In this document: piece by piece, positions 1 through 64,000 of the stretch
How the letters are laid out: every line of letters begins with the position of its first letter
Position numbering within the stretch: the first letter of the stretch is position 1
DNA from: Chrysophaeum taylorii
Taxonomy: Eukaryota; Sar; Pelagophyceae; Pelagomonadales; Pelagomonadaceae
Direction: 5' to 3'
Assembly: GCA_029834535.1 (NCBI GenBank)
Contig: JAQMWT010000524.1
Location: 558,001-622,000 of the forward strand
Length of the DNA: 64,000 nucleotides
Position numbers and translations under genes: made by a program
The notes under the pieces: generated by a model
Database searches by the model: none
What the model saw: the letters and a program-made list of their open reading frames with translations, nothing else
What the model was told of the DNA's origin: nothing

Positions 1-380
1 GAGATCATCGCTTCTCCTCCACTTTGTCTCTTTCTGTGCTGCTCGCATTAATTAGGGGCACCGACGACACCATTCTTGACGCATACCTGCAAGAAAGATC
101 CTCCGCACCCACGGCCGTAAAATTAGCAGCACGGGCCGTCTGGCGCGATGACATGCTCGGCCACCCTCCTCCGCGAGGCCGGCATCAAACCAATCCGAGG
201 TCTTCTTCGGTCGTCGCCCCTGCCGTCTGCTCGCGCTGGTATCGAAAGCCGCCCGCGCCCAGCGGGATGTGTCGCAGTCCCGCACGCGTGCGGCAGGACG
301 CGTTGTTGCCCTGCGGGCGTGGCCCCGGGGCCCTCTCTTCGTCCGCCCCACGGCTCGGCGACGACCCCGGTTAGGAGGTC
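1..380 (+). mobile_element. LINE-like 3' fragment (decayed)
   Basis: Two short stretches match the LINE-like ORF better preserved at 26.9-27.7 kb (minus) and 40.4-40.85 kb (plus): a 'VVAPAV' segment near 217-234, preceded in another frame by 'REAGI', and the C-terminal 'APRLGDDPG' plus stop near 346-374. The part between them is largely missing or rearranged, so this is an internally deleted scrap. It sits just upstream of SPB1; a T-run at about 477-488 lies a few bases before the SPB1 start. The family name is an inference from the repeat structure of the other copies. Confidence 0.45.
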
Positions 381-493
381 TCCTCGTAGTACACGCGAGC
401 TCTCTCGACCGCGCAACCCCTCCTACTAGAGATCCGATTCGATTTCCCCGTATCACCGAAACACCCGCGACGTAGCTTTTTTTTTTTCGAGCG

Positions 494-2902
494 ATGGGAA
501 AGAAGGCGAAGCGGATCGACCGCAACGACAAGTGGTATGTGCTCGCGAAGGAGCAGGGGTACCGGTCGCGCGCCGCGTTCAAGCTCGCGCAGATAAACAA
601 GGAGTTCGGAATTCTGTCGGAGAAGACGCGGTTGGTGCTGGACCTGTGCGCCGCGCCGGGGGGTTGGTCGCAGGTGGCTGCCAAGTGCGTGTCGCGGGAG
701 TGCGGTGTGATCGCGGTGGATCTGCTGCCGATCCGGGCCATCACCGGGGTGCGGACGATCGTGGGGGACATCACGTCGAAGGAGACGCACGACGCGGTGA
801 AGCGCGAGGTGCGGTCGATGGTCGGCAAGAGTCGGTCGGTAGACGTAGCTCTGTGCGACGGCGCTCCCAACGTCGGTGCCGCCTACAACAAGGACGCCTT
901 CGTGCAGAACGAGATCTCGCTGCTTGCCCTCAAGTGCGCGGTGGAGTGCGGCCTTTCGCAGGGCGCCGCGTTCGTGACCAAGGTGTACCGCGGCAAGGAC
1001 TACAACGCGCTCTCGTGGGCGTTCGGTCGGCTCTTCGAGCGCGTGCGGGCCTTCAAACCCCCGGCCTCGCGGGCCCAGTCGGCGGAGATTTTTGTGGTCT
1101 GCGAGAATTATCTCGCCCCCAGGGTCGACCCCAAGCTCCTGGACCCCAAGTCGGTCTTTGGAGACCTCGACCGTCCGGCGCCCTCGCTCAGCGTCGCGCA
1201 CCCAAAATACGGCCAACGCCGGCGCCAGCGCGACGGCTACGACGGAGAATTGCTGGCCCCCAAGGAAGCGACCGCGCGCGACTTTATCGCCGCGGCAGAC
1301 CCGGGCCGCTTCTTGGCCGAGCACGCGTGCTTGACGGACTTGCCCGACAATACGTCGGACGAGGTTCGCGATTTGGCCGCCGATCTGAGGTTGCTCGGTC
1401 GTGCCGACATGCGCGTCCTTCTCAGGTGGCGCGACAAGCACCACCGCAAGGCGCCTGCTGTTGTTGTTGTTGGTCCTGAGGAAGAGGAGGAGGAAGATGC
1501 CTCGGTGGACTCGGAGGGCGAGGTGGAGGCTTCGATCGGCCGCGAGAAGGCGCACCTCGCGGCCGTCGCGAGGCGCGACGACAAGCGCCGGCGGCGCCAC
1601 GACGCCAAGCAACGCGCGCGGGCGGCCGTTGGGATCACCGAAGAGTCGGCGGTGGAGCTCGAGGACCAGGAGGTCTTCGCGTTTAGCGCTGTCAACCAGC
1701 TCGACACCCTCGGCCAGGCCACGCTCGAGGAGGAGGAGGAAAACGAGGCGACGGCCGAGAAGAAGAAGAAGAAGAAGAGCGACGAGAAAAAAGTGCAGCG
1801 GTTCGCGGAGTACGAAACGGAGGGTGCGCGGGCGCTGGAGATCGAGGAGCAGCTGGATGGGGCCTTCGAGGCGTACCTCGAGCGCAAGGGAGGCAAGGAA
1901 CACTCGCGGCTCGCGAAGAAGCGCAAGAGGGACGCGATCGCCGCGGAGAAAATGGCCGACGACCTCGCGGCGGCCGACGGCGACGTCGGAACCTACGTCG
2001 CGCAGCTCACCGACGAGGACCGCTGGTACTCGAACCCTATCTTTGCCGACCTCCCAAAGACGGACAAAGAAATCCGTAAAGAGAAGCGGCGGAAAGCGAA
2101 AGAGCGCCGAGAGCGCGAGGCCGAGGGTGCTCCCCTCGAGGTCGTCCAGGAGGAGGAGGGAGAGACGTCTCCTCTGACGCCCGCGCAGCGCGAAAAGAAG
2201 GAGGAAGCCGAGCGGCTGATCCGACTGGGGGTCGGCAAGGTGGAGGACATCGACGCGCCGCTGGAAGTGGTCCCGCCGCAACAGGAGCTAGCGACGTTCG
2301 ACGAGGACGACCTCGACGACGAGGACGCCAAGGCAGAGACCATGGCGCTCGCGACCATGATGCTGCGCAAGAGCAAGGCCAAGGCGCTGGTGGATGCCTC
2401 CTTTAACCGGTACGCATGGCACGACCCGAAGGACCTGCCCGAGTGGTTCACGACGGACGAAAGACTCCACTACCGGCCGCAACTGCCGATCAAGCCCGAG
2501 CTCTTGGAGGAGATGAAACGCAAGTTCCAGCTCCTGGCCTCCAAGCCCATCAAGAAGGTTGCCGAGGCGAGGGCGCGGAAGCGGGCGCGGGCGCAGACGC
2601 GCCTCAAGGCCGCCAAGCGCAAGGCCGAAGCGATCGCCGAAAATCCGGACATGACGTCCGCGCAAAAGCTCAGGGCCGTGCAGAAGGCCATGGCCTCCAA
2701 GGGAAAGATCGACAAGCCTTCCAAAGTCTATGTCGTGCAGCGGAAGACCAAAAGTGGGGCCATCTCGAAATCCACCGGCGCCAAAAAGGGTAGCGCCAGA
2801 GTCAAGCTCGTCGACCGTCGTCTCAAAAAAGACAAACGGGCACTCCTCAGCAAGAAGAAAAAGAAGGGTCCGGCCAAAAAGCGCCGCGCCTCTCGGAAAT
2901 AA
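494..2902 (+). CDS. SPB1: Spb1-type rRNA 2'-O-methyltransferase
   Basis: An 802-residue uninterrupted frame with the Spb1 architecture: an N-terminal FtsJ/RrmJ SAM-dependent methyltransferase domain (about 1-210), a middle Spb1 region (about 230-400), an acidic, Lys/Glu-rich low-complexity linker, and the basic Spb1 C-terminal domain (about 590-802). The SAM-binding motif 'LCAAPGGW' is at 51-58 and the KDKE catalytic tetrad reads as K30, D122, K163, E198. In yeast Spb1 (841 residues) methylates a G in the A-loop of 25S rRNA in nucleolar pre-60S particles; the same role is inferred. The very basic tail fits nucleolar targeting and RNA binding. The start at 494 is natural because FtsJ homology begins within the first 20 residues. 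No intron is needed. The long antisense frame across it is a GC-bias shadow. Confidence 0.94.
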   Translation: MGKKAKRIDRNDKWYVLAKEQGYRSRAAFKLAQINKEFGILSEKTRLVLDLCAAPGGWSQVAAKCVSRECGVIAVDLLPIRAITGVRTIVGDITSKETHDAVKREVRSMVGKSRSVDVALCDGAPNVGAAYNKDAFVQNEISLLALKCAVECGLSQGAAFVTKVYRGKDYNALSWAFGRLFERVRAFKPPASRAQSAEIFVVCENYLAPRVDPKLLDPKSVFGDLDRPAPSLSVAHPKYGQRRRQRDGYDGELLAPKEATARDFIAAADPGRFLAEHACLTDLPDNTSDEVRDLAADLRLLGRADMRVLLRWRDKHHRKAPAVVVVGPEEEEEEDASVDSEGEVEASIGREKAHLAAVARRDDKRRRRHDAKQRARAAVGITEESAVELEDQEVFAFSAVNQLDTLGQATLEEEEENEATAEKKKKKKSDEKKVQRFAEYETEGARALEIEEQLDGAFEAYLERKGGKEHSRLAKKRKRDAIAAEKMADDLAAADGDVGTYVAQLTDEDRWYSNPIFADLPKTDKEIRKEKRRKAKERREREAEGAPLEVVQEEEGETSPLTPAQREKKEEAERLIRLGVGKVEDIDAPLEVVPPQQELATFDEDDLDDEDAKAETMALATMMLRKSKAKALVDASFNRYAWHDPKDLPEWFTTDERLHYRPQLPIKPELLEEMKRKFQLLASKPIKKVAEARARKRARAQTRLKAAKRKAEAIAENPDMTSAQKLRAVQKAMASKGKIDKPSKVYVVQRKTKSGAISKSTGAKKGSARVKLVDRRLKKDKRALLSKKKKKGPAKKRRASRK

Positions 2903-3457
2903 CAGACGTCGCCACTGCCATGTCTCGATATCACATCTCGCATTCCCTTTTTATGAGACTAGATTGGACTACACCGTCGTGTTAACTTAAGAAGTGCCAA
3001 ATCGCCCGACGCGAAGCATAGGATGGAAAGGAGAGAACCGAGTTCCTTCCTTCGTTCCTTCGTTCCTTCGTTCGTTCGAGAGCCATGAAGATCGTGGTTC
3101 TCTCTCGATTGGTGCCTCAACCTCCAGACGAAATTGTTTCCCACCACGCGAGCAGCAGGCGCGTGTCGTAGGAAGAAGCGGAAGGTTTTTGCCCCACCAG
3201 CGATGTATGTGGGTCGAAGAACTCGCCCGACGGACACTCTTATCTCGCCCAAGTGCCGAAGAAGCTCGCAAAAAAAGTCGGCCGACGAGCTTGAACGCGC
3301 AAAAAAACTCGGCCTTCGCGGCGGCGGCGGCGGCGGCAGATGTCGCGGCGTCTCACAATTCAATGCCCGTAATAATAATAAGTCTTACGTTCGTCTCGTC
3401 GAAAGGAGCAGTAAAACAGCAGCAAGTCCCCCTCATAAAAAACAAAAAGAGGAAAAA
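2903..3457. other. Intergenic spacer with TTCC/TTCG microsatellite
   Basis: Lies between the 3' ends of the convergent SPB1 (+) and TPR (-) genes. It holds a short imperfect (TTCG/TTCC)n run near 3043-3078 and a GGC-triplet run near 3320-3338. I see no coding or RNA gene here. Confidence 0.6.
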
Positions 3458-4063
3458 TCAGTCGTCTTTGGCATCGAGAGGCTGGAGGGAAATGGGTGCC
3501 CCCTTTTCGTTGATGGCATCTTCGCAGACTTTGAGGTTGGATTCATAATCGGTGCTGTTGGGGACGAGTTTGAGGGCTTCGAGAAATTCGGTTCTGGCGG
3601 CCGTGAGGTTTCCGTTGTGGTAGAGTGCGACGCCGTAGGTGTTGACGATGTCGCCGTTATCGGGGTTGACCTTCCGAAGTCTATCCAAACGCGCGAGAGC
3701 GTCGGTCCAACGGCCGGCCTGCGCGAGACGTTGCGCGTGCAGAAAGACCGAATCGCCGTCCGAAGGGTTGAGGGTCTCGAGGATGGTGCTGAACGAGACC
3801 GCGCGGGCGGGGTCCTTGTGGGTCGCGGCGATGTCGGAGAGGAGACTGTAAGCTGAGGAGGTGTAGATGACCGCGTCCATCAAACACGCTTCGGCCTGGG
3901 CGACATTCTTCTGGCGGATGAGAACCTGGGCGACGGCGAAGCGGTCGTCGAAGCCCCCATCGACGAGCGGGCACCGCACTTGCTCATCCTTTGGGGGAAG
4001 TTGTTGTTGTTGGTCCTCGCCGACGACAACGACGATGAAGAACAAAAAGTTTTTCTTCAACAT
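3458..4063 (-). CDS. Secreted or membrane-anchored TPR-repeat protein
   Basis: About 201 residues. It begins with a short hydrophobic segment ('MLKKNFLFFIVVVV') that looks like a signal peptide or anchor, followed by a helical region with tetratricopeptide pattern: 'AQRLAQAGRWTDALARLDRL', then 'NTYGVALYHNGNLTAARTEF', with the usual small-residue/aromatic spacing over about 60-185. TPR proteins are protein-protein interaction scaffolds; the partner cannot be told from sequence. I chose the Met at 4063 because an upstream in-frame Met (4081) would overlap the GT29 gene and the hydrophobic segment starts here. The GT29 stop codon ends only 5 bp upstream on the same strand, which is very tight for two eukaryotic genes and may mean one transcript. 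The protein could be a fragment of a larger TPR gene, but it ends at a normal stop. Confidence 0.72.
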   Translation of the reverse strand: MLKKNFLFFIVVVVGEDQQQQLPPKDEQVRCPLVDGGFDDRFAVAQVLIRQKNVAQAEACLMDAVIYTSSAYSLLSDIAATHKDPARAVSFSTILETLNPSDGDSVFLHAQRLAQAGRWTDALARLDRLRKVNPDNGDIVNTYGVALYHNGNLTAARTEFLEALKLVPNSTDYESNLKVCEDAINEKGAPISLQPLDAKDD

Positions 4064-4068
4064 AATCG

Positions 4069-5673
4069 TTACCACCACCACCAGATGAAGTTGGCAATCC
4101 CAAAGGCGTGGAAAATAGCATTTCGAAGCTCAGAGCTCAAGACGTGGGACCCCCCCGCAGCTGCCTCGTCGGCGTTTGGCGTTGGGTCGTAGTAGTGGAG
4201 ATACCGGAAGTCGGTGGTGGTTTGACTCCTTTTGTAGAGGCCAAAGCCGAAGAAGTCGGTGGCGCGGCAGAGGGAAACGGCGAGGCCAAGGGCCGTGGTG
4301 CCTGTGCCGCTCCCGATGCCGCGGGAGAGGGCCTCGGGGGTGGGGAGGAGCACGGGAAGATCGTAGGCTCTAGCCACGGGAACGCGGTCCTCGCGCTTCA
4401 TGACGGTCCTTCCCGCCCTCGACCTGAGCGCGACGCTCTCCGACGAGAAGTTCCCGACGGGCACGTAGTTGATTACGAAGTCAGTGCGGGATCCGACGGC
4501 GCACGCTTGGGCCTCCATGATGCGGGGGGCGAGGACGACGTGGTTCACGCGGAAGACGGCGTCGTACGCGGCCGATTCGATGCGTGGACCCCAGCGGCCG
4601 CACCTCAGAGCGTGGCCAGAGCCGACGACGGCGCACCGGCCGAGCGATCCCGCCGAAAACACCGAGTCGTTAAGAAATGGGGTCGCGGCGCGGTGCGCAA
4701 CCCACCATCTCGCGAGGCCGTGGACCTGGACGATCCAGCACCGATCGCGGCGCGAGGGCGCGTCCGGCGGCTGGGCAACCTCGGGATTCTTGATGCGGGC
4801 CATGTCCGCCCGCCACACGTGACGAACGGCCGATTCGGCGACGCACACCTCCACGCACCGCTCCGGGAGCCCGGGTGCGGCGTAGCTGCGAAAGAAGCAC
4901 TGCTTGCCCTTCTTCTCGCACGCGGGGCACGCGTCCATCACCCTCGTCGAGCACGCCTCGTCGTCGTCCGGATCGACGCGCTCGCACAGCACGCCGCGTC
5001 GCGCGAGCGTCGCCGCGAGCCGCGCCGTCGCTGCCTCGAGATCCGGTCGGCCCGCGAGCACCGACTCGAGGGGCGCCGGGTCGTTAGCGGGCGGCAGCGC
5101 CGGACCATCGTCGCCGCAGTCCCGCGCTCTCGACACGACCATCGTCTCGGCGCTCGCGGTCGCGAGGGCCCGACCGCCCGCGCATACGCCCGCCCGAAGC
5201 ACGACACGCCGAGGCTTCTGGCACACGAAGGCGGGCCCTCTCGTCGGGCACCACCACTCGGGGGGCTCCTCGTCGGGCGCCAGCGTCAGCTCGACGCGCG
5301 CGATTCGACCCAATCCGAGCGCCGTCGAGCACTCGACCTCCTCTTCCGTCGACAGCCAAGCGACGGCGTCGAGGGGGAACCCCGACCCGACCTCGGCCCT
5401 CGCCACCGAGCCCTCCACCACCGTCAACGGTACGCCGTGCCCCCCTTCCACGTACAGCGCCACCGTACCATTTCTTCTTCTTCTTCCTCCTAGCACCCGT
5501 CTTCTCGACCTCGCTTCTTCCACCAACGCGCCGCCGCGGCGCGCCTCGTCGGCGCACACGTCCTCCCACGTCAGTTCCGTCGGAAACGGTTGCCGGTGTT
5601 CGACCGACGGCTTGCCGGTGGCGGTGGGCACCCAGCAACAACATCTCAGAAGCAAAAAACAAATCGGAATCAT
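4069..5673 (-). CDS. Sialyltransferase-like glycosyltransferase (GT29 family)
   Basis: A 534-residue frame with an N-terminal hydrophobic leader (1-20), a Cys-rich lineage-specific stem (about 30-310) and a C-terminal GT29 domain. The sialyl motifs are visible: motif L around 346-379 with 'RCAVVGSG' and 'YDAVFRVNH', motif S around 452-478 with 'GSGTGTTALGLAVSLC' and 'FFGFGLY', motif III 'HYYD' at 493-496, and motif VS as H510-x4-E515. In animals GT29 enzymes transfer sialic acid from CMP-sialic acid to glycans in the Golgi; algae and plants have GT29 members whose donor may be another nonulosonic acid such as Kdo, so the donor is left open. The product would be a type II Golgi protein. It ends in an odd Trp tetrad. 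The TPR gene follows 5 bp downstream on the same strand. Confidence 0.86.
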   Translation of the reverse strand: MIPICFLLLRCCCWVPTATGKPSVEHRQPFPTELTWEDVCADEARRGGALVEEARSRRRVLGGRRRRNGTVALYVEGGHGVPLTVVEGSVARAEVGSGFPLDAVAWLSTEEEVECSTALGLGRIARVELTLAPDEEPPEWWCPTRGPAFVCQKPRRVVLRAGVCAGGRALATASAETMVVSRARDCGDDGPALPPANDPAPLESVLAGRPDLEAATARLAATLARRGVLCERVDPDDDEACSTRVMDACPACEKKGKQCFFRSYAAPGLPERCVEVCVAESAVRHVWRADMARIKNPEVAQPPDAPSRRDRCWIVQVHGLARWWVAHRAATPFLNDSVFSAGSLGRCAVVGSGHALRCGRWGPRIESAAYDAVFRVNHVVLAPRIMEAQACAVGSRTDFVINYVPVGNFSSESVALRSRAGRTVMKREDRVPVARAYDLPVLLPTPEALSRGIGSGTGTTALGLAVSLCRATDFFGFGLYKRSQTTTDFRYLHYYDPTPNADEAAAGGSHVLSSELRNAIFHAFGIANFIWWWW

Positions 5674-6710
5674 ACAGCAGTACTGCGATTCCCTTCAATT
5701 CCTTTCACATGCCACATCTTACGTCTAGGTGGTACTACTCTAGAAGTCTGATAGGATTACAACTATTAGTGAAGCCTATAATCGGTATTCATAAGGGGAG
5801 TGAGTGCGTTGTTATTATTAGCGCGTTGTGTAATAATATCGGGACCTCCGTAGAACGAGCGCAAAGCGTCGTCGACACCGCCACCTTTGTCGCGACGATC
5901 CTGCAGGACATCAACGCAACCTCAAAGCGAGACGAGATGCTCGCGGTGTTCGACGTGCTCGCTGGCGATCCTTGCTGCGAAGTCCTCGAACACGATGCTG
6001 CCTGCCAGCAAGCGACAACCCCTGGCTACTCGCCATTCGAAGACCTTCGAAAGCTACGCGCGATTCAAAGCAAGGGAGATCGTGTGTTGTTTTGCCGGCC
6101 CTGCTGGTCCCGACCGTCACGGTTTCGGCGACACGTCGGCGTGACGAGTCGCGCTAGGAGAAGGCGGTGCGCCGGGCCTCCTCGTTCTCCAACCTGCGCT
6201 TGCGCGCATCCGGAATTCTCTTCCTGTATCTACGACGGTCGTTAACGAGTTTAAATCGTCGCTGCCATCCTCTGGATGAAGCCGCACATGCTGAGCTGCC
6301 CGTCCGGGCTGAGGAGGAACTGGACGCCCGCCGCGACCTAGTCTGTAAGGCGACGTCGACTGGCGCGGTGTTCGAGACGTGCGAACTTGCGCTTGAAAAC
6401 CGGTAGACCTTTGGTCAGCAAAAAAGTTGGATGTGAGCTTGTGGCCCGGTCATGGAAGTCGAAATCGGGGGGCACAAGCGGTCGATGGAGGCGAGGTTGC
6501 GGTTGACACGAGCCACGACTAGCGCGTAAGTATCTGGGGAATGTGGGACATCGACTTTGGTGCCTGAATAATTTAAACACCATCACAAAAGGCGCGATGT
6601 TGTTTCTTCAAGACGTTGTGGCGTTGGGTGCCATTTCCGGGCGAGGCTGGCTAGTTAGGCGGGGCGTTGCGCATCTAGGACCCAACGTTCGGCAGTGTTT
6701 GTCGCGCAGC
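5674..6710. other. Intergenic region, no recognisable gene
   Basis: Only short frames without recognisable domains (the longest, on + at 5709-6245, is 178 codons and turns into Arg/Cys-rich shadow sequence). Its right edge (6701-6710) is the left copy of the 10 bp target-site duplication of the next SINE-like element. I see no RNA gene. Confidence 0.5.
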
Positions 6711-7119
6711 CCTAACTAACCCTGCGATCGCTAACCGTTGGTTGCGATGGAGGAACACGCTTGCTCCCTGCGGCGGCCCCGGCCGTCCCGGAGTGAGACG
6801 GTGCCTGCTCGCCTCCCGGGCTGGCCGGTTAGCACCCGGAAAGTCCGCGCTGGGATGGGGTTCGCTCGGTTGGGCAGAACGCGACGGACAGGTCGATTGT
6901 TCGTGGACCAACACGTCCGCGGCCTGCGACGCTTTTCTTTTGCACGACCTCGCACAAGACCGCGCGCAGTGACGGTCCACCATCAACAAGTCCGTCCTCG
7001 TCCCTCGCCTCTGCCCCAACTGCGTGATTTTCCTCTGTGATTCCGTACCGGCTCCTCCGGTCCGGCCTGGCTCCCATGCTCGGGAGAGGTCTGAAGTTAG
7101 TTAGTTAGTTAGTTAGTAA
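6711..7119 (+). mobile_element. SINE-like element, copy 1 (10 bp TSD)
   Basis: About 409 bp, flanked by the direct repeat GTCGCGCAGC at 6701-6710 and 7120-7129. It starts with 'CTAACCCTGCGATCGC' and ends in a (TTAG)n tail. The same unit recurs at 23880, 34373 (5'-truncated), 49660, 51093 and 63159. Short frames inside it are not conserved as protein. Variable-length TSDs, a simple-repeat tail and a 5'-truncated copy point to LINE-driven retroposition. Compared with other copies it lacks about 9 bases ('CGGCGCCTA') in the head. No clear pol III A/B boxes could be assigned. Confidence 0.78.
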
Positions 7120-7693
7120 GTCGCGCAGCGTATGGTCTGTCATGGAAACTCGTTAATCTAGGAGATCTTTCTTCCATCAGGCACCGCATGGCGGTGTACA
7201 GAACAAGATGGCCGATGCACGACTGCACAAAAAAGTGCGTGGCATTTGGCGATGGTGCTGTGTCATTCATTCATTCACTCATTCATTCATTCATTCATTC
7301 ATATTCATTCATTCATTCATTCATTCATTCTGGGACATGGTCTTTCGAGCACGCAGCTCTAGAGATTCTTCATCAGCAAGCAAAAATGTAAAACCTGGCG
7401 GTGGTATAAAAACCGAGGGGTCCGGCGGCAGCTCTGCCACTTCTTCAGTACCTCCCGATAAAAAACGTAAAAGGAAACACAAAATTTTTGGGCCAATGAT
7501 AACTCGTCGTGTCTGGTGTTTCCGACACCAGACACGGGGATAATAATATTATTATGACCCGGTTCTTCAAATCAAATGAAGACGATCTTGCGGCCCGACT
7601 ACGGCGCTAGGAGAGATCGAAGCAACACACATTTCGACGAACGAACGAACGAACAAACAAACAAACAAACATCGTCCTGATAAAGAAAGGGAG
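7120..7693. other. Intergenic region with two microsatellites
   Basis: Holds an (ATTC)n run at about 7263-7330 and a (GAAC)n-(AAAC)n run at about 7637-7670 just 3' of the YHYH gene. No gene is recognised. Confidence 0.6.
7263..7330. repeat. (ATTC)n microsatellite
   Basis: About 16 imperfect ATTC units with one CACTC and one ATATTC interruption, read directly. Confidence 0.9.
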
Positions 7694-8773
7694 CTACTCG
7701 AAGGCGTTGGTGGAGTACGCGCTGAGCCAGGCGATCGGATCTTGTTGGAAGATAGATATGTAGGCGAGGAGGGTGGACCGGTTCGAGCCCGTTTGAATGC
7801 AGACGTCAGCGCCGCAGCCCGGGCCGCACCAGTCGGCGCCGCCGTCGTAGTCCGCGGTGATGGTGGAGTTGCACTTTCCGAGGGAGGGACCGAGGCAGCC
7901 GAGGTAGTACGGCTGGAAGGCCATGGTTCCGCCTCTGTTGTGAACGGCCGAGGCGTGGTAATGGTAAGCGAAGCCATCGGGCGTGTCCCCAAAGTGGCCA
8001 TGGCACTCGTCCAAAACCGGCTCCCCCACGGTATCGCCAAAGCCGTAGATCCCAAACCCGTCGGCGGCGAAACCAACCAGAGGCCCGTGGCGTCCGGGCG
8101 TCGCGATATCCAAGCAATCAGCCGCCTTGTGGAAGTGGTAGACCGGGCCCGGGCCGACGGGGGGGGTCACGTGGCCCCCGCAAAAGAGCGGTATGAGCGA
8201 GGTGTCGACGTTGTAGCCGTTAGCCTCGGCCGGACCTTTGAGTTGAACGCCTGATAGGTGGGCGCCGATCACTTGGTACGAGTTTCCCGTCTTCAAGACA
8301 GAGTTGTTGTACATGTGGCGGACGACGCCCGTTGTGGGGTCTGGTCGCCGAGGAAATTCGAATCTCTGGTACACGGGCTGGATGACGTCGCCATAGGGGG
8401 TCGGGTTCGGACAGCTCTCGCCTCCGGTACACGGGCAACTCATCCCGAGGAACGGCGCGCAGTCCGTCGAGTTTCCCCCAAACGCCGGGGACTCGCAGTA
8501 GCCCTCCCCGAGCCCAAAGGGACAGTACGGGGCGACGGAAAACGGCGGGACGCCGTTGGATTCGAGAACCTTGAAATCGCCGCGAACCGACCATCGTGCA
8601 CAATCCGTGAGATTCGGCCATGCGGCGAAGCACTCAATCGACAGCGACCCGGTACTCGTCGACGGTTTGAACGCCTCGACGCACCGGCCGCGCACGCACA
8701 ATTCGTACTTACCGCACGGACATCCATGCGCGCAGGCGACACAGAAGAATGACAGCCACAACAGCCTCATCAT
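7694..8773 (-). CDS. Secreted YHYH-domain protein
   Basis: About 359 residues from the tandem Met codons at 8768-8773. The start 'MMRLLWLSFFCVACAHG' is a good signal peptide; an upstream in-frame Met at 8824 lies in the AAAC repeat and was not used. A Cys-rich N-terminal part ('CPCGKYELCVRGRC') precedes a YHYH domain: 'HKAADCLD', 'GHFGDTPDGFAYHYHAS' and 'PYYLGCLG'. YHYH-domain proteins are widespread in marine bacteria and algae, usually secreted and of unknown function; the His cluster suggests metal binding, which is inference. The many Cys residues suggest disulfides. (AAAC)n tracts lie on both sides of the gene (7654-7670 and 8797-8821), and a LINE-like fragment occupies its upstream region. 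Confidence 0.82.
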   Translation of the reverse strand: MMRLLWLSFFCVACAHGCPCGKYELCVRGRCVEAFKPSTSTGSLSIECFAAWPNLTDCARWSVRGDFKVLESNGVPPFSVAPYCPFGLGEGYCESPAFGGNSTDCAPFLGMSCPCTGGESCPNPTPYGDVIQPVYQRFEFPRRPDPTTGVVRHMYNNSVLKTGNSYQVIGAHLSGVQLKGPAEANGYNVDTSLIPLFCGGHVTPPVGPGPVYHFHKAADCLDIATPGRHGPLVGFAADGFGIYGFGDTVGEPVLDECHGHFGDTPDGFAYHYHASAVHNRGGTMAFQPYYLGCLGPSLGKCNSTITADYDGGADWCGPGCGADVCIQTGSNRSTLLAYISIFQQDPIAWLSAYSTNAFE

Positions 8774-8836
8774 CAAGTCTATAGCAGAACACTTCAAGGA
8801 AGAAACAAACAAACAAACAAACACCTGGGGTGCGAG

Positions 8837-9350
8837 TGGGGTATGTTTATATGTCGACTGCTAAGAGGGGGGTGTGTGTGGGGGGCATGAAGGATGTGGG
8901 TGGGTTTGTGGGGTATGAGGGATGTGCCCCATGTGGGTGGGTTTGTGGGGTAGGAGGGATGTGCCTGACGGGCGGAGATAAGTATGCGGGACCTAGTCGG
9001 GGTCATCGCCGAGTCGTGGGGCAGGCGAAGAGTGGACGGGCCCCGCCCGTAGGTCGTACGCATGCTGCCGCCGGACGTATGTTCGACGAAGGGTGACGTC
9101 CTGCTGGGCACGGCCGGGCGGCCTGGGTGGGGTTCCCCGAGGCGGCGACATGGGTGAGGGCGGTGAGGGCACGTGTGTGGTATGCCTGAAGCGCTTAGAT
9201 GGGACCTAGTCCGGGGGGTCATCGCCGAGCCGCGGGGCAGGCGAAGAGAGGACGGGCCCCGCCCGTAGGTCGTACGCATGCTGCCGCCGGACGTATGTGC
9301 GACGAAGTGTGACGTCCTGCTGGGCACGGTCGGGCGGCCTGGGTGGGGCT
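8837..9350 (-). mobile_element. LINE-like 3' fragment, with ~140 bp segment present twice
   Basis: On the minus strand this carries the 3' end of the LINE-like family ('CTCTTAGCAGTCGACAT' then an A/C-rich tail towards 8797). The segment starting 'ACCTAGTC' occurs twice, near 8991 and 9203 (offset about 212 bp), each encoding the same C-terminal piece seen at 26.9-27.1 kb. The copy sits immediately upstream of the YHYH gene start and may have displaced its native promoter. The (AAAC)n tract at 8797-8821 may be its tail. Confidence 0.6.
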
Positions 9351-10425
9351 GCCCGATTTCACCTTATTAGGTGGATCTCCAACTCAGTGAGCGCAAGAAA
9401 AATGGCACTCTTGTGAGTGAGCTTGCGATGAGGTACCGTGGCCGAAATCTCGCCGGGCGTGACACTTCGGGCAACGAGAGATAGTCGTGGGACGCCACGC
9501 GAAACCCATCGGATGCCGTTTATCGAACGAACGGGGCAGCAGCCAATGCATAATTGTTGCTGGTTCAGTAATGCGCTTGTTGACGACCGACGTTAGTGGC
9601 GGCCCTTCCTTCGGCTGCGTCTTCTTCTTGAGCTGCTCGACGTGGGGACTCTCTCAGGTCCAGTCGCTGGCGCGTCGTCGCCTACGCCCGTCTCGCCACC
9701 TCGCGTGGCGTGCTCCCTCCGCGAGAAATCTCGTTCGCACCGCACGTTTGCACCGCCACCATTTCGGTCGGCGGGGCTCGGTTCCGTCTGCCGCTCGTGG
9801 AAGTGTGGTGGCCGCCGACACCCTGGCAAGTCTAGTTGACTCAAAAGTTCCATGTTTGACGCACGCCATGCCGCAATTTTCAAACGCGCCGGGCCCGGGA
9901 GTTGGAGGAGGATCGCAATCTTGAAACACCGCTCTCTCGAGATATATATTATTACGCGTTGTCAATCTCGAGCCGCGCTCGCCGGGTGTGCCTGCAATGC
10001 CGCCTTTAAGAAGTTTTGTTCATTCCGCCAAGCCCAGAGCTAGGGACTGGCGTCAGATCCTAGTACCCCGAGAGCCCGCACCGCCCTCAGCCGCCTTTGG
10101 CAGCCCAACCTTGGCCGCCAGCAGGACGTCACTCTCCGTCGCACTATATAATACTATACTCATAAGGAGAACGCGACCTGGCTCCTCGCGTGCCCACCCG
10201 GACTGCTAGAGGCAACTACTACCTAGTGGCCGGCGCGGGATCGGCCAAGGTTCTCCAGCGTATGGTGATGATTCAAACTCGCTGCTGAACGATGAACAAC
10301 AGCGGCAACCTCGGGGTCCGGACCCCGCTATACTCCATATAATAAAACGTCAAAGTTTGCGATCCGAGGCGCGCGTGCGTGCGCGCAAAAAAAAGGACAT
10401 TTGTCCTGTTGTTGTTGTTGCATTA
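9351..10425. other. Intergenic region, no recognisable gene
   Basis: Short frames only, none with a domain I recognise. AT-rich islands near 9940-9955 and 10141-10160 could be promoter or 3' end sequence, but nothing decides it. Confidence 0.45.
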
Positions 10426-11820
10426 CTAATTTGGACTATTTTTCTTCTTCTGTGGCAGGGGAGTAATTTTGGTGGCGGGGGGCTCGCGGCGGCGGCGGCG
10501 GCGATTTCGGGAGGGCGTAGGCGGTGAGCCCCTCGCGGTGGCGAATGTTCGACGCGCCCTGATGATACCGTTGGCGTCGCACCAGTCCGGGTAGCGGAGG
10601 AGTTGGGGGCGTCTCGGGTGCCAGATATTGGTTGGATTCTCCACAAAAAACTCGGGAAAACGAAGGTCAAAGTCCTCTATGTCCCGGCCCCCAACGATAA
10701 CCGAGAGGAGCTGGTGCTTGAGGAGGTCGGGCGCGCCCGGCATGGCGAGGTGGAAGTCGAAGGCGTTGCAAGCGTAGGGGGCAGCCCGAAAGGGACCAGT
10801 CTCTCGGCCGATCGCTTTGGCGGCCGCGAAGATCTGCGCTACCAGGGGCTGCGAGGTGCGCTTGCCCTCCCCCAAAAAGACAACCCGGAGCGGGCGGCAG
10901 GCCTTGGAGCGGTGAAAGGCGAGGGCCTGAGCGAGCCACGCGGCGAGAGGATAGGCGTATCTCAGTACCAAAACGTCGACGGCGTCGATCGAGATGCCCA
11001 GCATGAGCTCGAGGGCATCGCGGCTCGATGTCATGTGGGGCCCCGTCACGTTCGCCGTGCCGATGCCGTGGAACGAATAACAGATGCGCAGATTTTCGGA
11101 CAGCAAGCAGCTTCGAGAGTCGTGACAGTCGCGCGGAGATGCCGCGTGACACGCGTCGTCGTCGCCGAGGTACTTGGCATTTGCCATCTCGCACCCCGCG
11201 CCCGAGTTGTCGCAGCCATCCATCGCGAACAGCCACGTCCGGGGCCACCCGCACGCGAGGGACTCGTAGTACTGTCGCAAGTTCGAGTCCCCGACCAGCA
11301 GCATCGTCGGAACCGCCGACGACGCGCACGCCGACGCCGACATGCCCGCCAACCCCCCGCTGCTTCGCCGGATGGCGCTCGCGACGGCACTTGCCGACCA
11401 CTGCCTCGGCAGCCGGCACGCTCCGGCGATTTCCTCGCTCAGCGCCCACCGCCACGCGTGTCGCGGAATTTTCTTCTTTTTCTCCGCGCAAGCCGTCGCC
11501 ACGTAGCGCCGCTTCATTACAGGGCACGTCGCGTAGCTGTATGGCGCCTCGAGGGCCTCCTCCAGCACCGCGACCCCGCGCTCGCTATACGCGACGGCGG
11601 TCACGTTGCACAACTTCCTGTCTCTCAATTGCTTCGATCTCGATGCCACCCTAGGAATAATACGTGCGGGCTTCACCGCGTCGATATTGATTTCCACGTC
11701 CTGGGCCACCGACTCGTGGGCCCGCCCCTCGCTGTCGACCCAGCTCCCGTCGGAGAGCTCAGTGAAGTTGAGAGACGCCACCACGACAACGGCGCTCATG
11801 AGGAAATTAATTTGGAACAT
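10426..11820 (-). CDS. Secreted PC-esterase / TBL-like SGNH protein
   Basis: About 464 residues from the Met at 11820, where the hydrophobic leader 'MFQINFLMSAVVVVASL' begins; the frame stays open upstream to 12009 but that part is Pro/Gly-rich and lies before the leader. The core has the SGNH/GDSL nucleophile block 'MLLVGDSNLRQYYES' (GDS near residues 177-179), a mid block 'DAVDVLVLRYAYPLAAWL', and a C-terminal 'NIWHPRRPQLLRYPDWCD' whose His/Asp fits the end block of PC-esterases. This layout resembles trichome-birefringence-like polysaccharide O-acetyltransferases and Cas1p-type PC-esterases that act in the Golgi or outside the cell. The substrate is unknown. Many Cys residues fit secretion. 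The basic Arg/Lys tail is low complexity. Confidence 0.7.
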   Translation of the reverse strand: MFQINFLMSAVVVVASLNFTELSDGSWVDSEGRAHESVAQDVEINIDAVKPARIIPRVASRSKQLRDRKLCNVTAVAYSERGVAVLEEALEAPYSYATCPVMKRRYVATACAEKKKKIPRHAWRWALSEEIAGACRLPRQWSASAVASAIRRSSGGLAGMSASACASSAVPTMLLVGDSNLRQYYESLACGWPRTWLFAMDGCDNSGAGCEMANAKYLGDDDACHAASPRDCHDSRSCLLSENLRICYSFHGIGTANVTGPHMTSSRDALELMLGISIDAVDVLVLRYAYPLAAWLAQALAFHRSKACRPLRVVFLGEGKRTSQPLVAQIFAAAKAIGRETGPFRAAPYACNAFDFHLAMPGAPDLLKHQLLSVIVGGRDIEDFDLRFPEFFVENPTNIWHPRRPQLLRYPDWCDANGIIRARRTFATARGSPPTPSRNRRRRRREPPATKITPLPQKKKNSPN

Positions 11821-12983
11821 TTTCGCTTTACTAATAATGATTGATAACCCTTCTTGCGCCGCCCCAACTTGATTGACTGACTGACCCCAGTGCTGCGGAA
11901 ACCCAGAAAATGGGGGATCGATCGATCCTGAGTTAGTTGACGGCAGAATGAAGAAGCGACCGCGATAGCGATTAAATAGACGACGATACATGACTGCACA
12001 TTCGACCATGATGAAGACGAGTGCCCCAACGAATCGACGACGGCACTATCGCACCGCTGGCGTGGTTGCGCGTTTGCATCCCCGAGCGCAGGCCTGTGGT
12101 CTCTGCGAGTGGAAGCGGTGAAGGTGACGTCGGCAAAGCGACGAAGGATGCTCTCGTCAAGCCGACTGGGACATGCTGAACAGTGAATCCGTAGACAATC
12201 TTACTATACGTCTACAAGCTCGAAAGCCAGTACCACAAGGCGTACACTAGAGCCTCGCTCGATCCGTCGACTCGAGAAGCACAACGCCCGACACAATTTG
12301 TCGTCGCGCAATGGATGGTTTCCGCTCATGGGTCGCTCCTTTTATAAGAAGAGTACTACAGTATTGGAGGCTGGCCGTCGTAATCGGGCCTTTTCGCAAC
12401 CGGATTGCTGCCACGATGCTGGCCTCAAGCCCAAGGTCAAGAAGGCCGAACGCGCCGGGAAGGATCAGAGCGACATGGTGATATCTTGGTGTGAGTCGAC
12501 CATCGTGGCGCGTTGATGCGGTCTGCTTTTTAGGCACGAGCGCCAACCACAGCCCACATGACTCTAGACGCCCAACAAACAACATGCTAAGCGCCGACCA
12601 ACCTAGGGGAATGGGAATCGAGGAGCTCAGGGAGAGGGTTGGCGTTTTTGGATTAGTGCACCTGGTACGCGAGCGCGAGCCATCGACATGCGTCGCTCAG
12701 CCTAGATAGCGAGCCTTGTGCCAATGCTCGAGCGGTACATTGTAGCCACTGGACGCGCCCCAACGTTTGGCACGAGTTATCAGAAGTCAGGGGGAAGCCC
12801 GTGGAGGATGCGCGACTCTTACCTATGCAGGTTAGCGTAGCGCCCGCTTGACCACCACCACCAGCGTTGTTGGGGTCGCCATACGGTCGGCAACTCCAGG
12901 CATAGTGAAAAAAGGTCATGCGGGCTCGGCCGGTGTCACTTGTACCTTTACGGACAGCCCAAGCAGACCCCATCGGAGGCCCA
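11821..12983. other. Intergenic region left of the Gypsy element
   Basis: Only short frames (up to 113 codons), none recognised. The right edge (12979-12983, GCCCA) may be a mutated target-site duplication of the Gypsy insertion (GCCTA at 21505-21509). Confidence 0.4.
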
Positions 12984-13305
12984 TGTGGCGACAACTCCTG
13001 ACCCCTAAGACTTACCCCCCCTCTCTCGAGGCTTGATACCCGTTCAACGGGACACCTTCCCCGATCTTCTTAGTGACATCATACCTCTCTTTTGTGAGAA
13101 GCATTCTTGCTGTATTCTTGTAGTTTCCTTGCTATCATATTCCATCTCTCCATCTTTTTGAGAGGCTTGGTGAGCGTGAGCAAGGTGTGTGGCGAGCGTA
13201 TCCGACCCCGCGTCCGTGTTTTCCTCGTTCAGTGAGGTCTCGGACGAGTCGGTGAGTACCCCCTTTGTCACCCGGGGGTCGGGAAGGTTTTTCTGTGCCA
13301 CCATA
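12984..13305 (+). repeat. 5' LTR of the Gypsy element
   Basis: Begins TGTGGCGACAACTCC and is nearly identical to 21183-21504 over its full length; a third copy is at 40850-41177 (minus). The inner end is taken at CCATA; all three copies share the A after CAT. Confidence 0.88.
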
Positions 13306-13736
13306 CGTGGTGGAGTACACGAGATCGTGCGACTACATCGGTCGCCGACGAGCGAGTGCTGCCGTACGTGTTGTATTACGTGGTCCGGATTTGTACGTGA
13401 GCCCTGATCAAGCACACGGAGTTCCATTGGACCGGTTTGCGTTGAGAATATACGCGAACGTTGTTTGTGTTCGTACGATCCGAGTGACGACGAACACGCG
13501 TGCGAGTTGGAAATCGCAGCGCATTCTCCCGGGAATTGATTTTGGTATAGGTGAACGGTGGAAGCTGTTTAGCGAGTGGGATCGCTACCCACGGGCATTT
13601 TTGAATTGCCAGCGGATTGGAATTCCGCAAGTGCTGTTTTTACAGCGACAGATAGCGTTGTTGGAATCAACGTGAATTACTTCGAGTGATCGGATCCGGA
13701 CGTGTTTCGAGATTCTTGATCGATGTTTGATACAGT

Positions 13737-14430
13737 ATGGAGATAAACGCAGACGTGCGTGAGGAAGAATCTCCTCCAGTTCTTCCCGCCGCCCCTGAGA
13801 TAGGCCGCGAGGAAGGTGAATTAAGAGAGGCCGAGGCAGTCGACGTTGCTGACGTGCCCCCTGATGTGCCTCCGGATACTGCCATTTTTTCGCCGTTGGG
13901 TCCAACGACTCCGGACCGTGGCGAGCGTGTTGCTATTGAGCGCGGATCTGCAGCCCGAAGTCGACTTCGTGAAGACCTCGAGCAGAGACGTCGCGAAAAT
14001 GAACGATTAGCTGAGCGTTTTGCCAGCAAGATGCGGATAAACCTGTTGGGAATACGGATCCGCCGATCTTACGAGATCCTTTTTTGTGGGGCAAGAGAAC
14101 GTGCCCGCACTGTGGGTTCTTCTGGACCACCCATGATGAAGATGAACACGGAAATCGCGTAGTTTGCAACCGCGATCAGGATCGTTACTACTGTGCGATG
14201 TGGAAGCGAATTCGCAAGCAGAAGAAGCAGCCCATATCGCGGTCCGATTGGGCGAAGCGTGATGATGCATCTCCTGCGAACGCCACGCACGGATCGGCCC
14301 TAATGAATTCAAACGGCCCTCACCGATCTTGGAACCACAACGGCGACCATGGTGAGCGAGGTCAGAAGCATCAAGGATACTACGTCGTTTTCTACACGAC
14401 AGGGAGACGGACGATCACCTTCTAGACGAT
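13737..14430 (+). pseudogene. Gypsy gag-like region
   Basis: A Glu/Pro-rich frame from 13737 passes, after a shift, into one with a Cys cluster ('CPHCGFF' ... 'CNRDQDRYYC', near 14104-14200) that resembles a nucleocapsid-type zinc-binding segment. The frame is broken at about 14050 and again near 14400. Position after the 5' LTR supports gag; there is no strong family motif. Confidence 0.5.
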
Positions 14431-17400
14431 CGTCACGCCGACATCGAAGCCAGAGCCCTGATCGAAAAGCCAATACTGCTCAAAGCAGCCCGAGTCCTGC
14501 CGTCACCGGTCTAGTCGCAATTCGCGCCGGCGCCGACGTCATCGACATTACGATGACGAGAATGACGGAGGCAGATATCAGGATAGTTCGGGACATTCGA
14601 GCGCAACTTTCGCGTTCCAACTTTATGCGACGCGCCGCCAATGTCGGGGGTTGTCTTTTACCCGACGGCGCGCCCTGCCCGAGTCTCCGATGATGTTGCC
14701 GATGTCGCTGTGACGAGCCATCGTTTGCAACAGGAGCAACATACCACCAACGCTCGGATCGTTCGGTGGCCTTCATCGTATGTGAAAGCAATGTCAGATG
14801 CTACTGGATTCCGCACTACTGGAAGACTCAGATTCGAGACCGACGAACCCATGCCGCAGGTTCCAGTGTCCCCCATTCGTCAATGTGCATGTCTTGCAGG
14901 GCAGTTCACGATGATGACGTAGACCTTTTGAGTTGACGTCGGGGACGACGTCTTTTCCTACGCCCCCGAGACCGTTTTAGCCGTTGCCGATGTTCACCGA
15001 TACGTTGGTCGCAGCAGAGCAGACCACAGCGGCGCCGATGGAGGAGTTGACGGGAATGTCCGATTTGATGGACGAAACGATTACCAGAAGAGATAAAGGA
15101 TATATATGCCTCCGATTGAGAAGTGTCAGTTTGTTGTCAGCGAAACTGGGGAATGAGGAAGCAGCCGAAGCGGCGAGCGCCAATATAGATTCAGCGGCGA
15201 GATGTAGAACGCCAGATAGCAGCGGTGACGATGCAGATGCCGGGCGATGCAAAACGGAGATACGATGTCATCACACTGCACTGTCGCCGAGCGATGGGGA
15301 AAAGATCGAGCAAGACCTCATCACCATCGGTTGCCTGACCCTGGTACCCTTACTATAGTTGGTCATATTTATAGACGACGACGGGCCGAAGTTTGCAACG
15401 ACTTTAGGCGTGGATGCTGATGATGTCTATATTTGTCGTATTGTTGAAAACTGGAAAGGATACGCATCATCCTTGACCGGGGCGATCTTCCAGTCGAGCG
15501 CACTTGTATGGGTCAGGATTGAACAAAACGACTATCCACAATGGGTTGCATTGCGGATTGCGCTTGCACGACGCGCCGTTCCAGTTGTTATTGTGGCCGA
15601 TACCTATTTTTGCTGGGAGCGCGCGATATTCGTGTTTAGCCATAGTGGATTACCCGCGGAATCGCATTGCGTTTCTACGCACGTCGCTTACAAGCAAGTT
15701 AAAGGTGCAGGATCGACGAGTCGATTCTCCGATTTTGACGTTCAGTCAACTTATGACGAGAGCAATCCCGTGGTAGTTCAGGTTTATGGGCAACAGCACC
15801 ATGCGATGCAAAAAGCCTGAGCACAGTTGAGAACCGAGTCTACGCTCGCTTGTGCAAGATTCCAGCGTCCACCGCCGAAACGAGCGGGAGCTTCGACGAC
15901 TTGGGAGTCCCTCCAGTTACGCCTTCTCAAAGTTCGAACAGCGATGCTTATGAAGTATAGCCTATGCTGCGCGCACGATGAAGGTCGAGCCTGGGCGCAC
16001 CTACTGCGCGCCGTCGCTCTTTCAGAGCCCGTGGAAACAGCTTTTCGTTGCTACGTCTTCTGGGTACGAGCAACTCGGGTAGTCGAAATGTGTTCTTCTC
16101 CTGAGGATCATGATAAGTTCGCAGCTCGAGTGGCGATATCCCTACCCAGGATGTGCCGACCGTGATCACCAAGGTGTCCTTGCTTTGGGCGATATTGTTC
16201 GTTTTGATGACGAGCTGAATGCTGAGACGGTCGACGATTTAACGAAGGATGGTGAAGCCGAATCTAACGGCTAACCTATCATTCACTGTTTCGGTCGCGC
16301 CATCTTACTCAAGGCAATGCGGCTCCCGAACGATGCTTTTGAGCTCAGTGCAGCGTCTCCTTCTGCCGATAAGAAGAATTCTGTCGTCAAACGCTCGGTA
16401 ACGACGATTTCGACCGACGAACTGACGAGGAGGAAAGAAATGCCGAGAAGTTACAGAAGGCGAGATTCGCCGAAGGTTTGAAAAATTCACTGGGTGCCGA
16501 TCCATCGCAAGGTTGTGATGCTCTTTAGCGGCGCCGGCGGAGTACTTAGGACTGCAAGAGCGAACGAGTTGTGTGGGACGTCGTTTCGAGTCGTCCTTGC
16601 TCTTTACTCGTCAGCTGCCAACAAGGTTCATCAGAAGAATTTTCCGAAGATACCTGTGGTCCACGCTCTGTGGACGATATGACTCGACCCTCCGGTTGAT
16701 CGCTTATTTGCCTGAAGCGGAATGGTCATCGTCGATGTGCGCGTCTCCGCCCTGCGTTCATTCAGCACTCTGCAACTTGACATCCAGAGATGTTGCGGGT
16801 GTTACGGCCACTAACTGGACGATGAAGTGCAAGATGGCTGGCTTCATGATGTGGCTGATTGAACAGGCGCGTCCATTATTTCATATAGCGCTTATGATGC
16901 CACAATTTTCATGATATCAACCTACTTTGATGAGCTCGCGTGCGATTGTTGGTTTCCAGTCACCCACTGCACTTGCAGGCTCTAGACGTGAACATGCAAC
17001 AAAATTGCTGCAGCTTTAGGTTATGCTCATGAACGCCACCCTCCAGCTGAATAATCTTGGCTCGTCCCGAGAAGCAACAGATACGGCTTACACCGTTACG
17101 CGAGTTCCTCGTTTGGGACCGCATCGCTCGGACACTCACCTTTGACTCTCAAGATGACGGCCGAGTTGCTCACGATGCCGGTGGATCATGATTGGGCAGC
17201 TTGTCTAAGACAGATTCGTTCAAACATTTAGCGTCTGTCGTCCCTCCACATCTTGCGATTTTAGCAGTCGATCTGCACAACTCCGTGACCAGAGGTTTCC
17301 GCCAAAGTGGTGAAGTCCTGCCGACCGCGTTGAGCCCGACAGATCGATCCTTTGAGAGTATTTACGAATCTCCGACACCACCTTTCGTCACGAGATTCCT

Positions 17401-17884
17401 GTTAAATACGCGTACTCGTGTCGTTAAGTGGGTGTCAAAAGATGATCTCCAGGATCCCACTAAATGGGAACCGCCGTCCCTATGCTTCCGCTTCCAAACG
17501 ATGCGCCGGACGGCTCATGCTTTTTCTGCTCCCCCGACAATCAAAAGTGGACGTTCCGCCGGATCCTGAACCTGAACAGGAGCCGAAAGTAAGGAGCGAG
17601 CCGAATGTGCGCGTCAAAGGTGAAAAGATCAATAAGAGCCACCCTGAGGTGAGGTTCAAATACGAAGAAAGTTCGATGTGCCATGGAAGGATGCGCCGCG
17701 CGATGCGGACGGTACCGTTACCGCAGATTCCGAGCACGTCAAGGACAATGATGCGATGAAAGTCAACCGACGAAGTGTTGAGAAGGTTGTTCGAGATCTA
17801 GGAATTCCGACAACCCGCATCTGGATGATGATGCGAAGATGATGTTGAGCCATTGCGTGCACGCGTGGGCTTTTTGATCCGATT
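14431..17884 (+). pseudogene. Degenerate gag-pol interior of Gypsy element
   Basis: About 3.4 kb with only short frames in all phases. By position it should hold the rest of gag, the protease and the start of RT, but I could not recognise a protease active site. Frequent small indels are likely. Confidence 0.4.
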
Positions 17885-19215
17885 ATGAGACCCGTGGACT
17901 CGCAACCGGTTTCTTTGCGCTTTAAAGACTCAAACCCACGACCGATCAAGATGACGCCTTATAGGTTGACGCCAGCAAAGCTCGAGTGTCTCAGAAAGCA
18001 GATACTCGTGGTGTCGCGATGGAGTCATCCGACCGGCGAACCTCCGTGGGGATTTCCTGTACTGATGCTGCCTAAGAAGGGAGCCGAGGCCGGGACGTCG
18101 AATGCCTGCTGCCGTTGACTTGCGTCAGCTCAATGATCAGCTGGTCAATGACAGTTGGCCGAATATTCGTCAAGATGATGCTTTGGCTCTTCTTGCCATG
18201 CGCCGTTGGCGGACGTGCATTGATATTCGATGGGGTTATCATAACCACGTTTGGACGCCGCTGCTCAGGACGCTGTTACGATGGTTAGTCCACTTGGAGC
18301 CCATAGCTTGCGCTTGCCTCTAGTAAAAACAGCGAGCTCTTTTTGTAAGCAGATGGCTAGCGATTTGTCCATGATGATGTAAAGGACTTGGTCGCGTTTG
18401 TCGACGATATGATGGGATCGGATGAACTCCATCTACGTTTTGATTGGTGTTGTGCCATTTAGCACAGCGAGATATAGTGGACGAACTTCGAAGTTCCACC
18501 TCCTCAAGGATGAAATCGAGTTTTGGGACATATTTCGACTCCGGAGCCGCTTGAAGCCGAATCCCAAGACGTTAAGCGTTGCAGCAGATGCCGATTCCCG
18601 GTACGTTGCCCAATACGTCCCCGAAGACCCAGATTCGATCTTTCATTGGTATGAGCAACTATTGCCGCTTATGTGAAGAATTATTCGAAGATTGTGGAGC
18701 CGCTGGCGATTGTGTCTTGAAGGCGTTAAGTTTGAGTGGACGCCTGAGTGCCAAAAGGCATGGGACGCGATCATCGGCTTTGTGGATTCTCGTGGAGTTT
18801 ATCATCCTGACTACGATCTTCCTTTTCAGATCCGCTCGATGCTTCCAGGATGGTCTGCGTATCTTTTCCGCTCGTGGAAATCAAGGACGAAACCGGCAAG
18901 GTGACACGAGAGGCGAGTAATTGAGTATTGGAGCCGAGCTGTGCCGAAAGAGATGCGGAACTATGAGCCTCGCCGGTAGCGCCTGGCGCAGTCGTTCTTC
19001 TTTGAGCATTTCCGCTCTTATATTGAAGGTCACAAGACGATCCTGAAACAGATCATCGCAACTTGACGTTTTTACGAAAGGCGCACTCGTCTGGGCAGTT
19101 GGCTCGATGGGCGATGCGGCTCGCCTTTGATCCTGAAGGTTACAAGCCAGGGAAGTCGCCGGGAATGAGCATCCCTGACTTTCTCTCGCAATCCTATAGA
19201 TCATGTCATCGAGAC
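17885..19215 (+). pseudogene. Gypsy reverse transcriptase - RNase H, frameshifted
   Basis: RT N-terminal motifs are readable: 'TPYRLTPAKLECLRKQI', 'PPWGFPVLMLPKKG' (17885-18118), then 'VDLRQLNDQLV' and 'CIDIRWGYHN' (18102-18323). RNase H-type sequence follows: 'FEWTPECQKAWDAI' near 18731-18772 and 'LARWAMRLAFDPEGYKPGK' near 19100-19155 ending 'SIPDFLSQS'. At least three frame changes separate them, so no functional enzyme is encoded. The catalytic YxDD block between them was not found intact. Confidence 0.75.
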
Positions 19216-19539
19216 GACGAGTTTGGTGAACCCTTGAACCACGCGTATCTAGTGTGCAGAGCCAAACCCTCGTTGATGATGAAGGAGTACCTTTACTGGG
19301 TGCCATGTCATTCTGTCGTTTGTTACGACTGAGTTGCCTGTGGAGGAAGAGGAGGAGACCTCGATGATCCGATGCAATTGGTCACGTCTCATGCTACGAA
19401 ACAACGTCAGCAACGACTTCAGACCCAGCCTAGTATTTTCCGTGATGCCGATGATTACCAAGAGTACATCGACAAGATTCCGGATAATTTGACTTTGAGA
19501 GATAGCCAGAGCAGATCCGATGCTACTTAGGACATTCTG

Positions 19540-21152
19540 TTATCGCATGGCTCAGGGCCATCTCTTCGTCGGTACGGAGCCAATTATCGCCATCGAAAGT
19601 TTCTGCCCTACCGTGCCGCACCCGACTTGCACCCGATGATAGTCGCACCCGAACTTTACGGACGCGCATCCGATTGTACCATGACACACCTCTCAATGGT
19701 GGTCATATGGGTCGTCAAAGTACAGTGCAGTCGATACTTGAACGTTTTGTGGCCTCATATGTCTAATGAGGTGGGTGCTTACATGGTTGCGTGTGCAAAA
19801 GCTCGTACGCCTGAACCAAGAGAGCAGGTCTGCTTCAGCAACCGGTGTATGATGGTGATTGTGTCGTCCTTGTATGGATTTGTTTGGACCTTTGCCCAGT
19901 GCTGGTCCCGACATACATCTCATCGTTTTTTTGATCCATTTTCTCATTTCTTGATTCTTGACGTACTACACCATAAGACTGCTGAGTCAATCCTCGAGTC
20001 TTTGTCGCGAATATATTACTCAAAGGTTATCTACCTCAGAGGATCGTACCGACAATGGGAAGAGTTCGCACGTTGATGGAAGTTTTGTTCATCTCTTTTC
20101 AATGTTCGGTATAGTACCACGATTCCGTATCATGCTCAGGCTAATCCTGCGGAAAGGGTCAACCGCTTTATCAAGGCTTTCCTCCGTGCGTGCCTTCAAA
20201 ACCGCAAGATCACGGAATGGCCCGAATTCGCGGAGTACATTGCTTTCTGTTACAATCAAATTATTCCGGGGACTCAGATCTCACCTTTCATGCTTCGTCT
20301 TAACCGGCCTTTATTGCCAACCGATTACACGATCATGGATCTTGATGTCCGCCGCCTGCCGAAAACTCGCTCCGATGTTGGCGCAGACTCGCGAGAGGCA
20401 GAAGTTCTATACCGCTACGGTGAACGAAGCTCGTGATAAGGCTCTTCTAAACAACGTCTCGCCTATAATGCGGACCATGTTGATGTGGAGTATGAAGAAG
20501 GTTCACATGTTCTGCTCTACATCCCTTTTCTTCAGAACAAGCTTCGACCGGAATGGCGCGGTCCATTCGTTATTTTGGAACGCTTGTCCCCGGTCACTTA
20601 CAGGATTGGTCTTGATTCTCCTCCCGAACGCCGTTGTGTTCATGTTAGTGATTTCCCTGTGATGGTTTCTCCAGTGGTCGATCGAGCTGTGCCCAAGCCC
20701 AAGGAGACCTTTCGGATGATTACAAGCATGGTAAGTTCGTTATCTTTCGGATTCCGGATAAACGGTCCGATTGGCGAAAGAAGATTTATGTCGCTGAAGT
20801 TTATGAACCCTATGATTTTGTGAATGATCGAGTCGCTCTGCATTTCTATGCTGATCTCGGTCCCCATGACAAGGTTTCTTATTACAAGCCTACTTCACAT
20901 CTCTCTACTCGCAAGCTCAAGCCGGAATACAAGGACTTGGACGGTCGCAGTTTCACCGACAAGACCAAGGTCAACAACAGTACCACTCCTTGTGTCACCG
21001 ACTTCGCCCCGCATGAGATCGATGTGTTAATTCCTAAGTTCACTTTACGTGGTGGACGCGTTCCTGAGCCTGTCGTTGAACGTGCCTACAAGAAGATTCG
21101 TTCTCGAGATGCTCATTCAGCCAAGGCTCGTGCTTCTCGCTGGACTCGCTGA
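19540..21152 (+). pseudogene. Gypsy integrase and C-terminal extension, frameshifted
   Basis: The Zn-binding N-terminus and core are decayed (19.5-20.1 kb). The core end reads 'NPAERVNRFIKAFLRACL' near 20137-20195, followed by the C-terminal domain 'GSHVLLYIPFLQNKLRPEWR' (20497-20556) and 'RCVHVSDFPVMV'. A basic extension with 'HEIDVLIPKF' runs to the stop at 21152. The same sequence is present at 41178-42255 on the minus strand. Confidence 0.72.
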
Positions 21153-21182
21153 GGGCAGCTCGTGTTCTCACCAGGGGAGTCC

Positions 21183-21504
21183 TGTGGCGGCAACTCCTGA
21201 CCGCTAAGACTTACCCCCCCTCTCTCGAGGCTTGATACCCGTTCAACGGGACACCTTTCCCGATCTTCTTAGTGACATCATACCTCTCTTTTGTGAGAAG
21301 CATTCTTGCTGTATTCTTGTAGTTTCCTTGCTATCATATTCCATCTCTCCATCTTTTTGAGAGGCTTGGTGAGCGTGAGCAAGGTGTGTGGCGAGCGTAT
21401 CCGACCCCGCGTCCGTGTTTTCCTCGTTCAGTGAGGTCTCGGACGAGTCGGTGAGTACCCCCTTTGTCACCCGGGGGTCGGGAAGGTTTTTTTGTGCCGT
21501 CATA
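21183..21504 (+). repeat. 3' LTR of the Gypsy element
   Basis: Near-identical to 12984-13305. It ends roughly 100 bp before the PH-domain start, so it may act as, or disrupt, that gene's promoter. Confidence 0.88.
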
Positions 21505-21601
21505 GCCTAAACAAAACCCTTTCAAAGTCGACCGCCCCCCACTTCAAAAGCAAAAAGCTTGCGGCGACTCGCGTAGAAGGCTAACCCTAGGTCGAGGCAG
21601 G

Positions 21602-22000
21602 ATGTCTATGTCCGGCTGGGTGCGCCGTAAGGTTAAAAATTCGGACAAGTGGGTTCGGCGGTGGCTCGAGCTGAACCAGAACGTGCTCCACAGCTACCAA
21701 GCGAACCCCGCCGAGGCGCGCGAGGCGCGCGTGATGAACATGTTGGACTTGAGGAAGACGCGGGAGATAAAATTGATGCAGGACGGGACGTTTAACATTA
21801 TTCCCGAGACAACGGACCCGCACCCTGGGTATCTGATGAAGGCCGAAACTCCCGCGGAGGCGGAGGCCTGGGTGGACGCTCTCAACGCGGCGCGTTTGGC
21901 GGTGTTGGATCCGATTCCCGTTCCCCAGGTAAGCTACTGCTGCTTCTGCATCCCTATCTCCAAAGTTCCGACTGAAGACAAGCGGGCCCTCCTCCGTTAA
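21602..22000 (+). CDS. Small PH-domain protein
   Basis: 132 residues, of which about 3-98 form a pleckstrin-homology domain: 'SGWVRRKVKNSDKWVRRW' (strands 1-2), 'DGTFNIIPE' in the middle, and the C-terminal helix 'AEAEAWVDALNAAR' with the invariant Trp. PH domains bind phosphoinositides or proteins at membranes; the basic residues in the first two strands fit lipid binding, by inference. A Cys-rich tail 'YCCFCIP' could be palmitoylated. The sequence CAG|GTAAGC near 21926-21934 looks like a canonical splice donor, so the last ~24 residues may instead be the start of an intron and the true protein longer. The gene starts about 100 bp after a Gypsy LTR. Confidence 0.83.
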   Translation: MSMSGWVRRKVKNSDKWVRRWLELNQNVLHSYQANPAEAREARVMNMLDLRKTREIKLMQDGTFNIIPETTDPHPGYLMKAETPAEAEAWVDALNAARLAVLDPIPVPQVSYCCFCIPISKVPTEDKRALLR

Positions 22001-22404
22001 GCAAGACCACCACGCAAGTTTCCTTTCCTTTCCGTATCAATCTCCAATCCCATCGTCCCGACGACGAGAACACACGCCCCTCCGCCGCGTTCTCCGACCG
22101 ACTGCTTCTTTTCCTTGGGGCGGGCGGCGTCTCTCACCAGAATTACAAGCTCTGTTGCCTTTCTAGCTGTGGCTCCCTCCCGTGCTCTTAAGAACGAAAA
22201 ATATATAATCGACGTGTGCGGCGGCGGTGGCGGCGGCGGCGGCGGGTTGTGACGTCGCCAATCCTCCCCCCCTCCCATGAGAAGCACATTCCAGGAAAAT
22301 CGGAATACCTTAACGAAATTTTTAAAGGCGGTAAAAATAGACACAACATCTTGCGTACGATACATACTGCACTGTCCTAGAAGAAAAGACGGTTGATAAT
22401 AAAA
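22001..22404. other. 3' flank of the PH gene
   Basis: No gene recognised on +; a GGC-repeat tract lies near 22219-22245. If the PH gene has an intron, its last exon could be here or further on. Confidence 0.4.
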
Positions 22405-22570
22405 ATAAGGTATCGGTCAAGTTTGGTCAACGAGTTTGGTCAATTTCTTTCAAGTTTGCTCCATTTTGATGTATGTTTAAGGAAAAATTCACAAGTTTGG
22501 TCACTTTCAATAGAAGTTTGATCAGTTAAGTTTGGTCATTCCGAAGTTGCATTAAGTTTGATCAATCAAC

Positions 22571-22860
22571 CAAGTTTGATTAATACTCTTGCAAGTTTGG
22601 TCAACAAGTTTGATCACTACTCCTCAAACTTCCACGGTATTGGCCTGACCAAACATTGGCTATTTAAATCAAACTTAAGGAGGGCTTTTAAGGGGGCGCG
22701 TGAGCGCTTTTGGTGCAAGTTTGATTAATAATCTTGCAAGTTTGGCCAACAAGTTTGATCACTACTCCTCAAACTTCCACGGTATTGACCTGACCAAACA
22801 TTGGCTATTTAAATCAAACTTAAGGAGGGTTTTTAAGGGGGCGCGTGAGCTCTTTTGGTG
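22571..22860 (+). repeat. 145 bp tandem duplication
   Basis: Two adjacent copies (22571-22715 and 22716-22860), differing by a few substitutions. Each unit carries three AAGTTTG motifs and the shared segment ending GGGGGCGCGTGAGC. Confidence 0.88.
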
Positions 22861-22899
22861 CGAAAATGCTTTAAAAACGAGAGCTAGGTGCTGCAGCCA

Positions 22900-23700
22900 C
22901 GCAGAATCTAACGTGGCGTTACACGCGCGGCATGGGCACCCCCCCATGACCGCCTTAGAAGGAGGTCCATCCTAAAACAGCGCGCCGATACGCAAGGAGA
23001 GCGGGCAGCGACACGCGGCCCCGAGAGCAGATTCCCACGGCTTGGCGTACTTAAGCTGGGCCCAATCTCGTACCTTCCATCGTTCGTAGAAGCCACCCAA
23101 ACCGCGACTCACCACGGTGGTGTTGCCGTGGTCGTGCGTCATTCTTCAACAACAAGCGGACATCGGACACCAGACTTACACGGTCTGTGTGAGACGGATC
23201 ACCCCATTCTGCATCCCAAAACTCGAGAGGGAGCGCGTCTTTGATAATCGACTCGGGGTCGAGAACGCGAAACTCGACGACCTCGAGAAACTGCGCGAGC
23301 AACGCCCCTGGAGCACCCAAAGATTGTAGTCCCACACTTGTGCGGGGCCGTACAGGACCACGTTCAGGAGTTCCTCACCGTCGCGTACCCGATCCGGAGT
23401 TAGCTGTCCAGCTTGATCATGGGACGGCAACGCGAGCACGTGCCGTTACGCCAGCATAAACAACTCGCACGACCGTAAGTGAACACCTCCTTGTCATCCT
23501 CCTCCTCGCGCATCTCGACAACCCCGCCCTGCCGCAAGATCTCCTGCTGCTGCTGCACCGTCGCTGTACGAGAAAGTCGGCAAATACAAGCTGCGGCGCG
23601 AAGGGATGTCAAGACGTCGACAGGCTCGCTCCGGAAGATCGCGGACACCACCCCTGTAATTCTAACCCAGTCAGCAGTCATCAGTACGAGTCTAAAATAT
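22900..23700 (-). other. Coding-like sequence of unknown origin, frameshifted
   Basis: On the minus strand, overlapping frames at 23400-23771, 23176-23439 and 23051-23335 can be read as one damaged protein-like stretch containing 'LTPDRVRDGEELLNVVLYG' and 'FLEVVEFRVLDPESIIKDA'. I do not recognise the family. It could be a captured host gene fragment inside the repeat block, or chance. Confidence 0.25.
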
Positions 23701-23879
23701 GACAAGTTTGATGTGATCGTTCGAAATTTGATCACACCAAATTGAGTGCCTCCAAGTTTGCCCATACACACGCATCAACATGCGAATACTCGCAGAACAA
23801 CATCCACAAACAAGGCCTGCGTAAGACAACGCGGATACCACGCTGTTTCGTCGCCCAAGATTATTCGGATGCGCCTTAT

Positions 23880-24286
23880 AACTAACTAACTAACTAACTA
23901 ACTAACTTCAGACCTCTCCCGAGCATGGGAGCCAGGCCGGACCGGCAGGAGCCGGTACGGAATCACAGAGGAAAATCACGCAGTTGGGGCAGAGGCGAGG
24001 GACGAGGACGGAGTTGTTGATGGTGTACCGCCACTGCGCTCGGTCTTGTGCGAGATCGTGCAAAAGCGTCGCAGGCCGCGAACGTGTTGGTCCACGAACA
24101 ATCGACCTGTCCGTCGCGTTCTGCCCAACCGAGAAAACCCCATCCCAGCGCGGACTTTCAGAGTGCTAACCGGCCAGCCCGGGAGGCGAGCAGGCACTGT
24201 CTCACTCCGGGACGGCCGGGGCCGCCGCAGGGAGCAAGCGTGTTAGGCGCCGTCCTCCATCGCAACCAACGGTTAGCGATCGCAGG
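23880..24286 (-). mobile_element. SINE-like element, copy 2 (perfect 14 bp TSD)
   Basis: Reverse-oriented copy of the family, starting on + with the (CTAA)n tail and ending at the head sequence. It is flanked by the perfect direct repeat CGGATGCGCCTTAT at 23866-23879 and 24287-24300, the clearest insertion footprint in the window. Confidence 0.88.
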
Positions 24287-24300
24287 CGGATGCGCCTTAT

Positions 24301-25075
24301 TAGTTCGATGTTTATGACAGACTACAGCGAACGATCCCGGTTCGTCATCTCGTGCCTTTAGCGGATGACATTGTTGCAGATTTGTGTATCAAACGCATAT
24401 GCCGAGAAGAGCCGCCTGACTTGCCCTCCACAAAGCCCTTGATGAGGACCGACACGGCGTCGCAGAAGTGCTTCGCGCGATAGCAGGATGCGCGATAGCA
24501 GGATCTTTGTCGGCAAGAAGGTTCGGAGCAGGTGTGCCTTTTAGCACACGTGACGGTATTGTCTACTTGCACATCACAACGAGCAGCACGCACATAAAAG
24601 CTGCATCTTGCATAAAGCACTTGAACGACTGCGCTGTCGCGTTGTAGACCATGTCGTACACGCCGTCAACTCGCCACCCGCGTAGAACATCATCTGCTGC
24701 AAGTCGGCCTCGAGAACACACATGCTGAACTTGGCATCTTGGTTAGATCGAGTAAAGTGGACTACCCTCGTCTTTTTTGCGCGCTCTGTGCTGCGACAGA
24801 GTACTCGGCGATCTCTCATAGTCGTTTAGCTTCGTCTGGGCACGCGACTTCTTATTTTCTTTCTCGGCGTCGTGGTCAACCGACGTCGGCGTGTTACCAC
24901 CACGCTAAGCTCGACCTGAGCGACGAAACCCGCGTCGATACCGTGTTCGTTTCGAAGTCGAAGGACGCTCCGGAGTCTCAGTACGACATGCAGAACCGCT
25001 GCTGAAAGCTTGATGGCGGCCCTTGTTTTGTCAGTGAACCCTATACGTTATAATAAGCCTTATTAGATCGATACA
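24301..25075. other. Intergenic region, no recognisable gene
   Basis: Short frames only (up to 91 codons). A small duplication 'GCGCGATAGCAGGAT' occurs near 24476-24503. No domain or RNA gene seen. Confidence 0.4.
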
Positions 25076-26629
25076 TTAGGGTTTGAGCCGAATTCTGTCG
25101 AGGAGGCGCCAGTGTTCCCAGGGGTGCATGATGGAGTTGGCCGTGATGAGGCCCGAGGCGGCGACGGCCGGGACACCGATGCCGGGGAAGGTGGAGTCGC
25201 CGCAGAGGAAGAGGCCGGAGATGGGGGTTTTGTGTCCCATGAGCTGGTTGGGAGCCTTGAGAAAGGCGCCGTAGGTGCCGCGGTGGCGGTTGAGAAAGCG
25301 TCGGTGCGTGAGGGGTGTGGCGGCAAATTGGAGTTGGACGCGGGCCCGGACGTCGGGGATGTAGGCCTCGATCGCGCGCCAGAGGACGTCGACGGCCCGA
25401 GCTTTGGCGAGTTGGTAGTCAGACGAGGAGTCGAGCCAAGGGTCGAAGGGCTCGGTCGCCGGAACGTAGGCGTGGACGACGTGCTTACCGGGAGGGGCGA
25501 GGGTCGGATCGAGCTTGGAGGCGACAGAAACGAGCGCGAGATTTCGGGGTTTTTTGACGTCCCAATCGGCGAGCGACGCCCATTGCGGCGGAATACTTTC
25601 GTCGATGCCTCGGGCGTCTATGCCGAGGTGCAGGTGCAAGAACGAGGGACAGGGCTCGGGGAGGAGAGAGTCCAAGTAGCCCGCGAGCTCGGGGGCGAGG
25701 GTCCGCGCCGTCCAGGGGTCGGCGTTGCACGCGACGACGGGTGCTCTGATTTCGAGACCCCGAGCGACGACTCCGACCGCGCGGTCGTTTTCGACGATGA
25801 TCCGGTCCACTCTACACCGCGTGCGGATCTCGCCGTTGTGTTTTTCGATACCTCGCGCGAGCGCGTCGACGATACCTTTGGATCCTCCAACAGGATAGTC
25901 CAACGTCGAGCCCTCGGCGTAAAAATCGGCCAGCATGTACGCCATCAGAGTGGTCGGGGCCTCGCCGGTGGTCGTTCCTTGGAGCAAGAAGCAGATCATG
26001 TCGAGCCAGCGAAGAATAAAGGGGTCTCTGATCCCCTCCTCGTCCAACAGGTCTTTAAAGGGTCCCGATAGCTTCGGACCTCCGCCGCGCGAAAGCACGT
26101 TCGAGAGCGGGCCAAAGTACCTGAGACCGAGCGTCGCGGCGGCGAACGCGTCTTCGCGCACCGCGGCCGCCGGGAGCCCGAAGATAGCCTCGCCGAGCGG
26201 CAGGACGCGCCGCATGAGCCGCCGCCACTCATCGACGGCCTTGGGTCCGCCGTACTTCGGAAGAATCCGCTCGGCAAAGTCTTTCGGCCCGACAGCGGCC
26301 GCGAACTTTCCCTCGGGCAGCTGTGTCCCCCACCGGTCGTAACACACCCACTCCGGCTCCTCCCCGATCATCTGGAACACGTGCTTGAGGGGATTCGGAG
26401 ACCCGGCCGGCGAGAGCCCTGCGTACAGCGACGGTCCGCTCTCGAAGTGGAACCCCTCGCGCACCCACTCGTGTGCGCACCCCCCGATCGCGTCGTGCGC
26501 CTCGAGGACAAGGACGCGCCGACCCGTCGCGGCGAGCACGCTCCCGCACGACAGCCCGCCGATCCCGCTCCCGACGACGATGGCGTCGTACGCGCGTGCA
26601 GTTGCGGCCAACGACAACAACTGCAGCAT
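25076..26629 (-). CDS. Carotenoid isomerase (CRTISO)-like / phytoene-desaturase-family FAD oxidoreductase
   Basis: A 517-residue frame with a complete FAD/NAD(P)-linked amine-oxidase fold. The N-terminal dinucleotide-binding motif 'VVGSGIGGLSCGSVLAATGR' (about 18-37) is followed by 'VLVLEAHDAIGGCAHEW', and the C-terminal FAD block reads 'GLFLCGDSTFPGIGVPAVAA' (about 469-488). These blocks and the length fit the CRTISO/CrtH and retinol-saturase-like branch, which isomerises or reduces polyene chains; a plastid carotenoid role is inferred. The first residues ('MLQLLSLAATARAYDAIV') look like a short leader whose end merges with the first beta strand, so a longer targeting exon upstream is possible. 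The gene is intact with no odd residues at the FAD motifs. A LINE-like insertion lies 24 bp upstream of the start. Confidence 0.88.
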   Translation of the reverse strand: MLQLLSLAATARAYDAIVVGSGIGGLSCGSVLAATGRRVLVLEAHDAIGGCAHEWVREGFHFESGPSLYAGLSPAGSPNPLKHVFQMIGEEPEWVCYDRWGTQLPEGKFAAAVGPKDFAERILPKYGGPKAVDEWRRLMRRVLPLGEAIFGLPAAAVREDAFAAATLGLRYFGPLSNVLSRGGGPKLSGPFKDLLDEEGIRDPFILRWLDMICFLLQGTTTGEAPTTLMAYMLADFYAEGSTLDYPVGGSKGIVDALARGIEKHNGEIRTRCRVDRIIVENDRAVGVVARGLEIRAPVVACNADPWTARTLAPELAGYLDSLLPEPCPSFLHLHLGIDARGIDESIPPQWASLADWDVKKPRNLALVSVASKLDPTLAPPGKHVVHAYVPATEPFDPWLDSSSDYQLAKARAVDVLWRAIEAYIPDVRARVQLQFAATPLTHRRFLNRHRGTYGAFLKAPNQLMGHKTPISGLFLCGDSTFPGIGVPAVAASGLITANSIMHPWEHWRLLDRIRLKP

Positions 26630-26652
26630 GATGCCGAGACAGAGGGTTTCCT

Positions 26653-27700
26653 AACTACTAATCGACAGATGTTTGTCTGTTTGTTTGTCTGTTTGTCTGT
26701 TTGTCTGTCTTTATATGTCGACTGCTAAGAGGGGGGGGGGTGTGTGGGGAGCATGAAGGATGTGGGTGGGTTTGTGGGGTATGAGGGATGTCTGTCTTTA
26801 AATGTCGACTGCTAAGAGGGGGGGTTGGGTGTGGGGAGCATGATGGATGTGGGTGGGTTTGTGGTATGAGGGATGTGCCTGACGGGCGGAGATAAGTACG
26901 CGGGACCTAGTCGGGGTCATCGCCGAGGCGTGGGGCAGGCGAAGAGAGGACGGGCCCCGCACGTAGGTCGTACGCATGCTGCCGCCGGACGTATGTGCGA
27001 CGAAGGGTGACGTCCTGCTGGGATCGGGCGGCCTGGGCGGGGTTCCCCGAGGCGGCGACATGGGTGAGGGCGGTGAGGGCACAGCGAGCCCGGCCTAATG
27101 CGTTGGCGATCCCCCACTCACGGTAGATGCGGCGAGTTTGGGCCGCCTTTGCCTCTGTGAAGTTGGCGCAGCCGCTTGTCACCCAGGTTCGCGCAACGAT
27201 GCGCTCTGCGCATGTTTGGGCGAGAGCGTGGCACGCCGCGCTGGCCTCACCGAAGGCACCAAAGACGAGGCCGGCGACGGTGCCGTAGCTACGTAGCCGC
27301 TGTTCGACAGGGCCCAAGAAGCCAGGCGGTGGTGCTGTACCCGGCAGGGGGATGATGGCGTCGATGCCGCGGACGTGAGCGAGGTATTCGGAGTGGACTT
27401 GCGCTGCGCGCCGATCGACAGGCGACGGGTGGGAGGGATGGAGGGCGTGGGCGGTGTACAACGAACCCCAAGCGAGGGTTTTGATGTCGTAGAGTTGCTC
27501 CTTGTTGTCGAGCGTGGTGAGGATGTCTGGAACGACTTGACGTCGGGCGAGATTGCCTCGGTACCGGCCGTAGAGGCGCGTGCGAATGGTAGGGGCGACG
27601 ACGTCAGCAAAGATGCCGAAAACCTCGGACAGGGCTGGGATGCCGGCCTCTTTGACGCTGCCGTGGACGCAGTCGAGCTGGCCGTCATGCCAGGTGGGTT
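26653..27700 (-). mobile_element. LINE-like retrotransposon, 5'-truncated
   Basis: Read on the minus strand: an ORF C-terminal part (27.69 to 26.91 kb, in two overlapping frames) with 'EVFGIFADVVAPTIRTRLY', 'RLRSYGTVAGLVFGAFGEAS' and the end 'SSPAPRLGDDPD', then a non-coding 3' part, the conserved 3' end 'CTCTTAGCAGTCGACAT' near 26716-26732, and a (GACA/AACA)n tail to about 26672. Part of the 3' end is duplicated (26.71-26.80 kb). The same ORF is at 40.38-40.85 kb and as fragments elsewhere. Variable 5' truncation with a fixed 3' end and TSDs at other copies fit a non-LTR retrotransposon; RT or endonuclease motifs are absent because of truncation. Confidence 0.6.
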
Positions 27701-28687
27701 GTCTGTCCCTCGATTTAGGGTAAGGATCAGGTAGGCGCGAGAGTAAGGATCAGGTAGGCGCGAGAGCCAGACAGTGATCCTCCAAGCCGTCTACGGCGAC
27801 CTCGCAGACTATTTCCACGACCCGCGGCGGCTCTTTCAGCGCGCCATTCTCACGCCCCGTCGAAACGATGTTGTCGATGCTGACAACGCGCGCATGACCG
27901 CGGCCTTTTTTTCCCGGAGACGAGGCGTCGGAGTTCTTTTCGGCTGACTAGGCTGGGTCGGAAGACGACGCCTCGCTCTTTATAGTCGAGTTTTCAACTC
28001 CCTGACAACCAACGGCATGCTGACTTTGATCGCGAGGTTAAAGTCTTCGCAACCTCGACCCGTCGCACGGCCTCTGCAACGGCACCGGATACATCATCGA
28101 TCGCGTCGTGTCACCGAGGCTCCTCCAACCTGTATCCCTTAAGGTCCGCCTACGCCAAACGATCAACAAGAGCCAGGACCAGACGCCCCGCGAGGTCGGC
28201 GTCCTCTTGCCCACAAGCCCGTCTTCTGCCACGTCCAGCTCTACGTGGCTCTCTGTCGATCGGCATCCCTGAGGATATACTCATCTGGGTCGACGACTCC
28301 ACCCTACCCCACACGTGCTGCGCAATACCGATAAGCCCCCTTTCCGGCGTCTACACGCGCACTGTAGGTGAACTTACTGGGACCACGTGAACTTACTGGG
28401 GTTTGAGATTGGGACTAGGTGAACTGAGTGACCAGGTGAAACTGGGACCAGGTGAACATACTGGGGTTTTTAGAGTAAAGGGTTTTTAGAGTAAACTCAA
28501 AGGTTGGTGGCGCGTGCGGATCAAAGCAGCTTATATTGGCGGAGGCGAGAGCGACGAGCTCAAAGGAGTTGGTGTGAGCTAGGTGAACTTACTGACCAGG
28601 TGAACTTATACGAAACTTACTGGGACCAGACCTGAACTTACTAGGGTTAGAGATTGGGACTAGGTGAACTTACTGGCCTGCACTTGT
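27701..28687 (+). mobile_element. Helitron-like remnant with PIF1-helicase C-terminus
   Basis: Frames on + carry the C-terminal half of a PIF1/RecD-type helicase as found in Helitrons: 'YFHDPRRLFQRAILTPRRND' (near 27810-27869), 'VFNSLTTNGM' (near 27990), 'SLRNLDPSHGLCNGTG' (near 28045-28090) and 'RLRQTINKSQDQTPREVGVL' (near 28145-28205). At least two frameshifts and stops break it. After the helicase come repeated GTGAACTTACTGG motifs. The whole segment recurs at 56523-57648 and both copies end at GGCCTGCACTTGT, after which the sequences differ. A Helitron 3' CTRR end was not identified, so the class rests on the helicase. Confidence 0.65.
28371..28687 (+). repeat. GTGAACTTACTGG motif cluster
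   Basis: About ten degenerate copies of (G)TGAACTTACTGG/GGACCAGGTGAA in 300 bp, shared with 57336-57648. Confidence 0.8.
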
Positions 28688-28703
28688 CGGGTCGTAACCG
28701 CCG

Positions 28704-30434
28704 ATGCGACGGCCCCTGTCAGCAGCAGCAGGAGCGGCGGCAAGAGGGCGTCGGCGACCCTGCAGCGCGTCCACCGAGGCCGTGGGGCTGGGGAGCGTGC
28801 TGGCAGAGCTCCGGAGCCATCTCGACGCCGCGCACCGCCTCGGAGAGCTCCGCCGTTCGCTGAGCCTCGAGATGAAACGGCGCGACATTGGCATCGGGGA
28901 CATGTTCGCGGTCGTCGACACCAACGGGTCCTGGTCCCTCGACGCCGCCGAGCTCCACGAAATGGCCTCGCACCTCGGCATCGAGACGAGACTCGCAGAC
29001 CTCGAAACCCTCGTCGCAGAGGTCGGCGGAGGTCGAAACGAACTCGACGTCGAGCGCTTCGTTCTTTGGTTCCACGACGACTCGACGCGAGACTTTTCGG
29101 ACGCTTCGCTCCTGGCCCTCGACGCGGCTCTTTTTGACCCCGAGGTCAGACTACTGGCTGACGCCCTCTGGGAGCTGGCCGACGTCGACGCCTCGGGCTC
29201 TCTCCGACGCGAAGAGTACCTGAGCCTCTCGGTGCATCTCCAACGCGCGCTCCACGGCGACGCGTCGGATCAGGTGGCCGACCGCGACTGGGACGAGGAC
29301 CGCCGCGGATCGGACGCCGTCGACCGCCGCCGCTTTGACCTTTCTCTCCTCCAGCTTGCTACCGCGTGGCGAGCCGACGCCGGCGACGCCGCCTTTGCCG
29401 CCGCCCTCGCCAAAGAACGCGACCGCCGCGGCACGCCGCCGACATCCAACGACGCCGAGCCGAGAGCCCTCGCCGCCGCCACCGCCGTCACCCTCCGATG
29501 GCTCCTCGACGCCGTCTCCGTCTACGACGACGCCCAACGCAGGAGGGTCTGGCGCCGCAGACAACCGGAGGACCTCGACGACGACCGCCGAAGCAATCGT
29601 GATGATGTCGAAGATGAGCCCGAAGAAGGGTTTGTTTTTCACGACAACAAAGAACAACAGGAAGAGGAAGAAGAGGAAAAGTCGGCACAATCCGACACTA
29701 CGTCTTCTTCGCGCGGTGCTCCAGACGGCGCAACCCAGAGGCCCGTGCCAGCGCCGAGCCCCGTGGTAGTGCCCGTGGTAGTGCCCGTCGTCGTCAAGCC
29801 CCCGTCTCCCCGCGCAATCGAACGCGAGCTGATGATTTCTTTGGTGCCGCGACGCTCGGAGCCTGTGCCGGCCGAGCTCGCTGCGTGCCTGCCTTACTGC
29901 GACTCGACGCAAGCGACGCCCCGAGACCCCCTTCCCCGACTCGTGCCGTGGCCCACGCCCGTAGATGACGCCCTCGAGCACCCCGCGCTCCTCCCTTCCG
30001 AGGCCGAGCAGTGGCCTCCCCCAGAGAAAGAGAAAGAGAAAGAGAAAGAAGAAGAAGAAGAAGAAGCCCCCCACGTCGAGGAGGAGCCATCCGACAAGGA
30101 CTTCGAACCCGAGGCGATCATCGTCTTCAACCGCGACATTCGCGAGCCAGGCCTGGCCGTGGGTTACGCCGAGCCACGGCGGTGGTCGACGATACCCCTG
30201 TCGCCTCCTAGGGAGCGACGGGCTCATTGCCCGGGTGAGTTGGTCTCGGGTGCCGTCCCGCGGAGCGTTGACGCGCTCGACGAATTGTTGCTTGCTGCCC
30301 GGCAAACCGAGCCACAACGGAAGCAGCCGATCAAGACAAAGCATCAAACGCCGCCAAAGCGTCGACTCACCCCGACACCAATGCAGCGAACAGCTGCGCT
30401 CGTCCTCATCAGTCGCAGTCTCCCCGCGCTTTAA
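28704..30434 (+). CDS. EF-hand protein with acidic and Pro-rich C-terminal region
   Basis: A 576-residue frame. Two canonical EF-hand loops are visible: D72-x-N74-x-S76...E83 ('DTNGSWSLDAAE') and D160-x-D162-x-S164...E171 ('DVDASGSLRREE'), each flanked by helices, so Ca2+ binding is likely. The C-terminal half is low complexity: Glu runs, Val/Pro repeats ('VVVPVVVPVVV'), KE repeats and a basic tail. No other domain is recognised. The first Met (28704) lies 16 bp after the Helitron-like segment ends; the first 25 residues are Ala/Arg-rich and poorly informative, so the true start could be the Met at 28872 or upstream exons may have been lost. The role is unknown; EF-hand regulators or cytoskeletal/ciliary proteins are options. 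Confidence 0.72.
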   Translation: MRRPLSAAAGAAARGRRRPCSASTEAVGLGSVLAELRSHLDAAHRLGELRRSLSLEMKRRDIGIGDMFAVVDTNGSWSLDAAELHEMASHLGIETRLADLETLVAEVGGGRNELDVERFVLWFHDDSTRDFSDASLLALDAALFDPEVRLLADALWELADVDASGSLRREEYLSLSVHLQRALHGDASDQVADRDWDEDRRGSDAVDRRRFDLSLLQLATAWRADAGDAAFAAALAKERDRRGTPPTSNDAEPRALAAATAVTLRWLLDAVSVYDDAQRRRVWRRRQPEDLDDDRRSNRDDVEDEPEEGFVFHDNKEQQEEEEEEKSAQSDTTSSSRGAPDGATQRPVPAPSPVVVPVVVPVVVKPPSPRAIERELMISLVPRRSEPVPAELAACLPYCDSTQATPRDPLPRLVPWPTPVDDALEHPALLPSEAEQWPPPEKEKEKEKEEEEEEAPHVEEEPSDKDFEPEAIIVFNRDIREPGLAVGYAEPRRWSTIPLSPPRERRAHCPGELVSGAVPRSVDALDELLLAARQTEPQRKQPIKTKHQTPPKRRLTPTPMQRTAALVLISRSLPAL

Positions 30435-31138
30435 TCAAAGTGGGATTCCGACGACAATGCCCTTACTTAGAGTGTGCTCCCCTCCCGAGAGCGCTTTCTA
30501 CTTTTTGGCGGGTAAATTCCTTCTTCGCGGCACCCCGCCGCTCACCTCGCGGTCCACCATGTTTTTTTTCTCGATGGTTGTGTGTTTCGTGACGCAGGGA
30601 TTCGACGCGACCTCGGAGTCTGCGACCTCTTCGTTCTATCGTTGTCCCCGCGTGGGCGCTATAGCGAGCGCGACGGCGCGCCATCCTCGTTGGACTCGAT
30701 CGTCCACGGAACGAAGCTCTGCATACATCCTTAACCTTAGGTTCCACTTTCCACGTCGTGCGGAAAACGTCTGGCGACGACATAATCGGTTGCGCCATTG
30801 GTACAGTTGTGACACCAACTTCCCAGACGGTCATCATACATAGGGAACTACGGCGAAGCACGTGGTCAAGTGATAGCGCCACCTGCGATGCCAAAAGCAT
30901 GGCGGCTCGAGCTCGTGGGAGCTCGCGCAAGGTTAAAGCGCCAGCGGTGCAGACACGGATTTCTATCTCACTACTCACTTTGGTCTTCCACAACCCACCA
31001 GGGCTTTGAACGCGCTTGAACTCCCTCCCTCTCAGAGACGGTGGTACTAGAATAGTGCCGCGAGAGGCCTACCAGATCGGAGCTCGAGGCCAACACGCAG
31101 CGCTCAGCTCCCAAGTCTGCAACGCGATTCGACGAGGA

Positions 31139-31140
31139 TA

Positions 31141-31188
<48 letters not shown>

Positions 31189-31190
31189 GA
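31139..31190. repeat. (TTTC)n microsatellite
   Basis: About 12 near-perfect TTTC units read directly. Confidence 0.92.
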
Positions 31191-32084
31191 GAATGGCTAC
31201 TTGAGCGCGGCTTGGTAGTGGCAGACCGTTTTTTTGTCGTTTGTTCCACTGGCATCTGTTGATCATCTGAGTCGACGTAGAATCGAACCTTGCCGCAGCG
31301 AACGGCTGTCTTCCAATCACCCCCCCCTTCTTGAGCTCGGCGAGGACCGGTTCCGGGGAAATTGGGGGGGCGCGCGACGCCTGGAGATATTTCTCATCGA
31401 AAGCAGAGTCGAGTTACATGTAAAGGTGCTGGGGAGACCGACGACGACGACGACGACGACGATCGGCGGTTGCGTCAAAAGTGTGAACTTCCTACTGACC
31501 CCGTGTGGTGTGGGAGACGGACAACGAAGTGCATCGATCGTGTCTGCGTCGGCGATCGCCGGCCTAGCGATAGGAAAAGCTGGCGTTTATTAGGCGTCTT
31601 CTTTATCTGCTTTGTCATCGTCGTCTTCTTCAGGAGGAGCTCGCCGTCTTCTAGTCGAAATGGATGATCGTCCCCAGCGGCGCGTTTTTGTCATCCACCC
31701 CGCGAGTCGAAGTTGCCCTCGAGGTCGCGTCGTTCAAGGAACTCTGAAATCTATCGAGCTGGGCGACTAAGTCAACCAACGTTTCGTCCAAGCCGTCTTG
31801 GAGATCACGACGTTCAGTTTCATGCTGGGTGTGCTATGCTGACGTCGATTCCCCTCGGCGAGTGGGCATGCTGCAATCGTATCGCCAGCAGTTTGCTGGT
31901 TTCTAAGTATGTTGAGGGAAAGCGCCTCGAGTTCGCTCCGCGTCCGAGCTCAGTATAGCATCAAATTATTTATCATGGCTCCGGCCAGGTAGTCTGGCTC
32001 CGGCGACGTGCCGCCGCGGTCAGCCGGCTGCGTCGTCTACGAGGAGGACGCGATGCCGCGTTGGCCAACCGGCTTCCTGAAGCA

Positions 32085-32152
32085 GAACGAACGCCAGTTG
32101 GACACGGCCCTTGGGCCCGAACGAACGCCAGTTGGACACGGCCCTTGGGCCC
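32085..32152 (+). repeat. 34 bp perfect tandem duplication
   Basis: The unit starting GAACGAACGCCAGTTGG and ending TTGGGCCC occurs twice head to tail (32085-32118, 32119-32152). The unit is not a multiple of three, so it would shift a reading frame. Confidence 0.9.
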
Positions 32153-33242
32153 TCCTGGTCGTGGTCGCGCTCGTGATCCCGCCGAAACCCCGCGGCCGCG
32201 TGACGCGTAGAAAGAAGGCCCGCGCAACCGAAGCTGAGGCCAGAATCGCCGAACTCGTGGCCAAGATCGAGGCGACCCGCGTCGCTCGAGGCTTTTCTGC
32301 CCCCTAGACGTCCGTCCTAACATCGCGTGCAGAGGTCACAGGCTGACGTGGTGTTATCGGGCCCTTACTTACTTTCTTCTCGTCATAGCCTGGTAAAAAT
32401 GAAAGGTCGCTTTTACTAACATTCCTGCCGGACGCTACCCCGCTGCAAACCACGCCCACCGTAGGTCCAACCGACAACCGAGCATAGCTTTTTGTCCACG
32501 GCGGGGGCGATTCTGCCTTTTCTTGGGGTCTACTAGAAGGAAAGGCCCGTCATAGGTTTTCTCTAGAGGTAGCACTGCTACGATTGCGACTGCTATAGGA
32601 GGGGGGAGGCGCTTTCGTGTGCACGCAGGAACATTATTTTTTAAAAAAAGGTCGACTCTTAAGAAGGGGGTGGTGCACAACCGAAATTGAAGAAGAAGAA
32701 GAAGAAGAAGAGAGAGTATCAAAATTCACGCATTGGTATTTTCGACAGTCAACACGACCACGGAACATAGATGAAATGTTGGTGAGGATTTATAATTTTA
32801 TTGTGGTCTGCGCCTACCTCCCAGGCTTTATTTTCAAAGAGTCAGAATCATGGATGAGCGCAGAGGGAAACAAGGAAGAAGCAAGAAGGCACAAAGCAGA
32901 CGTAGGGAGCAGAGCAAGAAGGCGCGATGTAAACAGAGTTCTTCAAAGGTATAAGAAAAGAGGCAGAGCGAGTATGGTTAGGAAGAAAGACTCCGTTGGT
33001 GACGCTTATCTGGACTAAAAATATACTCTTCGGCGTCAGTCACCCAGCGTCGATCGGAGCCCGAAGCCACCTTCGGAAGCGTCGATAGCGGACAACGAGA
33101 CGTGTACTTAAGTGCGATTTGGTCGCAGGAGCTCCTTCGCGTGGCGAGCGCCGTGGAACACGACTCGGATCGACGCGTCCTCGACCGACCACCCCGATGG
33201 GAGGCAGAATTTTTTGAAGTGCCATATCCTTGTGTTTGGAAT

Positions 33243-33560
33243 TTCAGAGCATTTAGCAAGCAGTGGTAAGTCACCTGGGAAACCATCCCGTCTCATCATG
33301 AGCGTCTGGAAGTATTTAATACGGGAAGTGAAAAGGTATGTTCCCTATATCCTCAGAACACGACAGGCGGCATCTAGAACTACTACACGAGAAAAGTAAA
33401 GTGTATAGTGCTACATACCTCGGGACGCGCTAGACCATGATGATGAGCTTAAGCACAAATCAGAGGACTATTTGATTGTGTAGAAAGGACGATGAAGGGT
33501 AAGGAAAAGATCACGTTCTCAACGGACGGATAAGGGTAAGAGGCAGCAGATTTCTCTGCA
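33243..33560 (-). repeat. 3' LTR of the 33-39 kb Copia element
   Basis: Matches 39203-39495 apart from substitutions and about 25 extra bases near 33464-33489. Its outer end reads TTCAGAG where the other LTR has TGCAGAG. Confidence 0.85.
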
Positions 33561-34372
33561 CCCCCTCGAGAGTCTTAAGCGCAAGGTGCGACTATAGAAC
33601 ATCTCTCGAGAAAGATGATGATGAAGAAAAAAAAAATGAGAATACAGTCTTGATGGTCGCAGAGGTCACATACGAAGCACCAAGAGTATAGAAGGGTCTT
33701 AGGACTTGGGCTTGGTGGAGCTGAGAGTCGATCTGACCCTTTTGAACAAAACATTAAGAAACACAGATACTACAGACAGTGTGTTAGGATTATCAATCAT
33801 CGTCAGCTTCTGCTGTAAGGCTGTAAGGTGGTGAACACCAATAGCTGAATGATGTGGTGCCAAGTGAAGGGTGAGTGCAAGTAGAGCATTCAGTATGGAT
33901 GGCGAAAGAGAATCTAGTTGAAAGGTGTCCAGTTGGTTTTTCCAAAAAGTTGGACTTGGCGAACGAAGATAGAAGAGTCTTCAGATTCACATGAGAGAGG
34001 ACGGAATGCTCTGAAGCATGAGAGCAACTTGTCACGTAGATGAAGGAGGTGATCGTCCGGGGAGGAGTGGTTGGCAGCATGTCGGTCATGAGCGGTGAGT
34101 GTTAAGCGAGACAACAGCTCTGTGATCTTGTACAGTGTTATAAGTAACACGTGGGTGTTGGCTGTAGGAGGGAAGAGCCGGTTCTCCAGGGAGGTGATTG
34201 AAGCAATGGCAGCCTCGGTAATATAGATTCGAAGAGTTTCCTGGCGTTGGTCGTCTTTACAAAACGCAGATTTTGTCGGCCCGTTTCGAGCATACATAGG
34301 GATATGAACAGAAAGTAGAGTTCCGTTCATGTGTCGTGACTGACTGACTGACATTTCCCAATTAATTATTGT

Positions 34373-34654
34373 GGTTAGCACCCGGAAAGTCCGCGCTGGG
34401 ATGGGGTTCGCTCGGTTGGGCAGAACGCGACGGACAGGTCGATTGTTCGTGGACCAACACGTCCGCGGCCTGCGACGCTTTCGCACGATCTCGCACAAGA
34501 CCGCGCGCAGTGGCGGTCCACCATCAACAAGTCCGTCCTCGTCCCTCGCCTCTGCCCCAACTGCGTGATTTTCCTCTGTGATACCGCACCGGCTCCTACC
34601 GGTCCGGCCTGGCTCCCATGCTCGGGAGAGGTCTGAAGTTAGTTAGTTAGTTAG
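34373..34654 (+). mobile_element. SINE-like element, copy 3 (5'-truncated)
   Basis: Begins inside the family consensus at GGTTAGCACCCGG and runs to the (TTAG)n tail. About 110 bp of the 5' head are missing, as expected from incomplete target-primed reverse transcription. No clear TSD is seen. Confidence 0.75.
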
Positions 34655-34757
34655 GTCGACTTGTTGACACAAGACGTCGAAATCAGCAAGCGAAGCAGAA
34701 GACGTAGGTAACGATAGCGAAGATATCTCCAGAGTAGCGTCTGGCGTGGAGTGTAAG

Positions 34758-34778
34758 TAGTTTAACGACGTTTCGGTC
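34758..34778. repeat. Repeated ~21 bp motif in Copia element, copy 1
   Basis: Core TTTAACGACGTTTCGGTC, one mismatch from the two other copies at 36018-36038 and 37922-37942. Confidence 0.7.
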
Positions 34779-36017
34779 AACGTTAAAAAAAAAGAGGGCG
34801 CAGGAAGTCTTAATGTTCTGCCTGAGTATAAGTGTGGCCGAACATTACATCCAGGAGTAACGGCGGTTTTGTATCATCTGAGGATGATACGTAGTCGTCA
34901 AGATGTTGTACCCACGATTGGGCAACAGTATTAATCACATGGTGGAATTTGGAGGGCTTGAACATAGCCTGAGCTTTGCGACTCTGTGTTCGAACAAGAG
35001 TTACAAGAAAGTTAAGATGCTCAAGGTGCATCTGTGTAATAAGCCGAAGATCCAGGCGAATGGCAGTTGAGTGGTGGGATCTGTGGCTGCATCGGATACA
35101 GATAGGATCAAATGAGCAAGTGACGGGTATTGCGTTAGTATGCTAGTCAAAAGAGTATATAACTCCTTTGGCAAATGATAGGTGCGTATGATGGTAGCGC
35201 GTATATGAGCAGCTGAGCGCGCATCACAAGGGAATTGGAAGGAAGTATCATTGCGAGCACATACGGTAGGTTGTAAAGGCACCTGATCAGTATTGTGACA
35301 AGCAAGGCAAATTCCTATAGTAGTAGCAGAGATGGGGATGTGACCATTCTTCTTATGGTCGTCCGTGTTGAGGTGACTCAGCACTTCAGTGGGGAGTTCA
35401 CGAGGTGTTTGTGCCTTGGAACGTACGTGGTCGAGACAAGGAAAGTCGGTTGTCCACGATCATTGAGGCACTGCGCACAAAAAAAAAACGACAAAATGAA
35501 ACGTTCGCGTTTGGGGGCCTCTATAGCAGCCAATAGAAGCAATAGCAGGAGCAGCTTCCCAAGGTATGGTAATGGGTAAGCGCATGGATATGAATGTGGT
35601 CAGGTCCACAAACAATGAAAAGTCAGTAGATTCATAGGGCAGTGTGAGTTCCACTCGCATAAAAGAAGAGAGAAATGGGGTGACAGGGACACGGAAGTTC
35701 TCAAGGAGAGAGATTCCTCGCTCGGAAGCAGCATAGTCAATACTGAGGCCGTCCTGGAACGTCAGCGACTGAGGTGAGATATGCACGGCTGGTGTCGGTG
35801 CAACCGCAGCAGCCTGTGTGGTAGCAGTAGTAGCAGTCATGGTTCGTTGCTTTTGCGACAACCTGGGGGAAGGTTCGGCCGTGGAGAGCGAGAAAGGACT
35901 GTCCTTCAACCGACTAGGGAGATGCCGCGGCCACGGGAGTGCCAAAAAAGGACATAAGCGACACTCACACGCGCACGAAAATTTGTGGCAAAAGAAGGTA
36001 GGGCCAGGGCTAGTGGC

Positions 36018-36038
36018 TAGTTTAACGACGTTGCGGTC
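36018..36038. repeat. Repeated ~21 bp motif in Copia element, copy 2
   Basis: Core TTTAACGACGTTGCGGTC, identical over 21 bp to 37922-37942. Confidence 0.75.
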
Positions 36039-36165
36039 ACTAGAGTTAGGCATCTTCAATCCTGTAAAGGCTTGTCATCAGAGGCATGATGTATACCGAG
36101 TAGAGAACGAAAAGTGGAGAACTCAGCAGCAAGTGGCTTTGTAAAAAAAAAACCATCAGCTACGT

Positions 36166-38085
36166 TTAGCTTGCCGGGAACATGATGGACTCGAATTTTC
36201 TGTAGCGAGATGTACTCACGGACTTAAACCATCTGGTCGACAGTGCCTTGGATCGAGAAGACCCATCTGGGTTATTAGAGGTGTGAACGGCGGCGACATT
36301 GTCAGACAAGAGAGGTAGGCTTCTAATGAAGCGCATATCTTCAGCAATTGGGTTGTCATTGTCATCGAAATCAACGGGATCAGCGGTGCTCTCACCACCA
36401 TTAACATTGTTGACGTGGAAGGTGGGGTTGACGACAAAGGAGAGTTCCAACAGCAGCTTGCGTAGCCTAACCGCTTTATCAGCACAAATACTGAGGGCTA
36501 TCAGCTCAGCTTCGAGTTGAGCAGGAGACAATCGGTTCAAGCTTGCTTTTCCAACCAGTAAGGCAGTTGAAAAGATAGAGGACAACCCGGTGGTAGATTT
36601 CCTATCTTCCTGTGCTAAGGAAGGGGCGTTGTCAGCGTCAACCATGGCGACTAAGGGATCAAACTGTCCAGTGGATACATCCTGCGGTTGGTAGTCGACC
36701 ACAGTGGAGAGATCAATTCGATTAGCGGAGACAGTGTGAAGGTGAGCTTCAATAGCATTACCTTTAGGATGGAACCAGAGGCGAAGTGAGCGGTTTTCCG
36801 GCTTCTTGAGGTAGCGAAGCAAATGCTCTAGCATTTGGACGTGAACATACGTAGGTGCATGCATACCACGCGAACATCTGCCCAAGGCTTGCGAGAAGTC
36901 AGGTCTGCAGGCCACTTGCATGAACACCAGCTTGCCAAGGAGGGTGGCAAAGTGCGAATTGATGTACAACTCTGTTTCAGAGCTGGGAGTGTCATCTTTA
37001 TACTTGAAGGACGATGACATAGGATATTTAAGCTGGGTCAGTTGCTGCAAGACAGGGTGATCAGCGAAGAGTTCATCCAGCTTGGCTTGCACATCCAGAG
37101 AAATGGATCCATCAGATGTACGACACACACGCATACCTAGAAGGGTATGGACAGGTTCAAAGTGCTCTACAGCATACCGTTTGTGAAGGGCATCCTGTAA
37201 CTCAGTACGAAGAGTGTCATCATTGGACACAATAACAATGTCGTCTACAGACAGACTGCATACGACGAACTTAGCATGTGCGGATACTCGAGCATATAGG
37301 CAAGAGTCCGGATGCAGGCGCTTGTAGCGGAAGGAGCCGTCTATCTCTTTGTTCCAAAGAGATGGTGATTGCCGAAGTCCATAAAGTGACTTCCGCAGTT
37401 TCGGTAGACGTCGGCCCTTGTACTTAGCGTCATCGGGGTCGATAAGCTTGATGCCGTCTGGTAACTGAACATAGACGTTGGCATCAATGTCAGACTGAAC
37501 GAAGGCGTTCGGGACGTCTGCATGGTAGACAGGCAACTGCTTGTGTGCTGCAATAGCCAGTAGTACCCGGATTGCGGTCATTGTGGCCATGGGGCTGAAG
37601 GTGCCAAAGAAATCGGCGCCAAGAGATGCTAGGAAACCGCGTAGCTCGAGGCGAGCCTTGTGCTCAACGTATTTGCCTGCAGAGTCTGTCTTAATCTTCA
37701 ACACCATCCTGCTGTCAATAGGACGAGAGACACCGTCGGGTAAGGAAAGTTTGAAGCAGCCAAAGCGGATAATGTCGTGGAGTTCCTTGGCGATGGCCTT
37801 GAGGTAGGCGTGCCTGTTTTCAGGCGACATACCGTGGAGGCACTTGAGTTTATATTCGTCAATGGAAACGTCCGCTTCTTGGACCTTATATTCGTCAGGA
37901 CCAACAGTGGTTGGTGAATGATAGTTTAACGACGTTGCGGTCGAGGCAGTGTGCGCAACTTCGGGATAAGCGGAAACAGCGTCAGTAGGAGTAGTAGGGG
38001 CAGATTCCAGTTGGATATGGATAGTAGGGTCGGTACGTAAGACCTGGGTGATAAGCTCTGTAGAGACCAGAAGGTATTCCTCCAA
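36166..38085 (-). CDS. Copia reverse transcriptase - RNase H (intact frame)
   Basis: A 639-codon frame without stops. It opens with the region before RT ('TTVGPDEYKVQEADVSIDEY'), then Copia RT blocks: 'RMVLKIKTDSAGKYVEHKAR', 'LRGFLASLGADFFGTFSPMA', 'YHADVPNAFVQSDIDANVYV', 'KSLYGLRQSPSLWNKEI', and the catalytic 'SVDDIVIV' in place of YVDD with both Asp kept. RNase H follows: 'AMVDADNAPSLAQEDRKSTT', 'EAELIALS' and 'LLSDNVAAVHTSNNPD'. No integrase or protease lies upstream in this copy, so the product would be an isolated RT-RH, if expressed. The frame may begin further upstream, since the gag fragment before it is in another frame. Confidence 0.88.
   Translation of the reverse strand: MEEYLLVSTELITQVLRTDPTIHIQLESAPTTPTDAVSAYPEVAHTASTATSLNYHSPTTVGPDEYKVQEADVSIDEYKLKCLHGMSPENRHAYLKAIAKELHDIIRFGCFKLSLPDGVSRPIDSRMVLKIKTDSAGKYVEHKARLELRGFLASLGADFFGTFSPMATMTAIRVLLAIAAHKQLPVYHADVPNAFVQSDIDANVYVQLPDGIKLIDPDDAKYKGRRLPKLRKSLYGLRQSPSLWNKEIDGSFRYKRLHPDSCLYARVSAHAKFVVCSLSVDDIVIVSNDDTLRTELQDALHKRYAVEHFEPVHTLLGMRVCRTSDGSISLDVQAKLDELFADHPVLQQLTQLKYPMSSSFKYKDDTPSSETELYINSHFATLLGKLVFMQVACRPDFSQALGRCSRGMHAPTYVHVQMLEHLLRYLKKPENRSLRLWFHPKGNAIEAHLHTVSANRIDLSTVVDYQPQDVSTGQFDPLVAMVDADNAPSLAQEDRKSTTGLSSIFSTALLVGKASLNRLSPAQLEAELIALSICADKAVRLRKLLLELSFVVNPTFHVNNVNGGESTADPVDFDDNDNPIAEDMRFIRSLPLLSDNVAAVHTSNNPDGSSRSKALSTRWFKSVSTSRYRKFESIMFPAS
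37922..37942. repeat. Repeated ~21 bp motif in Copia element, copy 3
   Basis: Identical to 36018-36038; it lies in a different codon phase, so protein conservation does not explain it. Confidence 0.75.
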
Positions 38086-38229
38086 GTCAGCCAGAGATGC
38101 AGAAGTAGCGCCAAACTCGGATGAGTTGTGATCAATAAAGCTGGTCGGCGCCAGGTACGTAAGTGCATATTGTAAGGAAGAAGTGCCGAAGGCAGCAGCG
38201 TGTTCAGTGAACGCAGATAAAAGGGGCTG

Positions 38230-38687
38230 AGGAAACGGGCATTGATTTCAGCACGTAATGCCTTGACTTCATAGTCGTAACAGACAGTAGCTAGCTGAGC
38301 TACTTCTGCATCAGGTAAGTTGGGGAAAGCATCGTTGGTGAAATGCCATTCCTGATACTCAGAGGGCAATTCATCAACAGCTAAACGGAGATCAGCAGCC
38401 CTATCGGTCTTCCATTCCAGGAAAACGCGATCGAGAATTTGATTCCGGAGGATCTCGTAGTCCTTGCATGACCGAGTGTATGCTTCGTACGAGTCGTACT
38501 CGAGGAAGGCATCGGCATGACTGGACCGTAACAATTGCTTAATATGCTTGATTTGCAAGGATACCTTGCGGGTCTGAAGCTGAAATCGATTTCCTTCGTT
38601 AAGAAACTCAACTACAGGAGCTTCGAGCTTCAATATATCCGCACCTATGATCGCCTTGGGTGCGGCTCGTGCTGCGTGTTCTGCCAT
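38230..38687 (-). pseudogene. Copia gag N-terminal fragment
   Basis: From the Met at 38687 ('MAEHAARAAPKAIIGADI'), homologous to the gag start of element A: 'TRKVSLQIKHIKQLLRSSHA' here against 'STKVSLQLEMLRRHMTSPYA' there, with 'DYEILRNQILDRVFLEWKTD' against 'EHEVDIIFSQWKSE'. Around 38230 the homology to gag stops and sequence homologous to the segment just before RT starts, in another frame. This is the joint of the internal deletion. Confidence 0.75.
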
Positions 38688-39187
38688 AGCAGTTGACGGG
38701 GAACCTGTGGGTTCCGTCACGCAGTTGACACTGTCTAGACATTCTAAGGGGGTCTGTCTATCGGTGTCTATGTACACTCATTCGTTATCGATGGGAAAAT
38801 GTCTATTTGACAACTGTGCAAGCTGTGAGTCGAGAGTAGTGTCGCTAAGCGTAGTCACTCAGGCAGCTGGTTAGGTTTGGTGCTCTTAAGGAGCTTGTTA
38901 AGTGCATTGCCATGGAATGTACAAGTGGACGTACCCAAAATATTCCATAACATGTGTGCAAGAGTGCAGGTTAGCCAACTTACACACACATCAACATTGA
39001 CATGACATTACGATACTATGAACAGGTGCACACAAGGTTACACGATCACGTGTGCAAAAATATGCTGTATACAGCCCAATGGTAATGGCGTTGACAAGCG
39101 TGTCACATGTCGAGGCTGGACCGGCGCGGTAACAGTCCAAAACACATAGGTTACGTGCATGTTGACACATGATTTCTCAGGGACCCG

Positions 39188-39202
39188 CCTGGGCCCATAA
39201 CC
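39188..39202 (-). promoter_or_regulatory. Primer-binding site for half initiator-Met tRNA
   Basis: Directly inside the 5' LTR, with no gap, the minus strand reads GGTTATGGGCCCAGG. This is complementary to the anticodon stem-loop of eukaryotic initiator tRNA-Met (CTGGGCCCATAACC), not to a tRNA 3' end. Drosophila copia primes with the same half-tRNA. It also fixes element orientation and the LTR edge. Confidence 0.85.
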
Positions 39203-39495
39203 TGCAGAGCATTTAGCAAGCAGTGGTAAGTCACCTGGGAAACCATCCCGTCTCATCGTGAACGTCTGGAAGTATTTAATTCGGGGAGTGAAAAGGTATG
39301 TTCCCTATATCCACAGAACACGACAGGCGGCATCTAGAACTACACGAGAAAGGTAAAGTGTATAGTGCTACATACCTCGGGGCGCGCTAGACCATGATGA
39401 TGAGCTTAAGCACAAATCAGAGGAAGAAGAAGGGTAAGGAAAAGATCACGCTCTCAACGGACGGATAAGGGTAAGAGGCAGCAGATTTCTCTGCA
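39203..39495 (-). repeat. 5' LTR of the 33-39 kb Copia element
   Basis: Has matching inverted ends TGCAGAG ... CTCTGCA. Outside it lies the TSD GGAAT (39496-39500), inside it the primer-binding site. Confidence 0.9.
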
Positions 39496-40379
39496 GGAAT
39501 ATTCCACAATTACCTGAGTAACATAGTTAGCGCGATGAATCGAATCCGACAACCGTGCACGCCTTCATGGCTCATACCAGCCAGAAGATGGTGATCCGGT
39601 GCCTGGAATTGGGCAGGACTCATTCGAGAGCGGGCGAGAAGCGCGTTGCGGCGAGTACTACATCCGGACGTGACGTCTGGAAGAGTAGAGACGGCAAGAC
39701 CAGTAGAAAGGTCGTCGGCAACTACTCGAAGATCTGCGAGGCAGTCCCCGACGTCAGTCGAGTCCGCCAGGGTTTCGAGGCGATGCCGCACCACTCCATC
39801 AAACACGGAATCCAACAGTGTGACGTCGAGCGTGACGCGGCCGAGCGAAGACCTTCGCGTGGTGGGGTCGCGAAGGTCAGAGCATCGCCGTTCCAATAAA
39901 AGCTGGCTCGACCCGGCGTAAATTTCAAGCGGGTGATTGAGATGGGGGGGGGTACTAACCCTAAATTAAATTTCCTATCTCTACGCCCTCGCAGATTGAA
40001 CTCGGTGATGAGCGAAATCTGGAACAAACAAAACAAATGTCTAGCCAGAGACAAATAGACGTTGAGTTGCGAGGAAGCGTGGAATGAGAAGTGTGCGAAG
40101 TGCACGAGAGAGATAGAAAAAAATAAAATAAAGAGCGGACGCTCGCGGAGAAGGCCGAGATCGACAACTCTGGCGTCTCACGTAAATTCCACCGGTACCA
40201 GCAGTCCGACGAGAGGTCTCTCTGGTCATCCTACTGCATCACATCTCCGCTTCTGAGTTTTCCGCATCGCGCTCCCCGGATTAAACTCCCGCGCACACCC
40301 CTCTCTGTACCTACGCAGCCACTCACATCCCTTGCGCGCACTTCCCCTTTCTTGCGGACGATTTTGATTAAAATCCCTC
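39496..40379. other. Region between Copia and LINE-like elements
   Basis: A 128-codon minus frame (39510-39896) has no recognisable domain. A short A/G-rich stretch precedes the LINE-like ORF. No RNA gene seen. Confidence 0.4.
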
Positions 40380-40849
40380 ATGCCAGAGGTTTTCGGCATC
40401 TTCCCCGATGTCGTCGCCCCTGCTGTCCGCTCCCGCCTCTACAGCCAACAACAATACAACCTCGCCCAACATTACGTCGTATGTGACACTCTCCCTACGC
40501 TCGATAGAGAGCGACTCTACGACGCCAAGACAATCAATCCCCTAGGGGTCGTTCTCTATATCGCCAACGCTCTTCACCTTTCCACACACACGTCGCCTGT
40601 CGATTTAAGCGCAGCGCAAGTCTACGCCGATTACCTCAATCACGCTCGCGACATCGACGCCACCATCATCCCGCTTGGCGCCGAGCTCCCGCCCGATCTC
40701 CCGGGCCCTGTACGCAGCTACGGCACCGTCGTTGTTGGCCTCTCTTTGGTTCCTTTGGTGAAGCCAGTGCGGCATGCCACGATCTCTAAGCCAGAAACTG
40801 CGCCGCGCAAATCGTAGCGCGGACGTGGGTGGAAGGTGGCTGTGCCAAC
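40380..40849 (+). pseudogene. LINE-like ORF C-terminal part, interrupted by Gypsy LTR
   Basis: The frame 40380-40817 ('EVFGIFPDVVAPAVRSRLYS', 'VDLSAAQVYADYLNHARDID', 'GPVRSYGTVVVGLSLVP') matches the LINE-like ORF at 26.9-27.7 kb. After a frameshift near 40775 the match continues ('CAAQIVARTWVEGGCAN') right up to 40849, where the Gypsy LTR begins. The remaining C-terminus is absent here, so the Gypsy element inserted into an older LINE copy. Confidence 0.65.
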
Positions 40850-41177
40850 TATGGCGGCACAGAAAAAAAAACACTCCCAACCCCCGGGTGACAAAGGGGG
40901 TACTCACCAACTCGCCCTAGACCGTACTGAACGAGGCAAACACGGACTCGGGGTCGGATATGCTCGCCACACACCTTGCTCACGCTCACCAAGCCTCTCA
41001 ACAAGATATGGAGAGATGGCATATGATAGCAAGAATGCTAAAAGAATGCTGCAAGATACGCTTCTCACGAGGGGGAGGTATGATGTCACTAGGAAAGTAG
41101 GAAAAGGCGTCCCGTTGAACGGGTATCAAGCCTCGAGAAGGGAGGGTAAGCCTTAGCGGTCAGGAGTTGCCGCCACA
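40850..41177 (-). repeat. 3' LTR of truncated Gypsy copy
   Basis: Reverse complement of the 322 bp LTR with small indels (about 328 bp); on the inner side the GGGGAGTCC purine tract is conserved. Confidence 0.85.
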
Positions 41178-42255
41178 GGACTCCCCTGGTGAGAACACGA
41201 GCTGCCCTCAGCGAGTCCGGCGAGAATCACGGGCCTTGGCTGAATGAGCATCTCGGGAACGAATCTTCTTGTAGACGCGTTCAACGACAGGTTCGGGAAC
41301 GCATCCACTACGCAAAGTGAACTTAGGAATCAACACATCGATCTCATGCGGGGCGAAGTCGGTGACTGAAACAAGGGCTGGTACTGTTGTTGACCTTGGA
41401 CTTGTCGGTGACACTGCGACCGTCCACGTCCTTGTATTCCGGCTTAAGCTTGCGAGTAGAGAGATGTGAGGTAGGCTTGTAATAAGAAACCTTGTCATAG
41501 GGACCGAGATCAGCTTTAAAATGCAGAGCGACTCGATCATTTACAAATCATAGGGCTCATAAACTTCAGCTACGTAAATCTTCTTTCGCAAATCGGACCG
41601 TTTGTTATAGGGAATCCGAAAGACAACGAACTTACCGTGCTTGTAATCATCCCGGAAGGTCTCCTTGGGCTTGGGCACGGCTCGATCGACCACTGGAGAA
41701 ACCATCACAGGGGTGATCTGACTGACATGAACACAACGGCGTTCAGGAGGAGAATCAAGAGACTCGATCCTGTAAGTGACCGGAGACAAGCGTTCCAGAA
41801 TAACAAATGGGCCGCTTCATTCCGGTCGAAGCTTGTTCTGAAGAAAAGGGATGTAGAGCAGAACACGTGGACCTTCTTCATACTCCACATCGACATGGTC
41901 CGCATTGTAAGCGAGACGTCGTTTACGAAGAGCCTTCTCGCGAGCTTCATTCACCGTGGCGGTGTAGAATTTCAACCTCTCCCGAGTCTCTGCCACAACA
42001 TCGGAGCGAGTCTTCGGCAGGCGGCGGACATCAAGATCCATGATCGTATAATCTGTTGGCAATAGAGGCTGCCGGTTGAGACGAAGCATGAAAGGTGAGA
42101 TCTGAGTTCCCGGAATAAACTTACGATTGTAGCAAAAATCAATGTACTCCGCGAACTCTGGCCAGTCCGTGATCTTGCGGTTTTGAAGACACGCACTTTT
42201 GAAAGCCTTGATAAAGCGGTTGACGCTTTCCGCAGGATTACCCTGAGCATGATAC
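41178..42255 (-). pseudogene. Gypsy integrase C-terminal region
   Basis: Frames 42250-41972, 42089-41817, 41789-41541 and 41540-41208 together repeat the sequence at 20.1-21.15 kb, including 'RVLLYIPFLQNKLRPE', 'RCVHVSQ' and 'HEIDVLIPKF'. Several frameshifts are present. Confidence 0.78.
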
Positions 42256-42294
42256 TCCAGAGCGCTACACTATAATGTGTACGACACTGGAACT
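42256..42294 (+). repeat. 39 bp sequence shared with 59148-59186
   Basis: Begins TCCAGAGCGCTACAC, centre TATAAT, ends GTGTACGACACTGGAACT; identical at both sites and partly palindromic. At 59148 it directly follows a CGAGGGGG purine tract, so it is probably the start of the element A LTR family, left here as a stub. Confidence 0.6.
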
Positions 42295-42600
42295 GTTACA
42301 ACTGGAATGGGGCGTTAAACTAGCGATAAGGGAATGACGTAGGGATACTGGATACGTGGTGCAGAGGTAAGTGTCATAGCTTCCTCACACAGGTGCTGGA
42401 AAAGAAAGAAAAGGAAAAAGGGGTAAGTGAGGTCCTCACACAGGTGCTGGAAAAGAAAGAAAAAGGAAGAAGGAAAAGGGGTAAGTGAGACGCTTACAGA
42501 GGGGAAGCTTTGAGGAAGACGTCCCCCCACACACCCCCCTCTTAGCAGTCGACATTTAAAGACGTCAGTAGAGGCATTGTGGCAGAAAGAAACAGGAGAT
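42294..42600 (-). repeat. Probable 3' LTR of Copia element (end uncertain)
   Basis: From TGTTACAAC to a point before the RT-RH stop. It contains an imperfect ~51 bp tandem duplication (42383-42489, unit starting CCTCACACAGGTGCTGG) and a 36 bp LINE 3' fragment. The inner edge cannot be set without the other LTR. Confidence 0.45.
42524..42560 (+). mobile_element. Ultra-short LINE-like 3' end insertion
   Basis: About 37 bp containing only the family 3' end (CTCTTAGCAGTCGACATTTAA), flanked by AGACGTC at 42517-42523 and 42560-42566 (edges ambiguous within A's). An extreme 5' truncation. Confidence 0.65.
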
Positions 42601-42620
42601 ATCAAGGCGAAGTCACGAGG

Positions 42621-44651
42621 TCACGTGGTGAGGTAACGAGCACGAAGCCGGAGGAAGGAAGGAGCTTCCGTACTGCGGGTGAAGATATCGCTAAGGTTGT
42701 CAAGGCGAGTAATGTGTTGGAGATCAATGATGTGGTTGCGATGATATTCGGCGGTGCTGTAAAAGCGAATATCAATATGGCGGGTGCGCCGCGTGAGACA
42801 TTGGAGACGGACTTGGGTAACGGTGGTACTATTATCGACATACATCGGGACCGTGTGACGAGGGAGATCAAAGTCATCAAAAAGTTTGAGAAGCCAAGAG
42901 AGCTCAGCAGTAGCGGCGTAAAGAGCGAGCAATTCAGCTTCAAAAGAAGAGCGGGCGAGGAGGTACTGCGAGCGGGAGCAGTGGGCTATCATAGAGCCAG
43001 CAAGGAGAAAACAAAAACCAGTAGTGGAGTGGCGGTCATCAGGGTCGTCGGCCCAGCTGGAGTCGGAATAACCACAGAGACGAAGGGTAGAATCGCGACC
43101 AAGAATAAGGGCAAGATCATGAGAACCGTTGAGATAACGCAGAGTGTGGGATAAAGCGTGGCAGTGGGGTTTACCAGGATTGTGTGAAAAACGCGCACAC
43201 TGATTGACGGACCAAGTGATATCAGGGCGAGTCATAATGGAAATAAATAGAACGCAACCAACAATACGACGAAAAGGGATGCGCGCCATGAAGATGTGAT
43301 CTGGAGAACCAGGAGCAGGACAATCAGCCGCAGAAAGATGAAGACCTTTGGGAGCGGGAGTCAGTTCGGGTTTACCATTGATGAAGCGATGTTCGGTAAG
43401 GATTTCACGGATAGCATGGGATTGGTCAAGAGTGAGCGTGCGTCGAGGGCGGTCACGCGTAATGCGAAGACCAACGTAAGTGGTGAGATCAAGCTCGTTG
43501 ACGTCAGTGAAGGTTCGGAAACGGGGGAAGAAGGCTTGATAATGGCCAAGGCAATGACGAGGGTGCGCCACAAGAAGATCATCATTGACAAGAACGAGAC
43601 GTAGGACAACGGTAGAATTAAGCACGAGCTTGTAATTGCAAGTGTTACCAGATCCGCGGACGAAGCCACAATCATTGACAAGGAAGCGTTCCAAATAAAG
43701 CCACCAATTACGACAAGCTTGTTTGCAACCATACCAAGAGCGACGGAGCTTGTAAACGATCTTGGAACCATCGGTGGGTTGGCGAGGAGCATAGCCTTCG
43801 GGTGGCCAGACATAGATGTCTTCGTCAATGGGAGCTTGGATAAAAGCGGAGCTGACATCCAACTTGTGCAAATCCCAGTCATGAACAGCAACAATGGTGA
43901 GAAAGAACCGAATGGTGACAATGTTGGCGACCGGAGAATACGCATCGTGATAATCAATGCCGTGAACCTGGGTGTAACCGCGGACAACGAGACGAGCTTT
44001 GTAAGATTTGAAGCGGCCAGATTCATACTTCTTGCGGAGGACCCACTTTAAAGTGCAGATGTTGCCAGAAAAAGTAGAAGGAACGCGAACGACATCCCAG
44101 CAACCAAGCTGACCAAGGGAATGATATTCTTTGGCGATGGCTTGCAACCAGCCAGGACGCTCAGGATTTGTCTGAGCCAAAGCTTCGCGTAGATGGGTGG
44201 AATTAATGTTTGCATCGTCAATGTATGAATACTGAGAGGTTTCTTCGGAAGCAGAGTACTGAACACGTGCATGGGGATCAACAAGGGTGTGAGCTAGACA
44301 AAGGGGAAGGAAGACATAATGAACTAACAAACGAAAGCTAGAATAAGAGACATACAAAGAGTGACAGGAGGAAACATAATCGACAGAGGAAACAGAATCG
44401 ACATTGTGACAGGAGGAAACACGATCGACATTGCGTTGTGGACAAACGCCAGAATGAAAGTTCGATGATTGAGTGTTTGGTAATGCGCTTTGGTCGACTT
44501 TGCGCGGTCGGCCCCGTTTGGCTTGACGTAATGGTGCACGTTTCGTATTGTCCGTTGACGGTTGTGGTATTGTTTCTGGGGTGATCAGTCCCGATAAAGC
44601 CGGCTCCTGAGCATCAAAAACAGGAGACAAGGGAGCAACAGCGGAAGACAA
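42621..44651 (-). CDS. Copia reverse transcriptase - RNase H (open frame)
   Basis: 676 codons without stops, the end of pol. RT blocks: 'PGWLQAIAKEYHSLGQLGCW', 'YKARLVVRGYTQVHGIDYHD', 'LHKLDVSSAFIQAPIDEDIY', 'SWYGCKQACRNWW', and the active-site loop 'LVNDDLLVA', which keeps the Asp pair but lacks the Tyr of YVDD. RNase H: 'CGYSDSSWADDPDDRHSTTG', 'SSFEAELLALYAATAEL', 'MYVDNSTTVT' and 'HIDIRFYSTAEY'. The frame starts inside the linker after integrase, which lies in another frame, so pol as a whole is broken even though RT-RH is readable. Confidence 0.85.
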   Translation of the reverse strand: MSSAVAPLSPVFDAQEPALSGLITPETIPQPSTDNTKRAPLRQAKRGRPRKVDQSALPNTQSSNFHSGVCPQRNVDRVSSCHNVDSVSSVDYVSSCHSLYVSYSSFRLLVHYVFLPLCLAHTLVDPHARVQYSASEETSQYSYIDDANINSTHLREALAQTNPERPGWLQAIAKEYHSLGQLGCWDVVRVPSTFSGNICTLKWVLRKKYESGRFKSYKARLVVRGYTQVHGIDYHDAYSPVANIVTIRFFLTIVAVHDWDLHKLDVSSAFIQAPIDEDIYVWPPEGYAPRQPTDGSKIVYKLRRSWYGCKQACRNWWLYLERFLVNDCGFVRGSGNTCNYKLVLNSTVVLRLVLVNDDLLVAHPRHCLGHYQAFFPRFRTFTDVNELDLTTYVGLRITRDRPRRTLTLDQSHAIREILTEHRFINGKPELTPAPKGLHLSAADCPAPGSPDHIFMARIPFRRIVGCVLFISIMTRPDITWSVNQCARFSHNPGKPHCHALSHTLRYLNGSHDLALILGRDSTLRLCGYSDSSWADDPDDRHSTTGFCFLLAGSMIAHCSRSQYLLARSSFEAELLALYAATAELSWLLKLFDDFDLPRHTVPMYVDNSTTVTQVRLQCLTRRTRHIDIRFYSTAEYHRNHIIDLQHITRLDNLSDIFTRSTEAPSFLRLRARYLTT

Positions 44652-45747
44652 ACGAGGGTCATAATAAATAAGTCAGGAAAACGAGAATCCACAAGAGGAG
44701 GAGGAAGGGGTTGGGAGGACAGAGACTTACGCATTGCAAAATTTTCGTCAAAAACAACGTCAATCGACGTATGGGTAACCGGTCCAGTGGAGCGTTGAAG
44801 CAATATGCGATAACCAGGTCCGGCAGAGGGATACCCAATGAAGATACCTGTTATAGCTTTGGTAGGCCATTTGTCGCCAGTAAGAATTGCAGCAGGACAG
44901 CCCCAAACACGAAGAAAACCGACACGGGGGAGAGTTTCATGTAGCATTTCATATGGCGTCATGTAACCAGGGTTAGAGGCGCTTGGCATGCGCTCGGAGA
45001 TGAAGTCAGCCGTTTCCATGGCCCAACGCCAAAAATCAGGTGGACGCTGCGCATGCACCAAAAGAGTGCGAGTAATATCAGCAGTTGCGCGATGAGAGCG
45101 TTCCACAACACCAGAAAAAGCGTGCGCCTGTGAAGTTTTGGACTGAGCAGCAGGGGCCCGTTTGAGGGCGATATTGTTGACCAGACAGAAGGTTTCGAAT
45201 TGGCCCATAAGAGAGCGGCCACGATCGGTGTAGATGAGGGCAATACGATATCCAACTGGGCGAACCACGGTAGACAGAAAAGTTCGAGTTGACGAGCGTT
45301 CGTAAGTGCATCGTGTCGTGGAGCAAAGTAACGTGTGCGGCGGCGCGTATGATCATCGACAAACGTAAGGATGGCTCGGTCTTGATAAATGAAAGAAGGA
45401 ACGCCCGTGAACATGAGATCGGCGTGGATAATAAGATAGGGCGCAACGGCACGTGGACGAGACAAAGGCTCGGAGGCAGAAAGCGAGGTGGAAGTGGAGG
45501 CATGTGCTTTACGTTGGCCAACATGCGCAGCATGCATTTTACCTAGAGCACAAGCAGGACGAAAAGAAAGTGACGCGGAGCGGGGGAAAAACGGTGCGCC
45601 AACAGCGAGAGAAGACAAACGTCGGATATAAGAGGGACTATAATGACCAAGACGAGCATGCCAAAGGTCGAAAGTAAGTTGAGTGCGCTGAGACACAACG
45701 GGAAACGCACAAGGGTCATATACGCGAGGGTAAGAAGAAAATGCCAC
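44585..45747 (-). pseudogene. Copia integrase, frameshifted
   Basis: Two overlapping frames. 45747-44959 gives the pre-integrase zinc motif ('LWHARLGHYSPSYIRRL' ... 'CALGKMHAAH') and the start of the core ('IIHADLMFTG', 'ILTFVDDHTRRRTRYF'). 45268-44585 gives the rest: 'YTDRGRSLMGQF' (second Asp), 'GVVERSHRATADI' (Glu) and 'VGFLRVWGCPAAIL'. A single frame change near 45.25 kb separates them. Confidence 0.82.
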
Positions 45748-45775
45748 AAAAGGCGAAACGAAGTCCCGGGTCGGT

Positions 45776-46074
45776 CACTGCTCATGTGCACTCGCATAAC
45801 TAATAAAATTAAATTTTTTCCTACACAAGCCGCGGAAACTTGTACGGTATTTTTTTCCTTCCATTCCCAACAAAAGACTGACTGCTCGAGAATTAATCCA
45901 TTCTTCAGTCTCAAATCATCATGTTTAAATGGCTTATTGATTTGTTTGGTCTTGTAGATAAGCCCGCGCTTAAAATAGCGAACTGTACATACACATCCGC
46001 ATGTTATAAACCCTTCATTCGAACAAGTCAAGTGCTTTATCATTCCTTTAACCTACCTTTAGCAGGTCATAATC
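45776..46074. other. Leader or truncated LTR of element A
   Basis: AT-rich sequence between the broken end of the Copia (-) element and the gag start of element A. It should hold the element A 5' LTR end and primer-binding site, but I cannot identify either. Confidence 0.35.
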
Positions 46075-48100
46075 ATGTCAAAACCTAAGCCGATATCCAC
46101 TACGGATATCTATAAGCAGGAACAAATTCTCGTTGATAAGCTCAACGACGGTTTACGTTTCCAAGACAACTCAACTAAGGTCAGTTTGCAACTCGAAATG
46201 CTTCGTAGGCACATGACAAGCCCATACGCGGACGCGTTGTTCCTACGACGCGTACACGCGGAATGCCCCAGAATATAACCAGCTTCTCGAACACGAAGTT
46301 GATATCATTTTCTCCCAATGGAAATCCGAGAAAATCAACGAACTACATCTACCTAACGAAGATGCCCTGCCTGACCATCTCAAGACATGGCATGTAAATC
46401 ATACACATCAACTATCAGTCGATGCGCGTAATGATCTCGAACGACTTTTCTTTCAAGAGTCATTTAATCTTGTTCGACCCGAATTAAACGAGGATGTTAA
46501 ACGTGTCCTTACTCATTTAAACACCCGATTCCCTAAATCAATTGTGTATGATTCGTCTCTAACCAATATATCCTTCTCAGGTCTTTCTAATGCCGACTGG
46601 ATTAAACACTGCGAAACCTACGCGGGGTTTTTGTACACGTTTTTCAACTTGGAATCTCAAGATCGCCCTGCCCTCGCCATGTGGCCGCAGTTGAAGAAAA
46701 TCTACTCGTTTACGGCGCATCCTAATAAGACGCGCGCTCTTATGTTGTTATCTTATCATTACTATGAAACTGTATCCTGTACGGATGTCACTGAACTTAA
46801 ATCTCAATTCAATCGAATGTCCTTAAATGTTAATTGGTATGCTCATGTATTTGTCGAACAACTTCTTGCTTTCCAAACTCAGGCAAGTCAATTGAATTGC
46901 GACGAAGCATCAATTCAATTTAATGATTCCATAATCGCACTTAAAGCTCACGAAGAGCTTTACCGTCTTTGCGCAAATCCCTCTGACCACGAGCGCTACT
47001 CTCAGTCACTATTAGAATGGTGCAAACTTTACGAAACACGCTCGGGGAACAACTCGACTCGCGATCCTGAAGTTTTAAGGCTAGTTGATCCCAATGATGT
47101 TCGCCCGTTATTGGAGTCCTTGTTAACGATATACAATGAGACGAAATTCTCCTCTAACCGACGCTTGGACAAACCCGCATCATGGATTCCATATATCCCT
47201 GGTACTACCGCTACCAAGCCACCTAAAGTATTACTGATGGACACCATTCATCAGTCCCACGACTCTCTAAACAACGCTTATTCATTGTTAGCTACCGTCG
47301 CTGGACAGTCTGGCTTTAATGCTCGTAAGCTTCGTAACGCAAAAGATAAAGCGTCGACAATTTCTTCTCGAGACACGTCCTACTATCGCCCACCTTCTAA
47401 TTATAATGTCAAAGGCACCAGTTTTGATCGTCCTGTCTACTCACAATCCACTAATCGCAACTCACGCTCTAATATGTCACTAATGGATCGAGCTACTTAT
47501 CAAGTAGACCGTCTTCGCCATCTGTTTAGTAAGTTACAGGAAGCAAATCCCAATCCTTCTACCGATTCTAAAATAGTACAAGAAGAAATGAAGAGGTTAC
47601 TAAGTACCCTCTGGACCACTGCTTCTCAAGCTTCTACACAGACCCTCGATACAGAAGAAGCCACCCAAGTTCACCTATACCTATCACGAGCCGATACAAT
47701 GTCCAACACCATCTCGAATCTTCTAGAGACAGATAAAGAGTCTCACATGGTAGAAGAAAAGGATCAAGTTGAAACTTCTGCTCCTGCAGCGTCCCCCAGT
47801 GATGCGGAGCAGAGGGGGGCTGCTGAAACGGAAAAGATGTTTCACACTTTTCTATCTATCAAAGATGATGAAATCGATAATATTCCTCAACCATTACTGC
47901 AACACATTAATGCTAAAGCACAGAATGCTATCGTTCGTCGTCAAGCACGGGGAGCTTCTTTTCACTCTGAGCTTCCCAATAATCAACATAACGAAGAAAA
48001 CGAGGATGATACAGATCCCCCTGTGTTGCTCCTGAAATTAAACAATGGTTTTACACTTGTCGTGGTACCTTCCGAACAAACGCAAAGTTTCATGACTTAG
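46075..48100 (+). pseudogene. Element A gag, one frameshift
   Basis: Starts 'MSKPKPISTTDIYKQEQILV' and shares sequence with the gag fragment at 38.2-38.7 kb. A one-base shift near 46242 separates 46075-46278 from the long frame that ends at 48100. The long part (518 codons from 46544) is helical, with an acidic, Gln/Asn-rich C-terminal region; I see no CCHC knuckle. It ends at TAG, after which protease continues in the same frame, which may be decay or stop readthrough. Confidence 0.75.
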
Positions 48101-48103
48101 TAT

Positions 48104-48805
48104 GTGTTTGGTCAAAGTTCTACACATGCTTGTTATGCAACAATGCTTAAACTGTATAATGAATACAACTTACCATTAATGACTACACCTGGGTATGCAG
48201 ATACGCGCGCTTCTCAACATGTGGTTAACTTTAAACGTTACGCCGACCCACTGCATATCGTTAAACTGCCCGAATCCTTGTCACCCGCCATCCAGACGGC
48301 TACAGACACCCAAAGTATCACACATGCAATGATAACAAGAAGAGGCATTCCTGCTCTTCCAAAGCATCCTAACGTTGGATATGTCAAGCTGGATGTTGCT
48401 CTTTTCCTACCCAAACAAAATCAACAAAACGAACCTGATTTGCACATCATCAGCATGACTCAATGGGGAGAAGACAAACTTGGTATACATCTCTATGGGG
48501 TTGAGTTTAAAGGACAATCATCTATCCAGAGCAAGATTGACGACAACGTCAAGATTACTTTGTTTAGATTAAACAATTTGTTACCTTCTCTCCCAATCTA
48601 TTCGTTACAGCAAGCTAAAGCTCGAAAAATGGAACTACGCTCTTTACAGTTCCGATTGAGTGCTTTTAACGAACAACGTGAGATGCTTAAACTATATTCC
48701 AAACTTCTCGAACGTGTAATTTACGTCCCGTGGTTTAAAACCATTTTGGAGTCCATGCACTCACAGTTGCCTTATGTTCGCAGACATTTCTCACCTCCTG
48801 TATGA
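48104..48805 (+). pseudogene. Element A protease region
   Basis: 234 codons. The aspartic protease active site is recognisable as 'YADTRASQHVVN' (Asp codon at 48200), in the place of the Copia D-S-G-A-S; the Gly is replaced by Arg, which would probably inactivate it. The rest is an extension without known motifs, with 'SLQQAKARKMELRSLQFRLS' as a likely helix, ending in TGA and followed in frame by the DNMT. Confidence 0.6.
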
Positions 48806-51092
48806 CGCAAGTTTAATACACGCTTGCTCCTTACTGTAACAACCACTTCTAATTCACGAGTACCGACTGTAACTCTACTTTGCTCCGGGATGTCCACTCC
48901 TGCATTCTTGGCTTGTGCTTCCAATGACTTGCGAATCAACATTAACGTTAAAGTTCTTAATGAAAGCGATGAAAATCTTGCGCATATGCTACGAAGACGG
49001 ATTGGTAATTCCATCGAAGTGTTTCCGTCACTACCAAAGTTCCTCACCTATCTGCATCGAGCATCGGGTGCTGAACGTGCATGATACTACTCTGACATTG
49101 TGGAATTGACTTCCCCATGTACTAATCGTAACATAATCAATGGGAGATCTATATCAACTTCCGAGCGAGATATGGACGACTCTTTATTTCCAAGTGCTCT
49201 AAGTGTACTTGAGCTTTTAAAGCCCCTTGTTCTTTTTATGGAGATGACACCACCACACTCTGCATCATATGAAGATCATATACGAGTTGCTAACCTGATC
49301 TTCTCCACAATGCATTACACGGTGGACATATGCGATCGCTTTCCATGTTACTTGTGTGGAGATTATCAAGCTAGAGAAAGATGGATCCTCGTTGCTCGCA
49401 AATATAATACCGGCCCACTAGATTTGCTTTCTTGGCCCAAAAAGCGAGTTACTTCCTTCCTGGACATTGCGGATCATGTTAACTCCATAAGTCGCAAGTT
49501 AATTGTCGACGAACCCTGGACACAGGTCTTCTCGGATGTACCATTCGTTTCCATGCCCAAAACTTACAGCAGCTTCAGTCGCACAGGATCCGTTCGCCTA
49601 ACAGTTGCCGAGCTAGAGACAATAACCATGCTGTTCCTCCGTTTGCATTCATATAAAACTAACCCTGCGATCGCTAACCGTTGGTTGCGATGGAGGACGG
49701 CGCCTAACACGCTTGCTCCCTGCGGCGGCCCCGGCCGTCCCGGAGTGAGACGGTGCCTGCTCGCCTCCCGGGCTGGCCGGTTAGCACCCGGAAAGTCCGC
49801 GCTGGGATGGGGTTCGCTCGGTTGGGCAGAACGCGACGGACAGGTCGATTGTTCGTGGACCAACACGTTTGCGGCCTGCGACGCTCTTGCACGACTTCGC
49901 ACAAGACCGCGCGCAGTGGCGGCCCGTCATCAACGAGTCCTCGTCCCTCGCCTCAGCCCCAACTGCGTGATTTTCCTCTGTGATTCCGGATCGGCTCCTG
50001 CCTGTCCGGCCTGGCTCCCATGCTCGGGAGAGGTCTGAAGTTAGTTAGTTAGTTAGTTAGTTAAAACAATCGAACACCCAAGTCAAGACGAAGTGGGGGG
50101 CATTTCTAACTTTTGCCAAGGATTCTTAACGTATTCAAGAAAGCCCCTTACGTGTATGACTTCACCTATTGAACTTAAGGCCTTTGTTATCCTCTATAAC
50201 ACTATGGAGCGCTTGTTCCCAAATTCCACTACATTACCTGTGTCTTTTCGTATTACAACTATCGAATCTAACCAACCATCTCACAGGTTATTTTTAAACA
50301 AATCCTCTACTTTCTCCATTATCTACATCACTGGCGGAAGACATACAGGTAGAGACATCACAGTTTCTAACTCCTCCTCTAAATACCAGGCACACATAAG
50401 TGCATTTGGGGAAACCTACATCTTGCAAACACATGAAACAGGAATTGATAAGACTGCTTCCCTCAATCCTGTTACCGGTTTTCTTTGGTTATGCCAAGCT
50501 TACCACCATCATAATGAAACCCAAGACACCTGTCGTCTCGTGCAAACACTGGTCTCCTACACTTCACCTGTGCTTCATGGCTCTTTCAATTTCCATCCCT
50601 AGACAAATCATCTTGAGTTTATCGATAGAATCTTTGCTTTAAGTGACATGCATCTGTCTCAAAGCAGGTACCTTGGCTTCATTACATCTAGTGACAGAAA
50701 GATGGGCGCCAAAGTTCATTCTATTCACACACCAACTCCGACTATTCTTGGATTTACGAACATGATCCTTTACGATCCACGGCTTGATCGCATTCGACAC
50801 TACTCAACTCGTGAACTGGCACGCGCCAATAACTTCACAGCGTACCAAATTAATTTTCTTCTGTATTTGTCCCCGGACCTTTGCTGTGACATAATTGCTA
50901 ATGCTATTCTGGCTGGAACCTATCATGTAATTTATACACAGTTGTGTCAGCTTGTCTATGATTTGCGTAAATTAACGTTATCACCATCTTTCGACCCTGA
51001 TCATGCTTCTCTAACCAAAAACTATAGGACAACCTTTTTCACTAACATGTTTCCAGCTGACACATCCTTAATATTAAACCAGAGTTCTATCA
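48806..51092 (+). pseudogene. Element A C5-cytosine DNA methyltransferase
   Basis: One reading frame carries the ordered motifs of C5-DNA methyltransferases: motif I 'VTLLCSGMSTPAF' (48869-48907, SAM binding), motif IV 'DIVELTSPCTN' with the catalytic Pro-Cys at 49115-49120, motif VI 'LFMEMTPP' (Glu at 49241, where ENV is usual), motif VIII 'YQARERWILVAR' (49364-49399), motif IX 'STRELARANNF' (about 50804-50836) and motif X 'IANAILAGTY' (about 50893-50922). Family knowledge: Cys attacks C6 of cytosine, Glu of motif VI assists, VIII-X form the target-recognition flank. The SINE at 49660-50061 splits the variable target-recognition region; its length plus TSD is 408 bp, so the frame is kept. 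In-frame stops at 49082 (TGA) and 50600 (TAG) make this copy inactive unless read through. It lies between protease and integrase. Confidence 0.82.
49660..50061 (+). mobile_element. SINE-like element, copy 4 (in the DNMT)
   Basis: Full-length copy, TSD TAAAAC at 49654-49659 and 50062-50067. Removing it with one TSD restores the DNMT frame. Confidence 0.85.
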
Positions 51093-51646
51093 ATAACTAA
51101 CTAACTAACTTCAGACCTCTCCCGAGCATGGGAGCCAGGCCGGACAGGCAGGAGCCGATCCGGAATCACAGAGGAAAATCACGCAGTTGGGGCTGAGGCG
51201 AGGGACGAGGACTCGTTGATGACGGACCGCCACTGCGCGCGGTCTTGTGCGAAGTCGTGCAAGAGCGTCGCAGGCCGCAAACGTGCTGGTCCACGAACAA
51301 TCGACCTGTCTTTAAATGTCGACTGCTAAGAGGGGGGGGGTGTGTGTGGGGAGCATGAAGGATGTGGGTGGGTTTGTGGGGTATGAGGGATGTGCCTGAC
51401 GGGCGGAGATAAGTACGCGGGACCTAGTCGGGGTCATCGCCGAGGCCTGCCTCGAATCGACCTGTCCGTCGCGTTCTGCCCAACCGAGCGAACCCCATCC
51501 CAGCGCGGACTTTCCGGGTGCTAACCGGCCAGCCCGGGAGGCGAGCAGGCACCGTCTCACTCCGGGACGGCCGGGGCCGCCGCAGGGAGCAAGCGTGTTA
51601 GGCGCCGTCCTCCATCGCAACCAACGGTTAACGATCGCAGGGTTAG
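51093..51646 (-). mobile_element. SINE-like element, copy 5, containing a LINE fragment
   Basis: Reverse copy with TSD GTTCTATCA at 51084-51092 and 51647-51655. It is itself split by a LINE-like piece at 51311-51454. Excision of 563 bp restores the host frame. Confidence 0.88.
51311..51454 (-). mobile_element. LINE-like 3' fragment nested in SINE
   Basis: 144 bp with the family 3' end (on + TTTAAATGTCGACTGC) and TSD AATCGACCTGTC at 51299-51310 and 51455-51466: a third level of nesting. Confidence 0.85.
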
Positions 51647-53905
51647 GTTCTATCACAGTGTTATACATTTCTAATGAAGCATTCCAATGTTGTGACAACC
51701 TCTCCTCCAACCACGAACTTCCATTGTTTCATCTCGATTCAGTAGCCCATGTATTCATGTCTAACATCTCATCCGTAGATGAAACATCTACTTCCCAAAC
51801 TAAAATGAAACACATTCCTCTCATAACTCCAAGACAGCTACATGAGAAACATGCTTCTTTTGACAGAAAAGTACATGCCAGTGGCACTCTAGCTTTTCGA
51901 GATGCCCAGAGACATGCCACAAATTTTCACAACATTCACCATTCTAGTGATTCTCAGGCTATAATAGCTGTTCAGGTCATTGCCAGCCCGGGACATCATC
52001 CCTCAGATGTGCCCTACCGTAATTTTTTGTGTGGATTGTACCTTACATAAAGTACGTTTTCCTCACCCACATCATCTTACCAAGCAACCTTCATTTGAAA
52101 AAGTCTTTCAACCTGGTGAAGCCTGGGCATGTGATGGTGGTTACGTATCTGTCCTATCCGAATGGGGCTCTTTTCGCCACATTTTAGTTTTCAAATGTTT
52201 CATCTCTAAATTTTTGTTGGTGTACTTTTGTCGTACTACTAATGCTAGTGAATTTTGTAATGCCCTCGAGTTTGTTCGCAATTTTTGCTCCACCTATGTT
52301 CATGTACAATCAAAACAAATTTATTGTGACTCTTTTAAACCCTATTTATCTCAACACGTTACCACTCCCTTCCGTGTTGAACATGGCATTAATATGTCTG
52401 CTTTCCCTCCCTACTTACATGTGTTTAATCACGAAGTAGAAGCCGCTGTTGGTCATATAGCAACTGCTGCGTGTACACGACTCCGGCATATGCTTAATGT
52501 ATCCTATAAAGGTCACCGCCTAACAGATCCGGCACCACACTACCCGTGGGCTGTTATACATGCTATTCAATCGTACAATCTCCTCCCTAATGTCTCTCTC
52601 GAACGCATTTATAATAAAGTCCTAAGCCCCCAACAAGTTTTGTTGGACCAATGTAATGTTCCCCAACAAGACTACCTCAAACATTTTGGTTCTGTTTGTT
52701 ATTTGCATCTAAAATCTAATAAATTTCACAAATATGAACCTCGATGTCGTCCCTACATCTACTTATGTGGCGCTAATGTTATTAACCCTTTAGTCACACC
52801 CCATGTTAACCACTTAGCTGATGTTGTCCTCAATCCTGAGAACGGCCAAGTCCGTGTCTCTTCTAAACTTACCTTTCCTCATCTCACTTCTAATTCTCCT
52901 CCCGATTACGAACAACATCCCCCACCTGCACCTTCACCCGAAATACCCTTTTCTGTTCAACGCACCCCCAGTGATGCGGAGCAGAGGGGGAATGCTATGT
53001 CCAACGACATTGAACACGAGAGGGGGACTCCTTCACCCCTCGCACACGCTCCTACTCCCGTTCCCGCATGTGCTCCCGCTGCTTCTGCACCCACTGCTTC
53101 TGTCGCCACACCTCCGGCATCTGAAGTGTCATCCACCACTTTACCCATTTTACAATCCTATCGGTCCCTCTACTCCCAAGATGTCCTTCGTCTCACCCGC
53201 GGTCCTAATCACCCTCAGCCTCGTCGCAAGACCAATCTCACGGCTGTTCTCACTCGTATTGCTTCACCAACCGTTGCCGCTTATAAACAAGCTGGTGGCA
53301 CGCTTGCTGACTTCAAGTATGACCTCTCCAAGCAGTATATAACTTTCTGCGACCCCACCCTCCACTCCCTTCATATTGCTCACGGCATCCACTGGATGGC
53401 TATGCCTCCAGAGGGGGAATTTACACAAACTCTTCATCATCATGTTCACCAAGCGCTATTCCAGTCTTCTTCTGGTATGTGTCATAGTAGCCTTAACCAT
53501 CCGTCGGCGGATGCCACTCTTGTTCATCTCCTCGACGACTTTAGCTTCTCGGACCTTCACCTTCCTCGCGCTCTTGTTCATCTAATTTCTGAACACGCCC
53601 ACGCTTTTCGAGTTCCTCCCGCTCAATATGCCTATGCTTTGCTCACGCCTCATTCCAGTTTGGATCATAATGATGCTTCCTATGGTGCCTCCGAGCCTCA
53701 CCTCCCCGCCATTGAAGACTACATCACTGTGCAGTCTCATTACATTGATGCACACCTTGGAGATGACCCTCTACTAGTTATTCAACTTGTCGAAGATCCA
53801 GATCCCGATCACACTAACGCTATTGTTGATTCTTACACGATCATCCACCTTACCCATGCTCAAGATCCCAGCACTGTTGGTCCGGACGAATGTAAAATTC
53901 AAAGC
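51647..53905 (+). pseudogene. Element A integrase region
   Basis: Frame 51595-52050 continues after the SINE ('SITVLYISNEAFQCC', 'LITPRQLHEKHASFD'), then a shift leads into 51980-53923. Zinc/pre-integrase remnants 'CTLHKVRFPHP' precede the core: first Asp in 'WACDGGYVSVL', second in 'IYCDSFKPYL', Glu in 'NHEVEAAVGHI', an atypical but ordered D-D-E triad, followed by 'LKHFGSVCYLHLKSNKFHKY'. A Pro/Thr-rich linker leads to the RT. A frameshift lies near 53895. Confidence 0.72.
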
Positions 53906-55715
53906 CAAGGATATCAAGATTGATGAATATGAGTTGACCCGCCTCAAAGGTCTTTCTGAGGCTGACCGTAAGGCTTATATCTCCGCGATTTCTAAGGAGA
54001 TTTTTGACATTGTCAAGTTTGGCTGCTTTAAACTCTCGTTGCCTATGGTCAACTCCAAGCCCATTGATACCCGACTGGTATTACGAATAAAAACCAATGC
54101 TGCCGGCGAATACATCAAACATAAAGCGAGACTGGTCCTACGAGGATTCTTAGCTTCCCTGGGCACCGACTTTTTAAACACATTTAGTCCAATGGCGCAG
54201 CTCACCGGTATCCGTTGTGTTCTGGCGCTCGCAGCCCACCTCCGACTTCCCGTCTACCACATAGACGCCCCTAATGCCTTTGTTCAAGCCCCGATAGACT
54301 CTCATGTCTACGTTAAATTGCCACAAGGTATTCACCTACTTGATCCAGAAGATGCAAAATATCAAGGACGACGTCTCCCAAAACTACTTAAATCTCTTTG
54401 TGGATTACGACAGAGTGCTGCTCTTTGGAACTAAACCATAAATGGTTTCTTCGACACGCTAGGCTATAAACGCTTTCGAACAGATACACGCATCTATGCT
54501 AAAGTCCAATCCGATGCTACGTTTTTACTTTGTACGCTATCAGTGGATGATGTTGTTATCATCTGTACATCGGAAAGTCTACGTCGTGAATTCCAACAAG
54601 CCATGAAGAAGGAATACTCCGTTGAAAACTTTGAAGAAGTTCATACTCTCTTAGGTATGCGCATAACTCGCACTACCGATGGCTCCATCTCACTTGACTG
54701 CCAAGCTAAGATTGATGCATTGTTTGAAGAGTATCCCATCTTAACGCAGTTACGTCCCACATCAACTCCTATGTCCCCTTCAACTACATATAAAACTGTA
54801 GAGCCATCTTCTGATATGAAAAGTTCATCCAACACATCTTCTCCACCTTACTTGGCAAGCTCACTTTTGTACAGTTGGCCTGTCGCCCTGATTTATCACA
54901 AAGCCTCAGTCGCTGTTCCCAAGGAATGCATAATCCAGCGTATTTGCATGTCCAAGTATTACAGGAACTCTTCGCTATTTGCGCAAGCCTGAAAAACGCA
55001 ATCTTCGACTATGGTACTACTCCGGTTCTTCCGCTCTAATGGACCATCTTAGATTTCTCATCGGCAATCGTACCGATATGGCAACCATGCTGGATTACAC
55101 TAAAGAACAAGTGGATTCAGATAATTTTGATCCACTGGTCGCGTTCGTCGATGCTGATAATGCACCCTCTTATGAACAAGATCGCAAATCTACAACTGGT
55201 TATGCCATCTTTTTATTTGGTTCCCTCATCACTTGGAAGTCCAAACTACAGCCTATCACAGCTACTTCCACGCATGAGAGTGAACTTATTGCCCTTAATA
55301 TGTGTGCTGTTGACGTGGTCTGGTTACGTAACTGTTAACGGAAATGGCTTTTGCTATAAACCCGCAATACTATCTTCGCCAACCTCCAGGGAAAGATTTG
55401 TTATTAGATTATGATGCATATGACAACCCTCTCCCATCCGACATGTCATTTATGCGCAACAGTTCTATACTTGGAGACTCTGCTTCTGCTATCCATCTGT
55501 CAAATAATCCTGACAGTGCGACCAAAGCCAAAGCCATTAGCACACGCTGGTTTCGTATTCGTGACTATGTGCACCTAAGACGTATTCGCTTGCACCATGT
55601 TTCTGGCACCAAAAATATCGCTGATGGATTCACTAAACCCTTTGGTGCTCCTCTTTTCACTAGATTTCGCACGTTACTTGGTTTACAACAACCCATAGCC
55701 CAGCAAGATGCTTAA
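53890..55715 (+). pseudogene. Element A reverse transcriptase - RNase H
   Basis: Closely related to the RT at 36.2-38.1 kb (minus): 'TRLVLRIKTNAAGEYIKHKA', 'YHIDAPNAFVQAPIDSHVYV', 'KSLCGLRQSAALWN', then an in-frame TAA (54432-54434), then 'TLSVDDVVIIC' (both catalytic Asp kept), 'HTLLGMRITRTTDGSISLD', and after frameshifts near 54.9 kb the RNase H part 'AFVDADNAPSYEQDRKSTTG', 'ATSTHESELIALNMCAVDVV' and 'LGDSASAIHLSNNPDSA', ending 55715. Broken by one stop and at least two frameshifts. Confidence 0.82.
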
Positions 55716-56448
55716 TCATCACCCTTCACTATGTCCGCAATGACATTAAACTAGCCCTCCTGGAAAACGGTAATTGTGGCTCGCTGAAAACATAAAAAAA
55801 TATGAAGGTCTCCATAAAATGAATCCTGCCAAGACCAAGGATGCCGCGAGCCGAGGTTACTCAGTATTGAATCGTGGACGCGGTGGCATTTCTGCACTGT
55901 CCTCACCGTTTAATGCTTTGAACCCAGGACTTGCCCCTACTGGTTCTCCCAATAGCCGTAAACACCAAACATATCTTTCTGTTGCTCAAGGAAATAAATC
56001 CCCCCCAGTGACTCCTACGTCACGATCAAATCAACATAATCTTTAATATACTAACTCTCATGTTAAAAGCACAGAGTACTATCTGTTAAAGCACTGCAAA
56101 TTCGATGTTATGGCGATGATGTCTGGGAGCGTTCTTTCGCTTGGTACTCAACCACCAATTTTTTTGCTACCGTCACCTAAGGATCCTCAATGTTGGTATC
56201 AGCCCAGCCAACAGCTGCTTACTGGCGCACAACAAAACAACTGCATTGATAATCTTCATTTCTTGAGTTCCCTCCTGTGTCTAAAGACCAAACGTGTGCG
56301 CAATGCGCCTAATGTACCGGTAAATGAGGGTATTCGATTGCATCGATACCCACCTATTAAAGGCGTTGTCAAAGTCCATGTAATGTGTACCAAATGTTTT
56401 AATAAAACCGACGCACCGGGTACGCAGCTTGTTCTCGCTATCTTATCT

Positions 56449-56522
56449 TAACTACTAATCGACAGATGTTTGTCTGTCTGTCTGTTTGTTTGTCTTTAAA
56501 TGTCGACTGCTAAGAGGGGGGG
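56449..56522 (-). mobile_element. LINE-like 3' end with tail
   Basis: On the minus strand only ~30 bp of the LINE 3' end remain, followed by a (GACA/AACA)n tail and CATCTGTCGATTAGTAGTT. The same left flank and tail occur at 26653-26712, also abutting the Helitron-like segment. Confidence 0.7.
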
Positions 56523-56777
56523 GGTTGTTTGTCCCTCGATTTAGGGTAAGGATCAGGTAGGCGCGAGAGTAAGGACCAGGTAGGCGCGCGAGCCAGACAG
56601 TGACCAAGCCGTCCGCGGCGACCTCGCAGACTATTTCCACGACCCGCGGCGGCTCTTTCAGCGCGCCATTCTCACGCCCCGTCGAAACGATGTCGAAATG
56701 ATGTTGTCGATGCTGACAACGCGCGCGTGACCGCGGCCTTTTTTTCCCGGAGACGAGGCGTCGGAGTTCTTTGACTA

Positions 56778-57063
56778 GGTTGGGTCGGAAGACGACGCTT
56801 CGCCCTCAAGAGTCGAGTTTTGAACTCCCTGACAACCAACGGCATGCTGACTTTGATCGCGAGCTTAATGTCTTCGCAACCTCGACCCGTCGCACGGCCA
56901 CTGCAACGGTACCAGATATAGGTTGGGTCGGAAGACGACGCTTCGCCCTCAAGAGTCGAGTTTTGAACTCCCTGACAACCAACGGCATGCTGACTTTGAT
57001 CGCGAGCTCAAAGTCTTCGCAACCTCGACCCGTCGCACGGCCACTGCAACAGTACCAGATACA
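56778..57063 (+). repeat. 143 bp tandem duplication in helicase remnant
   Basis: Units 56778-56920 and 56921-57063, starting GGTTGGGTCGGAAGACGACG; near-identical, so recent. Not present in the copy at 27.7 kb. Confidence 0.88.
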
Positions 57064-57335
57064 TGATCGATCGTGTCGTTGTCACCGAGGCTCCTCCAGC
57101 CTGTATCCCTTAAGGCCCGCCGACGCCAAACGATCAGCAAGAGCCAGGGCCAGACGCCCCGCGAGGTCGGCGTCCTCTTGGCGAAGCCCGTCTTCTGCCA
57201 CGTCCAGCTCTACGTGGCTCTCTGTCGATCGGCAACCCCGAGGATATCCTCTTCTTGGTCGACGACTCCACCCTACTCCACACGTGCTGCGCAATACCGA
57301 TAAGCCCTCTCCCAGCGTCTACACGCGCACTATAG

Positions 57336-57648
57336 GTTAACTTACTGGGACCAGGTGAACTTACTGGAACCAGGTGAACTTACGGAGGTTAGAGATTGGG
57401 ACTAGGTGAAATTAGTGACCAGGCGAACTTACTGAGACCAAGTGAACTTACTGGGGTTTTTAGAGTAAACTCAAAGGTTAGCGGCGTGTGCGGATCAAAG
57501 CAGCTTAGATTGGCGGGGGTGACGGCGACGAGTTCAAAGGAAAGTGGATGTGAGCACGAGTGGGTTTACGCCGAATTTACTGGGGTTGGAGATTGGGACT
57601 AGGTGAACTTAACGGGGACAAGGTGAACTTACTGGCCTGCACTTGTTT
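57336..57648 (+). repeat. GTGAACTTACTGG motif cluster, second copy
   Basis: Same degenerate motif array as 28371-28687, ending in the same GGCCTGCACTTGT. Confidence 0.8.
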
Positions 57649-59013
57649 GAACTGAAGACGAAGTTAAAACGGACAAAATTGTCAAAATCATCGAAGAACA
57701 CTTGTCATCAGAACAACATGCCTCGCACTGCTTCGATGTGCCCCGTCCAATTTTCCTTTTGATCTGCGTTATGTGTAACCTGTCACTACATGGGACAGCC
57801 TTAACTAGGAATAGTCTTCAGTCGTTTCATCTTTCATGCCACAATGACCCAGCTGCACATATGCGAGCCATCATCCTACGCTTGGGCAAGTCTATTCCAA
57901 TAAATAAGATGCTCAAAGATGCGCTCATTAAATGTATGGCTACCCACAATCTTAATGCTTCTGACATAATAGTGAACCCAGACGACCATGCACCCCTTTT
58001 GCTACAGCTACCTCATATCTCGACCGTTAATGTTGAAATCCTTGTAACGGCTTGGTCATTACTACAGTCCGTCGAAGATATAAAGTCCGCATTGTTACAA
58101 ACCCGGATGAGTTGCTTGCTGTGCTCATTGAAGGTTTCGCTAATGATGTTTCTCACCAGCCTAATGATACTTCTCACGAGATGTTACCGCCAATGTTGGA
58201 CTACTTCCTTAAGTTAGCCCCAGAGCATCAAACTGCTTTTAAAAATGTACTTATCCAGGTTGGTTATCCCTCTGCCATAATAGACGCATTCTCAGACACT
58301 AAGTTGTCTGAGGGTAAACCAGCACAGTTGAACCTACGACAGTAGAACATACTGACAACGTGCATGAAACTTTGCGACAGTTAAGAGAAGAAATACAATC
58401 TCTATCTTTGCATATCGCCAAGAGTGATAAGCAATCTATAGAACGAGATCAACGACTTTCTGATGCCTTGGAAACCACAACTCAACTCAAAAATGCTAAC
58501 GATACCCTTAACGCGCAAGTGACCGAGAACATCAAGCACGTATCACTCTTAGACAACATACTTTCCAGCTATCAAATGCACCAGGATACTACATTGTCTA
58601 CCCTTGCTGTCTTAGCTCATGTGATTTCTAAGTCACTTATCACTTCTATTGAACAGTCTCCTCCAAATACTTTTGAGGAGGCACAGCAAAACATAATCGA
58701 CGATACAGCTGCTAGCTTACATACTGCTATGTCTGATGCACAGGACCATGTTATTCGCGCAACAGATCTGCACACCTTAACACCAGCTGCAGCTATGTCC
58801 TATTTGTCTTCTGTCATGTCACCACTTGTTGCTCTCAGCGATGCAATCACTATAAATAATGCTTCTAACGACCAATCCGAAGACCATGACTCTTCCTCTC
58901 CAGAATTAAAGAAACTTGAAGACAATAGTGATGATGAGTTGGACCACACATCTGATGCTGTGGATGCTGTTTCTCTACGCAATGTAACAACACGTCCAAC
59001 TTCCTCCTCCTAA

Positions 59014-59728
59014 CATTAATTGTTATGTTGCCTTCTCCTTTATGTTGTTGTTTTATGTTTAAGTTAGTCGCTGTTCTCATGTATCGTACACAAGCTTCAC
59101 ACTCAAGAACGTCTGGAAGGCATAAAGCCTTTCACACGTCGAGGGGGTCCAGAGCGCTACACTATAATGTGTACGACACTGGAACTCCTTACTCCTTTCA
59201 CACCTTTTTCTACTTGAGGGTTTTCTCTCCGTAATACGGCTTTCCCTCTTTCCTTCCTTACCCTTCCGCAATTATTTATTTCATGACAATGAGAATCGTC
59301 TGAAGCTTTCTACCAACATGGAGTAGGCCTCCAGGTGCGTACCGTCAGGTACGGGGTTTTCTGTTTAATTAACAGAGGCTTCGTTCCTCGTTGTCAGTGT
59401 AAACGCTTCTATGGGACTTAATGTCCTTAAGGAGCTAGGGCCTAAATCCCTACTAGAGATAGAAAATCTGAACTAGGGTTAGTACCCCCTGTTCTAGGGT
59501 TAGTTCACTTAACTTTGCCACCTTTGGTTTAAGAAAACGCTGTGTTATTCACACCGGCTGTCCTCGATTAAGAGACAGATTCGAGGACAGACTACCACTG
59601 TTCTCACACTCTGCTGAAGGGTGACCCAGTAATCATTACTGTTCTCTAGGTATTGGGCACCAGTCCCGGTATCAGCAGAGTCCCAGGATTTCCAGACAAG
59701 TCAAGTTCACTGACGTTCCTGAACCAAA
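59014..59728. other. Junction region: element A 3' end and element B leader
   Basis: Contains the CGAGGGGG purine tract and the 39 bp sequence at 59148-59186, then ~500 bp without coding potential before the gag of element B. LTR edges cannot be set. GGTATCAGCAGAG near 59669 resembles, with a mismatch, the initiator-tRNA primer-binding site used by many LTR elements. CTAGGGTTAGT occurs twice near 59474 and 59493. Confidence 0.4.
59148..59186 (+). repeat. 39 bp sequence shared with 42256-42294
   Basis: Identical to 42256-42294. Here it directly follows a purine tract, so it is probably the first bases of the element A 3' LTR. Confidence 0.6.
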
Positions 59729-61435
59729 ATGCCGACGAACCAAGAACGCCAGAAGGAGATAAGAGAGCAAGAAGCCCGTATAGAAGCCAAGTACCAAAGA
59801 GACATGCAACAGCAAGCTCAAGCGTACGAAGCTCGGCATAAAGAAGAGATTTTAGACCAAGAAACTCGCTTGATGGCACAAATAAGCGCTTTGTCCACCC
59901 AAGTGCAAGCAACGCAAGCACCACCACCTGCCGTCGCTGCTGCGACTCCGCCTCCCACTCCGGCTCAACAAGATCCCAAGTCTAAGGTCAACACCTTTAG
60001 TGACCCCCCTAGCGCCGTCCTCAAGTCGATGGACAACGCTCAAGTCACACCCCAAATGCTTTCGTTTCGTGTCATGCAATTGTTCGTCGAACATCTGATG
60101 CCTGAAACAGGTATAACTCAGTACTTCCTACAGGGCTTCTACACGTGGGAATCCGTCCTGCGCGGATCTAACGATCTCGCTGACGCTCTCCTAAGCCACT
60201 GTATCGACGAATACGACAAGGACCCCGACAACCACTCTACCGCCGGGAACACGCAAAATTTCCAAGGCCGTCACGTCTACTACAAGGGTGTCTACCGCAA
60301 GTTCGGCAAGCACTTCCTGGACAACGTCTACGAGCCAAAACTGCAAGAACTCAAAGATCAATACAAGGACCCAACCGATATGACAAAAGGCAAGTTGTAT
60401 CCAATAACTCGACCACCTCTCCAAGGAAAAGAAGCCGACTTCATCGTATATCACCGCGAGACTGTACACCCCCTATTTCGCCGTTTCCTACATGCCGGTG
60501 GCGACTCCGTCAAGCACCCAGCGTACGACGAAATCGACGCACTCGAATCCTCCTACCCAATAGGACTCGAATTCGTGCTACAAGTTCGCCTCGCACTCGA
60601 TAAGCATACGGGCCAAAACCACATCCATCATGCGCATTAGGTTTACAATGCCTTTCTGGACACGCCGTTCAACCCTGAAATCCATGAGCCAGCTCACTAC
60701 ATCGATTACATGCGTCATGTCCAGCAGCAGCTCCGCCAGATCACCACGGACGCTTCTCTCCAACTTCCCGACGACAAGATCCTCGAAGAAATTCACCAAA
60801 ATCTCCGCTTCAAGTACCCCCCAAGCTTACTTGACTCCCGCGCCCCAACACACATCAAGGGCTTTGCACGTCTTGCTAACTGTTTGCGCACTCCCAGCGA
60901 TTCGCTGTTACTCGACGAAGACAAGGACGCCATCCACCACCTTCCTAAGCTCATCGCTCGCATTACCGTCATTTCAACATTCGAGCTCAACTTTTGGGCT
61001 CACCTCAAGCCCCACCCCACCCTTAACTTCAAGCCCTTGCGCTTCGTTACGGACTTTGGTCGTCTGCCAACAAAGGACAAAGACAACCCACGCTTTCGCT
61101 CCCGCCGTCATGGTCTCCACCTAACCGAAGACGATGATGAAACCTCTCCCTGTGAAGACGAAACCCCACCGGACCCCACTGAAGCCACCGACCCTGTCGC
61201 CGTTTTCTCACGGAAGCCAACCTTGATCAAGAGGAAGACAATAACCCCATTCACCAACTGCGCGCCTACCGCAAGAAGCAAATTTCGCGTCACGTCAAAA
61301 AGCCCCCTCCAGGCAAAAAGCCGCCTAATCCTCGCTCCCCGTCTTACTACGACGTCAATGACAGTCCTAAACCCAAGGCCACCCCTGTCACCCCACCGAA
61401 GAACACCGTCCCCGCGCTCCTCCTGTCTCCTCTGA
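59729..61435 (+). pseudogene. Element B gag
   Basis: Starts 'MPTNQERQKEIREQEARIEA' with a coiled-coil N-terminus, an Ala/Pro-rich spacer, and a helical capsid-like region. A single in-frame TAG (60638-60640) splits 59729-60640 from the continuing frame ('VYNAFLDTPFNPEIHEPAHY') that stays open to 61435. Beyond a frameshift near 61270, 'KKPPPGKKPPNPRSP' and, at 61611-61922, a very acidic tail ('DDQPDEDDAETDDQED') probably belong to it. It is not alignable by eye with element A gag. Confidence 0.65.
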
Positions 61436-62115
61436 CAAACGCGAACACCCGCATCTTCGAAAGGCCACCTTCCCAACACAACCTCATCCACCCAAACCGT
61501 CTACTCCAGACCAACGCTTCAAGGTCCCCCTTCGTGAAGTTCGTCGCAAACTCCAAACCATTCGCAATCTTAGCCAAGCCGGTCGCCAACATACGTGCAG
61601 CTCCGAGCATATGAACAAGCTCATTAACCTCATCACCACCATTTCCGACGAGGTACTTCTTTCCGAAGCCGAAGCTGACGCCGCCGAATTTCTCCAGATG
61701 TTAACGCCCGATCCCCAAGATGATCAACCTGATGAAGACGACGCCGAAACCGATGACCAAGAAGACAAAGGACATCTCGGCTTCCATGACGACAAAGGTC
61801 AGCTAGACCTCTACGCCGACGCCATTCCCGAAACCCAAGATGAAGAAGACTCCGCCGAAGCCTACGCCAAACGTCACAATGACTACATGCGTGCTCTCCA
61901 CAAGAGTCGGCTTTTTCCCTGATGGTTGCCGACGACGCCTGTGCCGACAACCACGCCTTACTTCATCAGGCACCAAACCTCCAGATGATGAATTTCCCGA
62001 CTTCATCCATTATCTCGACACGAGTCGCAGATTTTCTTTGTACCACTTACACTCCAGACACGACCTCAAAGAAGACTAGCTCCCTGCACGGATGCAATGC
62101 AATGGCCCCGGCACA
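61436..62115 (+). pseudogene. Element B gag C-terminal acidic region
   Basis: Frame 61611-61922 ('MNKLINLITTISDEVLL' then Asp/Glu-rich) with upstream open sequence 'FKVPLREVRRKLQTIRNL'. A small shift near 61920 leads towards the protease. Confidence 0.5.
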
Positions 62116-62760
62116 GAAACCTCATTGATTGACGGTGGCGCATCATTTTTGCTTTACGCGCACAATTCAAAATTTTGTTCCCGAGACCATCCGCCGAATT
62201 CCCGAACATACTATTCATATGGGACGAGGCACTCTTACCAGTCACTTTATCGGCGTTAAACCGTTGTATCTGCAGGCTGCAGGTCTCTCTTCAAAGGATG
62301 CACAAGACAACACAGGTTACGTATTATATCTCGTATTTATGGTAGTCCCGCAATTTCGACAAGGTCTTCAAGTTATTGCAACATCCCAGCTTAAAGCTCT
62401 GCATGTACAAGCAACAGACCCGCCACTGCCTCACGAGCCCTACCTGTATGAGCTCTTAAAATCCTCGACCTCAGACCCCCACAATTACGCCACACTTCTA
62501 GGAAAGACCGCCGTCGTACTTGCCGCTCGCAAGCCTAACGGCCTGTTGTCCCTGCCATCCCATCCCCGGCAAACATTCGCCACTGTGGTTAGCTTTCACA
62601 CACGAAAACGAATGTCACTCCACGATGAGATTGCACACATCACACGGCATGTCGCAAAGACACGCTCACAATCGCACACGCTTGACTTCGCGAAGTTACA
62701 AAACCATTCCATGTATCTTACCGCACTGCTCAACATCAAATCTCCTGTCGTCCACTATGC
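62116..62760 (+). pseudogene. Element B protease region, frameshifted
   Basis: The active site reads 'SLIDGGASFLLYAHN' from 62122 (D-G-G-A-S, Copia usually D-S-G-A-S). A +1 shift follows and the frame 62129-63067 gives 'GRGTLTSHFIGVKPLYLQAA', the strand after the protease flap. The sequence then runs into a helical linker before the DNMT, as in element A. Confidence 0.65.
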
Positions 62761-64000
62761 CTTCAATGGCTCCGCAGACCTCTCTGTGCAAACACAAACC
62801 CCTCTGCTCAAAACAGCCATTATTGCCGGTGGACTTCACCAGGAAGGTTTCGACATTTTTCGCAAACGACACGACAAACGCCTAACTGTCGTAGTTACCT
62901 GCGAAATCAACGATATCCTGCGCACCCGTGCGCAACACCTCTTTCCGCATGCCACGCACTATGCGGACCTCAGAAAACTCAATGCCGCACTCCAAACCGG
63001 CAAAATAAGACTCCCTACATTCGACCTCGCAGTTTTTACATTGCCTTGCCAGCATCCGAGTGAATGAAAGAATACGACGGTTATGACACTCCGGTCACCG
63101 CCGACCTCTTTGTCAAATAACAACTCCGCTTCGTTCGTTGCACGCTCCCGACTTATACTAACTAACTAACTAACTTCAGACCTCTCCCGAGCATGGGAGC
63201 CAGGCCGGACCGACAGGAGCCAGTCCGGAATGACGGGCCTGTAGACGAGGAGCGCCGAAAGGTCGGTCGGCGGAGAGTGACCATCAAGCTTGTCGCCATG
63301 CGACGAGGAGACCGCGATGTGACCGACAACCAACTCGTCGATAACCTTCCGTCTTCGCCCCCCGGCCATACCCCGTCCCACTGCGAACGTTCCGGCTGCC
63401 AACCGGCCCGTCCGGGAGGCGAATAGGTGCCAACCTACGCCGGGAGGGCGGATGCCCTCGCAAGGCTCAGGATTCATGAGGCACCGTCCTCCATCGCAAC
63501 CGCAGTCGGCGATCAGGGTAACTTATACCATTGTCGAGAACGTCCCTCCCAACCCCCGAACTCACCACGAGTACGCTCAACTCGCCAAAGGTTATCAGCG
63601 CTTAGGCTACTTCCGCCTTTCCGGCGTCTACAATGCCTCTGCTTTTGGTGATGTCATCAGCAAGACACGTTATCTAGCTGTGTATGCCCGGCACCCGCTC
63701 ACCGGCTACACCCTCGAGAAAACCGCCTCCCCTTGGTTAACCTCGCCTCCGAGCATGGTTCATCTCCTGGATCCCAGTCCCACCATCCCTGACGATCTCT
63801 GGATCGCCAAACCCGTCCTTCGTGGTACAGTGCCCCGTTCTACATTGGACTACTACCAGCACAAGGCCACCTACTCCTACAAGCCCGCAAACGCCTCGAA
63901 ACTCTCGATTTCCGAGAATGCCCGCATCTGCCAAATGCTCGCACGTCTCACCAAGCCCTTCACGGATCTCGGTTTAGATGCCGACGGCACCCCCTACGCC
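62761..64000 (+). pseudogene. Element B C5-cytosine DNA methyltransferase (runs off the window)
   Basis: Motif I region 'LLKTAIIAGGLHQEGF' (62803-62853), motif II-like 'LTVVVTCEIND', then 'HYADLRKLNAAL' and motif IV 'FDLAVFTLPCQHPS' with catalytic Pro-Cys at 63044-63049. After a stop, a frame change and a TAA (63118), the SINE at 63159-63520 interrupts. The other side continues in frame with motif VI 'YTIVENVPPN' (Glu at 63536) and motif VIII-like 'GVYNASAFGDVISKTRYLAV' (63624-63683), open to the window end. There is no start codon in the last part, so it is easy to miss. Motif spacing matches known C5 methyltransferases. Confidence 0.75.
63159..63520 (-). mobile_element. SINE-like element, copy 6 (diverged)
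   Basis: TSD ACTTATAC at 63151-63158 and 63521-63528. Its middle differs from the other copies, so it is older or a different subfamily. Removing 370 bp makes the two DNMT halves meet in frame. Confidence 0.8.

What the first reader, a model, noticed from the sequence alone, without database searches (positions are those of the whole stretch)
48806..51092. A retrotransposon that carries its own C5-cytosine DNA methyltransferase (element A)
Six DNMT motifs occur in correct order in one frame between protease and integrase of a Copia-type element. I recall published reports of DNMT genes taken up by retrotransposons in a dinoflagellate and a charophyte alga, so the principle is known, but this lineage and architecture may be new. 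A self-encoded methyltransferase could mark new copies or hide them from host silencing.
Basis: partly seen in the sequence, partly recalled or inferred. Interest (0 to 1): 0.92.

Follow-up and report, generated by a model that had tools for sequence, protein, structure and literature searches.

The report
Retrotransposon carrying a DNA-methylating enzyme
A jumping gene of a marine alga carries its own diverged DNA-methylating enzyme, kept almost unchanged by selection in many copies, so the parasite may mark DNA itself rather than rely on its host.

Summary
48806-51092 encodes a diverged C5-cytosine methyltransferase (DNMT) domain between protease and integrase of a Ty1/Copia-type LTR retrotransposon. 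The host is Chrysophaeum taylorii, a pelagophyte alga. The window copy is dead: a private TGA, two SINE-like insertions, a TAG, a truncated 5' end, and a second retrotransposon inside its 3' LTR. At least 150 matches exist in the genome; 125 of the 150 listed have no stop in the tested stretch. PF00145 alone is weak (E 0.042, under cut-off). Other evidence is stronger: phrog_116 matches 8 of 9 copies, best E 4.3e-4; a profile comparison scores 35.9 against a shuffle mean of 14.1; catalytic Cys and Glu are kept in 14 of 14 insertions; Ka/Ks is 0.04, as low as integrase and RT. New here: the DNMT opens Pol directly behind an in-frame UGA kept in 14 of 14 insertions, suggesting readthrough. Two further retrotransposon families with pieces in this window carry DNMTs: Copia-type B and Ty3-type C, at least 150 matches each. 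Retrotransposon DNMTs are known from dinoflagellates and Klebsormidium; this is a new variant. Activity and self-methylation are inferred.

The parts
45768..59453 (+). Element A: Ty1/Copia-type LTR retrotransposon, 5' end truncated, 3' LTR interrupted by element B
   Evidence: In 6 of 10 loci homology to the window begins at 45768; LTR homology in the copies corresponds to 59148-59453
46075..48100 (+). gag region; frame damaged near its 5' end, stop at 48098-48100 in this copy (open there in L012)
   Evidence: no Pfam match over cut-off; Ka/Ks 0.08 between subfamilies, 27 pairs
48101..48802 (+). Aspartic protease region (ADTRASQH, motif recalled)
   Evidence: no Pfam match; Ka/Ks 0.03, 49 pairs
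48803..48805 (+). Conserved in-frame UGA followed by C, between protease and DNMT; candidate readthrough stop
   Evidence: 14 of 14 distinct insertions keep it (19 of 19 locus rows)
48806..49659 (+). DNMT catalytic half, motifs I, IV, VI, VIII; private TGA at 49082-49084
   Evidence: PF00145 E 0.042 for 49085-49657, under cut-off; phrog_116 in 8 of 9 copies; profile comparison; Ka/Ks 0.04; catalytic residues
49660..50061 (+). SINE-like insertion with TTAG-repeat tail that splits the DNMT
   Evidence: Absent from this site in 10 of 10 loci; flanks share a short direct repeat
50062..51092 (+). DNMT target-recognition and C-terminal part with motifs IX and X; TAG at 50600-50602 in this copy
   Evidence: phrog_116 match in L009 spans residues 97-542; motif IX-X end resembles family B, shuffle p 0.002; Ka/Ks 0.10
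51093..51646 (-). Second SINE-like insertion, inverted relative to the first
   Evidence: Inverted repeats I1 and I2, 99%; flanking repeat GTTCTATCA
51647..52900 (+). Integrase
   Evidence: SH3_retrovirus E 2.3e-4 and rve E 0.018, both under cut-off; Ka/Ks 0.05, 39 pairs
53859..54989 (+). Reverse transcriptase, Copia type, interrupted by a stop in this copy
   Evidence: RVT_2 E 7.9e-24 and 6.7e-9, both over cut-off
54985..55714 (+). RNase H region (motifs recalled)
55774..56441 (+). 3' open frame X, function unknown
   Evidence: Found in 4 other copies (C242, C428, C54, C641); no Pfam match
57651..59013 (+). 3' open frame Y, function unknown
   Evidence: Shared with other copies; no Pfam match over cut-off; Ka/Ks 0.14 between subfamilies, 9 pairs
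59148..59453 (+). Part of the 3' LTR of element A
   Evidence: complete LTR about 405 bp in two other copies
59454..64000 (+). Element B: a second Copia-type retrotransposon with its own DNMT, inserted in A's LTR, running off the window
   Evidence: Homology to L046, L022, L024; PF00145 match in relatives; at least 154 matches
16255..18323 (+). Relic of family C: DNMT upstream of a Ty3-type reverse transcriptase
   Evidence: 92.4% identical to L047; DNMT and RT tests were made on L047

Best explanation
Element A is a Ty1/Copia-type LTR retrotransposon whose Pol begins with a C5-cytosine methyltransferase domain of about 600 aa: a catalytic core, an enlarged target-recognition region, then motifs IX-X. 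The order is LTR - gag - protease - [UGA] - DNMT - integrase - RT - RNase H - two 3' ORFs - LTR. Most translation ends at the conserved UGA and yields Gag-protease. Occasional readthrough yields the DNMT-integrase-RT fusion in small amounts, so the DNMT should enter the particle together with RT and integrase. There it would methylate the element's own double-stranded cDNA, or the new copy at integration. Methylated copies could then be kept in a tolerated state by the host's DNMT5. Shown: the architecture, homology, intact catalytic residues, conserved stop, copy number and strong purifying selection. Inferred: readthrough, packaging, enzyme activity, and self-methylation with its benefit. 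I hold the domain identity at about 0.95, catalytic activity at about 0.75, and self-methylation of cDNA or new copies at about 0.45.
For: Identity: phrog_116 'DNA methyltransferase' (which also matches the host DNMT2 and DNMT5) in 8 of 9 copies at E up to 1, best 4.3e-4, and in a sister subfamily A' at 46% identity, E 0.0013. An HMM built without A from families B and C and the host DNMT2 and DNMT5 scores five A domains at E 0.0014-0.34 among 603 ORFs. hhalign of A+A' against two such sets gives E 2.2e-4 and 2.7e-4 with motifs in register; raw score 35.9, 200 column shuffles mean 14.1, 1 of 200 reached it, reversed profile 16.2. Catalysis: in 14 insertions Cys(IV) 14/14, Glu(VI) 14/14, Gly(I) 14/14, Pro(IV) 13/14, Gln(VIII) 14/14; the two Arg 13/13 and 12/13, one insertion without letters there. 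Selection: Ka/Ks between subfamilies is 0.04 for the catalytic half (53 pairs) and 0.10 for the rest (53), against integrase 0.05 (39), RT 0.07 (39), RNase H 0.03 (16); the IN-RT linker inside Pol is 0.20, its first half 0.34 (28 pairs each). So the DNMT is kept for its sequence, not only as an open spacer. Mobility: at least 150 matches; two complete copies, both with 5-bp target duplications, GGTGG and ACTCC. The primer site GGTTATGRGCCCAG fits half-tRNA(iMet) priming (recalled); its complement pattern occurs 581 times against 6 for the backward control. Stop: UGA-C in 14 of 14 insertions. Host: DNMT5 E 3e-143 to 7r76, DNMT2 E 3.9e-39 to 1g55.
Against: PF00145 never reaches its cut-off for A: window piece E 0.042, full copies 1 of 9 at E 0.2; a genome-wide PF00145 search at E up to 10 (123 of 474 candidates scored) lists no family-A place that I recognised. 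NCBIfam and PDB sequence searches find no DNMT for A. hhalign's own probability for A against DNMTs is only 41-45%. One of 200 column shuffles scored higher than the real comparison. Motif VI reads EMT, not the usual ENV (recalled). Pairwise A against B over the catalytic half is not significant (p 0.63), and the first A-B profile comparison found nothing. CpG o/e of A is 0.91-0.95, against 1.23-1.30 in two host stretches and 1.10 in a piece of another Copia, but other stretches of the window reach 1.14 and 0.97 and GC content differs, so this is weak. No stable RNA fold follows the UGA (z above 0 in 14 of 14). The two dated insertions have LTRs about 5 and 8% apart, so current activity of A is not shown.
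Confidence: 0.6

Rival explanations
1. The domain methylates RNA, not DNA: like DNMT2 it acts on a tRNA (perhaps the initiator tRNA that primes reverse transcription) or on the element's RNA.
For: C5-MTases can be RNA enzymes (DNMT2, DNMT6: passages in PMC12344493). The element appears primed by tRNA(iMet). No strong CpG depletion.
Against: A shows no significant pairwise likeness to the host DNMT2. Three retrotransposon families of this genome carry a DNMT, and two published SymbioDIRS DNMTs methylate DNA at CG (PMC5890265).
Confidence: 0.15
2. The enzyme acts on the host side: it methylates host or rival-element DNA or protects cDNA from nucleases, rather than self-marking for tolerance.
For: Three DNMT-bearing families share one genome. 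The selection data fit any useful activity.
Against: A DNMT inside Pol, behind a UGA, points to action in the particle on its own cDNA (inference). No direct evidence for rival-targeting was sought or found.
Confidence: 0.2
3. The domain has lost catalysis and is kept as a nucleic-acid-binding or structural part of Pol.
For: Sequence is very diverged; motif VI is EMT; PF00145 is below cut-off.
Against: Cys, Glu and QxRxR are kept in 12 to 14 of 14 insertions and in the 46%-identical subfamily A'. Ka/Ks of the catalytic half is among the lowest of the element.
Confidence: 0.15
4. It is another SAM-dependent methyltransferase or an unrelated domain that mimics the motifs by chance.
For: Only weak single-sequence matches; hhalign probability under 50%.
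Against: The annotated Pfam and PHROG matches of A name a DNA methylase or methyltransferase (one further PHROG match, E 0.39, has no known function); profile test with shuffled and reversed controls; motifs IV, VI and VIII in register.
Confidence: 0.04

Closest known systems
KnitGypsy-Dnmt3 (Klebsormidium nitens; PMC5890265, Results read)
   Same: DNMT inside the Pol polyprotein of an LTR retrotransposon, under purifying selection
   Different: Gypsy not Copia; a Dnmt3 relative; charophyte host. Here Copia, DNMT first in Pol behind a conserved UGA, not placed in any DNMT clade
SymbioDIRS-Dnmt3 and SymbioLINE-Dnmt (Symbiodinium; PMC5890265, Results read)
   Same: Hundreds of retrotransposon DNMTs in one genome; several families at once; most Ka/Ks under 0.2
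   Different: DIRS and LINE elements; the same paper says Symbiodinium Copia elements lack a DNMT. Here two Copia families and one Ty3-type family
Statement in PMC12344493 (passage)
   Same: One sentence says DNMT3 members sit in 'LTR Copia and DIRS' elements of streptophytes and dinoflagellates
   Different: It cites the 2018 paper, which reports Gypsy for Klebsormidium; 'pelagophy' and 'Chrysophaeum' do not occur in its main text
ParB + N4C/N6A methyltransferase of Sola1-1_Ec32 (Ectocarpus; PMC12477816, passage)
   Same: A transposon accessory DNA methyltransferase in an alga
   Different: DNA transposon; 4mC or 6mA type, not C5
Drosophila copia and other Ty1/Copia elements (recalled)
   Same: gag-PR-IN-RT-RH order, 5-bp target duplication, half-tRNA(iMet) primer site
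   Different: No DNMT; here also two 3' ORFs and a UGA between protease and the rest of Pol

Membership tests
C5-cytosine DNA methyltransferase (PF00145 superfamily) | Match to the family model over the curated cut-off | tested here: not met
   Family A: 13.7 bits against 22; 1 of 9 copies, E 0.2. Members of families B (38.6 bits) and C (25.3 bits) pass
C5-cytosine DNA methyltransferase (PF00145 superfamily) | Remote homology above controls | tested here: met
   phrog_116 8 of 9, best E 4.3e-4; hhalign E 2-3e-4 at 41-45% probability, 1 of 200 shuffles at or above
C5-cytosine DNA methyltransferase (PF00145 superfamily) | Motif IV Pro-Cys, motif VI Glu, motif VIII QxRxR | tested here: met
   Counts over 14 insertions; also in A'
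C5-cytosine DNA methyltransferase (PF00145 superfamily) | Fold and methylation activity | not testable with these tools
   Structure prediction switched off; activity needs the bench
Ty1/Copia LTR retrotransposon | Integrase upstream of an RVT_2 reverse transcriptase | tested here: met
   (RT over cut-off; integrase matches under cut-off)
Ty1/Copia LTR retrotransposon | LTRs with 5-bp target-site duplications | tested here: met
   2 of 2 copies examined for it
Dnmt3 clade (as in published retrotransposon DNMTs) | Placement in a DNMT tree | not tested
   No homologue scored for A or B, and no Dnmt3 reference was at hand
Stop-codon readthrough gag-pro/pol | Conserved stop with the same frame on both sides | tested here: met
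   14 of 14 UGA-C
Stop-codon readthrough gag-pro/pol | Downstream RNA stimulator | tested here: not met
   No stable fold in the next 80 nt (66 in L015), z above 0 in 14 of 14; pseudoknots not tested

The most novel reading that the evidence does not exclude
In this alga the retrotransposons supply the de novo cytosine methylation of the genome. The only DNMT genes that I could assign to the host are DNMT2 and a DNMT5, the latter known elsewhere as a maintenance enzyme (recalled; a title to that effect seen in a reference list). Three retrotransposon families (Copia A, Copia B, Ty3-type C) each bring a DNMT. A mark first laid by the parasite on its own copies and then copied on by host DNMT5 would make retrotransposons a source of the epigenome.
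Probability: 0.15. Interest if true: 0.92.

Novelty: new variant of a known kind. Interest (0 to 1): 0.7.

Why it matters
It extends retrotransposon-borne DNMTs to a stramenopile and to the Copia superfamily, with three DNMT-bearing retrotransposon families in one 71-Mb genome. Such recurrence suggests that carrying a DNMT is useful to a retrotransposon. The setting makes the open question 'what is it for?' testable: the only DNMTs assigned to the host here are DNMT5 and DNMT2, and strain NIES-1699 grows in culture (passage in PMC10366177). Copia elements without a DNMT would have to be identified first as controls; I did not test for them. The conserved UGA ahead of the DNMT also offers a concrete expression mechanism.

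Tried and rejected
Led nowhere: protein-database searches for A and B DNMTs (no match at E 1e-3 among 7998 and 2060 scored candidates); viral-contig scans; phmmer/hmmsearch of A against PDB sequences; pairwise shuffle tests of the catalytic half, too weak even for B, whose Pfam match is over cut-off; the first A-B profile comparison, too few distinct sequences until subfamily A' was found; RNA fold after the UGA; first initiator-tRNA pattern, 0 matches, the looser one gave 581. Self-matching for LTRs inside single loci failed because the element is 11-12 kb. No Rfam match in the window.

Considered and rejected: the UGA as mere decay (kept in 14 of 14); re-initiation at the overlapping ATG (it is in another frame, and C572 lacks it); DNMT kept only to keep Pol in frame (Ka/Ks far below the linker).

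Full report
Host and setting. The window is part of contig C524 (668,995 bases) of a 70.8-Mb, 697-contig genome (length). A carotenoid isomerase in the window (25076-26650) is 99% identical, over 77% of its length, to 'hypothetical protein CTAYLR_000734 [Chrysophaeum taylorii]', whose contig has the same length of 668,995. The host is therefore C. taylorii, a pelagophyte. Its genome paper (PMC10366177, passages only) reports 71 Mb on 702 contigs; 'transpos' and 'copia' do not occur in its main text.

Anatomy. Element A occupies 45768-59453. Pieces of the other copies line up with it. Two copies looked complete: one on C54 (about 12 kb) and one on C523 (about 11.2 kb). Their LTRs are about 405 bp, start TCCAGAG or TCTAGAG, end CTCCA, and are flanked by 5-bp duplications GGTGG and ACTCC (boundaries read by eye from the printed flanks). 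LTR pairs are 94.9% and 91.6% identical, so these two insertions are not brand new. The sequence after the 5' LTR, GGTTATGRGCCCAG, is complementary to the anticodon arm of initiator tRNA (recalled), the half-tRNA priming of Drosophila copia. Its 13-base core pattern occurs 581 times in the genome against 6 for the pattern read backwards; I did not sort these by element family. Reverse transcriptase is RVT_2 over cut-off. Downstream of RNase H lie two ORFs shared with other copies, without a Pfam match over cut-off.

State of the window copy. It is dead. Its 5' end is cut at 45768, next to a minus-strand Copia element. The DNMT has TGA at 49082-49084, a SINE-like insertion at 49660-50061, TAG at 50600-50602 and a second, inverted SINE-like insertion at 51093-51646. 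A second DNMT-bearing element (B) starts at 59454, inside A's 3' LTR.

Copies. A search with the 191-aa stretch 49085-49657 lists 150 matches (the cap; 887 first-look candidates). 125 of the 150 show no stop in that stretch, 25 do (my count of the rows). I examined 14 distinct insertions closely: the window copy and 13 others. About half of these were picked for long open frames, the rest for high rank, so they are not a random sample.

Is it a DNMT? Pfam alone would leave doubt: E 0.042 for one window piece, under cut-off, and 1 of 9 full copies at E 0.2. NCBIfam is silent. PHROG phrog_116 (DNA methyltransferase; it also matches the host DNMT2 and DNMT5) matches 8 of 9 copies at E up to 1, best E 4.3e-4; in L009 the match runs from motif IV to motif IX across the long insert. 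A sister subfamily A', found in L014, L039 and L040, is about 46% identical to A. Its L014 member matches the same models (PF00145 E 0.09; phrog_116 E 0.0013); the L039 piece matches only phrog_116, E 0.3. Motifs I, IV, VI and VIII are among the unchanged runs of the A-A' alignment. Profiles of A+A' against sets with no A in them (families B and C, host DNMT2 and DNMT5) give hhalign E 2.2e-4 and 2.7e-4 with motifs in register, though at a reported probability of only 45% and 41%. The raw score is 35.9; 200 column shuffles average 14.1, s.d. 2.9, with one at 37.5; the reversed profile scores 16.2. An HMM of that reference set was run over 603 six-frame ORFs of the window and loci (real DNMT ORFs included) plus five A domains: the A domains came at E 0.0014-0.34. 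The ORFs ranked above the best A domain lie in B loci or host DNMT loci, or, for the seven of them that I opened, are family C pieces or A'.

Is it kept by selection? For pairs of insertions from different subfamilies (C572 counted apart; synonymous distance near 0.9 in the DNMT) median Ka/Ks is 0.04 for the catalytic half (53 pairs), 0.10 for the TRD and C-terminal part (53), 0.05 for integrase (39), 0.07 for RT (39) and 0.03 for RNase H (16). Within subfamilies the catalytic half is at 0.11 (38 pairs, maximum 0.32). The linker between integrase and RT, in the same open frame, is 0.20 and its first half 0.34 (28 pairs each). The catalytic half read in the two wrong frames gives 2.2-2.3 (40 pairs each). 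Catalytic Cys, Glu and Gly are present in 14 of 14 insertions; Pro is R in C641; the last Arg is T in C572.

The conserved stop. In every distinct insertion examined (14 of 14), UGA-C separates protease from DNMT, in the same frame, even in the diverged C572 copy. In L009 to L014, L016 and L018 long open frames begin directly behind it. No stable RNA structure follows (z above 0 in 14 of 14); pseudoknots were not tested. The simplest reading is stop-codon readthrough that keeps DNMT-IN-RT scarce relative to Gag-protease.

Two more families. Family B (window 59454-64000): 7 of 8 aligned members match PF00145 at E up to 1, best E 9.8e-10; the one shown in full scores 38.6 bits against a 22-bit cut-off. 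Seven of the eight were fetched with that very model, so this count is not independent. Its RT is Copia type (RVT_2 E 9.3e-39) behind the DNMT end and integrase in one frame. A B query lists at least 154 matches. Of the 57 PF00145 matches at E 0.001 or better, two are the host DNMT2 and DNMT5; of the other 55, 53 overlap a listed family-B place or lie within 700 bases of one on the same contig (my comparison); C23:3967 and C670:66519 do not and were not examined. A and B reverse transcriptases are 33% identical; each is 27-28% identical to the minus-strand Copia of the window. One acquisition in a common ancestor of A and B is thus possible but not proven. Family C (L047; relic at 16255-18323 in the window) has a DNMT with PF00145 E 1.2e-5, over cut-off, followed, in the next overlapping frame of L047, by an RT nearest to Ty3 (4ol8, E 1e-10; Pfam gave no RT match for this truncated piece). 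It has at least 150 matches, some 99-100% identical to the query, so C looks recently active. L048 (C260) is a diverged C-like DNMT by eye.

Host enzymes. DNMT5 (C621, E 3e-143 to 7r76, named there 'DNA repair protein Rad8'; that this entry is Cryptococcus Dnmt5 is recalled) and DNMT2 (C634, E 3.9e-39 to 1g55). Weaker or unassigned PF00145 matches, among them C57 at 22.7 bits, C23 and C670, were not examined, and a Dnmt1 or Dnmt3 split by introns could have been missed, since the search is frame by frame.

Mechanism. The position inside Pol and behind a conserved stop predicts packaging with RT and integrase, and action on the element's own cDNA or new copy. De Mendoza et al. 2018 (Results read) showed that two SymbioDIRS DNMTs methylate CG de novo in yeast; their KnitGypsy and SymbioLINE enzymes gave no signal, which they call inconclusive. 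Here CpG o/e is 0.91-0.95 in A, 0.98-1.15 in B, 1.10 in a piece of the minus-strand Copia (no DNMT seen in that piece), 1.23-1.30 in two host stretches, and 1.14 and 0.97 in two other stretches of the window. This is a weak hint only, because GC content differs.

Novelty. Ten literature searches, over open PMC papers only, gave no listing, and the papers opened gave no passage, that describes a DNMT-bearing retrotransposon in a pelagophyte. One sentence in PMC12344493 (passage) speaks of 'LTR Copia' elements with DNMT3 in streptophytes or dinoflagellates, citing the 2018 paper that reports Gypsy. I recall that Iyer et al. 2011 surveyed retroelement-linked methylases; I have not read it. I therefore file this as a new variant of a known kind.

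Noticed in passing
window 59454-64000; genome-wide: Family B, a second Copia-type retrotransposon with a DNMT; a member passes the PF00145 cut-off. It sits inside element A's 3' LTR; at least 154 matches in the genome.
   Followed up: partly
window 16255-18323; L047; G000 contigs: Family C: a DNMT just upstream of a Ty3-type reverse transcriptase, at least 150 matches, some 99-100% identical, so probably recently active; open frames up to 3067 aa.
   Followed up: partly
L014 2259-3647, L039 755-1369, L040 3913-5302: Subfamily A', about 46% identical to A in the DNMT, with the same motifs; in L014 its frame runs on into an A-type protease region, as if recombined or deleted.
   Followed up: partly
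window 48803-48805 and copies: An in-frame UGA-C kept in 14 of 14 insertions between protease and DNMT; possible readthrough signal without an obvious downstream stem.
   Followed up: partly
window 55774-56441 and 57651-59013: Two 3' ORFs after RNase H shared with other copies, without a Pfam match over cut-off; Y has Ka/Ks 0.14 between subfamilies (9 pairs).
   Followed up: partly
window 49660-50061 and 51093-51646: Two SINE-like insertions with TTAG-repeat ends, 99% alike in the shared arms, in opposite orientation about 1 kb apart inside element A; no tRNA gene found in 45000-60000 by ARAGORN.
   Followed up: partly
L020 (C621): The host DNMT5 lies in one open frame of 2086 aa and has a close PDB relative (7r76, E 3e-143).
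   Followed up: partly
window 56442-57650: Another insertion with a 143-bp tandem duplication (56776-57061) between the two 3' ORFs; parts of it recur inside another A copy (L010).
   Followed up: no
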